From assembly GCF_014842995.1 (NCBI RefSeq), contig NZ_JACYXL010000007.1, forward strand, positions 62,001-126,000: a stretch of DNA of 64,000 nucleotides. The letters run 5' to 3'. The position numbers and the translations under genes are program-made. Origin of the DNA: Rhodanobacter sp. 7MK24 (GTDB lineage Bacteria; Pseudomonadota; Gammaproteobacteria; Xanthomonadales; Rhodanobacteraceae). Below, piece by piece: positions 1 through 64,000 of this stretch. The notes beneath the pieces were generated by a model. It had not been told where the DNA came from and did not search any database. It saw only the letters and a program-made list of their open reading frames with translations. Position 1 is the stretch's first letter. Each line of letters starts with the position of its first letter.

Positions 1-1781
1 TTGCCGTCACGGCACCGATCGTTGTCATGGCGTTGGCAAGCGTGGCACTGGTGTGGTGGCTGGATCTTGCGCTGCGTTGGACCTTCGAACCCGCGTTGCT
101 CTGGCGCAACGCTCTGCCGGTTTTCCTGGTCATGTTGCTGATCTACGGCCTGAGCGGCCGTGCGCTGATGGCACTCTTGCTGGGCGGCGGCATCGCGCGT
201 CTCGTGTTCGAGGTGAATGCGATCAAGGAGCTCAATTTGGACGAGCCCCTGCTGCCTGGCGATCTGGTGCTTTGGCATCAGGTGCTGCACAACATGGGTT
301 TCTTCGCGCATTACACCGGTCACCGTCTCGTGCTGTTGTTGCTGGCGCTGTTGGCGGCCATGGCAGTGTTGTGGGCGATCTGGCGATTGGAGGGACGTTG
401 GCGGCGGCCGCACTGGGTGGCTCGTGCGTCGTGGATGGTGCTGTCGCTGCTGCTCCTCGGCACCTTGTACCGTGGCATCGGTCCCTGGCGCGAGGCATAT
501 GCGGACGAGGCATTGCCCGATTTTCAGCTCTGGGATCCGATCGACAGCGTGCAGCATGTCGGTTTCATGGCCGGTCTGGTGCGGATGTCGCAGGAGGCGG
601 ACACGACGATACCGAAGGCTGACGAGTCGCTCGTGCGCGATTTCGCCGCACGTCACGTTGCGGACCTGAAGGCACGCATGACGCGCCAGCCGCCTGCCGA
701 TTTGCCGGACATCGTGGTGGTGCAGAGCGAGGCGTTCTTCGATCCCGGTGTCCTGAAGGACATCGACTACGGCGTGTTCGTGCCCAATTTCGAGCGGCTG
801 GCGGCCACGGGTATTACCGGCAGCCTGACCACTCCCACCTACGGCGGAGGGACCATCCGTACCGAGTTCGAGACTTTGACCGGTTACCCGATGCAGGCGT
901 TTCCGTCCGTCGTGTATCCATATTACGGGCTGGTAGGCGGATGGATGCCGGCGGTGCCGCGAAGGTTGGCGGCTCTCGGCTATTCGACCACGCTGTACCA
1001 CCCGTTTAGTGGCAGTTTCTGGAATCGTCGGCAGACGATGCCCGAATTGGGGTTCCAGCATGCCTATTATCGACAGGCCTTCGCTGGCGCCGAGCGCGCC
1101 GGAGAGTACATCTCTGATCGGGCCTTGTTCGATTACGTGCTGGCCCATCTCGACGACGGCGGCTCCGGACCGCACTACGCGATGGCAATCACGATGGAGA
1201 ACCACGGTCCGTGGGATTTCGACGTGGGCATGCTGGCCAACGTGCTGGGCCGGCGCCCGCTGCCCAAGGGCCTGTCGGCGGCAGGCACCGAGGAGATGGT
1301 TTACTACCTCTCCCATCTGGTCAACGGTGATGACGCGCTCGGTGATTTCGCGAAGCGCTTGCTCGCGCGACCACGTTGGACCGTGCTGATGTTCTATGGC
1401 GATCACCTGCCCGCACTTCCGAGCGCGTTTGCGGATTTGCACTTTGACGATGACGGCTTGGAAGTCCAGGAGCACACCCGTTACATGCTGGTGTCGAATC
1501 GGCCACTGGCGCCGCGCAAGCTGGATCTCAGTTCGTACGATCTGCCGGCCCTGCTGTTCGATACGATAGGGCTGCCCGAGGACGGCTACCTTGCGTTCGA
1601 TTCGGTTGCCAGGCAGGCCTGGGCGCAGGATCGCTACCAGAATGGTGCCAAGTATGGGCAGGTGCTGTTCAATGCAGCACAGCTGGAGGTGAGCTGCCGG
1701 CGCAAGTTGGATGTTGCGGGAGAGTGCGGTAATACCTCACCCCGAGATCAGCCACAACCCGATGCCGCGGGGAAAGAATGA
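1..1781 (+). CDS. LTA synthase/OpgB-like phosphoglycerol transferase (sulfatase fold), 5' end outside window
   Basis: The reading frame is open from the window edge and the first ATG is at 27, so the true start probably lies upstream. The N-terminal 150 residues (counted from 27) contain several hydrophobic segments, then an extracytoplasmic alkaline-phosphatase/sulfatase domain. Seen in it: Q-S-E-A-F near residue 233-237 (first metal ligand E235), G-G-G-T-I-R at 273-278 with T276 in the position of the LtaS nucleophile, a N-H-G-P segment, and Y-G-D-H-L-P near residue 454 supplying metal ligands. Enzymes of this family move phosphoglycerol or related groups onto periplasmic glucans, teichoic acids or lipopolysaccharide. 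In a Gram-negative glycan locus the acceptor is probably an LPS, O-antigen or glucan sugar, but that is inference. Confidence 0.8.
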   Translation, partial: AVTAPIVVMALASVALVWWLDLALRWTFEPALLWRNALPVFLVMLLIYGLSGRALMALLLGGGIARLVFEVNAIKELNLDEPLLPGDLVLWHQVLHNMGFFAHYTGHRLVLLLLALLAAMAVLWAIWRLEGRWRRPHWVARASWMVLSLLLLGTLYRGIGPWREAYADEALPDFQLWDPIDSVQHVGFMAGLVRMSQEADTTIPKADESLVRDFAARHVADLKARMTRQPPADLPDIVVVQSEAFFDPGVLKDIDYGVFVPNFERLAATGITGSLTTPTYGGGTIRTEFETLTGYPMQAFPSVVYPYYGLVGGWMPAVPRRLAALGYSTTLYHPFSGSFWNRRQTMPELGFQHAYYRQAFAGAERAGEYISDRALFDYVLAHLDDGGSGPHYAMAITMENHGPWDFDVGMLANVLGRRPLPKGLSAAGTEEMVYYLSHLVNGDDALGDFAKRLLARPRWTVLMFYGDHLPALPSAFADLHFDDDGLEVQEHTRYMLVSNRPLAPRKLDLSSYDLPALLFDTIGLPEDGYLAFDSVARQAWAQDRYQNGAKYGQVLFNAAQLEVSCRRKLDVAGECGNTSPRDQPQPDAAGKE

Positions 1782-2341
1782 TTCTTGCGATACGGACGAC
1801 GGGCGGGACTGCCATCACCGCCTGTCAGGGGATGGGCTCCTGACTGCTCGGGTGGCGACGTTGTGTATGGCGGCCGCGTGGCGATATTGCGCGCTATGCC
1901 AAGCGTAATCGGGCGGGCGCCGTTGCTGAGCCGATCGCTGCCGCCGACGGTCCAAGTGTGGGAGATGATGGCGAATGCGATGTAGCTTGCGGAGCCCGCT
2001 GGACGAAGATGTGCGCGGGCAATGGACTTGTGCTGTACGTCGGCCGGGTTGGCGTGTTGCAGCTCGCCGCCAGCACGGGTGTTCGTCTACGGGAGACATT
2101 GATCCATCGCAACAGTGACACGCCCGTCCGATTCGGATAGGCGTGGCACAATGCGTGGCTTTCGAGCACGTTCGACAAACGAATGAGCGCATCAATGAAT
2201 CTATTACGGACCTATCCGGGTGCATCGGGAAATGCGGGTATGAACAACCTTGCCGGTGCACCTCAAGCTGCCGTTGGTGGCTGAGGGATGCATGCTGCTG
2301 CGTGCGATCGGAACTCCCTTGTGCCCGTCTGTTAGGTGTCG
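1782..2341. other. 560-bp intergenic region, no gene recognised
   Basis: Between the phosphoglycerol transferase and the GT4 gene. Short frames on both strands have Arg/Pro-rich compositions typical of antisense reading of GC-rich DNA and no recognisable domain. No strong hairpin followed by a T-run and no convincing promoter pair was seen. The length suggests a separate promoter for the GT4 gene or decayed DNA. Confidence 0.4.
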
Positions 2342-3643
2342 ATGATGCGCATCCTGCTGATTGCCTACGACTACCCGCCACTCGCGTCGCCGCAGGCGAT
2401 CCGCTGGCATTACCTCACGCGCGAACTGGTCGCATTGGGCGTCGACGTACATGTACTCGCACCTCAGCTGCCAGTTTCCTGCACCGCGCTGGCAGTGCCG
2501 CCGGGCGTGACAGTTCATCGCTGTGCCGCGGGTGGCCTTGCCGGTTTGCTTGAGCGTCGCCGCAGGCGTTCGTCGAGCGCGGTCGCGAGGCCTTTGACGC
2601 CCGCTAATGCGGAAGTCGTTGCACCGTCGACTCCGTCGCTGAACTGGAAAGGACGTCTATACCAGCGGCTGGATGTGTTGATCGGCCTGTGGTGTTATCC
2701 CGACAGCCGCGGGCAATGGCGCAAGCCGGCGCGAGCAGCTCTGTCGTCGCTCATGGCGCAGCTCCGACCGGACATTGTGATCAGTTCGCACGAGCCGGCA
2801 GTGAGTCTCGAACTCGGCATCGATGCGGCCAACAGCACTGCCGCCTGGCTTGCGGATCTGGGCGACCCGGTTCTGGCACCCTACACACCTAGGCGTTGGC
2901 GTCGGCGCGCAGGCCGACTGGAGGCGCAGGTTTGCGTCAAGGCCGCAGCGGTCAGCGTAACGACGGCGCAGACGCGTGAATTGCTGATCGCACGTCACGG
3001 CATCGACCCCGACAAGGTATCCGTGCTGACTCAGGGTTTTGACGAACGTGCTGCGCGCGGCGCCTGGAATCCAGATCCCGACAGTTTTGCGCGCGACGGC
3101 GAATGGCACCTGCTTTACACGGGGCGGTTCTATCCGTTTCGCAGCCCGCTGGCGTTGCTGGAAGCAGTACTGGCGCAGCCGCGCGTGCGGCTGACAGTGG
3201 CGGCGCCCGAAGTGGCGCCGGAATGCCTTGCTCTGGCAGATCGCAGCGGTGGCCGCATCGTCTTTCTTGGCGAGCAGCCGCACGCGCGGGTACTCGAACT
3301 GCAGCAGCAATGCGACGTGCTGGTGAATATCGGCAATGCGCTGGCCGCACAGACGCCGGGCAAGCTGTTCGAATACCTCGGCAGCGGCAAGCCGATACTG
3401 CACTGCCATTCGGTCGACGACGACCCGGCCAATGCGTTGATTCGCAGCTGGGGACGCGGCTGGGTGTGCCGCAACGACCGTGCCAGCCTGCAGGCGTTCC
3501 TGGGGACACTTGTTGAATCACCGGAGCAACGGTGCGCGGAGCTGTCGCGTGACGATAGCGGCATTGCGGAGTATGGATGGTCAGTGTTGGCACGCCGGCT
3601 GCTGCAGCGCTGTGAGCAGGTGGTCAAGGAGAAGGTGCGATGA
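2342..3643 (+). CDS. glycosyltransferase family 4 (GT-B fold)
   Basis: 433 residues from the ATG at 2342. A GTG six bases upstream is also in frame, but the protein begins naturally as M-M-R-I-L-L-I-A-Y-D-Y-P-P, the usual first beta strand and glycine/proline loop of GT4 enzymes. A basic patch and spacer follow. The C-terminal Rossmann half carries a Y-T-G-R-F-Y-P-F donor-site segment and the conserved F-E-Y-L-G-S-G-K-P motif with the Glu that binds the nucleotide-sugar ribose. There is no signal peptide, so it acts at the cytoplasmic face on a lipid-linked glycan. The stop codon overlaps the start of the next gene (ATGA), so the two are translationally coupled. Donor and acceptor sugars cannot be told from the sequence. 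Confidence 0.8.
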   Translation: MMRILLIAYDYPPLASPQAIRWHYLTRELVALGVDVHVLAPQLPVSCTALAVPPGVTVHRCAAGGLAGLLERRRRRSSSAVARPLTPANAEVVAPSTPSLNWKGRLYQRLDVLIGLWCYPDSRGQWRKPARAALSSLMAQLRPDIVISSHEPAVSLELGIDAANSTAAWLADLGDPVLAPYTPRRWRRRAGRLEAQVCVKAAAVSVTTAQTRELLIARHGIDPDKVSVLTQGFDERAARGAWNPDPDSFARDGEWHLLYTGRFYPFRSPLALLEAVLAQPRVRLTVAAPEVAPECLALADRSGGRIVFLGEQPHARVLELQQQCDVLVNIGNALAAQTPGKLFEYLGSGKPILHCHSVDDDPANALIRSWGRGWVCRNDRASLQAFLGTLVESPEQRCAELSRDDSGIAEYGWSVLARRLLQRCEQVVKEKVR

Positions 3644-5166
3644 CGAGCGGGCTGCAATTTGTTCCAGAACGAGTTCGGCAGCACCTGATCCACGCTTTTG
3701 CGTGGGTCGCGGCCTGTGCAGCGTTGTTCAATGCGTGCCTGTTCGTGTGGCTTACAGCCAACCCTGTACTGCGTTCCGATGAGTGGTATTCGCTGGACAT
3801 CTTCGTGCGCAAGGCAGTTGCAGGCCAGCTTGGTGCCATCGATTTCTTCACCAGACGCTATGCCGCCGATCACGCGCAACCATTGAACAAACTGGTAATG
3901 CTGATCGAATGGCGCTGGTTTGGCCTTGATTCCTCCGTGGGTGCGGTGATCGGCGTCATGGCCGCTACCGCGTGCGCGGTGATCCTGCATCGGGTCGTGC
4001 TGCCGACGCAACAACGCGAGCAGCGGGGTGTTGCGCGCCGCTGTCTGGCCTGGGCCGTCATCTGCGCACTGTTGTTTTCACTCAACGCCAGCGTCATCTG
4101 GACATGGCCGCTGGCGACCCTCGGCTACCTTGCCGTCTTGCCGATACTATTGTTCCTGCTGGCAACGTGGCAGGCGTGGCAACATCGGCGATATCTGACG
4201 GTGGCGCTGGCGACCCTGCTACTTGGTGTGGTCGCGGATGACAGCGCCGTGATCACCGTGGTTGCCACGCTGGTGGCCCTGCTTCTGTTCGCGTTCCGTG
4301 AGCCGACGTCGTCGCGTGCTGCCCTGTGGAAGACGACGCTGGTGATTCTTGCCTGCATGGTTCTCGTGCGGATCGGTTACTCCTTGGTTCCCTTGCTGGA
4401 CAACAGCATGCCCAACCCGTCGTTGTCCGCTCGCCTGACCGCGTTGTACGGGCAATTGCGAGCTGGCGGGGCGTGGCAATGGCTTACCACCCCGCTGGCA
4501 TTGTCGGTGGCGCACGACAACCCCTTCCACGGCTTGTCGACGACGGGGTGGAACAAGCTGCAGATGGTCGTAGCCGTGGGCCTGCTCGCCGCGCATGCGG
4601 TGTTCTGGCGGCGCGCTCTGCTTGGCGGATACAGCAAGCTGACGTTTATCGCAGTGTGCCTGATGCTGCTTTCATATGGCTGGCTGGCGGCCATTCTTGT
4701 TGTTCGCGTGTCGTATTTCGGCAGCGATTATCTTGCCCAGGATCGTTATGTCGAGTTCTACCAATTCAACCTGATCGCGCTGCTGCTGATGTGGGCGGAT
4801 ACGTCGCCGCTTGCCGATCGTGGTGCATCGTGGCGCAACTGGCTCACGGGGCATCTTCCCGCAACGGCCTGCGGACTGTTGCTGTTGCTGCAGATTCCAT
4901 TGGCGCAGGCTGCCTGGCAGCAGCGGCGCTACGTCCTTCCCTATTACGGCCAGATGGCGACCCAGATCGAGCAGATGTCGGCGGACCCGGCCCGTACGGA
5001 GGGCTGCCTGCCGCTGCTGGTGGTTTGTCAGTGGCCGCTCGAGCGCCGGCGCGCTGCGCTGGAGCTATTGCGCGACCAGCGCCTGAACGTGTTCTCGTCG
5101 CGCGTGCAGGCCCAGCATCGGTTCCTGCCACGCTGGCCAGTCAATGCCGAAGGACGCGCGCAATGA
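3640..5166 (+). CDS. polytopic membrane protein of a polysaccharide locus, function unknown
   Basis: 508 residues, starting four bases inside the preceding GT4 gene. About ten hydrophobic segments are spread over the length. An early non-membrane stretch around residues 44-85 contains L-R-S-D-E-W-Y-S and H-A-Q-P, reminiscent of the acidic first loop of GT-C glycosyltransferases and O-antigen membrane glucosyltransferases. I do not recognise a named family. A lipid-phosphosugar-dependent transferase or polymerase-like role is plausible from topology and from the coupling to the GT4 gene. The C-terminal 90 residues are soluble and include two cysteines near residues 452 and 460. Confidence 0.6.
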   Translation: MTSGLQFVPERVRQHLIHAFAWVAACAALFNACLFVWLTANPVLRSDEWYSLDIFVRKAVAGQLGAIDFFTRRYAADHAQPLNKLVMLIEWRWFGLDSSVGAVIGVMAATACAVILHRVVLPTQQREQRGVARRCLAWAVICALLFSLNASVIWTWPLATLGYLAVLPILLFLLATWQAWQHRRYLTVALATLLLGVVADDSAVITVVATLVALLLFAFREPTSSRAALWKTTLVILACMVLVRIGYSLVPLLDNSMPNPSLSARLTALYGQLRAGGAWQWLTTPLALSVAHDNPFHGLSTTGWNKLQMVVAVGLLAAHAVFWRRALLGGYSKLTFIAVCLMLLSYGWLAAILVVRVSYFGSDYLAQDRYVEFYQFNLIALLLMWADTSPLADRGASWRNWLTGHLPATACGLLLLLQIPLAQAAWQQRRYVLPYYGQMATQIEQMSADPARTEGCLPLLVVCQWPLERRRAALELLRDQRLNVFSSRVQAQHRFLPRWPVNAEGRAQ

Positions 5167-5440
5167 TGGAATGGGCGCGTCGTAGGACTGCGAAACAATC
5201 TGGTCGGTGTGCAGTCCGTACTGCTTGGCGAAGTGCTGAATCGTGGTTTCGCGGCCCGGGTCCGGGATGCCCCTATCGGGCCAGCGAACTGCCAGGGTCG
5301 TTCGATGCAAAAAATGGCATCTGCGCTCTGTAGCTATCTGCAAACGAACCAGAGGCAGCTCGAATCGCACCGTGAGCTATCCCGAACTGCAGGTCTACAC
5401 CCCGGAACCGTGGACGGGATAGGACATGTCGTTCTTGCGT

Positions 5441-6349
5441 CTATTTTTGTTCACTGTGTGGAGACCGCAAAAGGAATAGCAGGCAGATGAATCCCGCCAG
5501 TGCAATCAAGGGTGTGAGCAAACGCAACGCAATGGCGACAGCTTCTGCATCGGAGGCGGAAGCTCCAAGCCAGAGCATGATGCCGCGGCTGCCGAGTTCC
5601 GACACGCCCAGGCCGGCGGGCGTCATGCTGGCGACCACGGCCAGCATGACACCGCCCAGCAGCAGGCAGACCTCGCTGAAATCTATGTGCACGTTGATGG
5701 CGGCTACGGCGAGCCACCAGAGGCCGGCGTAGAGCAGCCAGATGATCACTGTCAGCAGGCTGGCACGAACGATCCGCTCGCGATGTCGCAATACTTCCAC
5801 GTACGGCTGCAGCCGCTGGGGCAGGTGGTGCAGATAAACGGCCAGTATGCTGAGCAGTAGCCCCGCCAGCAGCGGCAGAAACAGTGCCAACGGAGCCAGC
5901 CACGCGAACCCGAAGTGCCAGGCTCCGCCGCTCAGGCCCATGCCGACTACGCCGCCGAAATCGAGTACCCGTTCGACGAAGAATGCGGAAACGCCCAGCC
6001 GCCATGCGCCCGCGTGATGGTCCGGAATCAGGCGGATTTTGATGACCTCACCCAGTTGGAACGGAGTGAGCGAGGCGAGCCCCGAAGCGGCGCCGTTCGC
6101 GCACAGCGAATGCCAGAAACGGCGACGATCGGGTTCTACCCCCAGCACGAATAGCCAACGCAGGCCGCGCACCGAGAAGATCGCGAGCAGCAGGGGCACG
6201 GCGCCTGCCAGCAGCAGACCTAAGCGCAGGCGCCCAAGTGCGCGTGCCACCATGTGCCAATCGAACAACCGGATGGTTGCCACTATGCAGATCGCTGCGA
6301 TCAGCAGCACCAGCAGATGGCGCCAGCGGCGGCGGATCAGCGCACGCAT
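5441..6349 (-). CDS. UPF0104 / lysylphosphatidylglycerol synthase-type transmembrane protein (flippase-like domain)
   Basis: 302 residues from the ATG at 6349 (M-R-A-L-I-R-R-R-W-R), which gives the expected positively charged start before the first helix. An upstream in-frame ATG at 6391 would add 14 residues. About eight transmembrane segments fill the protein, with the family's F-Q-L-G-E-V-I-K and T-P-A-G-L-G-V-S-E signatures. The family covers the membrane half of MprF and the AglD-type proteins that accompany glycosyltransferases and are thought to flip lipid-linked substrates or lipids. It is the last gene of the minus-strand glycan operon, downstream of the aminotransferase. Confidence 0.8.
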   Translation of the reverse strand: MRALIRRRWRHLLVLLIAAICIVATIRLFDWHMVARALGRLRLGLLLAGAVPLLLAIFSVRGLRWLFVLGVEPDRRRFWHSLCANGAASGLASLTPFQLGEVIKIRLIPDHHAGAWRLGVSAFFVERVLDFGGVVGMGLSGGAWHFGFAWLAPLALFLPLLAGLLLSILAVYLHHLPQRLQPYVEVLRHRERIVRASLLTVIIWLLYAGLWWLAVAAINVHIDFSEVCLLLGGVMLAVVASMTPAGLGVSELGSRGIMLWLGASASDAEAVAIALRLLTPLIALAGFICLLFLLRSPHSEQK

Positions 6350-6443
6350 GGTTGGTCGGTGCGGTGGTTGGCGGGGCACGGCAATGCCCACCGGCGATCA
6401 GCGGTGGCGGCCGTCGAGGGGTGGTGAGCGGCGTACATGTGTC

Positions 6444-7577
6444 TCAGGCTTGCTCCAGCACGCGCTGCGCGACCTGCATGACGTGTTCCTGTTGGCTTTC
6501 TAGTCCGATCCATAGCGGAAGGCGCACCAGGCCATCGCTGGCGACATCGGTGTGCGCCAATGCTCCGGACATGCGCCCGTGGCGCTGGCCGGCGGGCGAG
6601 CTGTGCAACGGGATGTAATGGAACACTGTGCCGATGCCGGCAGCCTTCATCGCCTCGATGAAATGCGTGCGTGCTTCCAGTCCATGCAGCAGCAGGAAAT
6701 ACATGTGCGCGTTGTGCGTGCATTCCGAGGGGACGACCGGTCGGCGCAGCAGGGCGGCCGCTTCCAGCGGAGCCGCCCAGGCATGGTAACGGTTCCAGAT
6801 CGCCAATCGCCGGCTGGTGATGTGGTCGGCTTCCTCCAACTGGGCGGCCAGGAATGCCGCGATCAGCTCGCTGGGCAGGTAGGACGAGCCGAGGTCGACC
6901 CAGGTGTATTTGTCGACTTGGCCGCGGAAGAATCGGCTGCGATTGGTACCTTTTTCGCGAATGACCTCCGCGCGTTCGACCAAGGCCGGGTCGTTGATCA
7001 GCAACGCGCCGCCTTCGCCCGAGATCACGTTCTTGGTCTCGTGAAAGCTCAGCGCGGCCAAGTCACCGATGCTGCCGAGTGGGCGGCCCTTGTACAGCGA
7101 AAGTATGGCCTGTGCGGCGTCCTCGACCACGCGCAAGCCGTGGCGCGTCGCGATCGCCATGATGGTGTCCATCTCGCAGGCGACGCCGGCGTAATGCACC
7201 ACGCAGATGGCGCGTGTGCGTGGGGTGATCGCCTGTTCGATCAGCATCTCGTCGATATTCAACGTATCGGGCCGGATGTCCACGAACACCGGCACGGCAC
7301 CCCGCAGCACGAAGGCATTCGCTGTCGAGACAAAGGTGAACGAAGGCATGATCACTTCGTCGCCCGGCCGCAGGTCGAGCAGGATGGCGGCCATCTCCAG
7401 GGCCGCCGTACAGGAATGGGTGAGCAGCGCTTTGCGCGTTCCAGTGCGCCGTTCCAGCCAGGAGTGACAGGCGCGCGTGAACGAGCCATCCCCGGACAGC
7501 TGCCCCATGGCGTGCGCCTGGGCGATGTTGTCGAGCTCGCGGCCGACCAGATAGGGGCGGTTGAATGGAATGATCAT
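6444..7577 (-). CDS. wecE: dTDP-4-amino-4,6-dideoxygalactose transaminase (WecE/RffA type)
   Basis: 377 residues, the normal length of the DegT/DnrJ/EryC1/StrS aminotransferases. Seen: the N-terminal I-P-F-N-R-P substrate motif, P-S-F-T-F-V-S-T-A-N, the pyridoxal-phosphate aspartate in V-E-D-A-A-Q (D153), and the Schiff-base lysine K182 in S-F-H-E-T-K-N. The S-F-H-E-T-K-N form and the P-L-H-S-S-P-A-G-Q segment are those of WecE. The reaction known for the family is PLP- and glutamate-dependent amination of dTDP-4-keto-6-deoxyglucose to dTDP-Fuc4N. Its neighbours (WbqC-like, ATP-grasp/HAD, methyltransferase) suggest the 4-amino group is decorated further. No rmlA/rmlB is in the window, so the dTDP-sugar precursor must come from elsewhere. 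Confidence 0.9.
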   Translation of the reverse strand: MIIPFNRPYLVGRELDNIAQAHAMGQLSGDGSFTRACHSWLERRTGTRKALLTHSCTAALEMAAILLDLRPGDEVIMPSFTFVSTANAFVLRGAVPVFVDIRPDTLNIDEMLIEQAITPRTRAICVVHYAGVACEMDTIMAIATRHGLRVVEDAAQAILSLYKGRPLGSIGDLAALSFHETKNVISGEGGALLINDPALVERAEVIREKGTNRSRFFRGQVDKYTWVDLGSSYLPSELIAAFLAAQLEEADHITSRRLAIWNRYHAWAAPLEAAALLRRPVVPSECTHNAHMYFLLLHGLEARTHFIEAMKAAGIGTVFHYIPLHSSPAGQRHGRMSGALAHTDVASDGLVRLPLWIGLESQQEHVMQVAQRVLEQA

Positions 7578-7620
7578 ACGAACGTTCGGCGCGTGGACAC
7601 ACGATAGGATAGTCAGGGGA

Positions 7621-8367
7621 TCAGGGATACGATGGTGTCCCTGTCGGGTGGCGGTCGCTGTTCATGGCCTTGCATCGATGACCCCAGATGTATTCAGGCG
7701 CTTGCGGGCCTACGTTGAAAATCAGGTCGAGCACGCTCACGGTGTGTTCGAACGGCGGGTAAAGCTGGGGGTATTCTGGGTAATCCGAGTAGTCCTTGAG
7801 TTGCAAGCCAATGCCCAATGTCGCGAATTTCCGTGGTTCCAGGTAATCGGCAGCCAGCGGGCCTGACAGATAACTGGTGGCGCCGCTGAGTCGCAGCAGG
7901 TCGATGATCCGATCGAGCTTTGCACCTTGCGCCACATAATTGCGCGAGTCAGTGAAAACGGTGCGGATACCAAGCAGTTCGCGGGCAATGCGTTGCGTCA
8001 TCAACTGATTCATCGTCGAGAGACTGGCCCATATCTGTCCAAGATAAAGTTCCTCGAAGAAGGGGGCGTATTGCCGGAAGAACGGTGCGCGCGAGTAGCT
8101 GTGGCAAAGGGTCTTCCAGTGTTTCTCCTGCCAGGAAGGATCGTCCAGCGCTACCTCGGAAATGAGGCGGCTGCGATTTGCGCCTGCAGGAACGGTCAAC
8201 CAATGGGTACCGCCCGCTGTCTTGATACGGTTCCTGCTGCGCCAATCGCGTGTCGTGAACTGGACGTCATCGAGAAAGATGAATTCGTCCACGTCGTGGA
8301 TGATGTCGAAATATCCCTTCCACGGGATATACGACGACTGGATGATCGCGACTTTGTGTCCGTTCAT
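7621..8367 (-). CDS. WbqC-like family protein
   Basis: 248 residues. It opens with V-A-I-I-Q-S-S-Y-I-P-W-K-G-Y-F-D, the signature of the WbqC-like family found in O-antigen and capsule clusters. F-L-D-D-V-Q-F and a W-R-S-R-N-R-I-K segment follow, and the C-terminal part has S-Y-L-S-G and Y-P-Q-L-Y-P-P-F, also typical. The family is associated with amino-sugar biosynthesis loci, often next to WecE-type aminotransferases; its exact chemistry is not something I can state. The start overlaps the stop of the upstream ATP-grasp/HAD gene (ATGA), which couples the two products. Confidence 0.8.
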   Translation of the reverse strand: MNGHKVAIIQSSYIPWKGYFDIIHDVDEFIFLDDVQFTTRDWRSRNRIKTAGGTHWLTVPAGANRSRLISEVALDDPSWQEKHWKTLCHSYSRAPFFRQYAPFFEELYLGQIWASLSTMNQLMTQRIARELLGIRTVFTDSRNYVAQGAKLDRIIDLLRLSGATSYLSGPLAADYLEPRKFATLGIGLQLKDYSDYPEYPQLYPPFEHTVSVLDLIFNVGPQAPEYIWGHRCKAMNSDRHPTGTPSYP

Positions 8368-10013
8368 TGGCTCAGGCAGGCATGGCGGGCCGAAAGCAAG
8401 CTGTCGACGACATCGATGCGGCGGCTGATCGCGCCGGGGACGGTTGCCGCGAGGGCTTCATTGGAACTCAGGAGCGTACCGTTCCTGCGGATGATCAAGG
8501 CGTGCATGTAACCTGCGCGAATCGCGCCGACGCCATCGCGGAAGTAGTTGTCGCCGATCATCACCAGTTGGGCAGGGTCCACGCCCAGCGCATGCGCTGC
8601 TTGCAGGAACGCTGCGGCAGCGGGCTTCTCCCCGCCATGCTCGCGGCTGCAGACCACGGCGTCGATGCAGCCGAGCGCCGGCGCTTGGCGTATCTTGACG
8701 CGCTGTGTCGCGGGAGGATTGTCGGTAAGGATGGCCAGGGGCAGGCCAGCGGTCTTCAGGGCACTGAGTGTCGCCTCGACGTCGCTGAACAGAGGTGTCT
8801 CGGCAACGATCGCCGCTCGATAGGCATCCATCGCCGTGGTGCGCAGGCTTTCCGGCAGCGCCAGTAGCGCCAGCAGTCGATCGATCAGGAATGCGCGTTC
8901 GCCTTCATCGATCAATTGCCCCGCGCACAGCAGGAAGGCGGATCGTTCCACCCATGCGGAAAAGACGTCGGCATAGATGAGCTGTAGCTTTTCGAGCATC
9001 CACTCCTTGTGCTTGACCAGGGTATCGTCCAGATCGAAGACGATGCCCCTGGGGGCGGGATGCAGCAGCGGCACGACGACATCTTCGAGCACACGTACGG
9101 TCTTGACGGCTCTGCGTGCGGACAAGTCTGGAACCGCTGCGGTCGTGCAGGCTCCCATGAAGAATCCTGGCAGATTGATGCCCTCGGCGAGCGCATGCGT
9201 GGCGGACGTTCCGGTGCGCGGGTTGACGTCGGAAACGAAAGCTATGCCGTCCGGCGGCGCGACTACCTGGATGTTGTAGATGCCGCAGCCGCCTGCCGCG
9301 GCGATGGCTGCTGCCGTCCGTTGCGCGATTGCGGCGATGTGTGGATCGTGCACCGATGTGGAGATGACGGCGAAGCCGCCCGATGTCCGCAGCCGCCGAC
9401 GCAGCACGACCGGCGAGGTGTGACCGTGTGGATCGATCGCGAAGTCGGCCGAGTACTCCTCGAAGTCAGATAGCCACGTCGACCATACATGGGCGGCGAA
9501 GTCGCCCTGGTGCGCAAGCGCTTCCTCGCGGCTGCGCAGGAGCACGGTGCCGCGGCCGCCCCAGCCTTCGCGCGGCCTGCCGAACAGGGGCTGAGCATAG
9601 TCGTGGGCAAGCGGATCCAGCAGCGCCGGTACCGGCAAGCCTGCATTGTCGAGAAAATGATGGGTGCGCAGTTTGTCCAGCAGCGTCGTGGTCAGTTCTT
9701 CGCCGGCCACGGCCACAACGACACCCAGGTCGACCAGCGGGTTCCTGAGGCGCGCAAGCGTGAGCAGCTCATACGCGGTCGCCGGGAAAATGGCGTCCAC
9801 GTGCTCGTGCCGCGCCAGGTCGAGCAGGAATGTCTCAAATGCCTGCTCATCCGCCAGCGGCGGTGCCACGAAACATTCCCCGCAGACATAACGTACGAGG
9901 TGTTCGGAGTGGATGTCGCAAACCAGCACCCTGGTGCGATCCAGTCGCTGCAGGGCGCGCACGATGCCCAGCCCTTGAAAGCCGCCCGCGCTGACGACGA
10001 GCGCGGTTTTCAT
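8364..10013 (-). CDS. ATP-grasp ligase fused to a HAD-superfamily hydrolase
   Basis: 549 residues in two domains. Residues 1-300 are a carbamoyl-phosphate-synthase-like ATP-grasp protein: a Rossmann-like start (A-L-V-V-S-A-G-G-F-Q-G-L-G), a glycine-rich loop at 150-157, and the metal-binding D-V-N-P-R-T-G at 262-268. Residues 320-520 are a HAD phosphatase-like domain with all four motifs: D-L-D-D-T at 327-331 (nucleophile D327, acid D329), T430, K463 in G-E-K-P, and G-D-N at 487-489. ATP-grasp enzymes join a carboxylate to an amine or thiol through an acyl phosphate. Beside a 4-amino-sugar transaminase it could acylate the amino group, while the HAD part could remove a phosphate. Both roles are inference. 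It overlaps its neighbours by four bases at both ends. Confidence 0.8.
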   Translation of the reverse strand: MKTALVVSAGGFQGLGIVRALQRLDRTRVLVCDIHSEHLVRYVCGECFVAPPLADEQAFETFLLDLARHEHVDAIFPATAYELLTLARLRNPLVDLGVVVAVAGEELTTTLLDKLRTHHFLDNAGLPVPALLDPLAHDYAQPLFGRPREGWGGRGTVLLRSREEALAHQGDFAAHVWSTWLSDFEEYSADFAIDPHGHTSPVVLRRRLRTSGGFAVISTSVHDPHIAAIAQRTAAAIAAAGGCGIYNIQVVAPPDGIAFVSDVNPRTGTSATHALAEGINLPGFFMGACTTAAVPDLSARRAVKTVRVLEDVVVPLLHPAPRGIVFDLDDTLVKHKEWMLEKLQLIYADVFSAWVERSAFLLCAGQLIDEGERAFLIDRLLALLALPESLRTTAMDAYRAAIVAETPLFSDVEATLSALKTAGLPLAILTDNPPATQRVKIRQAPALGCIDAVVCSREHGGEKPAAAAFLQAAHALGVDPAQLVMIGDNYFRDGVGAIRAGYMHALIIRRNGTLLSSNEALAATVPGAISRRIDVVDSLLSARHACLSQ

Positions 10014-10747
10014 GCAGGCTGCGCGGTCAGCAGGATGCCATTGCAGATATCAGGCAACTCGTAACCGACGTCGATGAGCGCGTTCTCGATACCGGGGGCG
10101 AGCGACAGCTGCTGCTGTTGCGACGTGGTCAGCGGCTTGAGCACCAGCCCCACCTTGTCCAGTATGACGTAGCCGGAGTCTTCTACCAGACGGCTGATCG
10201 AGCTGCTGTCGAAATACCGCTTGTGGCCAAGTTCCAGGTCGTACTGGCTCAAGGCGTACAGGTCCGCCAGGAGACCTGCGGAGTGACCCAGCAGGCGGTG
10301 CAGCGAGCGAGCGTTGGGTACGGCTGCGAACAGGACGCCGGCAGGTTTCAGAAAGGTCCGGAAGCGGCGCAGGATCAGGCCCGGATCGTCGACATGCTCC
10401 AGCACGAACCCCATCTCGATGGCGTCGAATGGCTGATCGAAATGCGCTTGTTCGAAATAGGTGTGATGAATCGAAACATGTGCCGGTGGTGACGTCTCGG
10501 CCTGGTAGCGGGCGATGATGTCCGCGGATCCCTCAAGAATGTGGTACTCCGTCACGTCGAGTCGATCGCGGATCGCCTGGCTGACACGCTGCCCGCCGAT
10601 GCCAAGGCTTAGTACCCGCAACCTTCGTTGGTCTTGCAGTCGTTCGAAGATCTTGCCCGCGTAAGCGGCCAGCAAGGCCTCTTCATCCCTGTGATAGGGA
10701 AATTGCTCGGTATAGGCGCCCTGGTAGGCGTTGAGATCTTCTTGCAT
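10010..10747 (-). CDS. class I SAM-dependent methyltransferase
   Basis: 245 residues. A Rossmann methyltransferase core is visible: motif I V-L-S-L-G-I-G-G-Q at about 44-52, the acidic end of strand 2 in H-I-L-E-G, post-motif I F-D-A-I-E-M-G-F-V-L-E-H-V-D-D at about 107-121, and L-K-P-A-G-V-L-F-A-A-V-P-N typical of UbiE/COQ5-like small-molecule methyltransferases. The sequence D-L-E-L-G-H-K-R-Y-F-D resembles sugar methyltransferases. It is second in the glycan operon and its stop overlaps the start of the ATP-grasp/HAD gene. O- or N-methylation of the sugar or of an attached acyl group is the likely role; substrate unknown. Confidence 0.8.
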   Translation of the reverse strand: MQEDLNAYQGAYTEQFPYHRDEEALLAAYAGKIFERLQDQRRLRVLSLGIGGQRVSQAIRDRLDVTEYHILEGSADIIARYQAETSPPAHVSIHHTYFEQAHFDQPFDAIEMGFVLEHVDDPGLILRRFRTFLKPAGVLFAAVPNARSLHRLLGHSAGLLADLYALSQYDLELGHKRYFDSSSISRLVEDSGYVILDKVGLVLKPLTTSQQQQLSLAPGIENALIDVGYELPDICNGILLTAQPA

Positions 10748-10756
10748 CCGGCAGCC

Positions 10757-11728
10757 TCAATCGTGAAATTCGCGAACAATGAACAAGGGACGGTTCTGCG
10801 TCTGGGTGTAGATGCGCGAGATATACAGACCGATCACGCCGAGCACCGTGATGATAATGCCGGACATGCCGATGATGACCAGCATCAGCGAGGTGAAGCC
10901 GGTCAGCACCGCTTCGGGGTGGAGCAGTTTCCGGATGACCAGGGCGATGCCGGCAACACCGGCGCACAGCGTGATGCCGAGGCCGCCGGCGAGAACCATC
11001 TTCAGCGGAACCGTGGAGAACGAGGTTACCGCTTCCATCAGCAACGCGAATCGCTTGCGCAGGGAGTAGGTCGAGGCATTCTCCCGTTGCGTCTTCTCGA
11101 CGACAATCGCCACCTGGTGGAAGCCCGACCAGTACATCATGCCGCCGAGGAACACATTGCGATCACCCAGCGACAGCAGCGCATCGACATAGCGGCGCGT
11201 CATCAGCCGCTCGCTGAGCACATTGGCGGGAACCTGGGTGTCGCTCAGTCGATTGAACAGGCGCCAGAACACTGCGCCGCCGACACGTTCCACCCATGCG
11301 CCCTTGCGCTTGGCCTGGATGCCATAGACGACATCCGCGCCGGCTCCGCGCAGCGTCTCCAGGAAATGCGGCAACACGCCCGGTCGCACCTCCAGGTCGC
11401 AATCGATGATGAACAGCAGGTTGCCCCTGGCATGGGCCAGGCCCGCCATCACCGCCTTGTGATGGCCGAAGTTGCGCGACAGATCCACGATCTTTATCGC
11501 GGCATTCGTGCTGCGCGCGCGGATGAGATGCTGCAGCGATTCATCGGGCGAGCCATCGTTGACGAAGACCAGCTCGTAACGCCCGATGCCAGCTGCGCCG
11601 ATGGCGGCGGTCATCTCATCGATGAAGCGGGTAATGAATTGTTCGGAGCGGTAGACGGACGTGACGATGCTCAGCTGCGGTGCCGGCACCGTAGATTCCC
11701 GAAGTGGTGTGATGCCGGGCGTCAGCAT
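10757..11728 (-). CDS. glycosyltransferase family 2 with two C-terminal membrane helices (GtrB/ArnC-like)
   Basis: 323 residues from the ATG at 11728; an in-frame ATG at 11788 would add 20 residues without family resemblance. The GT-A domain shows L-S-I-V-T-S-V-Y-R-S, F-V-N-D-G-S-P-D-E-S, L-S-R-N-F-G-H-H-K-A and the D-C-D-L-E metal motif. Two hydrophobic segments near the C-terminus match the polyprenyl-phosphate glycosyltransferase layout of GtrB, ArnC and DPM synthase. Such enzymes load a sugar from a nucleotide donor onto undecaprenyl phosphate. It is the first gene of the six-gene operon, separated by nine bases from the methyltransferase. It probably loads the modified sugar made by its neighbours for transfer on the periplasmic side. 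Confidence 0.85.
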   Translation of the reverse strand: MLTPGITPLRESTVPAPQLSIVTSVYRSEQFITRFIDEMTAAIGAAGIGRYELVFVNDGSPDESLQHLIRARSTNAAIKIVDLSRNFGHHKAVMAGLAHARGNLLFIIDCDLEVRPGVLPHFLETLRGAGADVVYGIQAKRKGAWVERVGGAVFWRLFNRLSDTQVPANVLSERLMTRRYVDALLSLGDRNVFLGGMMYWSGFHQVAIVVEKTQRENASTYSLRKRFALLMEAVTSFSTVPLKMVLAGGLGITLCAGVAGIALVIRKLLHPEAVLTGFTSLMLVIIGMSGIIITVLGVIGLYISRIYTQTQNRPLFIVREFHD

Positions 11729-11888
11729 GATGCCGAATTCCTGCGGGATGAGGGCGTCGTGAAGTGCGGTAGCTCGCCTAGAGCACACCCAGAAGCGATG
11801 GCGCAGCGATCCGGAGGCGGCTGGTTGTTGCTTGGTCGGCAGGGTACGCCGGATGACACGGAGCAGGCGTGCTCACGTCATGACCGGT

Positions 11889-12833
11889 TCAACCCAGAGC
11901 TTGTTCCAGTTCCGGGATCAGCTTGAACAGATCTCCAACCAGACCAAAATCGGCCACCTCGAAGATGGGCGCTTCACCATCCTTGTTGATTGCTACGATG
12001 GTGCCGGCGTCCTTGATGCCAGTGAGGTGCTGGATGGCACCGGAGATGCCTATGGCCATGTACAGCTCGGGGGCGATGATCTTGCCGGTCTGACCCACCT
12101 GCAGGTCGCTGGGTACGTAGCCGGCGTCCACCGCGGCGCGCGAGGCACCCACTGCAGCGCCGAGCTTGTCGGCGAGCTTGAAGATGATGTCGAAGTTTTC
12201 CTTCGAGCCCACGCCGCGGCCGCCGGAGACCACCTTGCTGGCGCTTTGCAGGTCGGGGCGATCGCTCTTGCCCGACTGCAGGCCGACGTAGCGGGTGTGG
12301 GCGGGCAGGGTTATGTCCAACGTTATCGCTTCGATCGGTGCGTTGTTCGTGCCCGTCGCGGCAGCCGGCCACGACGCAGTGCGGATGGTGGCGACCACGG
12401 GATGCGACGGTTCGGCTTCGACGGTGACGATGGCGTTGCCTGCGTAGATCGGCCGCTTGAAAGTATGTGCGCCTTCCACGCTCATCACATCACTGACCTG
12501 GGCTACGCCGAGTAAAGCGGCAACGCTCGGTGTCACGTCCTTGCCGAAAGTGGTGGAGGGCGCGAACACATGGCTGTAGCCTGCGGCAGCCTTGGCGATC
12601 TGCGGCGCCAGCACGGCGGCCAGCGGGTGCGCATTCTCGGCGCGCTCGACGGTGAGCACGCGGCTCACGCCGTCGATCTTGGCGGCCTCGGCGGCGAGCG
12701 CGGCGACGTTGTCGGCCAGCACCAGCACATCGACGGCTTCGGGTTTCACTGCGGCAGCGGCGCTCACGGCGCGGGCGGTGGAGGAGTTCAGCTTGCCGTC
12801 CAGATGTTCGGCGATGACGAGAATCTTGCTCAT
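11889..12833 (-). CDS. etfA: electron transfer flavoprotein alpha subunit (EtfA/FixB)
   Basis: 314 residues, the full length of the family. The C-terminal FAD domain is intact: [42 protein letters not shown] and A-I-N-K-D. With EtfB it forms the heterodimer that takes electrons from acyl-CoA and other dehydrogenases and passes them to ETF-ubiquinone oxidoreductase, also encoded in this window (22169-23788). It lies downstream of etfB on the same strand, with a REP-like element in the 97-bp gap. Confidence 0.97.
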
Positions 12834-12864
12834 GGCATGGTTCCTTGAGTCTTGCTTTTCGGCA

Positions 12865-12918
12865 GGGACGGCTTCAGCTGCGATACGCGCGGTTGTTCTC
12901 GGCTGAAGCCGTTCCTAC
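12865..12918 (-). repeat. REP-like palindromic element with GTAG head, between etfB and etfA
   Basis: Two 14-base arms (12865-12878 and 12902-12915) are complementary except for one pair and flank a 23-base loop. Read on the minus strand the element begins with GTAG directly at the foot of the stem (complement at 12915-12918). That is the layout of GTAG-type REPs known in Stenotrophomonas and relatives. Lying inside the etfBA transcript, it could act as a stabilising or attenuating hairpin. No REP-associated transposase is in the window. Confidence 0.6.
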
Positions 12919-12930
12919 GGGTGATGTGGG

Positions 12931-13677
12931 TTACAGCAAACCCTTCTGCTTCAGCGCCGCAACCAGTTCGGCCGCGTCCTTCACCATCACGCCCTTGCTG
13001 CGCTTGGCCGGCGCGGCGTAGTGGGTGGTCCTCAGGTGGTCGCCACTGTCGACGCCCAGCGAGGCCAGTTCGACCACGTCAATGGGCTTGCTCTTGGCCT
13101 TCATGATGTCGGGCAGCTTGATGAAGCGCGGTTCGTTGAGGCGCAGGTCGCTGGTGACGACGGCGGGCAGTTCCACTTCGATGGTTTCGAGGCCTGCATC
13201 CACTTCGCGCGTCACCGTGGCTTTGCCTTCGGCGATCTCGATCTTGCTGGCGAAGGTGGCTTGCGGGCGGTCCCACAATGCGGCGAGCATCTGGCCGGTC
13301 TGGTTGGCATCGTCGTCGATGGCCTGCTTGCCCAGAAGCACCAGACCCGGCTGCTCCTTCTCGACCAGCTTGAGGAAGGCGCGCGCGGCGGTGAGCGGCT
13401 GCACGGCATCGGCAGTGGTGACGTGGATGGCGCGGTTGGCGCCCATCGCCAGGCCGTTGCGCAGGTGCGCGGTGAGGTCGGCAGGGCCAATGCCCACCAC
13501 CACCACTTCTTCGGCGATGCCTTTCTCGCGCAGGCGCAGGGCTTCTTCCAGCGCGATGTCGTCGAACGGGTTGGCGGAAAGTTTTACGCCGTCGGTCACC
13601 ACGCCGGTGCCGTCGGGTTTGACCTGGATACGCACGTTGTAGTCCACCACGCGTTTGTAACCGACCAGAATTTTCAT
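12931..13677 (-). CDS. etfB: electron transfer flavoprotein beta subunit (EtfB/FixA)
   Basis: 248 residues from the ATG at 13677 (M-K-I-L-V-G-Y-K-R-V-V-D-Y); the frame stays open upstream but that extension has no family resemblance. Seen: the N-terminal K-R-V strand, the N-P-F-D-D-I-A-L-E-E-A-L-R-L segment, the AMP-binding L-G-K-Q-A-I-D-D-D-A-N-Q-T-G-Q-M motif, and the A-V-V-T-S-D-L-R-L-N-E-P-R-F recognition loop used to dock dehydrogenases. Partner of EtfA in electron transfer from beta-oxidation and other flavoprotein dehydrogenases. Confidence 0.97.
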   Translation of the reverse strand: MKILVGYKRVVDYNVRIQVKPDGTGVVTDGVKLSANPFDDIALEEALRLREKGIAEEVVVVGIGPADLTAHLRNGLAMGANRAIHVTTADAVQPLTAARAFLKLVEKEQPGLVLLGKQAIDDDANQTGQMLAALWDRPQATFASKIEIAEGKATVTREVDAGLETIEVELPAVVTSDLRLNEPRFIKLPDIMKAKSKPIDVVELASLGVDSGDHLRTTHYAAPAKRSKGVMVKDAAELVAALKQKGLL

Positions 13678-13868
13678 GTGATCCCTTCCATCGGGCGCAC
13701 GACCGGCGCCTGGCTGTGCCACGAAAACAGCAATTGTAACCCATGCCTCATCCGGTCCGGAGCGAAGGTCATGCCAGGTTCGGCCCTCTAGCTGACGGAA
13801 AACGGAACCATCAAGGCTGGAGTGCCGCGTTGCGGAGCAGAGACAGGACATGGCGCTCCAGCGCGTGG

Positions 13869-13895
13869 CCAAAAAAAAGCCGGACAGCAGTCCGG
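13869..13895 (-). terminator. rho-independent terminator of the 13950-15995 gene
   Basis: A perfect 7-bp GC-rich stem (13877-13883 with 13888-13894, loop of four) followed on the minus strand by eight T (A-run 13869-13876). It lies 55 bases past the stop of the putative metallopeptidase gene. Confidence 0.9.
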
Positions 13896-13949
13896 CCCTT
13901 TCAAATCTGTGCTGATTGTGGCCAAAGCTATTCGGTGCTGTGGGATGAC

Positions 13950-15995
13950 CTAGTAGCCGTTTGCTTGAATCTGCGCACCAGCAGGCAACGTTACGGGAGC
14001 TCCCGCAGCATTGTTCAGACGATAACCCTGGAAGTCTGTCCCGTTGCTTTGCCAGTCATATGCATCACCCGCTGTGTCGATCCACAAGATATCGGCCATG
14101 CCGTCGCCATTGAAATCGGCGATCGTCGCAATCTGGTAACCCGGCGCAATCGAGCGAGTACCCCGCGCAGTGACCGTGTCGCCATTCATCAGCCACCATC
14201 CGAGCTGGTAGGTGGTGCCGTTGGTGAACAGCAGATCACTCTTGCCATCGCCGTTGACATCGCCCGCGCCCTGCAAGACCCAACCCGCCGGGAAATTGCC
14301 CACAAAGTGATGAGCGAAGTGTCCGGTGCCGTCATTGATCCAAGTGTACAGATCGTTGTTGGGGCCGGTAAACACGAAGTCCACGAAGCCATCGCCATTG
14401 AGGTCGGCGAGCGTCAGCTTGTAACCTGCGGCGGTTGGCAGCAGCGCGGAATAGCTCACCGACACCTGGGAGCTGTCCGACGTGAAGGTCAATTCCCACC
14501 AAGCCACCTGACCCGTCGACTCATTGCTCCAGATCAAGGCATTCTTGCCAGAGGCGTCCACCTTGCCGGCACCCACCAGCGTCCAGCCGGCTGGATAGGG
14601 GGTGCCCACTTTGTAGGCAGTATGACCGCCGCTGCCGTTGTTCAGCCAGACATACAGCTGGCGGGTCGTCGGGTTGGTAAACGCGAGGTCGGTGATACTA
14701 TCGTTGTTCAAGTCGACCATTGCGCCAATCGTGTAGCCCGCGGCAATCGTCTGCGTTTGCGATTGCACGACAGTCGCGCCGTTCACACCCAACTGAGTCA
14801 TTGTGCCGGTTGTTGGGTTGATATAGGTGATGGTGGCTATGGCTGCGGGCGGGGCTGTGCCCACAATCGGGTGTGATATTTCACATTCGTTGGTGTCATT
14901 CGACCAGATACTTTGCATGGCATAGCTGCCATTGCCCATGACCACGTTCGCGAGGGCACCCTGGCCACTGGTGATCCAGGCGCATTCATCAGCAGACTCG
15001 CCGCCATTGGTTGAGGCGTTGTTCGAGTTGAACCAGCCATAGTCCGGAATCTGGTCGGTAAGGGTCTCCGCGTACTCGTGGCCCTCGACGATGGAAAAGC
15101 CGTCCAGGCTGCCCTGCGGGGAATTGCCGTTGACGAAGCCTTGCCCGCAGTTCATGTCATTGACGTAGGGCATGTTCGTGTATGCGACGAAACCACCATA
15201 GGAGGCCCAGGCGTCGCTGTGCCAAGCGCAAAAATTGCCGCTGGGAGTATTGAATCCATCCGGATGGGTGCCCGTTGGCGACAGGATTACGTACTGTGCG
15301 TAACGGTTGGACGCCGCTGTCGTGTTGCCAAAATGCTGCGCGGCGTTGAGCGCTTCCTGTCCGAGCTGGTCCTGGGTCGCCTGCTGCGGTGCGGCAGCCG
15401 AGTTGTCATACCAGATGCCGGCGAATGCCGCGCCGCCGGTCGGATAGCTGATTTGTGCGGCACCGGAAGGGCAGAATGTCGCGCCAGTCGAGACCATCGG
15501 ACCATCACAATACTGGGTCATGGTGCCTGACCACAGTTCGCCCCCGGTGCCCAGGCCCTTGAACATGCTCTCCAGGTACGGCACCGCACCGAACGCGTCG
15601 CCGGACAGATGCGTATTGCCGTTGCCGTCGGTGCTGGCGGTACCCCATTGGCTGCCGTAGACAACCAGGTAGACCCTCGAGATGCTGCTGGTGACACCGA
15701 TACCGTCGTAGCCGCCACCGTAACTGAGCGTATTCGGACCGGTGGTGGCTGCCGTGGACATGTGCAGCGCCCGGTATTGCATCATCTGGCTGTAAGCGTC
15801 GCGGGTTGGTACGGCACCGTGGCGATACGGATGGCCGTAGGCCGGCGCATACGGATTGCCCGTTGGGTGCGCTGCCGTGTTGTCTGTTTTGTTGCTGCTG
15901 CCGTCGTCGTTGCCGGCGAGGGCAGTGCCGGCAAGCAGGCCCAGCAACGCTGTCGCGACGGTTATCAGGATTCTGCGATTCGTGTGGTGATTCAT
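13950..15995 (-). CDS. secreted putative metallopeptidase with C-terminal FG-GAP/VCBS repeats
   Basis: 681 residues from the ATG at 15995, chosen because an A-A-A-G-G-A-G Shine-Dalgarno sequence lies just upstream and the start opens a good signal peptide (hydrophobic core 9-24, cleavage near A-L-A-G at 26-28). Residues 90-400 form a domain I cannot name. It contains G-H-E-Y-A-E-T-L-T-D at 305-314 (His306, Glu307, Glu310) and a later G-E-S-A-D-E-C-A-W with Glu333. The H-E-x-x-E pattern plus downstream acidic residue suggests a zinc site, as in exordium-like bacterial proteins carrying a comparable H-E...E..T-D motif. Residues 440-681 are FG-GAP repeats (D-L-N-G-D-G-F, D-V-N-G-D-G-K, D-F-N-G-D-G-M) giving Ca-binding beta-propeller blades. 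The same module ends the neighbouring sedolisin. Confidence 0.75.
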   Translation of the reverse strand: MNHHTNRRILITVATALLGLLAGTALAGNDDGSSNKTDNTAAHPTGNPYAPAYGHPYRHGAVPTRDAYSQMMQYRALHMSTAATTGPNTLSYGGGYDGIGVTSSISRVYLVVYGSQWGTASTDGNGNTHLSGDAFGAVPYLESMFKGLGTGGELWSGTMTQYCDGPMVSTGATFCPSGAAQISYPTGGAAFAGIWYDNSAAAPQQATQDQLGQEALNAAQHFGNTTAASNRYAQYVILSPTGTHPDGFNTPSGNFCAWHSDAWASYGGFVAYTNMPYVNDMNCGQGFVNGNSPQGSLDGFSIVEGHEYAETLTDQIPDYGWFNSNNASTNGGESADECAWITSGQGALANVVMGNGSYAMQSIWSNDTNECEISHPIVGTAPPAAIATITYINPTTGTMTQLGVNGATVVQSQTQTIAAGYTIGAMVDLNNDSITDLAFTNPTTRQLYVWLNNGSGGHTAYKVGTPYPAGWTLVGAGKVDASGKNALIWSNESTGQVAWWELTFTSDSSQVSVSYSALLPTAAGYKLTLADLNGDGFVDFVFTGPNNDLYTWINDGTGHFAHHFVGNFPAGWVLQGAGDVNGDGKSDLLFTNGTTYQLGWWLMNGDTVTARGTRSIAPGYQIATIADFNGDGMADILWIDTAGDAYDWQSNGTDFQGYRLNNAAGAPVTLPAGAQIQANGY

Positions 15996-16304
15996 TTTAT
16001 TGACTCCTTTCAAAGAGACATTGGGCCAGCCGGTGTGGCGGGCCGTGCCCATACCGGATGCGCTGAGCGCGTGACTGGTCCGGCGGTTCCTGACCTCGCG
16101 GCTATTGCTACACCACATGAAGCCGTATTGGGCGTTGCGTTTCAGCGCCGGCTTTGCCGCGTGTTGGCATTCATGCAGGCGCGGCAACGCATGTCACGCG
16201 CGGCATGGGAAGGGGCTGTACCTGATGGCCCGGCTCTACAAGGGCTAACAGAACAGGCCGGCAGAAGTCCGGCCTGTTCATTTCAGTGCCGACAGCAAGC
16301 CAGA
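15996..16304. other. 309-bp spacer between the two FG-GAP enzymes
   Basis: Holds the Shine-Dalgarno and leader of the 13950-15995 gene and the terminator-like hairpin of the sedolisin gene (separate entry). No further gene or clear sigma-70 promoter was seen. Confidence 0.5.
16251..16279 (-). terminator. strong hairpin downstream of the sedolisin gene
   Basis: A perfect 11-bp stem (16251-16261 with 16269-16279) with a 7-base loop, 26 bases past the stop of the S53 peptidase gene. No T-run follows on the minus strand, so it may act as a 3'-protecting hairpin or weak terminator. It separates the two FG-GAP genes, which therefore need not share a transcript. Confidence 0.6.
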
Positions 16305-19300
16305 CTAAAACAGCCCTTGGTAAAGGTTTGCTTGCACCTGAGCGCCAGCAGGCAGCGTCACCACGGCTCCGGTGTTATCAATCAAGCGGAAGCTCTGGAA
16401 GCTCGTGCCGTTGCTTTGCCAGTCGTAGGCATCACCCGACGCGTCGGTCCACAGGATATCGACCAAGCCGTCGCCGTTGAAGTCGGCAATTGTCGAGATC
16501 TGGTACCCGGGCGTGATGGAGACAGTCTTTTTCTGCGTGACGGTGCTGCCATTCATCAGCCACCAGCCGAACTGGTGCGTGGTGTTGTTGGTGAACAGCA
16601 AGTCACTCTTGCCATCGCCATTGACATCGCCTGCCCCTTGTAAGACCCAGCCCGCCGGGAAATTGGCCACGAAGTGATGACTGAAAGAGGGGGTGCCAGT
16701 CCCAAAGCAAGTGCTATCCGTGCAATTGTTGATCCAGGCGTATACGTCGTTTTGAGGGCCGGTAAACACGAAGTCCATGAAGCCGTCGCCATTGAGATCG
16801 GCAAGCGTCAGCTTGTAGCCAGGCGTGGCTGACAGCACATGGGCAGTCACGCCTATGGTGCTGCTGCCATTGAAGGTCAGATCCCACCAACCCACTTGGC
16901 CGGTGGTTTCGTTCTGCCAGATCAGGGCACTCATACCCTGATTCGATCCATCCACCGTACCACTGCCCACTAGCGTCCAACCTGCTGGATACGGAGTGCC
17001 CACCTGGTACGCCGTACGGCCACCATTGCCATCATTCACCCAGAGATAGACTTGGCGGGTTGCCGGATTGGTGAACGCGAAACTGGCCAGCGAGCCCTGC
17101 TGCAGCGGACCCACATCGATCATGGCCCCGATCGTATAGCCAGCGGCAACCGGCTGGGTATGAGACAGCATCACGGTCGGACCCACCATGCCCAGCTCGG
17201 TCAACGTGTTGGTGCTTGGGTTGATGTAAGCAATATCGCTATGCCCATCTCCGAAGTCGGCGTAAGCACCGCCGAGAAAATCGCTGACCACGGCGTAGTC
17301 GCCTTCCTGGTACGTGCGCTCCTCATTCGCAAATGCGTTTGCCAGGGCACTAACATTCACCGAGCCAAGGCCGGTGGCGTAGTTGTAGCCGGCGCCGGAC
17401 AGATAAGCTGGCTGCAGTTGCGACTTCGAGGTGCTCAATACGCCGTACTGGTGACCCGGACGGCTATAGCAGTCTGGGCTCAACGGCAAGCAGGGTTCGT
17501 CGTTGTCGCCGACGGTGATGTTGTTGAACGCACAGCCGTTGCCGGCGAGGCCGGTCGTCTCCGAATTGCATGCAGCAAGTTGGGTGGCGTTGGGTGACTG
17601 CACGCTGCCGTATTCGCGCATGGCGATGTCGTAGTAGACCGGTAGCACGTTGCCCCAGGGGAAGGTGAATCCAGCGGGCCCACCCATGCCGATAACAGCC
17701 TGCTCGTTGATCAGAGCCTGCACGCCCGCCATGGCTGGTGCCGCGAAGGAGGTGCCACCAGCGCTGTTGGCCTGCACGTCGCCGGCGTTGGAGTACGTGC
17801 ACGGCGTGCCGCCTTGGCTTGCGTCGGACATGCAGTAGATCAAAGCGTGCTCGTACAGGCCGTTGGCGGCAAACATCGAGACGTCCGGCAGCGTGCGTGC
17901 ACCGTCATTCCGGGTGCCATACACGCCGTATTGCCATGTCGGCTTGGCGATATAGCTGCTGATGCCGCCGCTGCCACCGCCGGTACTCATGAATTGTTGA
18001 CCGAAGGACGTGTTGCAGAACGACTCGCCGTCCTGCGTTCCCGAATACCCCAGGCTGCCCGCAAGCGCCGTCAGTACGCTGCTTGCGCAGGAGTCATTCC
18101 ATGTCTGCTCGGGGATGTAGCCCAGCGCCGACGCGCCGTTGGGCGCATTGGTCGGGCTCCAGTAGTTCGCCTGGTTCGCGAAGTTCCCGCTCGGGCCTGC
18201 ATCGTAGAAGTCGGTACCGCCGACGGCTACGTTGTACGGCGTGGAGGCGAGCCCGTTGACGGCCGTGCCGGCCGTGGTGAACGGTTCGTTCTGGTCGCAG
18301 CCGGCCGCACCGGAATCGCCGGTGGACACGAACACCGTGACGCCTTGCAGCGCGGCCTGCTGCCACAGCCCGTTGACCTCCGCTAGACCCGCAGTGCCCT
18401 GCTGTGCTTCGCAGCCACCGTAGCTCAGGCTCATGATGGTGATGAAGGGGGTGGATACACCTAGGACGTTATTCGCCAAGATGTTCTCCGCCGCGATGAA
18501 CGGACCGAAGTCCGTGGCACTGTCGGCACACGAGGCCACCATGATGTTTGCGTCCGGTGCGGCGGCACCAGCCCACTCGGTGTCCAGCGCCGCTTCACTC
18601 TCGTCACCATTCGTACCAGGGTTGGCGCAAGTCTGGGGGCCGGTGGGCTGCACGTAGGTCACTGTGCCCGTGGCATTGGCCGGCAGAAACGCGCTGCGGA
18701 AGGTATTGACGTCGGCCGACTGGATGTCCGTGCGCTCCAGCACGGCGATGGTCTGGCCGGCACCGCGTACCGGGGTTGTCTGTGTCCACAACGGGTTGAC
18801 GCTGTAGACCGTGTTGAAGTCGGCCGGAGCCATGTCGTACTGGCCATTGCCATTGGAGAACAATGGCGAGGCCTTGCCGTCGGTGGCTTTCCAGATGCCC
18901 GCGGCGGTCTTGTGCACCGGCCCGACTTCACGCATTTGCGGTGCGGGCTTGAAGTTGTTCAGCGATGCCACGCCGACCACCACCGGGCTCAGCGCTGCCG
19001 GAATCTGCTGCGGGGTGGCGTTGGCGAAATGCGCGACGCCGTTGACGACATAGTTGTGCAGTTCGGTGTGGAACGCGCTCTGGACGGCCGTGGCGTTGCC
19101 GGAAAAGCGCACGCGCAAGCCGGTCGGATCGATGCCATCCACCTGCAGGCCTTGGCTGGTGAGCCAGTCGGTGACTTTCGCGATGTCCTGCTTGGAAGGA
19201 CCGAACAGGCTACCGATTTGCTGGGCAGTCAGCCACTTGTGGAAGTAGGGAGAGTGTGGATTGGTCAACTGCCGCTCATAGGCCTCGGCGCGGGCTTCGC

Positions 19301-19580
19301 GCTCGGGGCTGCGCTTGAGCATCAGGGTGAGTTGGCCCAACTGCAGGCTGGTGTCAACTAGGCCGCGGTCGAAGCGCGGTGAGGCGGCGGTGATGACGGT
19401 ACCTGGCAGGGCGACGCGGTCACTGTTGTTGATGGTGGTGTTGATCTGCGCGATCGCCGGTGTCATGACCAGGCTCGATGCCGGAACAATCGGATGGCTG
19501 ACAGCAGCCTGGGCGACGGGCATTGCACCAGCGCAAGCAACACTAAAGAGCATCGCCCAAAGGCGATTTCGGGTGTGCAT
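16305..19580 (-). CDS. secreted S53 family serine-carboxyl peptidase (sedolisin/kumamolisin) with C-terminal FG-GAP repeats
   Basis: 1091 residues from the ATG at 19580, which has A-G-G-G-G-A upstream and opens a signal peptide ending near A-Q-A-A at 23-26. Residues 55-210 are the pro-kumamolisin activation domain (P-H-S-P-Y-F-H-K-W-L-T at about 108-118). The S53 catalytic domain follows, with the Glu-x-x-x-Asp pair E329 and D333, the oxyanion Asp422 in S-T-G-D-S-G, and nucleophile Ser611 in G-G-T-S-F-A-A-P. All key residues are present. The enzyme should be an acid-active endopeptidase, secreted and self-processing. The last 300 residues are FG-GAP blades nearly identical in wording to those of the downstream neighbour. 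A sigma-70 promoter lies at 19709-19738. Confidence 0.92.
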   Translation of the reverse strand: MHTRNRLWAMLFSVACAGAMPVAQAAVSHPIVPASSLVMTPAIAQINTTINNSDRVALPGTVITAASPRFDRGLVDTSLQLGQLTLMLKRSPEREARAEAYERQLTNPHSPYFHKWLTAQQIGSLFGPSKQDIAKVTDWLTSQGLQVDGIDPTGLRVRFSGNATAVQSAFHTELHNYVVNGVAHFANATPQQIPAALSPVVVGVASLNNFKPAPQMREVGPVHKTAAGIWKATDGKASPLFSNGNGQYDMAPADFNTVYSVNPLWTQTTPVRGAGQTIAVLERTDIQSADVNTFRSAFLPANATGTVTYVQPTGPQTCANPGTNGDESEAALDTEWAGAAAPDANIMVASCADSATDFGPFIAAENILANNVLGVSTPFITIMSLSYGGCEAQQGTAGLAEVNGLWQQAALQGVTVFVSTGDSGAAGCDQNEPFTTAGTAVNGLASTPYNVAVGGTDFYDAGPSGNFANQANYWSPTNAPNGASALGYIPEQTWNDSCASSVLTALAGSLGYSGTQDGESFCNTSFGQQFMSTGGGSGGISSYIAKPTWQYGVYGTRNDGARTLPDVSMFAANGLYEHALIYCMSDASQGGTPCTYSNAGDVQANSAGGTSFAAPAMAGVQALINEQAVIGMGGPAGFTFPWGNVLPVYYDIAMREYGSVQSPNATQLAACNSETTGLAGNGCAFNNITVGDNDEPCLPLSPDCYSRPGHQYGVLSTSKSQLQPAYLSGAGYNYATGLGSVNVSALANAFANEERTYQEGDYAVVSDFLGGAYADFGDGHSDIAYINPSTNTLTELGMVGPTVMLSHTQPVAAGYTIGAMIDVGPLQQGSLASFAFTNPATRQVYLWVNDGNGGRTAYQVGTPYPAGWTLVGSGTVDGSNQGMSALIWQNETTGQVGWWDLTFNGSSTIGVTAHVLSATPGYKLTLADLNGDGFMDFVFTGPQNDVYAWINNCTDSTCFGTGTPSFSHHFVANFPAGWVLQGAGDVNGDGKSDLLFTNNTTHQFGWWLMNGSTVTQKKTVSITPGYQISTIADFNGDGLVDILWTDASGDAYDWQSNGTSFQSFRLIDNTGAVVTLPAGAQVQANLYQGLF

Positions 19581-20027
19581 GGATTTCCCCTGAGCTAAAG
19601 ACCAAGTGTGCATGGCCTGATCGCCGCACCCGGTTCGGGTATTCAGCGGCGACTCGTTCCATGGAGTTTCGCCTTCCGAATAAATGCATTCACCCGGAAT
19701 GGGCAGAGACCATAGTGAGGTTCCAAATACGCTGTCAAACGATTTTTATGGAACGGCTGCTACGCATCTTGAAGTGGGTGGGTGATCCGTTTCAGGTGGC
19801 AATATATTGCGATTTCAGCAATGTGAAACGCCGGGAATCGTATTAAATTACGTCACATGCTCCGGTTGCGGTAAAGTCGCAAATTTGCAGCCTGCCAAGC
19901 AGACAAGTTGCCTATTTCAGCCAAAGCGCCAGGTCTGCCGGTACTTATGACGCATGCAGCAACCCGAGCCCTGCATGACGAACAGATATGTGCGACGCAG
20001 CTACGGTCGAAGCCGGGATCGGTGTAA
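19581..20027. other. 447-bp intergenic region, AT-richer than surroundings
   Basis: Contains the promoter and leader of the sedolisin gene. The part from about 19700 to 19870 is clearly AT-richer than the flanks. A 61-codon plus-strand frame at 19661 lacks a ribosome site and any recognisable feature, and I do not call it. No terminator was seen for the GT2-GT4 gene, which ends at 20028. Confidence 0.5.
19709..19738 (-). promoter_or_regulatory. sigma-70 type promoter for the sedolisin gene
   Basis: On the minus strand a consensus TTGACA (19733-19738) is followed after 18 bases by TATGGT (19709-19714). It lies 129 bases upstream of the start codon, leaving a long untranslated leader. Confidence 0.55.
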
Positions 20028-22172
20028 TCAAGGAAGCATGTGCAGCAGGGTTTTTCGCGCCGCTTCAAAGGAAAAGTATTGCTGGACATTGAGCAGTCCT
20101 GCGTTCGAGAGCCGATTCCAGAGAGTTTCGTCCTCGTACAAGCGCAATACCGCGGCAGCGAAGCTTCCCGCATCGTCGCCCAGCAGAATGGTTTCGCCGT
20201 TGACGGCGTACATGCCTTCCGCGGCCATGGAAGTAGCCACTACCGGCAGGCCGTGGCTCATCGCCATGTTCACCTTGCCCTTGACGCCGGCGCCGTAGCG
20301 CAGTGGCGCCAGCGCAATGCGGCAACCAGCCATCCAGGGATCGAGGTCGTCGACACGACCATGGATGTGCACGCCCGCTCCGGCGAATTGCGGACGCATG
20401 TCTTCGGGAATGTCGCCGACCAGGTGCAATGCGATGTCCGGCTGCGATGCGCGGATGCGTGGATAGATCTCGCTGGTCAGCCAGCGCACCGCATCCTCGT
20501 TTGGCGGGTGGCCGAAGCCGCCTACGAACACCAGTCCGCTACGCTCGGCGAAGCCGGTCGTGCGGCCATGTACCTCATGCACGTTGGAGAGCAGTTCCAC
20601 GCGCGCCTCGGGCACTTCGGCACGCAGCATGTCGAGTTCGACCGGGCTGACCACGAGGCTGGCGTCGCAGGCGCGAATCAGGGCCAACTCGCGTTGGCGC
20701 GAAACCTCGGCCTGGCGTGCCAGTGCCGTGCTGCCGGCATGCTCGGCTGCACGTTGCTCGCGTAGGAAGTGCAGGTCAACGGTGTCGAACAGCACCATGG
20801 CGCGTGGTGCTAGTCGGCGCACCAGCCCGAGGTTGGGGCCTGCTACGTAATGTCGGCATAACATCACCGCATCGAGCGTTGCGCCTTCGCGATGCAGCCA
20901 GGTGGCGAGCGTGGGCGACCATGGCCTGCACAGTACGTGCACGCCAACACGTCCCAGTCGCCGGATCTCTTCAGGTGTGGCCTTGCGATTGTCCGCCATG
21001 AAGCTGACCTGCCAACCCAGCTCGCGTAGTAGCTGCATGATGTTGATCAGGCGCAGCGAGCCGGAGTCGCGTGCGGCATCGGGCGTCAGTGCGTCAACAA
21101 TGAGGATGTGGCTTCGCTCATCATGGTGCAGCGCCGTCTCCACAGGCGTACGTGGTGCCGGCTGATTTTGCAGAACGGATTGCCACTTATCGACGAAGGT
21201 TGCGCGGTTGGCGATCTGGTATTGCTTGACCCCCGCGAAGGGATCGACCCCAGAGCTGATCCCTTCGCAATGCACTACCAGGCTTTCCGGCTGGTAGATG
21301 ACGCGATGGCTTGCCGCGCGTACCGCGAAGGCCAGGTCCATGTCTTCGCAGTAGGCAGGTGTGTAACGTGGATCAAAGCCGCCGACTTGACGAAACAGCG
21401 CGGCATCGATCATCAATGCCGCCCCGGAGACATAGTCCGCGTCGCGGCGATACAGGAAGCGCGGATCGTCGCGATCCTCGAAGCGGCCGTAGTTCCATGC
21501 GCTGCCGTCGGCATACACGATGCCTCCGGCCTCTTGCAGGCGGCCATCCGGGTACGCCAGCCGACTACCGGCGATACCGCAGGCCGCTTCCTCGGTGAAG
21601 CAGTCGAGGAGGCGGTCCAGCCAGCCCGGTGTCACCTGGGTATCGTTGTTGAGAAACAGCAAGTGCGCGCCGCGCGCCGCCGCGGCGCCGGCGTTGCAAC
21701 TGCCTATGAAGCCGAGATTGCGTTCGTTGCGCAGCAGGCGCAGGCCATCGACGCGTCCCAGCACGGCAACGCTCTCATCGGGCGAGGCATCGTCCACCAC
21801 GATCACCTCGAACGCCGCCTCGGCGCCATGGCTGGCGATCGAGCGCAGGCAGGCCAGCGTGTAGGGCAACTTGCCGTGGATCGGTACGATCACCGAGACG
21901 CGTGGCGTTTCGCTGCACGGCAACGCGAATGGCGCGAAAGGCGTGTCGAGCGGTTCAAGTTGCCACGACGCGTCGGTCGTGTTGCGCGGACGGAACTCCT
22001 GCGCGATGCGTGCCATCGTGCCGCGCAGACCGCGCTGCGCCACGCTGCCGCCCAAGCGTTGCAGCAAGTAATGCAGGCGTTTTAGTCGCCACGAGATCGT
22101 ACTGGTCAGAGTAGCTTCCTTGTTGATGCAGGGCGGTGGGTTATCCGTTGCCGAACGAGGTCGCGCGGTCAC
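20028..22172 (-). CDS. bifunctional glycosyltransferase, GT2 domain fused to GT4 domain
   Basis: 714 residues. About residues 90-330 are a GT-A family 2 domain: V-S-V-I-V-P-I-H-G-K, V-V-D-D-A-S-P-D-E-S, N-L-G-F-I-G-S-C-N-A-G, L-N-N-D-T-Q as DxD-type site, and C-E-D-M-D-L as the catalytic E-D region. Residues 370-714 are a GT-B family 4 domain with F-V-G-G-F-G-H-P-P-N-E-D and G-V-K-G-K-V-N-M-A-M-S-H-G-L-P-V-V. Such fusions add two different sugars in succession to a glycan. The GTG start overlaps the ETF-QO stop (GTGA). The first 21 residues have no family resemblance, and A-A-G-G-A-A-G lies just before a CTG at 22109, so the start is uncertain. Confidence 0.85.
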   Translation of the reverse strand: MTARPRSATDNPPPCINKEATLTSTISWRLKRLHYLLQRLGGSVAQRGLRGTMARIAQEFRPRNTTDASWQLEPLDTPFAPFALPCSETPRVSVIVPIHGKLPYTLACLRSIASHGAEAAFEVIVVDDASPDESVAVLGRVDGLRLLRNERNLGFIGSCNAGAAAARGAHLLFLNNDTQVTPGWLDRLLDCFTEEAACGIAGSRLAYPDGRLQEAGGIVYADGSAWNYGRFEDRDDPRFLYRRDADYVSGAALMIDAALFRQVGGFDPRYTPAYCEDMDLAFAVRAASHRVIYQPESLVVHCEGISSGVDPFAGVKQYQIANRATFVDKWQSVLQNQPAPRTPVETALHHDERSHILIVDALTPDAARDSGSLRLINIMQLLRELGWQVSFMADNRKATPEEIRRLGRVGVHVLCRPWSPTLATWLHREGATLDAVMLCRHYVAGPNLGLVRRLAPRAMVLFDTVDLHFLREQRAAEHAGSTALARQAEVSRQRELALIRACDASLVVSPVELDMLRAEVPEARVELLSNVHEVHGRTTGFAERSGLVFVGGFGHPPNEDAVRWLTSEIYPRIRASQPDIALHLVGDIPEDMRPQFAGAGVHIHGRVDDLDPWMAGCRIALAPLRYGAGVKGKVNMAMSHGLPVVATSMAAEGMYAVNGETILLGDDAGSFAAAVLRLYEDETLWNRLSNAGLLNVQQYFSFEAARKTLLHMLP

Positions 22173-23788
22173 AGGTTCTGGTAGTTCGGCCCCGAACCGC
22201 CTTCCGGCGTCACCCAGTTGATGATCTGGTACGGGTCCTTGATGTCGCAGGTCTTGCAGTGCACGCAGTTGGCGGCGTTGATCTGCAGGCGCTTGCTCCT
22301 GCTCCCATCAGGCATGGTGTCCTGCACGATCTCGTAGACGTTGGCGGGGCAGAAGCGGGTACAGGGGTTGCCGTATTCCGTGGCGCACTTGTCCACGCAC
22401 ACGCTGGTGTCGGCCACGTGCAGGTGGACGGGCTGGTCCTCGTCGTGCTCGGTGGCGGCGAAGTAGACCGCCGCGAGGCGGTCGCGCGGCGGCAGTTCGC
22501 GCGGTTGCACATAATCGCGCTTCGGTTCCTCGCACTGGCCGAGCTTGTGCAGCGACGACCAGTCGGCCTTGTTCTTCAGCGTCCAAGGCGAGCGGCCGCC
22601 GGTGACGGTTTCCCACGCGGCGTTCAACAAACCGAACCACAGGCCCTTCTTGAAGGCGGGCTTGATGTTGCGCACCTTCTTCAGTTCCGCCATGGCCTCG
22701 GAACCGCGCAGCTTCGCATCGAAGCCGGCAGGGGCGAGTCCGTTGGCGGCGAGGTGCTCGGCGGCCAGCACGCCGCTGCGGATGGCTTGATGGGTGCCCT
22801 TGATCTTGGGCACGTTGAGCAGGCCGGCGGTATCGCCGATCAGCAGCGCGCCGGGCATCTCCACCTTCGGCAGCGACTGCCAGCCGCCGGTGACGATGGC
22901 GCGCGCACCGGCCGAAAGGATGGTGCCGCCCTCCAGCAGATCCTTCACATGCGGATGGTTCTTCCACTGCTGGAAGGCTTCCCACGGCTGGTAGTTCGGG
23001 TCGCTGTAGTCGAGGCCGCTGACGTAGCCCAGCGCGATGCGATCCTTGTCCAGGTGGTAGAGGAAGCTGCCGCCGTAGGTGTGGTTGTCGGCGGGCCAGC
23101 CGAAGCTGTGCACGATCTTGCCGGGCGTGACGCGGCCGACGGGTACCTGCCACAGTTCCTTGATGCCGATGGAATAACTCTGAGGGTCGCTGTCGGCATC
23201 GAGCTCGAAGCGCTTGATCAGCTGCTTGGTAAGGCTGCCGCGCGCGCCTTCCGCGAGCACGGTGACCTTGGCCTTGATGTCGATGCCCTGGGTGTAGCCG
23301 GGCTTGTGCGAGCCATCCTTCGCCACGCCCATGTCGCCGATGCGCACGCCGGCGACGGAACCGTCCTCGTTGAAGACAGTGTCGGCAGCAGCGAACCCGG
23401 GGAACACGTCTACACCCAGCGCCTCGGCCTGCGGTGCCAGCCAGGCGCACATGGCGCCCAGCGAGACGATGAAGTTGCCATGGTTGTGCATGCCCGGCGG
23501 CACCGGCAGCTTGCGGCCGCCGGTCTTGCTCAGCAGCCAGAATTCGTCTTCCGTGGCAGGGACGCAGATCGGTGGCGGGTTGTCGCGCCAGCCGGGCAAC
23601 AGGGCGTCCAGCGGGCCGGGTTCGATCACCGCGCCGGAGAGGATCTGCGCGCCGATGGTCGAGGCCTTCTCGATCACGCACACCGTGGTGTCGGGCTGCA
23701 GCTGCTTCAGCCGTATCGCGAACGACAGTCCGGCCGGACCGGCGCCGACCACGACGACGTCGTATTCCATGGTTTCGCGTTCGCTCAT
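22169..23788 (-). CDS. electron transfer flavoprotein-ubiquinone oxidoreductase (ETF-QO)
   Basis: 539 residues from the ATG at 23788 (M-S-E-R-E-T-M-E-Y-D), chosen because it directly precedes the FAD-binding strand V-V-V-V-G-A-G-P-A-G-L-S-F-A; the frame stays open 46 codons upstream. Seen: a second FAD motif around L-L-I-G-D-T-A-G-L-L-N-V-P-K-I-K-G-T-H, and a C-terminal ferredoxin-like part with the 4Fe-4S cysteines in C-P-A-N-V-Y and C-V-H-C-K-T-C-D-I-K-D-P. The protein sits at the inner membrane, accepts electrons from EtfAB and reduces ubiquinone, completing the path from FadE-type and other dehydrogenases. Coupling to a glycosyltransferase downstream is unusual. Confidence 0.97.
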   Translation of the reverse strand: MSERETMEYDVVVVGAGPAGLSFAIRLKQLQPDTTVCVIEKASTIGAQILSGAVIEPGPLDALLPGWRDNPPPICVPATEDEFWLLSKTGGRKLPVPPGMHNHGNFIVSLGAMCAWLAPQAEALGVDVFPGFAAADTVFNEDGSVAGVRIGDMGVAKDGSHKPGYTQGIDIKAKVTVLAEGARGSLTKQLIKRFELDADSDPQSYSIGIKELWQVPVGRVTPGKIVHSFGWPADNHTYGGSFLYHLDKDRIALGYVSGLDYSDPNYQPWEAFQQWKNHPHVKDLLEGGTILSAGARAIVTGGWQSLPKVEMPGALLIGDTAGLLNVPKIKGTHQAIRSGVLAAEHLAANGLAPAGFDAKLRGSEAMAELKKVRNIKPAFKKGLWFGLLNAAWETVTGGRSPWTLKNKADWSSLHKLGQCEEPKRDYVQPRELPPRDRLAAVYFAATEHDEDQPVHLHVADTSVCVDKCATEYGNPCTRFCPANVYEIVQDTMPDGSRSKRLQINAANCVHCKTCDIKDPYQIINWVTPEGGSGPNYQNL

Positions 23789-23971
23789 GGCTTCCCCGGC
23801 ATTCAGTGGACGGTGTCGCCAGTGCGACACATGCATTGCGGTATTGTCCGGTTTCGCGCGCTGCGCGGCAAACCCGGCGCCCCGGGCTTGCGCAGGCTTC
23901 ACGAATGATGGCGATAATCCGGTCACGCTTAATTGAGGAGTGCGGCCACGGATGGCCGCTTCTTGATCTTC

Positions 23972-23989
23972 GCGTTCATGGATGAACGC
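23972..23989. promoter_or_regulatory. perfect 18-bp palindrome upstream of the amidase gene (operator-like)
   Basis: Arms of eight bases (23972-23979 and 23982-23989) are exact inverted copies around a central GG. The site ends five bases before the ribosome-binding site of the amidase. A second inverted repeat (GCGGCC ... GGCCGC, 23942-23947 and 23954-23959) lies just upstream. Length and symmetry suit a dimeric repressor; the two could also form leader hairpins. Confidence 0.45.
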
Positions 23990-24006
23990 ATATCTAAGGA
24001 ATGCCG

Positions 24007-25404
24007 ATGAGTTCGCTTCCGCCGATCACCGACCTGGACCTGCGCCGCGCCACCGTGTGCCAGCTGTTGCACTGGATGGCCATCGGACGCACCAACCCCC
24101 AGGCCGTGGCCGAGGCTTATGGCGAGGCGATCGAACGCATCAATCCGCAACTCAATGCTTACGTGGGCCTCAGCCCGGGTTTGTTGCATGAGCAGGCGCG
24201 TACCGCCGGGCACCGCCGCCGCGATGGCGTGATCGGCCGGCTGGACGGCATCCCGGTGGCGGTCAAGGACAACCTCGACATCGCCGGCTGGCCCACCCGC
24301 GCCGGCCTGCCGGGTCGCGGGGCGCCCGCGACGGACGATGCCCACGTGGTGGCGCGGCTGCGCGCCTCGGGTGCAGTGCTGGTGGGCAAGACCAATATGG
24401 ATGAAGGTGCGTTAGGCGCAGCCACCGACAACCCGCATTACGGTCCTACCCACAATCCGTGGAAGCAGGGTATGAGCGCGGGGGGATCCTCCGGCGGTGC
24501 CGCGGCGGCAGTGGCCGCCGGCTTGGCCGCCGCGGCCGTGGGTTCGGACAGCCTTGGCTCGATACGCATACCCGCCAGCTACTGCGGGGTATACGCGCTC
24601 AAGCCCACCCATGGCGAAATTTCCGCGCGCGGCCTGGTGCCGGCGGCGCGTCGGCTGGATGCGGTGGGCCTGCTCGCGCGCAGCGTGGCCGACCTGACCG
24701 TGCTGCTGCAGGTGCTAGCCGGCTACGATGCCGACGACGCACGTTCGCGCCGCCGCCGCGTAGCGCTGGACTTGCCGGACTGGGAGCCGGGCAAGCTGCG
24801 CAGCGGTGTGCTGCCCGACCTCGCCGCGGTCGGCGTGCAGCCGGACGTGGCGGCACTGTTCGGTACGGCGCTGGAAAAACTCGCGCACGCGCTGGGCGGC
24901 CGCCGCACCGTGGACTTCGCCGACTGGGATTTTGCGCGCACCCGTCGTGCCGGCCTGCTGCTGATGGAGGCCGAGATGCTGGTTACCTTCGCGGACGATT
25001 TGCAGGATGCGGCGCATCCGCCGTCGCCGCGCTTCCGCGAGATGTTGAGTTACGCCGAACGCAAGGGCGCGGCCGATTACGCCAGGGCCGACCGTGTGCT
25101 GGATGCGGCCACGCTCAAGATGCGCCGGCTGTTCTCGCAGATCGACGTGCTGGTGCTGCCCACCACGCCATGCGGTGCATTCCCGCTGGCTGGGACGGAG
25201 TCCGGCAACCATGCCGACCTCACCAGTTTCGCCAGCCTTGCCGGGTGTCCCGCGATGAGCATCCCGATGGGTATCCTGCCGAACGGGATGCCGGTGGGCC
25301 TGCAATTGGTGGGGGCGCGCGGTTCGGATTTGCGCCTGCTGGAGCTGGCCGCGGTGTGTGCCGCCACGCTGGATGCCGATCCTGCTTATCCGGCCATCGT
25401 TTGA
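24007..25404 (+). CDS. amidase (amidase signature family)
   Basis: 465 residues from the ATG at 24007. An ATG at 24001 is also in frame, but the T-A-A-G-G-A ribosome site (23995-24000) touches it and is well spaced for 24007. The Ser-cisSer-Lys triad is complete: Lys87 in V-A-V-K-D-N, cis-Ser161 in G-G-S-S-G-G, and nucleophile Ser185 in S-L-G-S-I-R-I-P. The 24-residue step between the two serines is the family norm. It lacks the C-terminal extension of full allophanate hydrolases and there are no gatB or gatC neighbours, so a small-molecule amide, not Glu-tRNA, is the likely substrate. Cytoplasmic, no signal peptide. The operator-like palindrome upstream suggests its own regulation. Confidence 0.9.
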   Translation: MSSLPPITDLDLRRATVCQLLHWMAIGRTNPQAVAEAYGEAIERINPQLNAYVGLSPGLLHEQARTAGHRRRDGVIGRLDGIPVAVKDNLDIAGWPTRAGLPGRGAPATDDAHVVARLRASGAVLVGKTNMDEGALGAATDNPHYGPTHNPWKQGMSAGGSSGGAAAAVAAGLAAAAVGSDSLGSIRIPASYCGVYALKPTHGEISARGLVPAARRLDAVGLLARSVADLTVLLQVLAGYDADDARSRRRRVALDLPDWEPGKLRSGVLPDLAAVGVQPDVAALFGTALEKLAHALGGRRTVDFADWDFARTRRAGLLLMEAEMLVTFADDLQDAAHPPSPRFREMLSYAERKGAADYARADRVLDAATLKMRRLFSQIDVLVLPTTPCGAFPLAGTESGNHADLTSFASLAGCPAMSIPMGILPNGMPVGLQLVGARGSDLRLLELAAVCAATLDADPAYPAIV

Positions 25405-25639
25405 CACCTAGGTTCGCGCTTTTGTAGGTGCCCCCCCTTGCGCGATGGCTTTTGGCTTCGACAGACACTGGAGTCGTCGCGTACAGGGTGCGCTCCTGCG
25501 GGCGGTGTTTTGGCGCTATATGCCGTCTGGTGCAGCTTCCAGCCAACCTGGTTGTTTGGGCAATCGGCCATGCTCGCGTAGGATGCCCGTTCGGCCCGTC
25601 CGGCGGCGGCCCGCATATCGTTTCCGAAGTCGGCATTCC
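25405..25639. repeat. intergenic region with a possible decayed GTAG/REP doublet
   Basis: A GTAGG...GCGCGATGG stretch at about 25424-25446 and an inversely oriented GTGCGCTCCTGC at about 25488-25499 resemble heads of REP elements of this bacterial group, in opposite orientation. Pairing is imperfect, so this is a weak call. The remaining sequence is the leader of cysD; no clear promoter pair was identified. Confidence 0.3.
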
Positions 25640-26557
25640 ATGAACGCACGTTTAGCTCCGCGCACCGATCATCTCGACGAACTCGAGGCCGAAAGCATCC
25701 ATATCTTCCGCGAGGTGGCGGCCAGCTTCCGCCGGCCGGTGATGCTCTATTCCATCGGCAAGGATTCCTCGGTACTGCTGCACCTGCTGCGCAAGGCGTT
25801 CTATCCCGCGAAGTCGCCGATCCCCTTGCTGCACGTGGACACCACCTGGAAGTTCCGCGAGATGATCGCCTTCCGCGACCAGGTGGCCGCGCAGGGCGAC
25901 GTCGAGGTGCTGGTGCACATCAATGAGGATGGCGTGCGGCAGGGCATCTCGCCGCTCACCCATGGCGCCACCGTGCACACCGACGTGATGAAGACGCAGG
26001 GGCTGAAGCAGGCGCTGGACAAGTACCAGTTCGACGCGGCCATCGGCGGTGCGCGGCGCGACGAGGAAAAATCCCGCGCCAAGGAGCGCGTGTTCTCGTT
26101 CCGCAACGCACAGCACCGCTGGGATCCCAAGCACCAGCGTCCGGAGTTCTGGCACACGTTCAACACGCAGATCCGCAAGGGCGAGAGCGTGCGTGTGTTC
26201 CCGATCTCCAACTGGACCGAGATGGACGTGTGGCAGTACATCCGTCGCGAAGGCATTCCGGTGGTGCCGCTGTACTTCGCCAAGCCGCGCCCGGTGGTGG
26301 CGCGCGACGGTGCGCTGATCATGGTGGACGACGAACGCTTCGCCCTGCGCGAGGGCGAGAAGGTGGAGATGCGCACGGTGCGCTTCCGCACGCTGGGCTG
26401 CTACCCGCTCACCGGCGCGGTGGAATCCACCGCCGGCACGCTGGACGAGATCATCGACGAGATGGCCGAGTCGCGCAGCTCCGAGCGGCAGGGGCGCGTG
26501 ATCGACCACGATCCCACGGCATCGATGGAGCGCAAGAAGCAGGAGGGCTATTTCTGA
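25640..26557 (+). CDS. cysD: sulfate adenylyltransferase subunit 2 (CysD)
   Basis: 305 residues from the ATG at 25640 (M-N-A-R-L); the frame is open further upstream but without homology. The N-type ATP pyrophosphatase loop S-I-G-K-D-S-S-V is at about 39-46, followed by [13 protein letters not shown] and [15 protein letters not shown], all CysD landmarks. CysD makes adenosine 5'-phosphosulfate from ATP and sulfate, driven by GTP hydrolysis in CysN. Its stop shares one base with the cysNC start. The product may feed cysteine synthesis or, through CysC, sulfation by the TPR-sulfotransferase at 42732-44348. Confidence 0.97.
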
Positions 26558-28449
26558 TGGCCGCCAACGCCAACAGCGCCGAGCGCGCCCGGGGCCTGCT
26601 GCGCTTCATCACCTGCGGCAGCGTGGACGACGGCAAGAGCACCCTGCTCGGTCGTCTGCTGTACGACGCCGGCATGGTGCCGGACGATCAGCTCGCCGCG
26701 CTCGAACGCGACAGCCGCAAATTGCACGCCGAGGCGGGCGCCGCCTTGGATTTCGCCCTGCTTACCGATGGTCTCGATGCCGAGCGCGAACAGGGCATCA
26801 CCATCGACGTGGCGTGGCGCTATTTCCATACCGAGCGACGCAGTTTCATCGTGGCCGACTGCCCCGGACACGAGCAATACACGCGCAACATGGCGACTGG
26901 CGCTTCCAACGCCGACCTGGCCGTGGTGCTAGTGGATGCACGCAAAGGCCTGTTGCCGCAGACGCGCCGTCACACCTACATATGCAGCCTGCTCGGCATC
27001 CGCCAGGTGGTGTTGGCGGTGAACAAGATGGACCTGGTCGGTTGCGACGCAACCGTTTATCGCGGAATCACCGAGGCTTATCGCGAACTGGCGCAGACGC
27101 TTGGCATCACCAAGGTCGATTGCCTGCCGGTGATTGCTCCGGGCGGCGACAACGTGGGTGCGCGCTCCGAGCGCTTGTCGTGGTACCAGGGCCCGACCTT
27201 GCTGGAATTGCTTGAGGTTGCCGATGCCGCGCCCGCGCGCGCTGAGGATTTCCGCATGCCCGTGCAATGGGTGAACCGGCCCGACCAGAGTTTCCGCGGC
27301 TACGCCGGTACGATCTGCGGCGGTCGCGTGTCGCGCGGCGACGAAGTGCTGGTTCAGCCAGGCGTGCAGCGTGCGCGCATCGACCGCATCGTCACGGCCA
27401 GCGGCGACCTGGAGAGCGCGAGTGAAGGGCAGGCGGTCACGCTGTGCTTCGACCGCGAGCTTGACGCCAGCCGCGGCGACGTGGTCGCCGACGCGCTGCG
27501 CCCCGTGCCGGTAGCCGACCAGTTCGCCTGCCACGTGGTATGGCTGGGCGACAACGCACTGCTGCCCAACCGCACCTACTGGCTGAAGATCGGCGCGCGC
27601 ACCGTCAACGCGCGGGTGATGTCGATCAAGCACAAGGTGGACGTGAACACGCAGGCGAAGCTCGCCGCACGCCATCTGTCGCTCAACGAAGTGGGTTATT
27701 GCACGGTGGGCCTCGACGAGGCGATCGCGTTCGAGCCTTACGCCACCAACCGCACGCTGGGCGGTTTCATCCTGATCGACCGCCAGAGCAACGCCACCGT
27801 GGCCTGCGGCATGATCGACTTCGCGCTGACGCGCTCCGCCAACGTGCATTGGCAGCACGTGGACGTGGACAAGTCGGTGCGCGGCGGCAGCATGGGGCAG
27901 CGCCCGTTGTGCCTGTGGTTCACCGGCCTGTCCGGCGCGGGCAAGTCCACCATCGCGAACCTGGTGGAGAAGCGCCTGCATGCGCTGGGCCACCACACCT
28001 ACCTGCTCGACGGCGACAACGTGCGCCATGGCATCAACAAGGACCTGGGTTTTACGCCCGAAGACCGCGTGGAAAACATCCGCCGCATCGGCGAGGTGGC
28101 GCACCTGATGGTGGACGCCGGCCTGATCGTGCTGGTCAGCGCCATCTCGCCCTACCGCAGCGAGCGGCGTTCGGTGCGCGAGCTGTTCGACGAGGGCGAG
28201 TTTGTCGAGGTATTCGTGGACACGCCGCTGGCGGAATGCGAACAGCGCGACCCCAAAGGCCTGTACCGCAAGGCACGTGCTGGCGAGATCCGCAATTTCA
28301 CCGGCATCGACGCCCCCTACGAGCAGCCGGAGTCGCCCGAGGTGCACCTGCGAACCGCGGGCCTGCGTGCCGAGCAGCTGGCGGAGCAGGTGACTGCGCA
28401 GCTGCTGGAGCGCATCGTCGAGCCGGCGGGCGACGATTATCCCGTCTAG
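26557..28449 (+). CDS. cysNC: bifunctional sulfate adenylyltransferase subunit 1 / adenylylsulfate kinase (CysNC)
   Basis: 630 residues from the ATG at 26557, overlapping the cysD stop by one base. The N-terminal 430 residues are the CysN GTPase: P-loop G-S-V-D-D-G-K-S at about 21-28, D-C-P-G-H-E-Q-Y switch II and N-K-M-D guanine motif, then two beta-barrel domains. The C-terminal 180 residues are APS kinase, with P-loop G-L-S-G-A-G-K-S near 457-464 and [15 protein letters not shown]. The fusion converts sulfate all the way to PAPS with CysD. The fused arrangement is common in Xanthomonadales, so it is not odd in itself. Confidence 0.97.
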
Positions 28450-28452
28450 GCC

Positions 28453-29070
28453 ATGAGCGGCTGGCAGCACATCCCCTTGCCGGGTGCCGATGTGGATGTG
28501 TGGCCGCAGTGGCTGGACGCAGCCGAAGCGGATGCATTGTTCGGGAAGTTGCGGCAGGCCATTGCTTGGGAGACCCACCGCATCCGCCTGTTCGGCCGTG
28601 AAGTCGCGTCGCCGCGCCTGAGTTGCTGGATCGGCGATCCGGGCGCTGCCTACACCTATTCGCGCAGCCGCTTCGAGCCTCGGCCATGGCCAGCGGTGTC
28701 GGCTGCTCTGCGGCCGCGCGTCGAACAGGCCTGCGGTGCCCGCTTCAACAGCATGCTGGCCAACCTGTACCGCGACGGCAACGACACAATGGGTTGGCAC
28801 AGCGACGACGAACCGGAATTGGGCGCGCGGCCGGTCATCGCTTCGTTGAGCCTGGGGGCGGAGCGGCGCTTCCGCTTTCGCCGCCGCCGTGCGCGCGGCG
28901 AACCCGTGCAGCTTGGCGATACCTTCGAACTGATGCTGCCGCACGGCAGCCTGTTGCGCATGGCCGGCGCTACCCAGCGGTTGTGCCGACATGACCTGCC
29001 TCGTATGCGCAATCTGGCGGAAGCCCGCATCAACCTCACTTTCCGCCATGTCGATACGGCTGCGCACTGA
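28453..29070 (+). CDS. AlkB-like alpha-ketoglutarate-dependent dioxygenase
   Basis: 205 residues, starting three bases after cysNC. The double-stranded beta-helix iron site is visible: His116 and Asp118 in G-W-H-S-D-D-E, distal His180 in C-R-H-D-L-P-R, and the 2-oxoglutarate-binding Arg in R-I-N-L-T-F-R. The substrate-lid part N-x-M-L-A-N-L-Y-R-D-G-N-D-T-M-G and the L-S-L-G-A-E-R-R-F-R-F-R segment are those of AlkB2/3-type proteins. The expected reaction is oxidative removal of methyl groups from 1-methyladenine and 3-methylcytosine in DNA or RNA. In the usual segment G-A-T-Q-R-x-W-x-H the Trp is replaced (R-L-C-R-H), a small deviation. Its place behind a sulfur operon probably reflects readthrough. 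Confidence 0.9.
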   Translation: MSGWQHIPLPGADVDVWPQWLDAAEADALFGKLRQAIAWETHRIRLFGREVASPRLSCWIGDPGAAYTYSRSRFEPRPWPAVSAALRPRVEQACGARFNSMLANLYRDGNDTMGWHSDDEPELGARPVIASLSLGAERRFRFRRRRARGEPVQLGDTFELMLPHGSLLRMAGATQRLCRHDLPRMRNLAEARINLTFRHVDTAAH

Positions 29071-29142
29071 GTCCATGGCTTGGAATGCCTTGCGCGTGCA
29101 GGGGATAATGGGTGTCTCTTTCCCCCGCAGAGCGCCACCGCG

Positions 29143-30243
29143 ATGACCGAGAAGACCGTACTCAATGCCACCCACCGCGCGCTGGGCGCACGCATGGTCG
29201 ATTTCGGCGGCTGGGACATGCCGATCAACTACGGCTCGCAGATCGAGGAGCACCACGCGGTGCGTCGCGACGCCGGCATGTTCGACGTCTCGCACATGAC
29301 CGTGATCGACCTGCACGGTGCACGCACCAAGGATTTCCTGCGGCACCTCGTGGCCAACAGCGTGGAAAAGCTCAAGGTGCACGGCAAGGCGCTGTACACC
29401 TGCATGCTCAACGAGCAGGGCGGCGTGATCGACGACCTGATCGTGTACTTCCTGGGCGACGAGCACTACCGCCTGGTGGTGAACGCCGCCACCCGCGCCA
29501 AGGACCTGGCATGGATCGAGAAGCAGGCTGCGGCCTTCGGCGTGGAAGTGAAGGAGCGTCCCGAGTTCGCGATGATCGCGGTGCAGGGTCCGAACGCCCG
29601 CGCGAAGGTGCTTGGCCTGTTGCACGAGGTGGATCGTCCGCGCATCGAAAAGCTCGGCAAGTTCGCCGCCGCTGCGGCGCAAGGACCGCATGGCATGCCG
29701 CTGTTCGTGGCGCGCACTGGCTATACCGGCGAGGACGGCTTCGAAATCGTCGTGCCGGCCACCCATGCCGTGGCGTTGTGGGAAGCGTTGGCTGCGGCAG
29801 GCGTCGTACCGGCCGGCCTCGGCGCGCGCGACACGCTGCGCCTGGAGGCCGGCATGAATCTCTATGGCCAGGACATGGACGAAACCGTTTCGCCGTGGGA
29901 GGCCAATCTCGGCTGGACCATTGCACTGGACGAAGGCCGCGACTTCATCGGTCGCGCCGCGCTGGAGAAGCAGAAGGCCGATGGCGTGAAGCGCGTGATG
30001 GTGGGCCTGGTGCTGGACGAGAAGGGCGTGTTGCGCCACGGCCAGAAAGTGCTCACCGCGAACGGCGAGGGCGAAATCCTCTCCGGCAGCTTCGCGCCCA
30101 CGCTGGAGAAGGCCGTCGCCTTCGCCCGCATCCCGGCCGGCGAGCCGGGCACGGTCCGTGTGGACATCCGCGGACGCGAGTTGCCCGTACGTCTGGTGAA
30201 ATATCCCTTCGTGCGCGACGGTCAGCCCTGCGAAGGCATCTGA
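29143..30243 (+). CDS. gcvT: glycine cleavage system aminomethyltransferase (T-protein)
   Basis: 366 residues from the ATG at 29143 (M-T-E-K-T-V-L-N). Seen: [12 protein letters not shown][14 protein letters not shown], the folate-site Y-T-G-E-D-G-F-E-I, and [14 protein letters not shown]-x-L-Y-G. The T-protein releases ammonia and passes the methylene group from the H-protein-bound aminomethyl to tetrahydrofolate. It is followed 71 bases later by gcvH; gcvP is not in the window. The 70-bp gap upstream is too short for a glycine riboswitch. Confidence 0.97.
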
Positions 30244-30314
30244 CCGCGCATCCTCTTGCGGCTAGAATGACCGCCCGACTCCGCCCCTTTCCAGACCCGA
30301 TATAGGACCCGACC

Positions 30315-30710
30315 ATGAGCGAGATCCCCGGCGACCTGAAGTTCAACAAATCCCACGAGTGGGCCCGCGTCGAGGACGGCGGCCTGGTGCGCGTGGGCAT
30401 CTCCGACCATGCGCAAGCCCAGCTTGGCGATCTGGTCTATGTGGAGCTGCCGGAAATCGGCGCAAGCGTCACTGCCGGCAACGCCGCCGCCGTGGTGGAG
30501 TCGGTGAAGGCCGCTTCGGACATCTACTCGCCGGTGTCCGGCGAGGTGGTGGAAGTCAACGAGGCACTCAACGACAAGCCGGAGACGATCAACGAAGACG
30601 CCTGGGGCGACGGCTGGATCTACCTGGTGCGCATGAGCGACCGTGCCGAACTGGACCAGTTGCTGGACGCCGGCGCTTACGAGGAACTGGTCGAGAACGA
30701 AGACCACTGA
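30315..30710 (+). CDS. gcvH: glycine cleavage system H protein
   Basis: 131 residues. The lipoyl-attachment lysine is K65 in V-E-S-V-K-A-A-S. The N-terminal [11 protein letters not shown] and [19 protein letters not shown] segments and the C-terminal D-G-W-I-Y-L-V-R are the family pattern. The lipoylated arm shuttles between the P, T and L proteins. Directly downstream of gcvT and ended by a strong terminator. Confidence 0.97.
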
Positions 30711-30730
30711 GTCTTCTTGCCCTGCGAGTT

Positions 30731-30764
30731 CGACGACGGCCGCCTTGCGCGGCCGTCGTCGTTT
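30731..30764 (+). terminator. rho-independent terminator of gcvTH
   Basis: A perfect 13-bp GC-rich stem (30731-30743 with 30749-30761), five-base loop, followed by TTT. It starts 20 bases after the gcvH stop. Confidence 0.85.
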
Positions 30765-30792
30765 CCGGCATCCGGTGTGGTGCATCGATTTC

Positions 30793-30812
30793 GCAAATGG
30801 ACGTCCATTTGC
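30793..30812. promoter_or_regulatory. perfect 20-bp palindrome centred on GACGTC
   Basis: Arms 30793-30802 and 30803-30812 are exact inverted copies with no spacer. The central octamer GGACGTCC differs from the met-box consensus AGACGTCT only at its two ends. The site is about 480 bases upstream of metJ, so a role as MetJ site is uncertain; it could serve another dimeric regulator. Confidence 0.4.
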
Positions 30813-31132
30813 ATTGGTGGGCGGGTGAATCGGCGTGGCTTTTGGCCGGGTCGCCGCGCCACCCTGCCGGTCGAGCCGGGATGTCTTGGGCGGGTTTTGG
30901 TGTCCTCGGCGGAGCCGAATCCCTTCCGTTGCCGGTCGGTTCGAGATGCGGCTGGTCGCGTCCCGTTCATCTGGCTGGGCGCGGCTCGTGGGTGCGCGTG
31001 ACGTGTGTCGTTGCGTTGCTGAAACAGAGCGGCGAATTCCTCGCGATGCGCGTGACATTGCCGTGAAGTGCCTTGTTTCCAGCGTTTTGTCGTTGTCTTC
31101 CGGTTAATGCTTGATTTTTCGTGTGGAAGTAT

Positions 31133-31140
31133 AGACGTCC
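31133..31140. promoter_or_regulatory. met-box-like octamer upstream of metJ
   Basis: AGACGTCC matches the known MetJ operator octamer AGACGTCT at seven of eight bases. The octamer immediately upstream (31125-31132) matches at five of eight, as expected for a weak tandem partner, since MetJ needs at least two adjacent boxes. A TATAGA hexamer (31130-31135) overlaps it. Autoregulation of metJ would fit. Confidence 0.35.
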
Positions 31141-31235
31141 ATAAGAAAATGCATGGCGCGGTGATCCGGAGTTGCTGTCGGCATGGTCGGCGTGGGCCCT
31201 CCGGCGAAAGGGTTTGATTTGCCGATCAAAATCCA

Positions 31236-31264
31236 TTGACAGCTGAAATCTTACGGAATAGCTT
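31236..31264 (+). promoter_or_regulatory. candidate sigma-70 promoter of metJ
   Basis: Consensus TTGACA at 31236-31241 and, after 17 bases, TAGCTT at 31259-31264. The -10 element is poor, so the call rests on the -35 and on position 28 bases before the start codon. Confidence 0.35.
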
Positions 31265-31291
31265 TCGCCCAAGTTCACGGGGAACGGCAAC

Positions 31292-31813
31292 ATGGCATCA
31301 CCGAAATTCATCAAGCCTTACGTGGAGCACGGCGAGAAAGCGAACGCAGTACGCAAGATCACCGTTTCGATTCCGCTCCATGTACTGCGAACGCTGTCCG
31401 ACCTGCGCACCGAACGTCAGGTGAAGAATTTGAGGCATGCCACGAACAGCGATCTGCTGGTCGAGGCGTTCCTCCACGCTTTTACTGGGCAACCACTGCC
31501 AACCGATGAGGAGCTAAGACGAACCATGGCCACTGCCAAGAAATCCGCTGCAAAGAAGCCGGCTGCCAAGAAGGCCGCCGTGAAGAAGGTCGCCAAGAAG
31601 GCCGCCGCCAAGAAGCCGGCCGTCAAGAAGGCTGCCGTGAAGAAGGTCGCCAAGAAGGCTGCCCCGAAGAAGGCTGCCGCCAAGAAGCCGGCTGCTGCCA
31701 AGAAGGCCGCTGTGAAGAAGGTTGCCAAGAAGCCGGCAGCCAAGAAAGCTGCTGCGAAGAAGCCTGCCGCCGCCAAGGTGGTGAAGGCTGTCAAGACCAC
31801 CGCCAAGAAGTAA
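31292..31813 (+). CDS. metJ: MetJ methionine repressor domain fused to a histone H1-like Lys/Ala-rich tail
   Basis: 173 residues. Residues 1-78 read as Met[11 protein letters not shown], the DNA-contacting ribbon R-K-I-T-V-S-I-P-L at 21-29, and helices with [11 protein letters not shown] and [13 protein letters not shown] at 46-70, almost word for word the enterobacterial repressor. The last 25 or so residues of normal MetJ (about 105 residues in all) are missing. Instead the frame continues into about 95 residues of repeated K-K-A-A, K-K-P-A and K-K-V-A units with about 37 lysines. Such tails bind DNA non-specifically in bacterial H1-like proteins. MetJ with S-adenosylmethionine represses methionine genes; the tail could raise DNA affinity or compact DNA. 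An in-frame ATG at 31526 could start the tail alone. Terminated at 31887-31915. Confidence 0.9.
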
Positions 31814-32152
31814 GCAACACAACAACGAGCGTCAAACGATTTCTCTCCCTGCGGTGCCCAGCGTGGGGAGATCGATTCGGAACTTCGTCCCGGCCCTGCC
31901 GGGACGTTTCGTTTTGGGCACAGGAAAACCGGTGGCGTTTGGGCCCGGAGTGGCTTGAAAGTCCCTGGCACGATGGCCGTCATGGTGCCGAGGCGTGTGT
32001 CACGGCTTGCGGGGACGGATCGCGCGATTTGCGCACCTTGGCGCAATGCGGTTACCTTGTCGTCAATCCGCGCCGCGGCGAGTCGGGGACTCTCCGCATC
32101 CTGGATGCACAGGGGGAAAGCGCGGGTATCTGTCGACACTCGGTGAGAGACC
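31814..32152. other. 339-bp intergenic region between metJ and the TonB-like gene
   Basis: Holds the metJ terminator in its first third. The rest has no recognisable gene or consensus promoter; the downstream gene starts after a GAGAG-containing leader. Confidence 0.45.
31887..31915 (+). terminator. rho-independent terminator of metJ
   Basis: An 8-bp perfect stem (31887-31894 with 31898-31905), a three-base loop, then GTTTCGTTTT. It lies 73 bases past the stop. Confidence 0.85.
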
Positions 32153-33196
32153 ATGGGTACCCGATATACCTACATCGCACGCCATCGCGCGCGCGGGGCC
32201 GTCCGGCCCGTTGCCATAGCCATCGTCGCCATCGTCGCAGCGCTCGCTGCGGCGTCGTGGTTCCTGATCGTTCGCCCTTACCGACAGCAGATGCAACTTG
32301 ATGCCGGCCTTGCGCCTTCGGCGCCCGCGGCAGGCAAGGCGGAGGCGACGCAGGCCGAGGCCGCGCCGGCCAACCTGCAGGCGCTGGACGTCAACCAGTT
32401 GTTGAACGAGGCCAGCAAAGCCCTGAAGGCGCAGCGTTACCTGGCGCCTGCCGGCAACAACGCGTTCGAGTTCTACTTGCGCGTACTTGCCAAGCAGCCA
32501 GACAACCCGGTGGCGACCAGCGCCTTGCGCGAGACGTTCCCGTTCGCCGCCTCGGATGCCGAGCAGTCGGTCAACTCACGCAACTTCGACGAAGCGCAGC
32601 GCGAGATCGACCTGTTGGCCAAGGCCGATCCGGCGAATTACACGTTGACCATCCTGCGTTCCAAGCTCGATGCCCAGCGCAAGCTGGCCAGCCAGCAGGA
32701 GCAGCAGACGCAGGATCAGCAGAAGGCGGCGCAGCTCGCCGCGCAGAAGGCCGCTGCCGACAAGTTGGAAGCCGCCAAGCAGGCCGAGCAATTGCAGGCG
32801 CAGCAGGCGCTGGCTGCCGAGCAGGCCAAGGCCAAGCAGCAGAAGGCCGCCGAGCAGCCGCAGACTGCGACGCAGCCGCAGGGACAGACGCAAACGGCTT
32901 CGACCGACACCGCCGGCGCGCAGAACAGCAGCGCGGTATTGTTGAAGGCGGTGCAGGCGAGGTATCCGACTGCGGCGCTGCGCACGGGGCAGGCCGGTTG
33001 GGTGCTCGTCGGTTTCACGATCACCGCGGAAGGCGCCACCAGCAACGTACACGTGGTCGATGCACAACCGCGCCATGTGTTCGACCGTGCCGCCATGGAT
33101 GCGATCGAACGCTATCGTTTCAAGCCGGCGATGCGCGACGGCAACCCGGTGGAAAGCACGAACGAGCAGAAAATTGAATTCAGCACCGGTCGCTGA
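32153..33196 (+). CDS. TonB family protein with N-terminal membrane anchor and Gln/Ala-rich coiled coil
   Basis: 347 residues. One transmembrane helix near residues 19-40 follows a basic N-terminus, so the rest is periplasmic. Residues 75-180 are a helical, TPR-like region (N-E-A-S-K-A-L-K-A-Q-R-Y). Residues 182-245 are a Gln/Ala/Lys-rich predicted coiled coil. Residues 262-347 are a TonB C-terminal fold (R-Y-P-T-A-A-L-R, G-W-V-L-V-G-F-T-I-T-A-E-G, F-D-R-A-A-M-D-A-I-E-R-Y-R-F-K-P). No exbB or exbD lies beside it, and the Pro-rich spacer of classical TonB is replaced by the coiled coil. It could energise a TonB-dependent receptor or act as a periplasmic scaffold. A bidirectional terminator follows. 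Confidence 0.75.
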   Translation: MGTRYTYIARHRARGAVRPVAIAIVAIVAALAAASWFLIVRPYRQQMQLDAGLAPSAPAAGKAEATQAEAAPANLQALDVNQLLNEASKALKAQRYLAPAGNNAFEFYLRVLAKQPDNPVATSALRETFPFAASDAEQSVNSRNFDEAQREIDLLAKADPANYTLTILRSKLDAQRKLASQQEQQTQDQQKAAQLAAQKAAADKLEAAKQAEQLQAQQALAAEQAKAKQQKAAEQPQTATQPQGQTQTASTDTAGAQNSSAVLLKAVQARYPTAALRTGQAGWVLVGFTITAEGATSNVHVVDAQPRHVFDRAAMDAIERYRFKPAMRDGNPVESTNEQKIEFSTGR

Positions 33197-33218
33197 GTGG
33201 CCACACGATTCGTGAAGA

Positions 33219-33251
33219 AAAAACGGCGCATGCATCGCGTGCGCCGTTTTT
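33219..33251. terminator. bidirectional terminator between convergent genes
   Basis: A 12-bp stem with A-run on the left and T-run on the right (33219-33230 with 33240-33251, loop of nine). It sits between the plus-strand TonB-like gene and the minus-strand hydrolase gene and can end transcripts from both sides. Confidence 0.9.
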
Positions 33252-33271
33252 GTCCGGTTCGAAGCTGATCG

Positions 33272-34618
33272 TCAGTGCTGCTGGTGCTTGCGGGACTTCT
33301 TGCGCGCGGGTTTGGCCGGTGCGGTCTTGGCTGGGGTGGCGCTTTCCACGCCGGCCCAGTCGACGTGGGGCAAGCCGAGCAGATCGTCGAACACCATCGG
33401 CATCAGCCCGCTGGGCATCGCGCCGCTGGAATTCCACAGCGTCACCACGCCGGCGTGGTACTTCGGGAAAAAGCCGATCATGGTTCGGTAGCCCGCCACG
33501 GCGCCGGCATGGAAGAGCAGCGTTTCGCCGTTGTAGGTGTAGACGCGCCAACCCAGCGCGTAGCTGGCATTGCTGAGCCGCGCGTGTCGCCACGGCGTGG
33601 CGCGCACCTCGGTGGGAGTCGCCACGCCGGGCGCGTGCAGCACGTCGAGCAGCGTGGTGGGCAACACGTCCTGGCGGCCGCCCATCTGCGCGATCAGCCA
33701 TAGCTCCATGTCGCGGATGCTGGCATTGACTCCGGCGGCCGGCGCCACGCGGTAATAGGCGTCCTTGGGTTCGAACGGCACCCAGCTGTGGTTCCTTCCT
33801 GCATGGTGCGGCTGCGCCCAGCTTTTGCTGGACTCCAGCGCGGCACGTCCGTAGCTGGCCGTCTGCATGTGCAACGGTTTGAAGATGTCCTGTTCGACGA
33901 GTTTGTCGAAGAAGTTGCCGGTACGCGCGAACAGTACGTCGCCGATCAGGCTGAACGCCACGTTCTGGTAGCCGTAGCACACGCCGGGTGCGCAGGTGTT
34001 CTCGACTTCGTCGAGCTTGCGCACCAGTTCGTCGTAGGGCACGTCGTCTTCGAGCAGGTTGTCATAGGTGTTGTGCGGCAGGCCCACTCGCTGGCCGAGG
34101 ATGTCGGCCACGGTGGCCAGCTCGGTGGACTGCACATCCTTGAGCTTGAAGTAGGGCAGCACGTTGACCAGCTTGGTATCCCAACCGAGCTTACCGGCGT
34201 CGACCTCAAGTCCGGTGACCGCGGTGGCGAAGGCCTTGGAGAGCGACGCCAGGCGGAACACCGTGATGGCCGTCACCGGTGTCCGGGCAGCGGCGTTGGC
34301 GTAGCCCTGGGTGTGCTCGAACACCACCTTGTCGTCGATCACCACCGCCGTGGCCAGCCCTGCGGCGCCATGGCGCGCATCGAGCTCGTCCAGCCAGCGT
34401 TGGTAATCCATCAGCGTGGCCTGGACGCGCGCCTGCGGAAGTTCCTCGGAGGGGATGTTCGCGCTGGCCGGCGGCAGGGCGCTTGCCGGGGCGGCCCGGA
34501 CTTGGGGCTGTGCTTGGAGCTGTGTCTGCGCCTGGGTTTGGGCATGCGCCTGCATGGCGTGGACGCTGGTGCAGGCGAGGCAGGTGGTGCAGGCAAGGGC
34601 GAGGTGTCGAATCCGCAT
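33272..34618 (-). CDS. secreted serine hydrolase, class C beta-lactamase / D-aminopeptidase fold
   Basis: 448 residues from the ATG at 34618, which opens a signal peptide (M-R-I-R-H-L then a hydrophobic core, cleavage near A-H-A at about 24-26). The frame stays open 80 codons upstream without homology. A Gln/Ala-rich linker precedes the Beta-lactamase domain. Active-site motifs: Ser125-Leu-Ser-Lys128 (SxxK), Y-x-N in Y-G-Y-Q-N, and H-x-G in F-H-A-G-A-V-A-G-Y. H-x-G instead of K-T-G is usual for esterase and peptidase members, so it is not necessarily an antibiotic-resistance enzyme. The C-terminus ends in a Lys/Arg/Ala-rich tail of about 25 residues. Confidence 0.85.
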   Translation of the reverse strand: MRIRHLALACTTCLACTSVHAMQAHAQTQAQTQLQAQPQVRAAPASALPPASANIPSEELPQARVQATLMDYQRWLDELDARHGAAGLATAVVIDDKVVFEHTQGYANAAARTPVTAITVFRLASLSKAFATAVTGLEVDAGKLGWDTKLVNVLPYFKLKDVQSTELATVADILGQRVGLPHNTYDNLLEDDVPYDELVRKLDEVENTCAPGVCYGYQNVAFSLIGDVLFARTGNFFDKLVEQDIFKPLHMQTASYGRAALESSKSWAQPHHAGRNHSWVPFEPKDAYYRVAPAAGVNASIRDMELWLIAQMGGRQDVLPTTLLDVLHAPGVATPTEVRATPWRHARLSNASYALGWRVYTYNGETLLFHAGAVAGYRTMIGFFPKYHAGVVTLWNSSGAMPSGLMPMVFDDLLGLPHVDWAGVESATPAKTAPAKPARKKSRKHQQH

Positions 34619-34760
34619 CTTCTTCGCAAGGCTGGGCGACGCGCGAAACGCCGAGATGGAATGCGTGGACGGGATCCATCGGCCACGCGGAACGCCGATT
34701 TTCCGGTACTTCGCGTGCCGGGACAATGCGCCCCCCGAGATGACCTTCGACGGCCGCCAT

Positions 34761-36119
34761 ATGGCGACACGCGGCGTGGAGGCGCGTGCTAGCCTTGCGC
34801 CCTTCCGGGCATGGCCCGTGCGGGATGCCACAGTGAGTTCGATTCGTTCCGCCGCCACGCGCGAGGGCGCCGAGTCTGGGCTGTCCGCGTTGGCGTTCTT
34901 CTTCGTGATGACGTCGTACTACATCATCCGGCCGGTGCGCGACCAGTTGAGTGGAGCTGTAGGTTCGCAGTCGTTACCGCTGTTCTACGGCGTGGTGTTC
35001 GCGGTCATGCTGTTGTTCACGCCGGTGTTCGGCTGGCTGGTGGCGCGCTTCTCGCGGCGCCGCATGCTGGCCTGGAGCTACAGTTTCTTCGCCGTCTGCC
35101 AGTTGGCCTTCGTGCCGGCCTTCATGGCGCAGGATCGCGTGGGGGCCCGAGAACTGGGTGTGGTGTTCTTCGCCTGGGGCAGTGTGTTCAACCTGTTCGT
35201 GGTGTCGCTGTTCTGGAGCGTGATGGCGGACATCTTCTCCAGCGAGCGCGCACGCCGAGTGTTTTCCTTGATTGCGCTCGGCGGCATGGCGGGAGCGATC
35301 TGCGGCCCGTTGCTCACCCGTCTGCTGGTTCACTGGCTGGGCGTGGCGCCATTGTTGGTGGTATCGGCACTGACGCTGGCGGCTGCACTGGTGCTCTTGC
35401 TGCACCTGTCTGCACATCACGAGCAGGCGCGACCGGGCAGGTCGGGCGGCGAGGCGATCGGTGGCTCGTTGTGGGCCGGCGTGCGTGAACTGTGGTCGCG
35501 CCCATTCCTGCGCTACATGGCATTGCTCATGCTGTTTGGCGATGGCGTCGGCACGTTGGCCTACGCGCTGGTGGCGGATTACGCGAAGCTGCATTTCGCC
35601 GGGAACGTAGCGCGCACCGCGTTCTACAACGACCTCGACCTTGCCACCAACACGCTGGGCGCGCTGCTGCAACTCACGCTTACGCGCTGGTTGCTGGTGC
35701 GCTTCGGCCCGGGCTGGGGCCTGGTGCTGCCTTCGCTGGTGAATGTTGCGCTGTTGCTGACGGTGATGATGGTCGGTCACGGCAGTGTGGCGGTGCTGGG
35801 TGCCACGATCCCGGCGCTGGCCGTGATGATGGTGACCACGCGTGGTTTCGCCTATGGCATGACCAAGCCGGCGGTGGATGCGCTGTATACGCGCGTGCCG
35901 CGCGAGACGCGCTACAAGGGCAAGAACTTCGTGGAAACCGCAGTGTGGCGCTTCGGCGACTTCGCGGTGACCAGCGCAGTGAGCGGCCTGCGCCTGCTGG
36001 GCGCGGGTATCAGCGGCCTCGCACTGGCGGGCGCCGGCGTGGCCGTGCTCGCCACCTGGGTGTCGATACGCGCCGGCTGGTCGCCCGATCTCGCGTCGGA
36101 GGAAAAGCGGGCCGCGTGA
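34761..36119 (+). CDS. MFS-type transporter resembling NTT/ATP:ADP exchange proteins
   Basis: 452 residues from the ATG at 34761, though a GTG near 34833 is a possible later start. About twelve membrane segments. The first contains F-F-V-M-T-S-Y-Y-I-I-R-P-V-R-D-Q-L, the Y-x-x-x-R-P-x-R-D signature of bacterial proteins annotated as Npt1/Npt2 nucleotide transporters. F-S-R-R-R-M between helices 2 and 3 is the MFS loop. In intracellular bacteria such carriers import host ATP; in free-living relatives the substrate is unclear. Divergent from the secreted hydrolase with a 142-bp gap that must hold both promoters. Confidence 0.65.
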   Translation: MATRGVEARASLAPFRAWPVRDATVSSIRSAATREGAESGLSALAFFFVMTSYYIIRPVRDQLSGAVGSQSLPLFYGVVFAVMLLFTPVFGWLVARFSRRRMLAWSYSFFAVCQLAFVPAFMAQDRVGARELGVVFFAWGSVFNLFVVSLFWSVMADIFSSERARRVFSLIALGGMAGAICGPLLTRLLVHWLGVAPLLVVSALTLAAALVLLLHLSAHHEQARPGRSGGEAIGGSLWAGVRELWSRPFLRYMALLMLFGDGVGTLAYALVADYAKLHFAGNVARTAFYNDLDLATNTLGALLQLTLTRWLLVRFGPGWGLVLPSLVNVALLLTVMMVGHGSVAVLGATIPALAVMMVTTRGFAYGMTKPAVDALYTRVPRETRYKGKNFVETAVWRFGDFAVTSAVSGLRLLGAGISGLALAGAGVAVLATWVSIRAGWSPDLASEEKRAA

Positions 36120-36158
36120 AGTGGCCGCCGCGCGCCTTCCGTACGCCCAATCCCGGCC

Positions 36159-36587
36159 TCAACCGGTGATGTAGCGTTCCAGATGCTCGATCTGTTCGGC
36201 CTGCGCGTCGATCACCGCCTTCACCAGGTCGCCGATCGAAATGACGCCCACCACCCTGCCGTCGTCGAGCACGGGCAGGTGGCGCACGCGGCTGTCGGTA
36301 CACAGGCGCATGCAGTCGAGCACGTCGGTTTGCGGCCCCACGGTCAGCGGATCGCCGTGCATGATCTCGCTCACCGTCGCCTGCGACGACGAGCGACCCT
36401 GCAGGATCACCTTGCGCGCGTAATCGCGTTCGGACACCACGCCCAACAACTGCTCGCCACGCATCACCAGCAGTGCGCCGATGCGGTGCTCGGCCATCCG
36501 CTTGATCGCGTCCAGCACGGGCGCATCGGGCGCGATGGTGTGGATGGTGCCGCCTTTGTTCTCCAGCAGATGCTTGACCTGACGCAT
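36159..36587 (-). CDS. CBS-domain pair protein
   Basis: 142 residues from the ATG at 36587, preceded by a GGAGAT ribosome site; an upstream ATG at 36665 adds an unrelated stretch. Two CBS repeats fill the protein (V-L-D-A-I-K-R-M-A-E-H-R-I-G-A-L-L-V and D-C-M-R-L-C-T-D-S-R-V-R-H-L-P-V-L-D-D-G-R-V-V-G-V, shown in part). Stand-alone CBS pairs bind adenine nucleotides and act as energy or redox sensors on partner proteins. The partner is unknown here. Confidence 0.9.
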   Translation of the reverse strand: MRQVKHLLENKGGTIHTIAPDAPVLDAIKRMAEHRIGALLVMRGEQLLGVVSERDYARKVILQGRSSSQATVSEIMHGDPLTVGPQTDVLDCMRLCTDSRVRHLPVLDDGRVVGVISIGDLVKAVIDAQAEQIEHLERYITG

Positions 36588-36732
36588 GTCCGATCTCCGG
36601 CCGTGGGAGCATGTGGTCAGTCTAACGCTGACATGCGCAACGGGTGTTGCCGCCCTGTGAAACACCGGCCTGGAGACGGCGGCAGAGGACAGTCGCCCGC
36701 TCCATTTCCGCGATCATGGAGGATCGCAATGG

Positions 36733-37443
36733 TCAGGGGCGCCCGAGGTAGGACGGGCCGCCGAGTTGGCGCATCTGCCGCTCGATCCAGCCAGCGCGGC
36801 GCATTACATAGGCGCTCGGACGATCCGCGTGCAGGCGCCGTGGGCTGGGCAGCACGGCGGCCAGCCGTGCCGCCTGCGACGGATCGAGCCGCGCGGGAGG
36901 TTCGTTGAAATAAGCCTCGCTGGCTGCGCCCACGCCGTAGATGCCGTTGCCCAGCTCGGCGATGTTCATGTACACCTCGAGGATGCGCCGCTTCGGCCAG
37001 GTCAGTTCGATCAGCACGGTGAAGTACGCCTCCAGCCCCTTGCGCACGAAGCTGCGGCCGTTCCACAGGAACAGGTTCTTCGCGACCTGCTGGCTGATGG
37101 TGCTGGCGCCGCGCAGGCGAGCGCCGTCGTCGGCGGCGTCGATCGCCTGGTGGATGGAGCTGAAGTCGAAGCCGTGATGGTAGGGGAACTTCTGATCCTC
37201 GCCGGCCACCATCGCCAGCGGGACCCATGGCGATACCTGCGACCACGGCACCCAGTGCTGGTGCAGACGGAAATCGCGCTCGCCATGCACCCAGGCGCCG
37301 ACGTGCCGCTCCAGCATTACCGCGGAGGTGAAGGGCGGCACGAAGCGCATTGCCAGCACCATCAACCAGGTGAGCCCCAGCCAGGCCAGTACGGCAAAGA
37401 CGATCCAGCGCAACACGCGGCGAGGGGAGAGTTGAAGGGGCAT
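36733..37443 (-). CDS. mtgA: monofunctional biosynthetic peptidoglycan transglycosylase
   Basis: 236 residues, the family length. One N-terminal membrane helix (about 12-32) precedes a GT51 domain: catalytic Glu82 in V-A-G-E-D-Q-K-F, then G-A-S-T-I-S-Q-Q-V-A-K-N-L-F-L, R-K-G-L-E-A-Y-F-T, and E-V-Y-M-N-I-A-E-L-G-N-G-I-Y-G-V-G. It polymerises lipid II into glycan strands at the outer face of the inner membrane. The usual E-D-Q-x-F-x-x-H-x-G-F-D reads F-P-Y-H-H-G-F-D and is intact. Confidence 0.95.
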   Translation of the reverse strand: MPLQLSPRRVLRWIVFAVLAWLGLTWLMVLAMRFVPPFTSAVMLERHVGAWVHGERDFRLHQHWVPWSQVSPWVPLAMVAGEDQKFPYHHGFDFSSIHQAIDAADDGARLRGASTISQQVAKNLFLWNGRSFVRKGLEAYFTVLIELTWPKRRILEVYMNIAELGNGIYGVGAASEAYFNEPPARLDPSQAARLAAVLPSPRRLHADRPSAYVMRRAGWIERQMRQLGGPSYLGRP

Positions 37444-37542
37444 GGTGGGCGAATGGCGGGGAGTCGGGGCAGTATAGGTGCGGCTATTGCGCGGCCGTCA
37501 TCCGGCCCCATCTAGCGGGGATCGTTTTGCGAGGTATCGGCT

Positions 37543-38439
37543 GTGGAAACCGTATTTGTCGAAGATGTGCTGCACCGCTTCCTGCTCGAGCGCGCCGGCG
37601 TGCGTGGCGCGTTGGTGCGGCTTGGGCCGGCGTGGCGCGAGGTGGCTGGACGCGTCGACTACCCGGTCGAGTTGCGCAATCTGCTGGGCGAGGCGCTGGC
37701 CGCCAGTGCGTTGCTGACCGCCAATATCAAGCTCGACGGCGAGTTGTCGGTGCAGTTGAAGAGCGCCGGCGCGTTGCGTCTGCTGTTCGCCGAGTGCACG
37801 GACCATGGCCGTTTGCGTGGCCTGGCGCGCTGGGATGGGCCGCTGCCCGAGCCGCTGTCGCTGGAATCATTGCCGCAGGCGGTGATGGCCATCACCATCG
37901 GCAACGTTGAACGCGGCCAGCGTTATCAGGGCCTCGTGGAATTGCGCGCGACGGACCTGGCAGGTGTCCTGGAGAACTATTTCGCGCAGTCAGAACAGTT
38001 GCCCGCGCGCCTGCTGCTGGCTGCCGACGGCGAGCACGCGGTGGGCCTGATGCTGCAGAAGCTGCCCGACGAAGGCGGCCAGGGCGCGGTGCAGGACGAC
38101 GATGCGTGGACACGGGTGATGCACCTCACAGGCACGCTCGGTGCCGAGGAAATGCTGACCACCGCGCCGGAGCAACTGCTGTACCGCCTGTACCACGAGG
38201 AGTCCGTGCGCCTGTTCGCGCCGCGCCCCTTGGCCTTCGGCTGCAGCTGCTCGCGCGAACGGGTGGTGGCGATGTTGCGCTCGCTGGGCCGCGAGGAAGT
38301 GGAGGCCACGCTGGCGGAGCAGGACGGCCGCATCGAGGTGAACTGCGAGTTCTGCGCGCAACGCTACGAGTTCGACCGCATCGATGCGGAGCATCTGTTG
38401 CGCGATGCGGGCGGGGCGGGCACTTCCGGCACGGCGTAA
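37543..38439 (+). CDS. hslO: redox-regulated chaperone Hsp33
   Basis: 298 residues. The C-terminal zinc redox switch is complete: Cys234 and Cys236 in C-S-C-S-R-E-R and Cys268 and Cys271 in C-E-F-C. The N-terminal domain has A-L-L-T-A-N-I-K-L-D-G-E-L-S-V-Q-L and a Y-F-A-Q-S-E-Q segment typical of the family. Under oxidative stress the four cysteines form disulfides and the protein becomes an ATP-independent holdase. Divergent from mtgA over a 99-bp gap. Confidence 0.97.
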   Translation: METVFVEDVLHRFLLERAGVRGALVRLGPAWREVAGRVDYPVELRNLLGEALAASALLTANIKLDGELSVQLKSAGALRLLFAECTDHGRLRGLARWDGPLPEPLSLESLPQAVMAITIGNVERGQRYQGLVELRATDLAGVLENYFAQSEQLPARLLLAADGEHAVGLMLQKLPDEGGQGAVQDDDAWTRVMHLTGTLGAEEMLTTAPEQLLYRLYHEESVRLFAPRPLAFGCSCSRERVVAMLRSLGREEVEATLAEQDGRIEVNCEFCAQRYEFDRIDAEHLLRDAGGAGTSGTA

Positions 38440-38467
38440 GCGCCCGGCGGGCGCGCCTTGTGCGTGT

Positions 38468-41365
38468 CTACGGCAAGCGGTTTTCCGGGCGCAGCCAGTA
38501 TTCGGCGGCCTGCCCGCGTGCGAACAGGAAGCCTTGGCCGTAACGGCAGCCCATGTCGAGTAGAGCCTGTTGTTGCGCTGTGTTCTCGATGCCTTCGGCG
38601 ATCACTTGCATGCTCAGCGCATCGGCCAGCACCTGGATTGCGCGAATCACGGCCGCACCCTGGCCCTTGCGGTCGCTGTCCAGCTCGGTGACGAAGGAGC
38701 GGTCGATCTTCAGCGCGTCGAACGGATACTGGTGCAGGTAGCTCAGCGAGGAGTAGCCGGTGCCGAAATCGTCGAGCGCGATGCCCATGCCCTGCAGGCG
38801 CAGGTTTTCCAGCATCCGCTTCACCTGCGCCGGATTGTCCAGCAGCGTGCGCTCGATCACCTCGACGCGGATGCTGGAAGGCGGCACGTGGTACTTGTCC
38901 AGCAGCGCCAGCAAGCGGGCATCGAAGTCATCCGAGCGGAAGTGCAGGCCGGAGACATTGATGCTGATCGTGCCCTTGCCGCCAAGCAGCTGCATGGCTT
39001 GGGCGCAGACCTGTTCGAAGACCAGCCAGTCGATGGCCTCGGCGCAGCCGGTCTCCTCGGCGATCAGCAGGAAATCGTGCGGCAGCAGCAGGCCGCGCTC
39101 GGGGTGGTTCCAGCGCAGCAGTGCCTCGTAGCCGGCGATGCAGCCGTCGGCCAGCGACACGATGGGCTGGTAGAACGGCACGAACTCGCGGCGAGCCAGC
39201 GCATGGCGCAGATCGCCCTCCATGCGCAATTGGGACAGCGCCTCGTGGCGCAGGCGATCGTCGAACAGGGAGGCGCGATGGCGGCCGCCGTCCTTGGCGT
39301 GGTACATCGCGGAATCGGCGTCGCGCAACAGCTCCTCGGGTTGGCGATAGTGCGTATCTGCCATCGCGATGCCGATCGAGGCGGAGGTGAAGATTTCGCG
39401 GGTACCCAGGCGGAACGGCGCCTGCAACTCCTTCAGCACGCGCTCGGCGGTGCGCTGCGCCGCGGCGACGTCCGGCACCTGCTCGAGCAGCACGGCGAAT
39501 TCGTCGCCACCCAGTCGAGCCACGATGTCGCGGGTTTTCAGGCAGGCGCGGATCCGACCGCCGACCTGGAACAAGAGGTCGTCACCGACCAGATGGCCGA
39601 CCGAATCGTTGATGACCTTGAAGCGGTCGAGGTCGATGAACAGCACCGCAAACCCATCCTTCGGGTTCGCGAGGTAATGCTGCAATGCCTGCTCCAGACG
39701 TTGCAGCAGCATGGTGCGGTTCGGCAGGCCGGTGAGCGAGTCGTGCAGGGTCTCGTACTTCAGCCGGCGCTCGATGCGTTCGCGTTCGGCGATCTGCTCG
39801 CGCAGATCGCGGTTGGCGAGGCCCAACGCGCGGGTACGCTCCACCACGCGGCGCTCCAGGCTGGCGTAAGCCTGCTTCAGCGTGGCGTCGGCATGCTTGC
39901 GCTGCAATGCGTTGGCCACGTGGTAGCTGACGAAGGTGAGCAGTTCCTGGTCGCGTTCGCTGTAGGTATGTTCGGGGCTGTAACTCTGCACGGCCAGCAC
40001 GCCGCGCACCTTGTCGGCCCAACTCAACGGCACGCCCAGCCAGCACACCGAGCGCGCCCCCGGGTTGACGATCTCGCCGCTGGCGATCAGGCGATCGATG
40101 GTCGCCATGTCCGCCAGCAGCGGTTTGCCGGTGCGTTGCACGTATTCGGTGGCTCCGCCGCCACGGCGGCGTGGCGGGCGTTCGCTGTTCATCTCGTCCA
40201 CCGAATAGGGAAAGGTGATGAACTGCGTTTCCTCGTCGATAAGCGCGATGTACAGATTGCGTGCGTACAACAGACCGCCGATCACGCGATGCACGGCGGG
40301 ATAGAAGTCGTCGAGGCTGTCGGTGGTGCCGGCCAGCTCGGCGATGCGGAACAGCGCCGCCTGCAGTCGTTCGCCGCGCTGGCGCTGCAGCACTTGCTGT
40401 CGCAGCACGCGGTTGGCCTCGCGCAGCGCGGTGGTGCGATCGGCGACGCGGCGTTCCAGTTCCACGTGGGCGCCACGCCGTTCTATCGTGGTCTGCACGT
40501 GCTGTGCCACATAGCTCAGCAGGTCGAGATCGTGCCGGGTGTAGCGCATCTTGGCGCGATAACTCTGCACCACGATGCAGCCGACGACCTGTCCTGAGCG
40601 GAACAATGGCACGCCGATGCAGTGCTCGCAGCGCGTACCGTGCAACTGGAACTGCCCGCCCAGTTCCTGCGCCAGCTCGTCGATGGCACCGAACAGAGGG
40701 CGTCCACGACGCAACAGGTTCCAGGTGACACCATGCAGCAGCTCGTTCAGCGGCACGCTGCGTTCGGGCGAAGGCACATCGACATCAAGGCTGTCCACGT
40801 AATACGGGAAGCGCACGCTGTCGCTGGCGGCGTCATACAGCGCTATGTAGAAGTTCTCTGCGTACATCAGGCTGCTCACGATGGTGTGCAGTGAGCGCAT
40901 CAGCGCGGGCATGTCCTGTTCCGCGCTGGCTTGCTCTGCGATTGCATAGAGCGCGCGCTGCAGGCGTTCAGCCAATGCCAGCCGGGAGATCGCCTCGTAC
41001 AGACGGCTGGATTCGGAGAGTTGGTTAAGGCGGGCATCGGCGAGCCGTCCCAGCCAGGCCAATTTGCCGCGCAGCGGCAGGGCAACCGGTTCGTCGTGGC
41101 TCAGTACGAGCACGAGCTGGTGTTGCACATCTTCCGCCAGTTCGTGGCGCCACCCGTGAGATTCCACACCCGGGCTTGCCAGCGGTTGCCAATGCAGCCG
41201 ACCGGCGATGCCGAGATCCTCCAGGATGCGCGCGCAGGCCTCCAGCACGCTTGCGCTGTCCTGCGCCTTGAGCAACTGCTCGATGGCTGCCGGCACGCCG
41301 GCCAAGTCCTTGGCCAAGGCAGGCATGGGCGTGGAGCGCGGCGGCGGGGAAGCTGGGCTCATCAA
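38468..41365 (-). CDS. GAF-GAF-GGDEF-EAL cyclic-di-GMP protein
   Basis: 965 residues from 41365; in-frame ATGs at 41362 and 41326 are alternatives. Two GAF-like sensor domains (about 150-290 and 345-490), each followed by a coiled-coil stretch with R-R-V-A-D-R-T or R-R-V-V-E-R-T, lead to a diguanylate cyclase domain with intact G-G-D-E-F at 619-623 and a phosphodiesterase domain with intact E-A-L at 747-749 and D-D-F-G-T-G-Y-S-S-L. Both catalytic motifs look functional, so it may be bifunctional and switched by ligand binding to the GAF domains. No membrane segment; cytoplasmic. Transcribed alone. Confidence 0.93.
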   Translation of the reverse strand: MMSPASPPPRSTPMPALAKDLAGVPAAIEQLLKAQDSASVLEACARILEDLGIAGRLHWQPLASPGVESHGWRHELAEDVQHQLVLVLSHDEPVALPLRGKLAWLGRLADARLNQLSESSRLYEAISRLALAERLQRALYAIAEQASAEQDMPALMRSLHTIVSSLMYAENFYIALYDAASDSVRFPYYVDSLDVDVPSPERSVPLNELLHGVTWNLLRRGRPLFGAIDELAQELGGQFQLHGTRCEHCIGVPLFRSGQVVGCIVVQSYRAKMRYTRHDLDLLSYVAQHVQTTIERRGAHVELERRVADRTTALREANRVLRQQVLQRQRGERLQAALFRIAELAGTTDSLDDFYPAVHRVIGGLLYARNLYIALIDEETQFITFPYSVDEMNSERPPRRRGGGATEYVQRTGKPLLADMATIDRLIASGEIVNPGARSVCWLGVPLSWADKVRGVLAVQSYSPEHTYSERDQELLTFVSYHVANALQRKHADATLKQAYASLERRVVERTRALGLANRDLREQIAERERIERRLKYETLHDSLTGLPNRTMLLQRLEQALQHYLANPKDGFAVLFIDLDRFKVINDSVGHLVGDDLLFQVGGRIRACLKTRDIVARLGGDEFAVLLEQVPDVAAAQRTAERVLKELQAPFRLGTREIFTSASIGIAMADTHYRQPEELLRDADSAMYHAKDGGRHRASLFDDRLRHEALSQLRMEGDLRHALARREFVPFYQPIVSLADGCIAGYEALLRWNHPERGLLLPHDFLLIAEETGCAEAIDWLVFEQVCAQAMQLLGGKGTISINVSGLHFRSDDFDARLLALLDKYHVPPSSIRVEVIERTLLDNPAQVKRMLENLRLQGMGIALDDFGTGYSSLSYLHQYPFDALKIDRSFVTELDSDRKGQGAAVIRAIQVLADALSMQVIAEGIENTAQQQALLDMGCRYGQGFLFARGQAAEYWLRPENRLP

Positions 41366-41589
41366 AAGGGCAGGCGGGCAGGCTTCGGCGAAGAACCCGT
41401 TATATCCTGCGGGTCAGTAGTGCGCCAGTTGGAATCCAAGGTGACGCGAACCCCGCTATTGAGATGGCGGTCACAGGGTGTATTCATTAACTGTACCGAA
41501 ACCCTTGTGTCGTTGTTATTTAAATGTAAAGTGCAGTAAACTTCTGCCGACAATTCCGAATCATAGCTACCGTAACGAACCTGCCGTCT

Positions 41590-42501
41590 ATGCGTCGACT
41601 GCTTGCCCCAATGCTGCTGTGCTTGCTGCCCTTTGTGGCGGCCGGTCAGGGCGTGGACGATGCTAACGGCCAACTGGCCGGACAGTTGCTGAAGCAGCCG
41701 CCAGCGCAGGTCGCCAAGGTGAAGTCGGGCTTGGCGGTGCCGTTGTGGCGTGGCACGGACGGCCGCCTGCTCGTGCTCAAGGCAGACGGAAGCAATGGCG
41801 CCCAGGCACAGCGCGATTCGCTGTTGTCCCCCCATGCTGTCGATGCCTCCACGCTCGTGAGCACCGGCCTACAATACGGCCTGGCACCGAACTGGCAAGC
41901 GAACGCTGATGTCAGCCAGCAATCCTGGGTCAACAGCCCGTTGCGTGTGGTAGGCAGCGAGGTTGGCGCCACTTACTTCAACGGGCCTTACAGCCTTGGC
42001 GTGAGCGTGGGCAGCAACAGCACGCCAAACAGTACCAGTCTGCCGCGTGTGCTGCCCGGTGTGACGCCCAGCGTCGATGGCCTTACCGGTTTCGACAGCA
42101 GCTCGCAGCTCAATGCACGCGGCCGCCTGGCGCTGGGTACCAACAGCGGTGTGGACGTGGGCGCCAGTGTCGGCCGCATCCATCTGTTGCCGGGCAACCT
42201 GTTGGGCATCAGTACGCTGGATCAGAAAGCGATCAGCTTCGGCGTCGACCATGGCCCGATCAGCGGCACCCTTATCGGCCGCACCATGCAGCCTTTGGCT
42301 GGCGTGCCAGGGAATGGCTACAGCCCCGACCGCCGCTGGAACAGCATCGACCTTGGCGTGACGTGGCACTTGCCGTGGCAGGGCTCGCTCAGCGTGGGAG
42401 CTCAGAACCTGTGGTCGTCCGGTGCGCCGACGAACACGCCGGCCGGCCCCGAGCCGGATCAGTCGCGTACGCCTTACGTGCAATACCACCAGGATCTTTG
42501 A
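41590..42501 (+). CDS. secreted outer-membrane barrel-like protein, unknown function
   Basis: 303 residues. A signal peptide is clear (M-R-R-L-L-A-P, hydrophobic core, cleavage near V-A-A-G at 16-19). From about residue 90 on, the sequence alternates short polar and hydrophobic strands rich in Gly, Ser and Asn with turns (L-Q-Y-G-L-A-P-N-W-Q-A-N-A-D-V-S), as in small outer-membrane beta-barrels. I recognise no named family. No neighbour on its strand. An AT-rich stretch at 41505-41560 probably carries its promoter, and a hairpin terminator follows the gene. Confidence 0.7.
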   Translation: MRRLLAPMLLCLLPFVAAGQGVDDANGQLAGQLLKQPPAQVAKVKSGLAVPLWRGTDGRLLVLKADGSNGAQAQRDSLLSPHAVDASTLVSTGLQYGLAPNWQANADVSQQSWVNSPLRVVGSEVGATYFNGPYSLGVSVGSNSTPNSTSLPRVLPGVTPSVDGLTGFDSSSQLNARGRLALGTNSGVDVGASVGRIHLLPGNLLGISTLDQKAISFGVDHGPISGTLIGRTMQPLAGVPGNGYSPDRRWNSIDLGVTWHLPWQGSLSVGAQNLWSSGAPTNTPAGPEPDQSRTPYVQYHQDL

Positions 42502-42530
42502 TCCGCGATTCGCCCTGAATATCGCGCAGA

Positions 42531-42570
42531 CAAGAGCGCCGTCGCGTAAAGCGATGGCGCTCTTGCTTTG
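42531..42570 (+). terminator. hairpin terminator after the barrel-like gene
   Basis: A 15-bp stem with one G-T wobble (42531-42545 with 42551-42565) and five-base loop, followed by CTTTG. It lies 30 bases after the stop and in front of the convergent sulfotransferase gene. Confidence 0.75.
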
Positions 42571-42731
42571 GTGGTGCGATAGATCTCGGCTGTATGGACG
42601 CGTGTCTCCACATTGGCCGGGTCGTTCGGCTCCTAAAGCGTGCGAGTTCGCCAGCCTAAGCTGGGTATCTCATGCAACGCGCGCGTGGCAGGCAGCAGTA
42701 ATGGCGCGTCATCGCGCTGGGCGCCGCGCTG

Positions 42732-44348
42732 TCACATCGGAAAGGCGAGCGCTGCTTGCTGAGCCTCCAGCGCCAGACGTAGCGGCTCCAACTGCTGTGC
42801 ATAGCGGCGCCATTGGCCCAGTCCGCGTACATGGATCGATTCGCGTACCTGAGCGCTGCTGGGCGTGGCGACAGGCGCGGCATTGCGTTCAGGGCGGAAG
42901 CAGCCTTCCTCGACAGCCAGTCCGCAGTGAGCCAAGACACGGCTTACGGTTGCTTCGGTATCCTGCACGAGCGCCTCGTACCCCACGTCGAGCATGGCAC
43001 CGGGCATCGTGCTGTGCCAATGCTGCGCCTGTCGCATGTATTGCGCGTGATAGTGCGCGAGTGCTGTGAGGTCGTAGCTGTACGAGGAAATATTGCCGAA
43101 CAGAGCCTTGTAGTTGGAAAAGCAGGTATCCATGGGATCGCGCACCATATGCAAGATGGGGGCGTGCGGCAGGGCTCGCCGGATGAAGGAGACCATCTGG
43201 ATGTTCGCGGGCAGCTTGTCGATGTAATACGCCCTGCCTTGCGCACGCCATTGGGTCTGCTTCAAGTAGCGCTGACCCAGTTCGCGGTAATCGACGTTGC
43301 CGCTGCGGCGGATGATTTCCAACAGGCCTGCGGACTGCGCAGGTGCCACGTCGGCCACCCAGTGCAGTTGGCGCCAGAAGTCGATGATTTCCCCTGCCGA
43401 AGCGACTAGCGAGTGGCTGGAAAGGATTCGTTCCAACAGGGTCGTACCCGACCGAGGCATGCCCACGACGAAGATGGGTACGGGGCCTGGCGGTCTGGCA
43501 GGGCCAGGCGGCGCGGGTGTCGCCGGCATGTTGAGCAGGGCCGCCGTGACAGCTTCCTCTGCCGCAGCGTCGTAGGGATTCAGGCTGCGCATGATCGCAT
43601 TGCAACGCGATAGCGCCTCCCAGGCCTCCCCGTTCTGCCCGAGATCATCCAGCGTCTTGAAACGGGCATATTCGAATTCCGCACGCACGAAACCACGATC
43701 GGTATCGGTAGTTTCATGCGGCATCAGACGCAATTGCTTGTCGATCCGATCCAGCCGGTTCGCCCCGGGACGCTGCTTGCGTAGATTGACCAGTACCGTA
43801 ACGGCGTCGCCGAATTGCGGCCATCGCGCAAGGCAGCGCTCCAGCACTGCCTCGGCCTCGTCGATCCTGCCGCTGAATTGCAGCAGCAGGGCGTGCATGT
43901 GGTGCTCGCCGGGCGAGTCGGCTCCAGCGTGCAGGGCCAATTGGATCCGCTCCAACGCCTTGGCGAGGTCGCCGATCATGAAGCGCAGGTGGGCCTGTGC
44001 AGCCAACAAGTCGGCCGGTGGAGCAGGTGCTTCTTCCAACAGGTCGAGGCAAGTCCGTGCAGCAAGGATTTCGCCATTGGCAACAAGGCGTTGCGTCAAG
44101 GAGACGATCAGCGGCGCATTGCGCGGGAGCCGGCTGGCAGCCGCCAGCAGCGGATGGCTGGAGGCGCGCAGGCGTCCGCGCCGAAACAATACTTCCGACA
44201 GCTCGATGAGCGTAGTGGTGTCGTGTGGCGCCTGGGCCAGTCGTGCTTCCAGCGACGTTTGCGACGAGGCTAGGCGGAGGTCGTCAGCCTCTTCCGGATG
44301 CCCGGAACGATGCTGGAATTTGTCGGGAAGGAGAGGCGTGAAAGGCAT
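42732..44348 (-). CDS. TPR-containing sulfotransferase
   Basis: 538 residues. Residues 35-270 are helical, with tetratricopeptide-like repeats (about 40-75, 115-145 and 148-180). Residues 290-538 are a PAPS-dependent sulfotransferase domain: 5'-phosphosulfate loop F-V-V-G-M-P-R-S-G-T-T-L-L-E-R at 293-307 and the 3'-phosphate part I-L-H-M-V-R-D-P-M-D-T-C-F-S. This TPR-sulfotransferase type is common in Proteobacteria, often with unknown acceptor (peptides, glycans or lipids). There is no signal peptide and no clear ribosome site before the ATG at 44348. PAPS is available from CysD/CysNC, encoded in the same window. Stands alone, divergent from the Oar-like receptor. Confidence 0.88.
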   Translation of the reverse strand: MPFTPLLPDKFQHRSGHPEEADDLRLASSQTSLEARLAQAPHDTTTLIELSEVLFRRGRLRASSHPLLAAASRLPRNAPLIVSLTQRLVANGEILAARTCLDLLEEAPAPPADLLAAQAHLRFMIGDLAKALERIQLALHAGADSPGEHHMHALLLQFSGRIDEAEAVLERCLARWPQFGDAVTVLVNLRKQRPGANRLDRIDKQLRLMPHETTDTDRGFVRAEFEYARFKTLDDLGQNGEAWEALSRCNAIMRSLNPYDAAAEEAVTAALLNMPATPAPPGPARPPGPVPIFVVGMPRSGTTLLERILSSHSLVASAGEIIDFWRQLHWVADVAPAQSAGLLEIIRRSGNVDYRELGQRYLKQTQWRAQGRAYYIDKLPANIQMVSFIRRALPHAPILHMVRDPMDTCFSNYKALFGNISSYSYDLTALAHYHAQYMRQAQHWHSTMPGAMLDVGYEALVQDTEATVSRVLAHCGLAVEEGCFRPERNAAPVATPSSAQVRESIHVRGLGQWRRYAQQLEPLRLALEAQQAALAFPM

Positions 44349-44464
44349 TGGGAGATAGTAATTCTGGTCTTCTGTGGGCTCAATTCGTTGCTTCGTTCAG
44401 CGCTGTAGGGGCGGGCATCGGTGCTTGAACATGGCTTGGCAAGGGGTGTTCGTTACCGTTAATT

Positions 44465-44478
44465 CGTAAATATTTACG
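44465..44478. promoter_or_regulatory. perfect AT-rich 14-bp palindrome
   Basis: CGTAAATATTTACG reads the same on both strands and lies 23 bases upstream of the -35 hexamer of the receptor promoter. Possible operator or architectural-protein site. Confidence 0.4.
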
Positions 44479-44500
44479 GTTATAGAGTATAAAATTTGTG

Positions 44501-44529
44501 TTGACCTGTATTTTCTAACGTCATATTTT
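44501..44529 (+). promoter_or_regulatory. sigma-70 promoter of the Oar-like receptor
   Basis: TTGACC (44501-44506), a 17-base spacer, then TATTTT (44524-44529). About 135 bases upstream of the start codon, leaving a long leader. Confidence 0.6.
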
Positions 44530-44670
44530 TGCTGTCGGTGGTCGTTAAGCGTACGGAATTTCGCATAATCTCATGCGAACTTGCGGCGCCGGAGGAATTT
44601 CCGCGATCCGCCGGATCCTGGCATTTGGGCCATCGATCCTTTGCACGCAATCCATTTGGGGAGAATCACG

Positions 44671-47600
44671 ATGAGCATTCGATACCGTGCCGACGCCACG
44701 CGCTGGCGCCCGACGGCCTTGGCGATTGCCGTGGGCTTGAGTTTCAGCGGGGCCGCGCTTGCGCAGAGCACTGTCGGCAGCGTCTTCGGCCAGGCGCCAG
44801 TGGCGTCGGGTGAGACCGTAGTGGTCAGCAACACGTCGGGCTTCACGCGGGAAGTGCCTGTGGACAGCACGGGCCGCTATCGCGTCGACAATCTGCCCGT
44901 GGGTACCTATACGGTCACCCTGAAGCAGAACGGCAAGACGGTGAGTGCGCGCGACAACACCTATGTCTCCACCGGTGCCGCCGCAGGCGTTGACTTCGCT
45001 AGCGCCACCGGCGGCTCGAGCAACGCCAATCCCACCCAGCTGTCCTCGATAACGGTCTCGGCCAGCGCATTGCCCGCTATCGACGTCACCAGCGTCAACT
45101 CGAGCACTGTCATCACTGCAGCCGATCTGCAGCGGTTGCCGGTGGCGCACAGCGCCGAGGCCATCGCACTGCTCGCGCCGAATACCGCCTCAGGTAGCGG
45201 CTTCTTCACCGGGCCGTCCGGTCAATCGCTGGTGTCGTTCGGTGGTTCCAGCGTGTCAGAGAATGCCTATTACGTGAACGGCTACAACGTCGGCGAACCG
45301 TACAAGAATCTGGGCGGCTTCCAGTTGCCCTATGGCGCCATCGAGCAGCAGGAAACCCTTGCCGGCGGGTACGACGCCAAATATGGTCGTTCCGACGGCG
45401 GCGTGATCAACCAGGTCGGTAAGCGCGGCAGCAACGAGTGGCACTTCGGCGGCCAGGTCGCTTGGCAGCCGCGCTATCTGGAGAGCGATCCGGTCAATTA
45501 CCGCTACGGCAACCCGGCCATTCCTGCATCGAGCAGCCTGGTCAACTATGCCGCGGGTCCGAATGCTCCCGGGTCTCTGCGCCAGTACCGCAACGACAAC
45601 ACGTCCTGGCAGACGATCTACTCCGCCTACGTGGGCGGCCCGCTGGTCAAGGACAAGCTGTACATGTTCCTGGCAGGCGAGACCACGCGCACGCAAGGCA
45701 CCAATGTCGAGAACAACGACAATGCCAAGGTGCAGGATTACCGCAACAAGGAAACGAAGTTCTACGGCAAGCTGGACTGGAACATCACCGACAGCAACAT
45801 CCTGGAACTGACGGCGCTGAAGGACAACAACAGCCTGGGCGCCGGATCGACCTACGATTTCGACTACGACACGCTCCAGCGCGGTGCGTTCTCCAGCAAG
45901 AACGATGTCACCAAGGACAACGCGCAGATCTATGTAGCGCACTTCACCAGCTACATCACCGATGCGGCCACGCTAAGCATTACCGGTGGCAAGGCACGCT
46001 TCCAGGATCCTGTCGTATACGGCAATACCAGCCCGCTGCCGTTCATTTCCGGCGCGAGCAATGCGACGCTGCCCGACGGCAGCCATCCGGGCAACGCGCA
46101 GACCAACACCTCATGGACCGCGCCGGGCGCCAAGAACGCTACCCGCGGTCTGCGCGTGGATTTCGATTACAAGCTGGGCGACCACGATCTGCTTGCGGGT
46201 ATCGACAACATGTTCTACCGGGCCGTGGACCAAGGGCCGGATCAGCAGAACCCGTTCGATCCATCGGTCAATTACTACTGGCGTTACATGGCTGGCGGTC
46301 AGGTGCAGAAGCGCGAGATCGGCTGGATGACCAGCATGTCGACGGCGCAGAAGGCCTACTACCTGCAGGACAACTGGCAGGTGGCGCAGAACGTGTACCT
46401 GAGCATCGGTCTGCGCAACGACCGCTTCACCAACTACAACGACTTGGGACAAGCCTTCGTCGACGAGAAGAACCAGTGGGAGCCCCGTATCGGCGCTAGC
46501 TGGGATGTGTTCGGCGACTCATCGTTCAAGGTCTACGGCAATGCAGGCCGCTACTACCTGGCGCTGCCCGACAATGCGGCGGAGCGAGCAGCCAACCGCT
46601 CGACCTATCTCACCACGCTGTATTCGTACGCCAGCATCGACCCGGTCACGGGTATCCCGCAGGGCCTGACCCAGGCCGGACCGACGACTTCCCCGGACGG
46701 CGAAACGGGAGCGCCTAAGGATCCGATGCAGGTTGCCGCGCGCAATCTGAAACCGGAGTACCTGGACGAATTCATCGTCGGCTTCGACAAGAAGCTGGGG
46801 GATAACTGGGTGTACGGAGCCAAGGCCACGTGGCGTAACCTGAAGGCCGCAATCGACGACGAATGCGAGCCCGGCATGATCGCCGCCAAGATGACCAAGA
46901 TGGGCCTCGATCCGAACGCCTACTCCGATTCGTTGTATGGCGCTTCGTATTGCCGCCTGTTCAACCCGGGACGCACCAACGACATGCTGGTGGTGTCGGA
47001 CGACGGCAGCAGCAAGGTCACCGTGCCCATGACTCTGCAGGACTGGGGCTTCAGTCGCGGTGCCGTCCGCAAGTACGGCGCGCTGAACCTCTATCTGGAG
47101 CACCCGTTCGACGGCAAGTGGTATGGCCGCATCGATTACACCTTCACGCGAGGCTTCGGCAACACCGAAGGCCAGGTGCGCTCGGACTTCGGCCAGGAAG
47201 ACATTTCCAAGACCGAGGACTGGGACAGCTGGCAGCTTATGGATGGGCAGTACGGCGAGTTCGCCAATATCCGCAAGCACCAGGTCCGCTTCCGCGGGAA
47301 TTACCAGATCAATCCAGAGTGGCTGCTCTCCGCCACGCTTCTGGTGCAATCCGGCATGCCGCAGGAGTGCCTTGGTTATTACGGGCCGCTCACCCAGGGG
47401 CCGGGAGGCTACAAACCCGGCGGCGACAACGACCCGACCGGCTACAACAACTACGGTACCGGCAACTATCACTGGTGCAATGGCCAGCGCGTGCCGCCTG
47501 GATCGGTCGGCCACACGCCATGGACCGAGCTGCTCAACCTTGGCGTGCACTATCGTCCGGCGTTCGCCGGGAACAAGCTTGGCTTCAACCTGGATATCTT

Positions 47601-47760
47601 CAACGCGCTGAACCAGCAGCGGCCGTTGCAGACGGACCCGTCGTTCCCGGCTTCGTTTGATCCGACCAGCAACACGATTTACGTCAACACTTACTACAAG
47701 CAGCCGTTGTTCACCAACCCGCCGCGCACCGTGCGGTTGTCGGTGACCTACGATTACTGA
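44671..47760 (+). CDS. Oar-like TonB-dependent receptor with carboxypeptidase-regulatory-like domain
   Basis: 1029 residues from the ATG at 44671, which has GGGGAG ten bases upstream and opens a signal peptide ending A-L-A-Q at about 29-32. An Ig-like CarboxypepD_reg domain follows (V-D-S-T-G-R-Y-R-V-D-N-L-P-V-G-T-Y-T-V), then a plug domain (V-I-T-A-A-D-L-Q-R-L-P) and a long beta-barrel ending in V-R-L-S-V-T-Y-D-Y, with a terminal aromatic as outer-membrane barrels need. The Oar family is expanded in Xanthomonadales and Myxococcus and linked to protein or large-ligand traffic. Ligand unknown. A rho-independent terminator follows. Confidence 0.92.
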   Translation: MSIRYRADATRWRPTALAIAVGLSFSGAALAQSTVGSVFGQAPVASGETVVVSNTSGFTREVPVDSTGRYRVDNLPVGTYTVTLKQNGKTVSARDNTYVSTGAAAGVDFASATGGSSNANPTQLSSITVSASALPAIDVTSVNSSTVITAADLQRLPVAHSAEAIALLAPNTASGSGFFTGPSGQSLVSFGGSSVSENAYYVNGYNVGEPYKNLGGFQLPYGAIEQQETLAGGYDAKYGRSDGGVINQVGKRGSNEWHFGGQVAWQPRYLESDPVNYRYGNPAIPASSSLVNYAAGPNAPGSLRQYRNDNTSWQTIYSAYVGGPLVKDKLYMFLAGETTRTQGTNVENNDNAKVQDYRNKETKFYGKLDWNITDSNILELTALKDNNSLGAGSTYDFDYDTLQRGAFSSKNDVTKDNAQIYVAHFTSYITDAATLSITGGKARFQDPVVYGNTSPLPFISGASNATLPDGSHPGNAQTNTSWTAPGAKNATRGLRVDFDYKLGDHDLLAGIDNMFYRAVDQGPDQQNPFDPSVNYYWRYMAGGQVQKREIGWMTSMSTAQKAYYLQDNWQVAQNVYLSIGLRNDRFTNYNDLGQAFVDEKNQWEPRIGASWDVFGDSSFKVYGNAGRYYLALPDNAAERAANRSTYLTTLYSYASIDPVTGIPQGLTQAGPTTSPDGETGAPKDPMQVAARNLKPEYLDEFIVGFDKKLGDNWVYGAKATWRNLKAAIDDECEPGMIAAKMTKMGLDPNAYSDSLYGASYCRLFNPGRTNDMLVVSDDGSSKVTVPMTLQDWGFSRGAVRKYGALNLYLEHPFDGKWYGRIDYTFTRGFGNTEGQVRSDFGQEDISKTEDWDSWQLMDGQYGEFANIRKHQVRFRGNYQINPEWLLSATLLVQSGMPQECLGYYGPLTQGPGGYKPGGDNDPTGYNNYGTGNYHWCNGQRVPPGSVGHTPWTELLNLGVHYRPAFAGNKLGFNLDIFNALNQQRPLQTDPSFPASFDPTSNTIYVNTYYKQPLFTNPPRTVRLSVTYDY

Positions 47761-47785
47761 CAAGTTCCGGCGTTGATGCCACATC

Positions 47786-47817
47786 GCCACCGGTCGTCAA
47801 GACCGGTGGCCTTTTTT
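47786..47817 (+). terminator. rho-independent terminator of the Oar-like receptor gene
   Basis: A perfect 10-bp stem (47786-47795 with 47801-47810), five-base loop, then CTTTTTT. Confidence 0.92.
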
Positions 47818-47844
47818 ATGGGTGTCCGGCTGGCCTCGTTTGCA

Positions 47845-48753
47845 TCATTTCGATGTACGGATGCGCAGGTCGCCGCTGAAGGTCTCGACATTGATTGTGC
47901 CGCTGCCGTTGCCAAGGGTGGCGTCGAGCTTGCTGCCGGGGCCGTGCTCGGATTTCTGCGCGGCGCCGACGTCGCTGCGCAGGTCGCCGCTGAAGCTGCT
48001 GGCATGCACGGTGGCATTGGCGGCGGCGGGCAGTTGCAATTGCACGTTGCCGCTCATGCTGTCGACAGACAGCTTGCCGTCCTGCGCGAGGTTGCCGGCG
48101 AGCTGCACGTCGCCCGACACCGTGCTCAGCGTGAGCTGGCGCCATGGGCCGCCATTGCCTTGGATGCGACCGGAAACCGTCTGCAGTTTCGCCTGATCGC
48201 CCAGCACCGGGGCGAGGATGTCGCCGCTCACGGTCTGCAGGTTGGCTTGCGTTGCATGGCCAGCCAATTCGATGTTGCCGCTGACGCTTTCGATGTAGAG
48301 CGACGGACTGTTCGCGTTGATGCGCGCCCGCCCGCTGACCGTGTTGACGGAGATCTTGCCGCCATCCATGCCGTCGACTACCAGCGGTGCGCTCACCACG
48401 CGTACATCCAGCGAGGCGCCGCGCGGTACGTGCAGATCCAGCATGGTCGGGCCCATGCGGTTGTCGCTGCCCCAATTGAGCCAGCCGCCGCCGTTGCCCT
48501 GCGGTTGAACTTCGATGGCGAGCTTGTCGTCATTGCCTGTGATCGCCAGCGGCTTGGCGCCGTCGCCGAGCTGGCCGTCGACCTGCACCGTGGCCCGATC
48601 CCATGCGGTGACGCGTACTTCGCCGGAGATGTTGCTGATGCTGATGTGGGCAGTAGGCGTCGCGGCATGCTGCAGGTTGATCGGCGTGCCAGCCATGGCC
48701 TGGCCTGCGCAAAGGCACAACAGCAAGGGGGCGTAACGGGCGGTGGTTTTCAT
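47845..48753 (-). CDS. DUF4097 family beta-strand repeat protein, periplasmic
   Basis: 302 residues. A signal peptide (hydrophobic core 8-17, cleavage near A-M-A-G at 19-22) precedes repeats of the form S-V-S-G-x-I/V with spacing of about 18-20 residues: T-V-S-G-R, S-V-S-G-N-I, T-V-S-G-D-I, T-V-S-G-R-I, T-V-S-G-D-V, S-M-S-G-N-V. These give a right-handed beta-helix or adhesin-like stack. The family is usually found downstream of ECF sigma/anti-sigma pairs, as here, where 18 bases separate it from the anti-sigma-like gene. Function unknown; probably an envelope-stress output or ligand-sensing part. Confidence 0.88.
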   Translation of the reverse strand: MKTTARYAPLLLCLCAGQAMAGTPINLQHAATPTAHISISNISGEVRVTAWDRATVQVDGQLGDGAKPLAITGNDDKLAIEVQPQGNGGGWLNWGSDNRMGPTMLDLHVPRGASLDVRVVSAPLVVDGMDGGKISVNTVSGRARINANSPSLYIESVSGNIELAGHATQANLQTVSGDILAPVLGDQAKLQTVSGRIQGNGGPWRQLTLSTVSGDVQLAGNLAQDGKLSVDSMSGNVQLQLPAAANATVHASSFSGDLRSDVGAAQKSEHGPGSKLDATLGNGSGTINVETFSGDLRIRTSK

Positions 48754-48771
48754 GATCGTTCCCGGCTGCGG

Positions 48772-49215
48772 TCAGCCGGCCTCCTGGGCGAGATGGCGCA
48801 ATTGCGTTTGTTGCTGTTCGGTGCGCGCCAGCAGGCGCTGCAACGAGGTGGAATCGGGAGACTGTTGCATGGCCTGCCGCAGTTCGATGCGGGCAGCATC
48901 CAGTTCGATCGCCGCACCGCTGAGGCGCGGATCGGCCGGCTTCCAAGGCGCGCTGGCCAGTGCAGGTGCGTTGTCCGGTGCGTCATGGGCGGTGCGGTGC
49001 AGGTGCAGACCGATATCACCGATAAGCAGGAAAGCACCAGCCAGCGCGGCGGCGAGCAGCCATGGCCGCGGCGGCGCATGACGGGTGACGTGCTGCGGTG
49101 CCGCGCTTTCGCCGCGGTCTTCCAGTGCAGCGTCGATCGTCTCCCACAGGTCGCGGCGCGGTGCGACGGGCTCGCGCAGCTTGCGCATCTGCTGGCGCCA
49201 TTCGAATTCGTTCAT
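48772..49215 (-). CDS. single-pass membrane protein, probable anti-sigma factor
   Basis: 147 residues; the ATG at 49215 overlaps the sigma gene stop (ATGA). The N-terminal 50 residues (W-R-Q-Q-M-R-K-L-R-E-P-V-A-P-R-R-D-L-W) are cytoplasmic. One helix at about 52-69 (L-L-A-A-A-L-A-G-A-F-L-L-I) and a periplasmic helical part rich in Gln and Glu follow. There is no zinc-finger His-x3-Cys-x2-Cys motif. Position and topology suggest an anti-sigma factor or membrane partner of the ECF sigma factor; sequence alone does not prove it. Confidence 0.7.
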   Translation of the reverse strand: MNEFEWRQQMRKLREPVAPRRDLWETIDAALEDRGESAAPQHVTRHAPPRPWLLAAALAGAFLLIGDIGLHLHRTAHDAPDNAPALASAPWKPADPRLSGAAIELDAARIELRQAMQQSPDSTSLQRLLARTEQQQTQLRHLAQEAG

Positions 49216-49793
49216 GGGTTTTCTCCCAGGGCGCGGCGCAGCAGTTGCCGCGCGCGGTGCAATTGCGCTTTGGACGTGCCCACGGCCATGTCCATCTCCT
49301 CGCTGATTTCTTCGTGCCGCCAACCTTCCACGTCGTGCAGCACCAATACGGCGCGCGCGCGCGGCGGCAGCTTGCCGATGGCGCGTTCGAGTTCTTCGCG
49401 TTCTGCGGCGCAGAACGGCGTTTCGCCATGGTCGGGCAGTTTTTCCTCGTCCATGAAGCCGACCGGGTCGGCGCGGCGGGCGCGGATTTCCATCAGTGCC
49501 ATGTTGACCGCGAGGCGGTACAGCCAGGTGCCGAACGCACTTTCGTGACGGAAGCTGGGCAGCTTCTGCCATGCGCGCACGAAGGCTTCCTGGGTGAGAT
49601 CCTCGGCACGGGCATGGTCATAGCCGGCCAGCCGATACATCGCGCCGTTGATGCGTTCAACATGCCGGCAGTACAGCCGCTGGAACGCACGGCGGTCGCC
49701 CATGGCGGCCGCGCGCGCGTCGTCCTTGTCGTCGTCGGCGGCAGCGGGGGCTGGCGGCATCGGGCTGGCGGTGGCGGGGCAGGCAGCGATCAT
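49212..49793 (-). CDS. ECF-type RNA polymerase sigma factor
   Basis: 193 residues from the ATG at 49793. Region 2 contains F-Q-R-L-Y-C-R-H, A-E-D-L-T-Q-E-A-F-V-R-A-W and F-G-T-W-L-Y-R-L-A-V-N; region 4 contains L-P-P-R-A-R-A-V-L-V-L-H-D-V-E-G-W-R-H-E-E-I-S and the helix-turn-helix M-A-V-G-T-S-K-A-Q-L-H-R-A-R. A start at 49760 is possible. First gene of a three-gene operon with the anti-sigma-like and DUF4097 genes; it probably drives its own operon and envelope genes. It starts 78 bases after the pckG stop on the same strand. Confidence 0.93.
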   Translation of the reverse strand: MIAACPATASPMPPAPAAADDDKDDARAAAMGDRRAFQRLYCRHVERINGAMYRLAGYDHARAEDLTQEAFVRAWQKLPSFRHESAFGTWLYRLAVNMALMEIRARRADPVGFMDEEKLPDHGETPFCAAEREELERAIGKLPPRARAVLVLHDVEGWRHEEISEEMDMAVGTSKAQLHRARQLLRRALGENP

Positions 49794-49870
49794 CTTGCCA
49801 GCTTGGATGCCCGCCGTGCCGAAAGGGTTTGCATCGCCGTGGGCACAGGTCCGCGGCGATGCGCGCACGC

Positions 49871-51643
49871 TCAGGCCGAGGCGACCTTGCGCTCGATGGT
49901 TTCCAGCGCGAGGGCTACGCGTTGCTGTTCCCCGTGCAGCGCCGCAGGTGTGCGGGGCGAAAAGCTGGCCAGATATTCGCCGATAGCGGCCAACTCGACC
50001 TGCCATCCTGCCTGATCCACGTCGAGCAACTCCGCCAGTGCGGTCTTGTCGAGGCTCAGCCCGTCAAGCTTCAGCTCGCCGGGCGCGGGGAGGGTGCCGA
50101 CGGGGGTTTCCTTGCCGCGCACCTTGCCTTCAACGCGCGCGATCATCCACTCCAGCACGCGCAGGTTGTCGCCGAACCCCGGCCACAGGAACTTGCCGTC
50201 CTTGCCCTTGCGGAACCAGTTGACGTGGAAGACCTTGGGCAACTTGGCGCCGGGCTGGTCGAAGCTCAGCCAATGCGCAAAGTAGTCGCCGTAGTGGTAT
50301 CCGCAGAAGGGCTTCATCGCCATCGAATCGCGGCGCAGCACGCCGACGGCGCCGGTGGCTGCGGCCGTGGTTTCCGAGCCCATCGCGGCACCCATCAGCA
50401 CACCGTGCGTCCAGTCACGCGCCTCCATCACCAGTGGCAGCAAGGAGGGGCGGCGACCGCCGAACACGATGGCGCTGATCGGCACGCCCTGCGCGTCTTC
50501 GGCCTTGGGCGACCAGGTGGGGCACTGCTTGGCGCTCACCGTGAAGCGCGAGTTGGGATGTGCGGCGGGTCCATTGGCGGGGTCGTAGGGGCGGCCCTGC
50601 CAATCGGTGACCGGCGTGCCGGGCAAGCCCTCCCACCACGGCTGGTTGTCGGCGGTGACGGCGACATTGGTGAAGATGGTGTCGTGCGAAATGCTTTTGA
50701 GCGCGTTGGGGTTGCTGCTGTCGCTGGTGCCCGGCGCCACGCCGAAGAAGCCCGCCTCGGGATTGATGGCGTATAGACGTCCATCCGTGCCGGGGCGCAT
50801 CCAGCAGATGTCGTCGCCCACCGTCCACACCTTCCAGCCATCCCTGCGGTAGCCCTCGGGCGGAATCAGCATCGCGAGATTCGTTTTGCCGCAGGCTGAG
50901 GGGAAAGCGGCGGCGATGTAGTGCGTTTCGCCGCTGGGGTTCTCGATGCCGACGATCAACATGTGCTCGGCCAGCCAGCCCTCGTCACGGGCCTGGTTGC
51001 TGGCGATGCGCAGCGCGTGGCATTTCTTGCCCAGGAGTGCGTTGCCGCCGTAGCCGGAGCCGTAGGATTTAATCGTGCGCTCCTCGGGGAAGTGCATGAT
51101 GAAACGGCGTTCCGGATCCAGTTCGCCGGTGGAGTGCAACCCCTTCACGAAGATGCCTTCGTTTTCGATGCGCTCCTGGGCCGCCTTGCCCATGCGGGTC
51201 ATGATCTTCATGTTGGCGACCACGTAAGGGCTGTCGGTGATCTCCACGCCGCAACGCGACAGCGGCGAGCCGATCGGGCCCATGCAGTACGGGATCACGT
51301 ACATGGTGCGGCCTTCCATGCAGCCGTCGAATAGCGCATCCATCTTCGCGTGCGCCTCGGCCGGGGCCAGCCAATGGTTGTTCGGACCGGCATCCTGCTC
51401 GTTCTGGTGGCAGACCAGGGTGAGGTGCTCCACGCGTGCCACGTCGGACGGATGGGAGCGATGCAGGTAGCAGCCTGGGTGGGTCTGCTGGTTGAGCTCG
51501 ATCAGGGTGCCGTCGGCCAGCATTTGCCGGACCAGCGTCTGGTATTCGGCTTCGGAGCCGTCGCACCAGTGGATTTTCGCGGGACGGGTAAGTGCCGCAA
51601 CTTCGTTGACCCAACGTTCGAGCGCGTCCAGAGTGCTTGCCAT
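49871..51643 (-). CDS. pckG: phosphoenolpyruvate carboxykinase (GTP)
   Basis: 590 residues from the ATG at 51643; the ATG directly before it (51646) is equally possible, and GAGG upstream suits the second better. Seen: the P-loop with reactive cysteine F-P-S-A-C-G-K-T-N near 250, the metal and PEP ligands around Y-G-G-N-A-L-L-G-K-K, and V-G-D-D-I-C-W-M-R with N-P-E-A-G-F-F-G-V-A-P-G-T. It converts oxaloacetate and GTP to PEP for gluconeogenesis. The GTP type instead of the ATP type is normal for Xanthomonadales. Confidence 0.97.
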   Translation of the reverse strand: MASTLDALERWVNEVAALTRPAKIHWCDGSEAEYQTLVRQMLADGTLIELNQQTHPGCYLHRSHPSDVARVEHLTLVCHQNEQDAGPNNHWLAPAEAHAKMDALFDGCMEGRTMYVIPYCMGPIGSPLSRCGVEITDSPYVVANMKIMTRMGKAAQERIENEGIFVKGLHSTGELDPERRFIMHFPEERTIKSYGSGYGGNALLGKKCHALRIASNQARDEGWLAEHMLIVGIENPSGETHYIAAAFPSACGKTNLAMLIPPEGYRRDGWKVWTVGDDICWMRPGTDGRLYAINPEAGFFGVAPGTSDSSNPNALKSISHDTIFTNVAVTADNQPWWEGLPGTPVTDWQGRPYDPANGPAAHPNSRFTVSAKQCPTWSPKAEDAQGVPISAIVFGGRRPSLLPLVMEARDWTHGVLMGAAMGSETTAAATGAVGVLRRDSMAMKPFCGYHYGDYFAHWLSFDQPGAKLPKVFHVNWFRKGKDGKFLWPGFGDNLRVLEWMIARVEGKVRGKETPVGTLPAPGELKLDGLSLDKTALAELLDVDQAGWQVELAAIGEYLASFSPRTPAALHGEQQRVALALETIERKVASA

Positions 51644-51798
51644 CATGTCCTCACTGGTCTTTATAAAAAAGGGTGGAGGAACCGTAGTTTGCGAGCACTG
51701 GCATTGCAAGGAAGAATGCAGCAAAAACCGCCAGTGGCGTTTTCTTGCGCCGCATCTTAGGGATGGCGCGGGGGATGGTGGCCAGGAAGATCGGTCGT

Positions 51799-51823
51799 AA
51801 AAACGGCGCCAAGCGGCGCCGTT
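51799..51823 (-). terminator. rho-independent terminator of the TetR gene
   Basis: A 9-bp stem (51802-51810 with 51815-51823) with four-base loop, continuing on the minus strand into TTTTTA. It lies 23 bases past the regulator stop. Confidence 0.85.
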
Positions 51824-51845
51824 CGCAAGCTCTTGCCGGAGGGGG

Positions 51846-52424
51846 TCAGGCCGGAATAAGGGTAGCGATCATGTGTTCCACGTAGCCATCGAACTCTTCG
51901 TGGTTGATGCGCGGAAGACCCAGGGTGAAATTCAGTTGCAGAAAGCCCACGTAGGCGGCGTACGTGAGCCGCGCGCGATTCAACGCCTCACGTGGCGGCA
52001 GACCGGCTTCGCGGTAGGCGGTGTGCAGGAACTCGGTACGTCGCTGCGACACGCGCGCCATCACGGGAACCACCAGCGGATGATCCAGCGCCTTCAGCAA
52101 AGCGGCGTACACGCGGTGTGGCTGCAGCTCGTGCGCCACGCGGCGGAACAATTCGGGCAGGCGCTGGCGCGGATCGGCGATCTGCTCGATCTGGCCCAGC
52201 ACTTCGTTTTCGCCGTACTGCTCCCAGCGTTCCAGCGCGGCCTGCAGCAACGCTTCGCGGGTGCGGAAGTGCCAGTAGAAGCTGCCCTTGGTGACGCCCA
52301 GTTGGCGGGCCAAGGCTTCGACGGCCAGCGCACCCACGCCTTGGTCGGCGATCAATTGCAGGGCGGCTACTTCCCAGTCTTCCGCGGTGAGGCGGGTTCG
52401 TTCGGGTTTCGGGCTTGAATCCAT
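51846..52424 (-). CDS. TetR family transcriptional regulator
   Basis: 192 residues. The N-terminal helix-turn-helix is typical: A-L-Q-L-I-A-D-Q-G-V-G-A-L-A-V-E-A-L-A-R-Q-L-G-V-T-K-G-S-F-Y-W-H-F, shown here only as landmarks between about 22 and 53. The C-terminal domain should bind a small ligand, possibly a fatty acyl-CoA given the divergent alpha/beta hydrolase-fadE pair. Inverted-repeat sites at both starts suggest it represses itself and the pair. The gap to the divergent gene is 86 bases. Confidence 0.92.
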   Translation of the reverse strand: MDSSPKPERTRLTAEDWEVAALQLIADQGVGALAVEALARQLGVTKGSFYWHFRTREALLQAALERWEQYGENEVLGQIEQIADPRQRLPELFRRVAHELQPHRVYAALLKALDHPLVVPVMARVSQRRTEFLHTAYREAGLPPREALNRARLTYAAYVGFLQLNFTLGLPRINHEEFDGYVEHMIATLIPA

Positions 52425-52473
52425 GACCGTATGGTAGCCGCTGCGCCGGGCTTTAGTAACCCGCGCGAATGGG

Positions 52474-52503
52474 TTGACGGCACTCGATCGAGCAATCCAT
52501 ACT
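52474..52503 (+). promoter_or_regulatory. candidate promoter of the hydrolase-fadE pair
   Basis: TTGACG (52474-52479), 18-base spacer, CATACT (52498-52503). Transcription would begin about at 52510, at the ATG at 52511, so the message would be leaderless or nearly so. Confidence 0.45.
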
Positions 52504-52515
52504 CATCCGTATGGA
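52496..52515. promoter_or_regulatory. probable TetR operator overlapping promoter and start codon
   Basis: Arms TCCATAC (52496-52502) and GTATGGA (52509-52515) are exact inverted copies around six bases. The left arm covers the candidate -10 element and the right arm covers the start codon of the hydrolase. A similar CCAT...CGTATGG arrangement (52421-52434) overlaps the regulator's own start. Confidence 0.6.
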
Positions 52516-53416
52516 CAAGTCAATTGCCCCTGCTGCCCACATCGAATCCATCGCCGCCCTCGACGGTGCACAGTTAGCTATGGAGACGCATCGTGCAGAT
52601 GGCGCGCCCACTCTCTTGTTCGCCCATGGCTTCGGCCAGACGCGTGGTGCGTGGAACGGGGCGGTCGCCGCGTTGGCGGCGTGTGGCTGCCGCTGCGTCA
52701 GCTTCGACGCACGTGGTCACGGCGAGAGTGGACGCGCGCCGGGCGGCGATTACCACATGCAACAGTTCGTGGACGACCTGCTGCTGCTGGCCCGTGCGCA
52801 GCCCGAGCGGTCGGTGCTGGTCGGTGCCTCGATGGGCGGGCTGCTTGGGCTGGTGGCCGCAGGAGAGGCGCAGCCTCCACCGTTTCGCGCCCTGGTATTG
52901 GTAGACATCACGCCGCGTTGGGAGACGAAGGGCGTGGAGCGCATCCTTGCCTTCATGCAGGCGCATCCGGCCGGTTTTGCCGACTACGTGGAAGCCGCCG
53001 AACAGATCGCCGCCTACCTGCCACACCGTCCCGGCCGCAAGAGCGAGGAACAATTGCGCCCGCTGCTGCGCGAAGGCGCAGACGGTCGCTTGCGCTGGCA
53101 TTGGGATCCGGCGTTGCTGGCCGGCGACTTGATCGCCGAGAGCGAGCGCTATCAGCCGCGCCTGTTCGCCGCCGCCGCGAAGGTGGGGGTACCGGTGTTG
53201 CTGCTTTCGGGCGAGCGCAGCGACGTGGTGTCGCATGACACCGTCGCCGAGTTCAGGCAACTGGTGCCGCACGCACGCCACATCGAAGTGGCTGGCGCCA
53301 CCCACATGCTGGCGGGTGATGCCAACGATGCATTCACCCGCGAGATCGCACATTTCATCCAGTCACTGGACGATGCAGTTGCCGGGTCAGGCGCATGCAT
53401 CGCCCAACAGGCATGA
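52511..53416 (+). CDS. alpha/beta-fold hydrolase
   Basis: 301 residues. The fold is shown by F-A-H-G-F-G-Q at 37-43 (oxyanion loop), nucleophile Ser107 in V-G-A-S-M-G-G, and the late acid and base in G-E-R-S-D-V-V and A-G-A-T-H-M-L. No signal peptide. Related proteins are esterases, thioesterases or lactonases. Linked to fadE, 19 bases downstream, and to a TetR regulator, a role in acyl-chain metabolism such as acyl-CoA or ester hydrolysis is reasonable but unproven. Confidence 0.88.
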   Translation: MDKSIAPAAHIESIAALDGAQLAMETHRADGAPTLLFAHGFGQTRGAWNGAVAALAACGCRCVSFDARGHGESGRAPGGDYHMQQFVDDLLLLARAQPERSVLVGASMGGLLGLVAAGEAQPPPFRALVLVDITPRWETKGVERILAFMQAHPAGFADYVEAAEQIAAYLPHRPGRKSEEQLRPLLREGADGRLRWHWDPALLAGDLIAESERYQPRLFAAAAKVGVPVLLLSGERSDVVSHDTVAEFRQLVPHARHIEVAGATHMLAGDANDAFTREIAHFIQSLDDAVAGSGACIAQQA

Positions 53417-53435
53417 CCGCAACGAGGAAGTCGAG

Positions 53436-55910
53436 ATGGCCGTAATACTCACCCTGCTGGCGGCGCTCATCGCGAGCGGCGCCTGTGCCTACCACCGCAG
53501 CAGCCTACGCACTTTTGCCATCGCGGCGCCGTTGGTCACGCTGGTCGTGGGCCTGCTCGCCGGCGCGTTCTGGACGATGGTCGTCCTGCTGATTGTCGAA
53601 CTGGGCATCGCGATACCACTGCTGATGGACAGCTTCCGCCGCAGGAAGATCACCGCCCCGCTGCTGAAAATGTTCGCCAAGGTCACGCCGAAGCTGTCGG
53701 AGACCGAGCAGACCGCGCTGGAAGCCGGCACCGTGGGGTTCGAGGGCGAGCTGTTCTCCGGCAAGCCGGACTGGCATGAGCTGCTGAAGCAGCCCAAGCC
53801 CGAACTGAGCGTGGAGGAGCAGGCCTTTCTCGACGGTCCGGTGGAAGAGCTCTGCGGGATGATCGACGACTGGCAGATCACCCATGAGCTGGCCGACCTG
53901 CCGCCGGAAATCTGGGCCTTCATCAAGAAGCATCGCTTCTTCGGCATGATCATCCCGAAGCAGTACGGCGGCCTGCAATTTTCCGCGCTGGCGCATTCGG
54001 CGGTGCTGCAGAAACTGTCGACGATGTCGGCCACGGTGGCGTCCACGGTGGCCGTGCCGAATTCGCTGGGCCCGGCGGAGCTGCTGCTGCACTACGGTTC
54101 GGACGAGCAGAAGAACTACTACTTGCCGCGCCTCGCAGTGGGTGAGGAGATTCCCTGCTTCGCGCTCACCGGCCCCTACGCCGGCTCCGACGCCACCTCG
54201 ATTCCCGACTACGGCGTGGTCTGCAAGCAAGTTGCGGACGGCGTCGAGACGCTGGGCGTGAGGCTCAACTTCGACAAGCGCTACATCACCTTAGCACCGG
54301 TCGCCACCGTGGTGGGTCTGGCTTTCCGCATGTACGACCCCGAGCGTCTGCTGGGCGAGAAGGAAGATCTCGGCATCACGTTGGCGCTGCTGCCACGTTC
54401 CACACCTGGGCTGGAAATCGGCCGTCGCCATTTCCCGCTCAACATTCCGTTCCAGAACGGCCCGATCCACGGCAAGGACGTGTTCGCACCGCTCAGCACC
54501 CTGATCGGTGGCCCGCAGATGGCCGGCCACGGCTGGCGCATGCTGGTGGAATGCCTGTCGGTGGGCCGCGCGATCTCGCTGCCGTCGAACGCAACCGGTG
54601 CGATGCGCGGCTCCGCGGCGGCTACCGGCGCGTACGCGCGCATGCGCAAGCAGTTCGGTCTCGCGATTGCCCGCTTCGAGGGCGTGGAGGAGGCGCTGGG
54701 CCGCATCGGCGGACTTACCTACGCCACCACTGCGCTTTCGCGCGCCACCGCGGCGGCGGTGGACCGCGGCGAGAAGCCCGCGGTGCCCTCGGCCATCGCG
54801 AAGTACCACGCCACCGAATGGGCGCGCGTGGTGGCCGGCGACACCATGGACGTGCACGGCGGCAAGGCGGTGCAGCTGGGCCCGAAGAACTACGCAGGAC
54901 GCGGTTGGTCCAGCGTGCCGATCGCGATCACGGTGGAGGGCGCGAACATCATGACGCGCAGTCTGATGATCTTCGGCCAGGGCGCGATCCGCTGCCATCC
55001 TTACGTGTTGAAGGAAATGGACGCGCTATCGATCGTCGATTACCGGGAACGGTTGCACAGCTTCGACAAAGCGCTGTTCGGCCACATCGGCTTCGGCCTG
55101 TCCAACGCAGCGCGCAGCTTCGCGATGGGACTCTCCGGCGGACGCATGGGTGAGGCTGCGGGCGATTCCTATACGCGCCGCTACTACAAGAAGCTCAACC
55201 GCTACTCCGCAGCGCTGGCGTTGTGTGCCGATACCTTCATGGGCGTATTGGGCGGCAAGTTGAAGTTCAAGGAGAAGCTCTCTGCGCGCCTCGGCGACGT
55301 GCTGAGCTATCTGTACATCGCGAGCTCGATGCTCAAGCGCTACGAGGATACCGGCCGGCCGGAGGCGGATCGTCCCTTCCTCGCCTGGGGCTTCCACGAG
55401 TGCATGTGGCTGATCCAGAACGCGCTGGATGGCGCCATACGCAACTTCCCGGTGCGTCCGGTGGCGTGGCTGCTGCGCGTGCTGGTATTCCCGCTGGGCC
55501 GCCGCGAAGTGCCACCATCAGATCGCCTGGGCCGGCGCGTGGCCGCGCTGCTCACGGCACCGAACGATGCCCGTGCGCGCCTCACCGAGTGGGTGTACCT
55601 CACGCCCACGGCGAACAACACGGTAGGCCGCATGGACGCGCTGTTGCCCGACGTGATCGCCGCCGAGCCGGTGGAGCGCAAGTTCCTCAAGGGCTTGAAG
55701 GCCGGCCAGTTCAAGGCGCACGACTACGATGGCCAACTGGCCGAGGCGCTCGCCGCCGGCGTGCTCAGCCAGGCCGAACACGACCTGTTGAAGCGCGTGC
55801 ACGCGGCGGTATTCGAATTCATCTCGGTGGATGACTTCGACCCGTCCGAGCTGGGTGCGGCAGTGACTCGCGCGGACGAGCGCCGCAAGCAGTTGGCCGA
55901 CGCGGCATAA
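53436..55910 (+). CDS. fadE: acyl-CoA dehydrogenase FadE
   Basis: 824 residues from the ATG at 53436, preceded by GAGGA. Two N-terminal membrane segments (about 3-20 and 28-60) and a helical region precede the acyl-CoA dehydrogenase core (F-A-L-T-G-P-Y-A-G-S-D-A-T-S near 242-255; R-K-Q-F-G-L-A-I-A-R-F-E-G-V-E-E near 404-419; V-E-G-A-N-I-M-T-R near 500), then the long C-terminal DUF1974-type extension. This is the layout of the E. coli FadE family that starts beta-oxidation by making trans-2-enoyl-CoA. Electrons go to EtfAB and then to ETF-QO, both encoded in the window. Confidence 0.96.
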   Translation: MAVILTLLAALIASGACAYHRSSLRTFAIAAPLVTLVVGLLAGAFWTMVVLLIVELGIAIPLLMDSFRRRKITAPLLKMFAKVTPKLSETEQTALEAGTVGFEGELFSGKPDWHELLKQPKPELSVEEQAFLDGPVEELCGMIDDWQITHELADLPPEIWAFIKKHRFFGMIIPKQYGGLQFSALAHSAVLQKLSTMSATVASTVAVPNSLGPAELLLHYGSDEQKNYYLPRLAVGEEIPCFALTGPYAGSDATSIPDYGVVCKQVADGVETLGVRLNFDKRYITLAPVATVVGLAFRMYDPERLLGEKEDLGITLALLPRSTPGLEIGRRHFPLNIPFQNGPIHGKDVFAPLSTLIGGPQMAGHGWRMLVECLSVGRAISLPSNATGAMRGSAAATGAYARMRKQFGLAIARFEGVEEALGRIGGLTYATTALSRATAAAVDRGEKPAVPSAIAKYHATEWARVVAGDTMDVHGGKAVQLGPKNYAGRGWSSVPIAITVEGANIMTRSLMIFGQGAIRCHPYVLKEMDALSIVDYRERLHSFDKALFGHIGFGLSNAARSFAMGLSGGRMGEAAGDSYTRRYYKKLNRYSAALALCADTFMGVLGGKLKFKEKLSARLGDVLSYLYIASSMLKRYEDTGRPEADRPFLAWGFHECMWLIQNALDGAIRNFPVRPVAWLLRVLVFPLGRREVPPSDRLGRRVAALLTAPNDARARLTEWVYLTPTANNTVGRMDALLPDVIAAEPVERKFLKGLKAGQFKAHDYDGQLAEALAAGVLSQAEHDLLKRVHAAVFEFISVDDFDPSELGAAVTRADERRKQLADAA

Positions 55911-56258
55911 GCCGGGTCGTGGACGACGAGGCGTGCGTCGCCTCGTTCGTCCGTCGGGAGCCAGGAACATAAGCAACGCGCGGAAACTGTAATGCCGGTT
56001 TTCCGTATTGCCGCCGGCCGTGGGCTCTCGGCCGGTTGATCTGCTTCAAGGTGCCGAATTTTGCCGCCATCGCGCCGCGCGTTGTAGCGCTGGGGCCGGG
56101 GCGTTGCAAAATCGCGATCAGCGATCGCAGGCCGCTGCCGAGCCCGGCAACGGTTATGCGTGGCCGGTGGCGGTGCGGGTGCGCGACGACGCAAGCACGG
56201 AAGTGTCCCGTGCACCCATCGAGATATGGCTGTCGCTGGGACCCAGGGATGAGGTGCC
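55911..56258. other. 348-bp intergenic region after fadE
   Basis: Contains a hairpin at 55921-55952 (separate entry). Short frames on both strands show no domain or ribosome site. No promoter is needed here because the downstream signalling operon converges from the other side. Confidence 0.5.
55921..55952 (+). terminator. hairpin downstream of fadE
   Basis: A 13-bp stem with a single bulged base (55921-55933 with 55939-55952), ten bases past the fadE stop. No T-run follows, so termination efficiency is uncertain. Confidence 0.5.
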
Positions 56259-57263
56259 TTAGGCAGCGTGCGCCACATCGAGCAGGCAGCGGTTCTTGCC
56301 CGCCCGCTTGGCCTCGTAGAGCGCCCGATCGGCACTCTGGATAAGCGCCTCGTCCGACGGCGTATCGGTGCGCCACACCGCGATGCCGATGCTGGCGCTG
56401 ACCCGGGCCGTCACCTCGCCGGACGGTCCGGGCAAGGTATAGGGCAGGGCGAGCGTGTCGCACAGTTGCTGGCAGCGCTGGAGCAGCAGCGACAGTTCCA
56501 TCGCGTCTTCAAGGACCAGCGCGAATTCGTCACCGCCCAGCCGCGCCACCGTGTCGCCGGCGCGCACGCACCCGCGCAGGCGCTCTGCGATGGCCTTCAG
56601 CAGGGCGTCGCCGACGGGATGACCGTGGGTGTCGTTGACTGCCTTGAAGCCGTCGATGTCCAGCATGGCCAACGCGAAGCCGCGGCCACTCGGAGAGTTC
56701 GCGATGGCCTCGAGCAGGCGCTCGTGGAACAGCGCGCGGTTCGGCAGGCCGGTGAGGATGTCGTGGGTGGCCTGGTGGCGCACCTGGGCCTCGACGCGCT
56801 GGCGCTCGGCGATCTCTTCCCGCAGTTGGTGGTTGCGCTCGGAAAGTTCGCCCAGCGTCTGCTGCAGCTGCATGCGCGCGTTGTAGAGGTCGAGGAACAC
56901 GCGCACTTTCGAGCGAAGGATGGTGTCGTTGACCGGTTTGGCGATGTAATCCACCGCACCGGAGCGGTAACCCTTCAGGCGGTTTTGGTCATCGGCATAC
57001 GCGGCGGTAACGAAGATGATGGGCGTGTCACGCAGCTGCTCGGCGTCGCCGAGCAGGGAGGCGACTTCGAAACCATCCATGTCGGGCATGTTCACGTCGA
57101 GCAGGATCAGCGCGAACGAGTGCTCCAGGCACAGGGCCAGCGCCTCGCTGCCGCTCGTCGCCTCGATCAGCTCTGCGCCGCAGTCGCCGAGCAGGCGGCG
57201 CATCGCCACGAGGTTGGCGTGGGTGTCGTCGACGATCAGGAGCTTCGGACGCTTGTCGTTCAT
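56259..57263 (-). CDS. response regulator with GGDEF diguanylate cyclase domain
   Basis: 334 residues; the ATG at 57263 overlaps the CheB-type gene stop (ATGA). The receiver domain has V-D-D at 11-13, phospho-acceptor Asp56 and switch Lys109. A coiled-coil linker (about 128-165) leads to a GGDEF domain with intact G-G-D-E-F at 243-247, so it should make cyclic di-GMP when phosphorylated. The R-x-x-D inhibitory site is not evident at the expected spot. Last gene of the kinase-CheR-CheB operon. Confidence 0.93.
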   Translation of the reverse strand: MNDKRPKLLIVDDTHANLVAMRRLLGDCGAELIEATSGSEALALCLEHSFALILLDVNMPDMDGFEVASLLGDAEQLRDTPIIFVTAAYADDQNRLKGYRSGAVDYIAKPVNDTILRSKVRVFLDLYNARMQLQQTLGELSERNHQLREEIAERQRVEAQVRHQATHDILTGLPNRALFHERLLEAIANSPSGRGFALAMLDIDGFKAVNDTHGHPVGDALLKAIAERLRGCVRAGDTVARLGGDEFALVLEDAMELSLLLQRCQQLCDTLALPYTLPGPSGEVTARVSASIGIAVWRTDTPSDEALIQSADRALYEAKRAGKNRCLLDVAHAA

Positions 57264-57829
57264 GGCAGGCATAGCCGGTTGAGCAGGGGGGCGATCGCAT
57301 CCAAGGGTACGCAATGGTCGGCGCCGGCGCGATCGATGGCAGCTTGTGGCATCACGCGCGCCAAGGCGCTGTCCGGCGACTGCACGATGGCGCAGCCTCC
57401 CAGCCGGCGCAACTCCCACATGCCCTCGGCACCGTCGGCGTTCGCTCCGCTGAGTACCACACCGATCAGGGCGTTTCGCCATGCTGCGGCAGCGGAGGCG
57501 AAGAGGACGTCAATCGAGGGACGCGAAAGGTTGACGCGTGGATCGGCCGACAGCGTGAAATGGAAATCGCGCTCCACCAGCAAGTGGTAGCCGGCAGGTG
57601 CGACCTGCACCACGCCACCGCGTACCGGCTCACGCTCCCCCGCCTCGATCACCGGCAGCTGCGAGACATGTCCCAGCATCTCGCAGAGCAGTTCCACCGT
57701 TTCCGAGCCGGTGTGGCAGCAGACCAGCACCGCCTGCGGCAGGCGTGGATCAAGTCCGCCCAGGACTGCCTTCAGCGCTTCGGTGCCGCCGGCGGAGCCG
57801 CCCAGCACGATCGCCGCCATGCGTTTCAC
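57260..57829 (-). CDS. CheB-type protein-glutamate methylesterase, effector domain only
   Basis: 189 residues. A GTG at 57829 overlaps the CheR stop (GTGA) and gives the usual opening V/M-K-R-M-A-A-I-V-L-G-G-S-A-G-G; an ATG lies nine bases further in. The catalytic triad is present: Ser in G-G-S-A-G-G-T, His in C-C-H-T-G-S, and Asp in S-G-A-N-A-D-G-A-E-G. The N-terminal receiver domain of chemotaxis CheB is missing. Acts as a methylesterase or deamidase in a chemosensory-like pathway without a receptor in the locus. Confidence 0.88.
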   Translation of the reverse strand: MKRMAAIVLGGSAGGTEALKAVLGGLDPRLPQAVLVCCHTGSETVELLCEMLGHVSQLPVIEAGEREPVRGGVVQVAPAGYHLLVERDFHFTLSADPRVNLSRPSIDVLFASAAAAWRNALIGVVLSGANADGAEGMWELRRLGGCAIVQSPDSALARVMPQAAIDRAGADHCVPLDAIAPLLNRLCLP

Positions 57830-58683
57830 AGCCGTCGTCCCGACATGGCCGCGCCGCGGCGGTAGATCCGCAGGTTGGCATCGACGGGCGCGAAGTCGGC
57901 TTCGGCCGCGGCCGCGCCCGGGCGCTCGCGCAGCCCCAGGCAAAGGAAGCCGTCGCGCACCAACGAGTCGCGGAACAGCGCAAGGCAGCGCTGCTGCAGC
58001 GGGTTCGTGAAATAGATCAGCACATTGCGGCACAACACCAGCTGCGCCTCGCAGAACATCTCGTCGGCCGTCAGGTTGTGCTGGGCGAACGTGACGTTGC
58101 GACGCAGCCGCCGGTCGAGCTTGAGCAGGCCGTAGCGCGCGCTGCAGTAGTTGGAAAACGAATGGAGGCCGCCGGCCGCCACATAGTTGCGCGACCACTG
58201 CTGCGCGGAGCGCAGCGGATAGATGCCTTCGTGCGCACGCTCCAGTGCGCGCGTGCTGAGGTCGGTGGCGAAAATCTGGCTGCGTTCGTACAGCCCGGCT
58301 TCCTCCAGCAGGATCGCCAGCGAATACACCTCCTCGCCGTGTGCGCAGCCCGCCTGCCAGATATTGATCTGCGGGTGCGAGGCGAGCATCGGCAGCACCT
58401 GCTCGCGCAGCGCATGGAATACGGAAGGATCCCGGAACATGTCCGAGGCCGGTACCGACAATCCTTCCAGCAGCTGCGGCAGCAGCTCCGGTTCGTGCAG
58501 CATGCGATGGATGAGCGCGCTGATCGAACCGCCGCCGTGCCGTTCGGCCAGCAAGCGCGCGCGGCGCAGCAGAGAAGCCGGCGCGTACTGGCTGAAGTCA
58601 TAGCCGTGGCGTCGGCGCATCGCCTCCACGAACAGATCCAGTTCGATGCCTTCCAGCTCGATTTCGTCCAGCACGTGACTCAT
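57826..58683 (-). CDS. CheR-type protein-glutamate O-methyltransferase
   Basis: 285 residues. The N-terminal helical domain (Y-D-F-S-Q-Y-A-P-A-S-L-L-R-R) and the SAM-binding domain (N-I-W-Q-A-G-C-A-H-G-E-E-V-Y-S-L-A-I; I-F-A-T-D-L-S; L-V-L-C-R-N-V-L-I-Y-F) match CheR. The usual S-A-A-C-S-T-G-E-E-P-Y-S reads A-G-C-A-H-G-E-E-V-Y-S, still with the catalytic surroundings. Three bases separate it from the hybrid kinase. Confidence 0.9.
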   Translation of the reverse strand: MSHVLDEIELEGIELDLFVEAMRRRHGYDFSQYAPASLLRRARLLAERHGGGSISALIHRMLHEPELLPQLLEGLSVPASDMFRDPSVFHALREQVLPMLASHPQINIWQAGCAHGEEVYSLAILLEEAGLYERSQIFATDLSTRALERAHEGIYPLRSAQQWSRNYVAAGGLHSFSNYCSARYGLLKLDRRLRRNVTFAQHNLTADEMFCEAQLVLCRNVLIYFTNPLQQRCLALFRDSLVRDGFLCLGLRERPGAAAAEADFAPVDANLRIYRRGAAMSGRRL

Positions 58684-58686
58684 TGC

Positions 58687-61600
58687 TCAGCGGCGCAGCC
58701 AGACGCGGATCATCGAGTTGAGCCTGTCGAGGTCGACCGGCTTGGAGAGATAGTCGTTCGCGCCAGCCGCAAGGCAGTGCTCGCGGTCGCCGCGCATGGC
58801 CTTGGCGGTAAGCGCGATGATCGGCAGTTGCGCGAAGCGCGGCTGGGCACGGATCTGTCGGATCGCCTCGTAGCCGTCCATGCCCGGCATCATGATGTCC
58901 ATCAGCACGAGTTCCAGCGCGTCTTCCTCGTCCAGCATGCGCAGTGCCCTGGGGCCGTCCTGCGCCATGCTGACCTTGAGGCCCCAGCCGCGCATCACCT
59001 TCGACAGCGCGAACAGGTTGCGCATGTCGTCGTCCACCAGCAGCAACTGGTGACCCCGCAGCCCGTCGGTGGCGTCGATTGCGCCAGCAGATGGCTCCTG
59101 TCGTATGCGGTGCAGGAACAGGCTGACCTCGTCCAGCAGCCGGTCCGGCGAACGCGCCCCCTTGATCACGATGCTGTCGGTGTACTGGCGGATGCGCAGG
59201 CTTTCCTCGCGGCTGAGATCGCGGCCGGAATAGATCACCACCGGCGGCACGCTGCCGCTGGCGGCGAGGCGTTCCAGCAGCTCCATGCCGGAGAGGCCAG
59301 GCAGGCCGAGATCCAGCACGATGCAGTCGTAGGTATTGTGCGCGAGCTGCTCCAGCGCCTGTTCGGCGGAGTCCGCCTCGTCGATCTCGACGCGATCCTG
59401 CTGCAACAGACTGTGCAAGGCGCGGCGCTCGGTGGCATTGTCCTCGACCACCAGCAGGCGGCGTGCGCGGTCGCGCGCCACATGCAGCAGGCGATCCACC
59501 GCGCCGTTGATCTGCTCGCGGCTGACCGGCTTGGTGAGGAAACCCGCCGCACCCAGTTCGCGGCTGTGCTCGGCGTCGTCGGCAGCCGACAGGAAATGCA
59601 CCGGAATGGAGCGCGTGGCCGGATCGGCCTGCAGCCGCTCGGCCACGGTCCAGCCGTCGATGCCCGGCAACATCACGTCGAGCAGGATGCCCAGGGGGCG
59701 GTAACGACGGGCCAGCTCCAGCCCGCTCTCGCCATCGGTGGCGAGCAGCATGGGGTAGCCCTTCTGGCGCACCATGTCGGCGAGGATCCGCGCGAACGGA
59801 AGATCGTCCTCAACGATCAGGATCGAGGTCTCGCCGGGAGCGAGGCGTTCGCGGTCGTCGGGCAGGTTGCCCGGCAGCAGCGACGGATTCGGCAGCGGCC
59901 GAATGGGCGGTGCTGTCGATGGTTCCACGGCCGCCGTCGACGTGGCGGACGCGCTGTGTTCGGGCAGCAGCAGGGTGAATTCACTGCCTTTGCCGCTCTC
60001 GCTGCGCAACACGATGTCGCCGCCGAACAAGGCAGCCATGCGCCGCGAGATGCTCAGGCCCAGCCCGGTGCCGCCATATTGCCGGCTGGTGCTGGAATCG
60101 ACCTGTTCGAACGCGGCGAACACCTTTTCCAGCTTTTCCGCGGGAATGCCGATCCCGGTATCGGTCACGCTTATCGCCAGCAACGGCGTTCCGGTGAGCA
60201 ACGCGGGCAGCGGCAGATCGGCGGTCGGCCTGTCGATGCGCACCTGCACCGATCCGGAAGCGGTGAACTTGAAGGCGTTGGCCAGCAGGTTGTTGATGAT
60301 CTGCTCAAGCTTGCCCGGATCGGTATGGATGCTTGCGGGCAGTCCCTCGGCCAGCTGCACGCCGAAGTCCAGCCGTTTGTCGCGGGCCACGTGGTCGAAG
60401 TTGCGGCGCAGGCTACGGGCGAGGTCTTCCAGCGCGTAGTCGCACAGCGCCAGTTCCATCTTGCCAGCCTCGATCTTGGACAGGTCGAGGATGTCGTTGA
60501 TCAGGCGCAGCAGGCTGCTTCCCGCGTCGTGGATGATCTGCGCCGACTCGACCTCCTCGCTGTCCAGTCTGCCGCCCGGGTTCTCGGCCAGGCTGCGCGA
60601 AAGGATCAGCAGGCTGTTCAGCGGCGTGCGCAATTCATGCGACATGTTGGCGAGGAACTCGCTCTTGTACTGGCTGGCGCGCGCCAGCTCGTGAGCCGTC
60701 TCGGCGGTCTCCGCCTGCAGCGCCTCGAGTGTCCGCTTCTGTTCGTGCAAGGTGTCGCTCTGCAGGCGCAGCTCCTCGTTCGAGGCCTGCAACTCCTCCG
60801 CCTGCACTCGCAATTCCTCCTCGGAGACCAGCAGGCGCTGCGACTGCTCCTCAAGTTCCAGGGTCTTCGCATGCAAGGTGTCGTGCGATTCGCGCAGGGC
60901 CTGCTGCTGCTGGCGCATGGTGATGCTGCTGAGTCGCAGCTGGTCGGCCTGCTCCTGGGTCTGTTCGAGCAGATACTGGGTGCGGACGGCTCGGCTGAGG
61001 TTGTCCAGCGAGAGGGCAACCATCGGCAGCAGCTGTTCCAGCAATTGTCGATGCAATGCGGTCGGGGCTTCGAAACCGGCGAATTCCAGCACACCGATCA
61101 GGCGGTCGCGCAGCAGCACAGGCAGGATCACTAGGTGGCGCGGCAGTGCGCTGCCGGTGCCGGAATCGATGCGCAGGTAGTCGTCCGGCAACTGGTCCAG
61201 TTCGATGGAGCGATGGCTCTGCGCGCACTGGCCGACCAGACCTTCGCCCGGCAGATAGTGCACGGCGGGATTGGCGCCAAGCCGGAGCCCGTAGCTGCCG
61301 ATCAGGTCGAGCCGCCTGCTGGTTTCATCGTGCAGATAGAGCAGGCCAAGGCCGGCCTTGAGCAGGGGCATCAGCTCGCCGGTCAGCCGCTCGGCGTACT
61401 CGCGGTGACTGGTCGCTTCCTGCAGTTGCCGCGAGATCGCCGCGACCTGGCTCTTCAGCAGGGCGTTGTCGCTTGTCGCGATCGCCATTTCCTTGAACAC
61501 CTGCAGCGCGCGGGCGATCTCGCCGATCTCGTCGCCGCGCTCCAGCTGGCGGATCTCGACGCTGTGGTCATGCGTGGCGAGCCGGCTCATCTGGTCCGTG

Positions 61601-62322
61601 ATGCGCCGCAGCGGCCGGGTGATCAGGCGGAAGCACAGCGAAACCACCATTCCGCCCAGCAGCAACATGATCAGCGTGAATACGCCGTCGATCACGCGGG
61701 TGCGCGTCATCAGGCTGTCCAGGCGCGCGGTGCGGCTGGACAGCAGGTCCTGCTCGCTGGCGCTCATTTGATCAAGCAGGGTAAGGACGTCGGTGGCCTG
61801 CACGGTACGGTGCTCGATGTAGTCGGCCTGGATGTGCTGCCTTTGCGCGGGCTGTTGCGCCGGATCCAGCGTCCCGAGGTTCTTCAACGGCGTGAATACC
61901 CCGACATTCACCTCCTGGATCCATTGCGCCACCAGGTTGTCGAGCCGATCGATGCGCACCTGCTGCAGCGGGTTGTCAGCAGTCAGCGCGCGCAGGTGGT
62001 GCGCAAGCCCCGCATATTCCTGCATGTTGGAGAGGTAGGCGTTGCGCTCGTCGGTGCGTTGGTCGAGCAGGTAGCCGCGGATGCTGACCTGGGCGGTCTT
62101 GGTCGCATGGCGGATATCGTCGATTTGCTGCAGCACCGAGTAGGTATGCACGTACCAGTGTCGTGCCACATCCTGTTGGCGCAGCGAATCCAGCGTGAGC
62201 AGGTTGGCGACCAGCGGCACGCCAAGCAACAGCACGATGGCCAGCTGGATCTTGCGCTGGATCGGCTGGTTTGCCAGCCAGGAATACTTTTTTCGGGGCT
62301 TCGCAGGTGTCGTCGCTGGCAT
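58687..62322 (-). CDS. hybrid sensor histidine kinase (CHASE3-like, HAMP, GAF, HisKA, HATPase, three receivers)
   Basis: 1211 residues. Order: a membrane helix at about 26-45, a periplasmic CHASE3-like four-helix segment to about 205, a second helix at about 210-232, HAMP (about 232-285), a GAF domain (about 310-455), a long coiled coil (about 455-545), HisKA with phospho-acceptor His562 in M-S-H-E-L-R-T-P, HATPase (N-box about 680, D-T-G-I-G-I-P), then three receivers with acceptor aspartates D882, D1004 and D1142. Three receivers in series suggest a phosphorelay or parallel outputs. It heads an operon with CheR, CheB and a receiver-GGDEF protein. Confidence 0.93.
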   Translation of the reverse strand: MPATTPAKPRKKYSWLANQPIQRKIQLAIVLLLGVPLVANLLTLDSLRQQDVARHWYVHTYSVLQQIDDIRHATKTAQVSIRGYLLDQRTDERNAYLSNMQEYAGLAHHLRALTADNPLQQVRIDRLDNLVAQWIQEVNVGVFTPLKNLGTLDPAQQPAQRQHIQADYIEHRTVQATDVLTLLDQMSASEQDLLSSRTARLDSLMTRTRVIDGVFTLIMLLLGGMVVSLCFRLITRPLRRITDQMSRLATHDHSVEIRQLERGDEIGEIARALQVFKEMAIATSDNALLKSQVAAISRQLQEATSHREYAERLTGELMPLLKAGLGLLYLHDETSRRLDLIGSYGLRLGANPAVHYLPGEGLVGQCAQSHRSIELDQLPDDYLRIDSGTGSALPRHLVILPVLLRDRLIGVLEFAGFEAPTALHRQLLEQLLPMVALSLDNLSRAVRTQYLLEQTQEQADQLRLSSITMRQQQQALRESHDTLHAKTLELEEQSQRLLVSEEELRVQAEELQASNEELRLQSDTLHEQKRTLEALQAETAETAHELARASQYKSEFLANMSHELRTPLNSLLILSRSLAENPGGRLDSEEVESAQIIHDAGSSLLRLINDILDLSKIEAGKMELALCDYALEDLARSLRRNFDHVARDKRLDFGVQLAEGLPASIHTDPGKLEQIINNLLANAFKFTASGSVQVRIDRPTADLPLPALLTGTPLLAISVTDTGIGIPAEKLEKVFAAFEQVDSSTSRQYGGTGLGLSISRRMAALFGGDIVLRSESGKGSEFTLLLPEHSASATSTAAVEPSTAPPIRPLPNPSLLPGNLPDDRERLAPGETSILIVEDDLPFARILADMVRQKGYPMLLATDGESGLELARRYRPLGILLDVMLPGIDGWTVAERLQADPATRSIPVHFLSAADDAEHSRELGAAGFLTKPVSREQINGAVDRLLHVARDRARRLLVVEDNATERRALHSLLQQDRVEIDEADSAEQALEQLAHNTYDCIVLDLGLPGLSGMELLERLAASGSVPPVVIYSGRDLSREESLRIRQYTDSIVIKGARSPDRLLDEVSLFLHRIRQEPSAGAIDATDGLRGHQLLLVDDDMRNLFALSKVMRGWGLKVSMAQDGPRALRMLDEEDALELVLMDIMMPGMDGYEAIRQIRAQPRFAQLPIIALTAKAMRGDREHCLAAGANDYLSKPVDLDRLNSMIRVWLRR

Positions 62323-62407
62323 GGTCGTGTCGCCGAACGTGTCGAGGAACTGACCGTCGCACGTCCCTGCCGTGCGCGGGCCTACTGCTGCGCACAGGGT
62401 AACCGCT

Positions 62408-62437
62408 ACGGGCGCCCAGCCATAGACGGGCGCCCGT
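62408..62437 (-). terminator. hairpin between the CPBP protease and hybrid kinase genes
   Basis: A perfect 10-bp GC-rich stem (62408-62417 with 62428-62437) with a ten-base loop, just past the stop of the CPBP gene. There is no clear T-run on the minus strand, so partial termination is likely. Confidence 0.55.
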
Positions 62438-62443
62438 TTGGGC

Positions 62444-63343
62444 TTAGCGTCGACGCCAGAAGGGGGGCACCAGCGAGTGCCGTCGCAAGGCGACGGCCAG
62501 CAGCGCTGCCGAGCACAGCAGGCACAGCGTCAGCGCCACCACGGAAGCCTCGGCGCCGAACACGCCGCCGCTGAGCCAGTCCGGCCCCGTGCGCGTGGAC
62601 ACCAGCCAGCCATCAGCCTTCAGGCCGGAGACCGGGATGCCGTAGACGGTGCCCTGGCAGAAGTTCCAGGCTGCGTGCAGGCCCATGCAGAGCAGCAGCG
62701 AGCGGGTGGCGTGGTAGAGCAGGCCGAACAGCAGGCCGGCCTCGATCGCGATGGCCGTCGAGCTCCACACGGTGGCGCCGGGGTTGGCGGCATGGGCGAA
62801 GCCGAAGAACAGCGCGGAGATCAGCAGCGCAGCCCAGGTGCCCAGGCCTTCCTCCACGACGCGGAACAGCACGCCGCGGAACAGGATCTCCTCGGTGATG
62901 CCTGCGCCGATGCCGGCGACCAGCAGAGGCGGCAGCCAGTCGGCGTGGGGGTTGAAGCCGACGACGTGATAGCTGCCCAGCAGCCAGAGCACGCCCACCA
63001 CGGTGCTGAACAGCAGGCCGCCCGCGAGCAGGCCGCGGAATACATCGGGCCAGCGCCGCAGTGCCAGCTCCGCCGGCTTGCGGCGTTCGACCACGAGGGT
63101 CAGGAACAGGTAGGTGACGATCGCCGGAAGCATGGCAACCGCGAGATAAGTCAGTGCCGAGGTCATCGGCGTCTTGGCTATGCCCTGCATGAGCAGGTGG
63201 ACGAGCGCTGCAGCCGACCGGTTCAGCACGAGGAAGATCGCCATGAAGATCACGATGCGCGCCAGCGGCGAGCACACCAGCCAGCGCTTCCAGGCTGGCG
63301 GTGTGGCCGGCGTGACGTAGGCGAGCGTTGGCGTGGCATTCAT
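62444..63343 (-). CDS. CPBP family intramembrane glutamic endopeptidase
   Basis: 299 residues and about eight membrane helices. The Abi/CAAX-protease motifs are intact: Glu151-Glu152 with Arg156 in E-E-I-L-F-R-G, His184 in F-G-F-A-H-A, and His223 with Asn227 in H-A-A-W-N-F. Bacterial members cleave within membranes or mature peptides and prenylated or bacteriocin-like substrates. No candidate substrate gene lies beside it. Confidence 0.9.
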   Translation of the reverse strand: MNATPTLAYVTPATPPAWKRWLVCSPLARIVIFMAIFLVLNRSAAALVHLLMQGIAKTPMTSALTYLAVAMLPAIVTYLFLTLVVERRKPAELALRRWPDVFRGLLAGGLLFSTVVGVLWLLGSYHVVGFNPHADWLPPLLVAGIGAGITEEILFRGVLFRVVEEGLGTWAALLISALFFGFAHAANPGATVWSSTAIAIEAGLLFGLLYHATRSLLLCMGLHAAWNFCQGTVYGIPVSGLKADGWLVSTRTGPDWLSGGVFGAEASVVALTLCLLCSAALLAVALRRHSLVPPFWRRR

Positions 63344-63617
63344 GCGTGCGATCCATGGGATGAGGTGCCGCAGAGCCTAACTGGCGTACGGTGTCCCGTC
63401 TGCGTGACTTCCGCCACGCGCAGCCGCAGGTGGCTGCTACGAGGTGGTGTACAGGACCTGGGCCGCCTCCCCGTATGCGTGCTGCACTATCCGGCCATGG
63501 ACGGGCGTCCACTCCGTGTTCCTCGACGCCAGGTCCATCCATCAGCCCCCAGACGTGGCCTTCTTCCGTGGCCGGCGCATAAACAGCTGCCAGCGCGAAC
63601 CACGGGAAGGGCGGGAC

Positions 63618-64000
63618 TTACATTTCCACTGACGTCGCATGCTCGCGCGTGGCCGAGAAGCGCACCGCAGGCGAGCGCTCCTGCGCCAGCTGCAGGTTCA
63701 CCCGCGAAGGCGCGAGATAGACCAGTTCGCCTGCAGCATCGATGGCCAGGTTCATGGCGTTCTTCTCACGGAACTCTTCCAGCTTCTTCGCGTCGTCGCA
63801 GTGCACCCAGCGCGCGGTGGACACGGTCACCGGTTCGAACGCGGCATCCACGCCGTACTCGTCCTTGAGGCGGTAGGCCACCACGTCGAACTGCAGCACG
63901 CCCACCGCACCGAGGATCAGGTCGTTCGACATCAGCGGACGGAAGAACTGCGTGGCACCTTCCTCGGACAGCTGCGCCAGGCCTTTCTGCAGCGCCTTCA
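63618..64000 (-). CDS. prfC: peptide chain release factor 3, C-terminal part (cut by window edge)
   Basis: The last 127 residues or so of RF3; the gene continues beyond the window. The segment reads [10 protein letters not shown], then [29 protein letters not shown] and L-A-Q-E-R-S-P-A-V, the conserved C-terminal domain of RF3. RF3 is the GTPase that removes RF1/RF2 from the ribosome after peptide release. The stop is TAA at 63618-63620. Confidence 0.93.

What the first reader, a model, noticed from the sequence alone, without database searches (positions are those of the whole stretch)
8364..10013. ATP-grasp ligase and HAD phosphatase fused in one chain
Both halves keep their catalytic residues (N-P-R-T-G metal site; D327, D329, T430, K463, D488). 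ATP-grasp chemistry makes an acyl phosphate from a carboxylate. A HAD domain on the same chain could hydrolyse a phosphorylated product or intermediate, or act as a proofreading phosphatase. I do not know this pairing as a characterised enzyme.
Basis: partly seen in the sequence, partly recalled or inferred. Interest (0 to 1): 0.55.

Follow-up and report, generated by a model that had tools for sequence, protein, structure and literature searches.

The report
ATP-grasp ligase fused to HAD phosphatase
A soil-bacterium gene in a surface-sugar cluster encodes one protein that joins an amide-forming ligase to a phosphatase, probably to attach a phosphorylated building block to an amino sugar and then strip off the phosphate.

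Summary
The gene is on the minus strand at 8364-10013 (549 aa). Residues 1-315 form an ATP-grasp carboxylate-amine-ligase-like fold (best solved match 2pn1, Z 28.7; PylC, Z 25.5). Residues 322-549 form a HAD phosphatase with a helical cap. Active-site residues of both halves are kept in nearly all of 27 relatives. The fusion is a conserved gene, not an assembly accident: relatives occur in Rhodanobacter, Dyella, Frateuria, Luteimonas and Burkholderiales. In Clostridia, Actinomycetota and Myxococcota the halves are adjacent separate genes; in Lachnospiraceae they are fused again, apparently independently. The gene sits in a tightly packed operon: polyprenyl-phosphate-type GT2, methyltransferase, fusion, WbqC, WecE (dTDP-Fuc4N transaminase), flippase-like gene, inside the metB-etfA LPS locus of xanthomonads. 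Best explanation: a bifunctional enzyme that N-acylates an amino sugar with a phosphorylated acid, then removes the phosphate; the fused counterpart of the separate ligase and HAD phosphatase characterised in the Campylobacter capsule. Step order and substrate are inferred, not shown. New variant of a known kind, moderate interest. By-product: WbqC, always present with the proteobacterial fusion, is predicted to resemble the bacillithiol amino-sugar ligase BshC.

The parts
9069..10013 (-). ATP-grasp half of the fusion, residues 1-315 (metal-site residues Q249, D262, N264; K114; R266)
   Evidence: fold Z 28.7 to 2pn1 and 25.5 to PylC; profile match to CPS with Q/E/N aligned; conservation
8364..9050 (-). 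HAD phosphatase half, residues 322-549 plus stop (D327, D329, T430, K463, D488; helical cap about 335-400)
   Evidence: PF00702 E 2.6e-22; fold Z 22.7 to 3qnm over 319-547; conservation
10757..11788 (-). GT2 glycosyltransferase of the ArnC/PgfS polyprenyl-phosphate type
   Evidence: PF00535; NCBIfam PgfS E 6e-54 and PRK10714 (ArnC) E 1e-36, both below cut-off; present in 14 of 16 related loci
10010..10747 (-). SAM methyltransferase, 4-bp overlap with the fusion
   Evidence: PF13489; overlap; present in 14 of 16 related loci
7621..8367 (-). WbqC family protein, 4-bp overlap with the fusion; predicted BshC-like fold
   Evidence: PF08889 E 2e-71; 16 of 16 related loci; BshC 4wbd Z 14.7
6444..7577 (-). 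WecE, dTDP-4-amino-4,6-dideoxygalactose transaminase
   Evidence: TIGR02379 607.8 bits vs cut-off 434.85 and PRK11706.1 606.5 vs 375
5441..6391 (-). flippase-like membrane protein (LPG_synthase_TM / TIGR00374)
   Evidence: PF03706 E 2.8e-29; TIGR00374 49.2 vs 43.2
3640..5166 (+). multi-span membrane protein, convergent with the operon; candidate GT-C transferase (guess)
   Evidence: 8 hydrophobic stretches by a simple hydropathy count; no Pfam match
11889..12833 (-). EtfA, boundary marker of the metB-etfA LPS locus
   Evidence: PF01012 and PF00766

Best explanation
The protein is a bifunctional amide ligase and phosphatase that decorates an amino sugar for a surface polysaccharide. Proposed order: (1) WecE makes dTDP-Fuc4N; (2) the ATP-grasp domain activates the carboxylate of a small phosphorylated acid (for example 3-phosphoglycerate or a phospho-amino acid) as an acyl phosphate and joins it to the sugar amine; (3) the HAD domain removes the phosphate ester from the product, making the step irreversible and releasing the finished N-acyl sugar; (4) the methyltransferase and WbqC modify it further, GT2 moves it to undecaprenyl phosphate, and the flippase carries it across the membrane for addition to LPS. 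Shown here: the two folds (predicted), the conserved active sites, the operon, the sugar transaminase by family model, the LPS locus, and the repeated pairing of the two domains. Inferred: the reactions, their order, the phosphorylated acid and the sugar acceptor.
For: Fold and active sites of both halves. Of the 48 loci returned by one scan of genome contigs, 19 carry a full-length fusion, 7 carry ATP-grasp and HAD as adjacent genes in the same order, 1 is cut by a contig end, 1 is frame-broken and 20 match the HAD half only. Five Lachnospiraceae/Clostridiales fusions nest among the split pairs, and one origin of fusion is weakly rejected (AU p 0.03), so fusion probably happened twice. Operon with 4-bp overlaps. 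The window's WecE passes its cut-offs; 11 of 11 transaminases scanned match WecE models at E 1e-100 or better; WecE lies in 12 of 16 proteobacterial loci, against about 1% chance per 6 kb from the genome's DegT density. Two of five HAD-less ATP-grasp relatives in the same order also follow a DegT transaminase, tying the ATP-grasp half to amino sugars. Precedent for ligate-then-dephosphorylate: Cj1438C and Cj1435, repeated for HS:19.
Against: No substrate was identified and nothing was assayed. The Campylobacter ligase is a TupA-like ATP-grasp acting on a sugar carboxylate with a phospho-amine, so it is an analogue, not shown to be a close homologue. WecE is absent from the held sequence of 3 of 16 loci and a contig ends in a fourth. 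Standalone ATP-grasp relatives without a detected HAD neighbour exist (5 of 5 checked), so the phosphatase is not needed for every member. WbqC is also a candidate amide ligase, so the ATP-grasp domain may not act on the sugar amine itself.
Confidence: 0.45

Rival explanations
1. The HAD domain works first: it dephosphorylates a metabolite such as 3-phosphoglycerate to the free acid and hands it to the ATP-grasp domain, which ligates the unphosphorylated acid to the amino sugar.
For: Same domains and neighbours. Neisseria PglB2 is proposed to give a glyceramide sugar (PMC6959607, passages). The nearest solved sequence relatives of the HAD half include N-acylneuraminate-9-phosphatase, which acts on a small sugar phosphate (E 1e-11).
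Against: A free-acid route needs no fusion or adjacency; the ligase would run with any source of acid. The Campylobacter precedent runs the other way.
Confidence: 0.25
2. Campylobacter direction: the ATP-grasp half activates a carboxylate on a sugar (uronic acid) and joins a phosphorylated amine such as serinol- or ethanolamine-phosphate; HAD then removes the phosphate.
For: Exactly this chemistry is proved for Cj1438C and Cj1435.
Against: The operon carries an amino-sugar transaminase; no uronate-forming or phospho-amine gene was seen among the neighbours tested. No TupA-type model in the Pfam listing.
Confidence: 0.1
3. Two enzymes of the same pathway that share a chain only for co-expression: HAD acts on an unrelated sugar phosphate or as a housekeeping or repair phosphatase.
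For: HAD phosphatases are often promiscuous (recalled); five ATP-grasp relatives have no detected HAD neighbour.
Against: Pairing recurs in Pseudomonadota, Bacillota, Actinomycetota and Myxococcota with different glycan partners, and fusion seems to have happened twice.
Confidence: 0.15
4. The fusion is an assembly or frame error.
For: One relative (L033) has the two halves in different frames.
Against: Intact in 19 loci of one scan and in 14 of 233 family genomes, one of these cut at its start by a contig end.
Confidence: 0.01

Closest known systems
Campylobacter jejuni Cj1438 C-terminal amidoligase with HAD phosphatase Cj1435 (HS:2), HS19.11C and HS19.09 (HS:19)
   Same: ATP-grasp-type amide ligase paired with a HAD phosphatase in a surface-polysaccharide cluster; phosphorylated building block, phosphate removed after ligation (passages of PMC11800397, PMC11800379, PMC13276843)
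   Different: Separate proteins; TupA-like ATP-grasp fused to a GT2, not to HAD; acts on a uronic acid with a phospho-amine; here an amino-sugar transaminase is next door
PylC and 2pn1-type (PRK12767, 'carbamoyl phosphate synthase-like') ATP-grasp ligases
   Same: Fold and metal-site residues
   Different: No HAD domain; the window protein scores 96.5 against the PRK12767.1-4 cut-off of 390
Neisseria PglB2 (glyceramido sugar)
   Same: Proposed to put a glycerol-type acyl group on the 4-amino sugar of a bacillosamine-like pathway (PMC6959607 passages; that its C-terminal domain is ATP-grasp is recalled); in L044 and L051 a gene of the sugar-transferase cluster (PF02397 in the L051 member) directly precedes split ATP-grasp and HAD genes
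   Different: PglB2 fuses to the sugar transferase; no HAD partner is described in the passages I read
Clostridioides difficile type B flagellin cluster (FdtB, ATP-grasp CDR20291_0245)
   Same: ATP-grasp gene in a cluster with a deoxyamino-sugar transaminase; mutant loses the amide-capped sugar (passages of PMC5207245, PMC5207246)
   Different: No HAD domain mentioned in the passages read; acyl cap is a taurine-containing dipeptide on Fuc3N

Membership tests
ATP-grasp carboxylate-amine ligase superfamily | ATP-grasp fold | tested here: met
   AlphaFold model pLDDT 90.9; 2pn1 Z 28.7, rmsd 2.7, 287 aligned; PylC Z 25.5, rmsd 3.1, 281 aligned
ATP-grasp carboxylate-amine ligase superfamily | Mg-binding Gln/Glu(Asp)/Asn triad (role of the CPS residues recalled) | tested here: met
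   Q249, D262, N264 align with CPS Q, E, N; Q and N in 27 of 27, D in 15 and E in 12
ATP-grasp carboxylate-amine ligase superfamily | Acyl-phosphate formation and amide product | not testable with these tools
   needs assay
NCBIfam PRK12767.1-4 / Pfam PF15632, PF02655 | Curated score cut-off | tested here: not met
   96.5 vs 390; 26.3 vs 29.1 and 21.7 vs 23.2. The split relative in L051 passes PRK12767.1-4 with 406.7
HAD phosphatase superfamily | PF00702 over cut-off and catalytic D-x-D, T/S, K, D | tested here: met
   80.6 vs 26.4; D327, D329, T430, K463, D488
HAD phosphatase superfamily | Phosphatase activity | not testable with these tools
   needs assay
Campylobacter Cj1438C/Cj1435 system | TupA-like ATP-grasp on a GT2 chain with a separate HAD protein | tested here: not met
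   no TupA model in the hmmscan listing at E 0.01; HAD is on the same chain and GT2 is a separate gene
Campylobacter Cj1438C/Cj1435 system | Phosphorylated intermediate removed by HAD | not testable with these tools
   works-like claim only
PglB2 | Bac_transf (PF02397) domain on the same chain | tested here: not met
   not in the hmmscan listing

The most novel reading that the evidence does not exclude
The fusion and WbqC are two successive amide-forming enzymes of one pathway: WbqC is a BshC-like ligase that puts an amino acid on an amino sugar, and the ATP-grasp-HAD enzyme adds a phosphorylated second unit and strips the phosphate, giving a peptide-like cap on a deoxyamino sugar of LPS. This would be a phosphate-tagged route to acyl- or peptidyl-sugars held in one chain, and it would give WbqC a function.
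Probability: 0.18. Interest if true: 0.65.

Novelty: new variant of a known kind. Interest (0 to 1): 0.42.

Why it matters
Phosphate-tagged amide formation was worked out in Campylobacter with separate proteins. A single chain that holds both steps, arisen probably twice by the tree here, would show that the pairing is a general way to decorate bacterial surface sugars. It would also give a direct handle on WbqC, whose function I could not find in print, and predict unusual N-acyl Fuc4N in the LPS of Rhodanobacter, Dyella and relatives.

Tried and rejected
Phage or plasmid origin: no match in phages, one ATP-grasp-only match in plasmids. RNA families and tRNAs in the window: none. Shewanella sfm flagellin cluster as a parallel: ATP-grasp present but with different partners (passages). 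The phylum-wide profile search found only the window's own genome among 398 at E 1e-40, so the gene is rare. Direct measurement of active-site distance was not possible. The VIA-align range 1..548 for 2pn1 might suggest that the tail completes the ATP-grasp half; I take it as a stray residue, because 3qnm covers 319-547. First gene calling picked antisense ORFs and hid WecE in L018 and L025, and missed the fusion gene in L024, L027 and L033; it was replaced by tblastn. WbqC: only weak Foldseek support for BshC (E 0.025); the VIA Z of 14.7 is the main evidence, and no sequence-level test was run.

Rows dropped: from the 48 loci, the tree and residue table use 26 plus the window; left out are 20 HAD-only loci, truncated L025 and broken L033. 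The structure alignment A2 uses the window and 19 fusions. In one search, 16 of 233 genomes matched; 2 of them (L016, L017) match one half only and are not counted as fusions. The co-occurrence test uses the 232 genomes and the 14 fusion genomes. The transaminase scan took the window and 10 of the 12 loci with WecE; L018 and L025 were not in it. ATP-grasp-only relatives: one search listed 12 genomes of 250; 5 of the 7 that lack a long fused frame were looked at with flanks, and two others (G729, G806) were not.

Full report
What is there. The reported span holds one complete gene on the minus strand, 549 aa. Pfam finds HAD at 322-501 with E 2.6e-22, and only sub-threshold ATP-grasp matches in the first half. 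An AlphaFold2 model from a 20-row alignment has mean pLDDT 90.9 and pTM 0.84. Its first 315 residues match the solved ATP-grasp protein 2pn1 (Z 28.7) and PylC, a carboxylate-amine ligase (Z 25.5); residues 319-547 match the HAD protein 3qnm (Z 22.7). A profile of 17 ATP-grasp halves finds 2pn1 at 3e-67 and carbamoyl-phosphate synthetase at 3e-25, with the Gln, Glu/Asp and Asn of the CPS sites aligned to Q249, D262 and N264 (that these bind Mg is recalled).

Both active sites are under selection. In 27 fused or split relatives K114, E186, D190, R205, R207, Q249, N264, R266 and G268 of the ATP-grasp half, and D327, D329, D330, T331, D431, K463 and D493 of the HAD half, do not vary; D488 varies once and T430 is Ser in three. 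R146 of the window protein stands where many relatives carry the 'KP' lysine of the ATP-binding loop; this is the one clear departure near a site (alignment).

It is a conserved gene. In 233 genomes of the same family, 16 match and 14 carry both halves in one frame, one of them cut at its start by a contig end (alignment of 13 sequences). A scan of named genomes gave 48 loci: 19 full fusions, 7 adjacent split pairs, 1 truncated, 1 frame-broken and 20 HAD-only. Named hosts of fusions include Rhodanobacter, Dyella, Frateuria, Oleiagrimonas, Luteimonas, a Burkholderiaceae MAG, a Nitrosospira MAG and Lachnospiraceae. The closest named relative is Rhodanobacter sp. C06, 89% identical.

Fused and split. 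In the tree of ATP-grasp halves, 15 proteobacterial fusions (the window included) form one side of a branch. Five Lachnospiraceae/Clostridiales fusions form another group (support 100/99) nested among split pairs of Clostridia, Actinomycetota and Myxococcota. One origin of fusion is rejected only weakly (AU p 0.03), and the proteobacterial branch is long. A pair found as neighbours in several phyla and fused about twice is a classic sign of a shared task (general knowledge).

The operon. Genes on the minus strand run GT2, methyltransferase, fusion, WbqC, WecE, flippase-like, with a 9-base gap, two 4-base overlaps, then 43 and 52 bases. In 16 proteobacterial loci WbqC is found in 16, and GT2 and methyltransferase in 14 (in the other two the fusion begins at a contig end). 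WecE is found in 12 (three lack it in the held sequence; in one the contig ends), and a short EamA-type membrane protein in 10. In L022 WbqC lies upstream of GT2, and in L030 WecE lies upstream. A further genome of the same order (L094) has the set, with the EamA-type gene in place of the flippase-like one. In the family, WbqC occurs in 29 of 232 genomes; the 14 fusion genomes are all among them, with WbqC beside the fusion by coordinates (hypergeometric P 8e-15; 0.002 when collapsed to genera; relatedness is not fully removed).

The sugar. The transaminase next door passes the curated cut-offs for WecE, and 11 of 11 transaminases scanned match the same models at E 1e-100 or better, so the likely acceptor is the 4-amine of dTDP-Fuc4N. 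The genome has a rmlB over cut-off at C35:46822-47820. Next to it is a MetB-family gene, then an ABC-2 transporter gene of the Wzm type. EtfA closes the operon side. The module therefore lies in a metB-etfA interval, described as the variable LPS locus of xanthomonads (passages of PMC2238763; PMC524487 seen in the listing only). In distant loci the pair sits with PglF-type dehydratases, LegC-like transaminases and PF02397 sugar transferases, or with NeuB and CMP-sugar genes (representatives scanned). DegT-cluster genes are called in 8 of 12 such loci. Five ATP-grasp relatives without a detectable HAD neighbour were checked in the same order; two directly follow a DegT transaminase.

How it most likely works. 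Amide ligases of this fold make an acyl phosphate and pass it to an amine (established for PylC and relatives; recalled). Campylobacter shows why a phosphatase would be needed: its capsule ligase uses a phosphorylated building block and a HAD enzyme removes the phosphate after ligation. Transposed to an amino-sugar operon, the phosphate would be on the acid. Candidates are 3-phosphoglycerate, giving a glyceramide as proposed for PglB2, or a phospho-amino acid. The transposition, the acid and the order of steps are inference. The main rival has the HAD half making the free acid first.

WbqC. Its model (pLDDT 84.5) aligns with BshC, recalled as the enzyme that adds cysteine to an amino sugar in bacillithiol synthesis, at Z 14.7 over 219 residues; the next row is 8.6. 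Foldseek alone is weak (E 0.025). If right, the operon has two amide-forming enzymes, and the cap could be two units long, as in the C. difficile flagellin glycan.

Verdict. It is not a characterised enzyme in anything I could search, but the logic is known, so I call it a new variant of a known kind.

Noticed in passing
7621-8367 (-): WbqC family protein with a predicted fold like BshC (Z 14.7, well above the next row), suggesting an amino-sugar amide ligase; it co-occurs with the fusion in 16 of 16 proteobacterial loci.
   Followed up: partly
window 1-12833 and L080 (C35:44000-63000): The operon lies in a metB-etfA interval, known as the variable LPS locus of xanthomonads, with rmlB, a Wzm-type gene, GTs, a PIG-L deacetylase, a GNAT and a UDP-GlcNAc 2-epimerase on the metB side.
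   Followed up: partly
16308-19613 (-) and 13953-16187 (-): A kumamolisin-type (S53-like) protease with C-terminal FG-GAP repeats, followed by another FG-GAP protein.
   Followed up: no
20031-21998 (-): A GT2 and a GT1-type glycosyltransferase fused in one chain.
   Followed up: no
3-1781 (+): Sulfatase-family (PF00884) protein near the window edge, possibly a phospho-group transferase of the LPS locus (guess).
   Followed up: no
L089 8650-9495 and L092 8902-9762: Standalone ATP-grasp relatives of the same order, without a detected HAD neighbour, directly after a DegT transaminase.
   Followed up: partly
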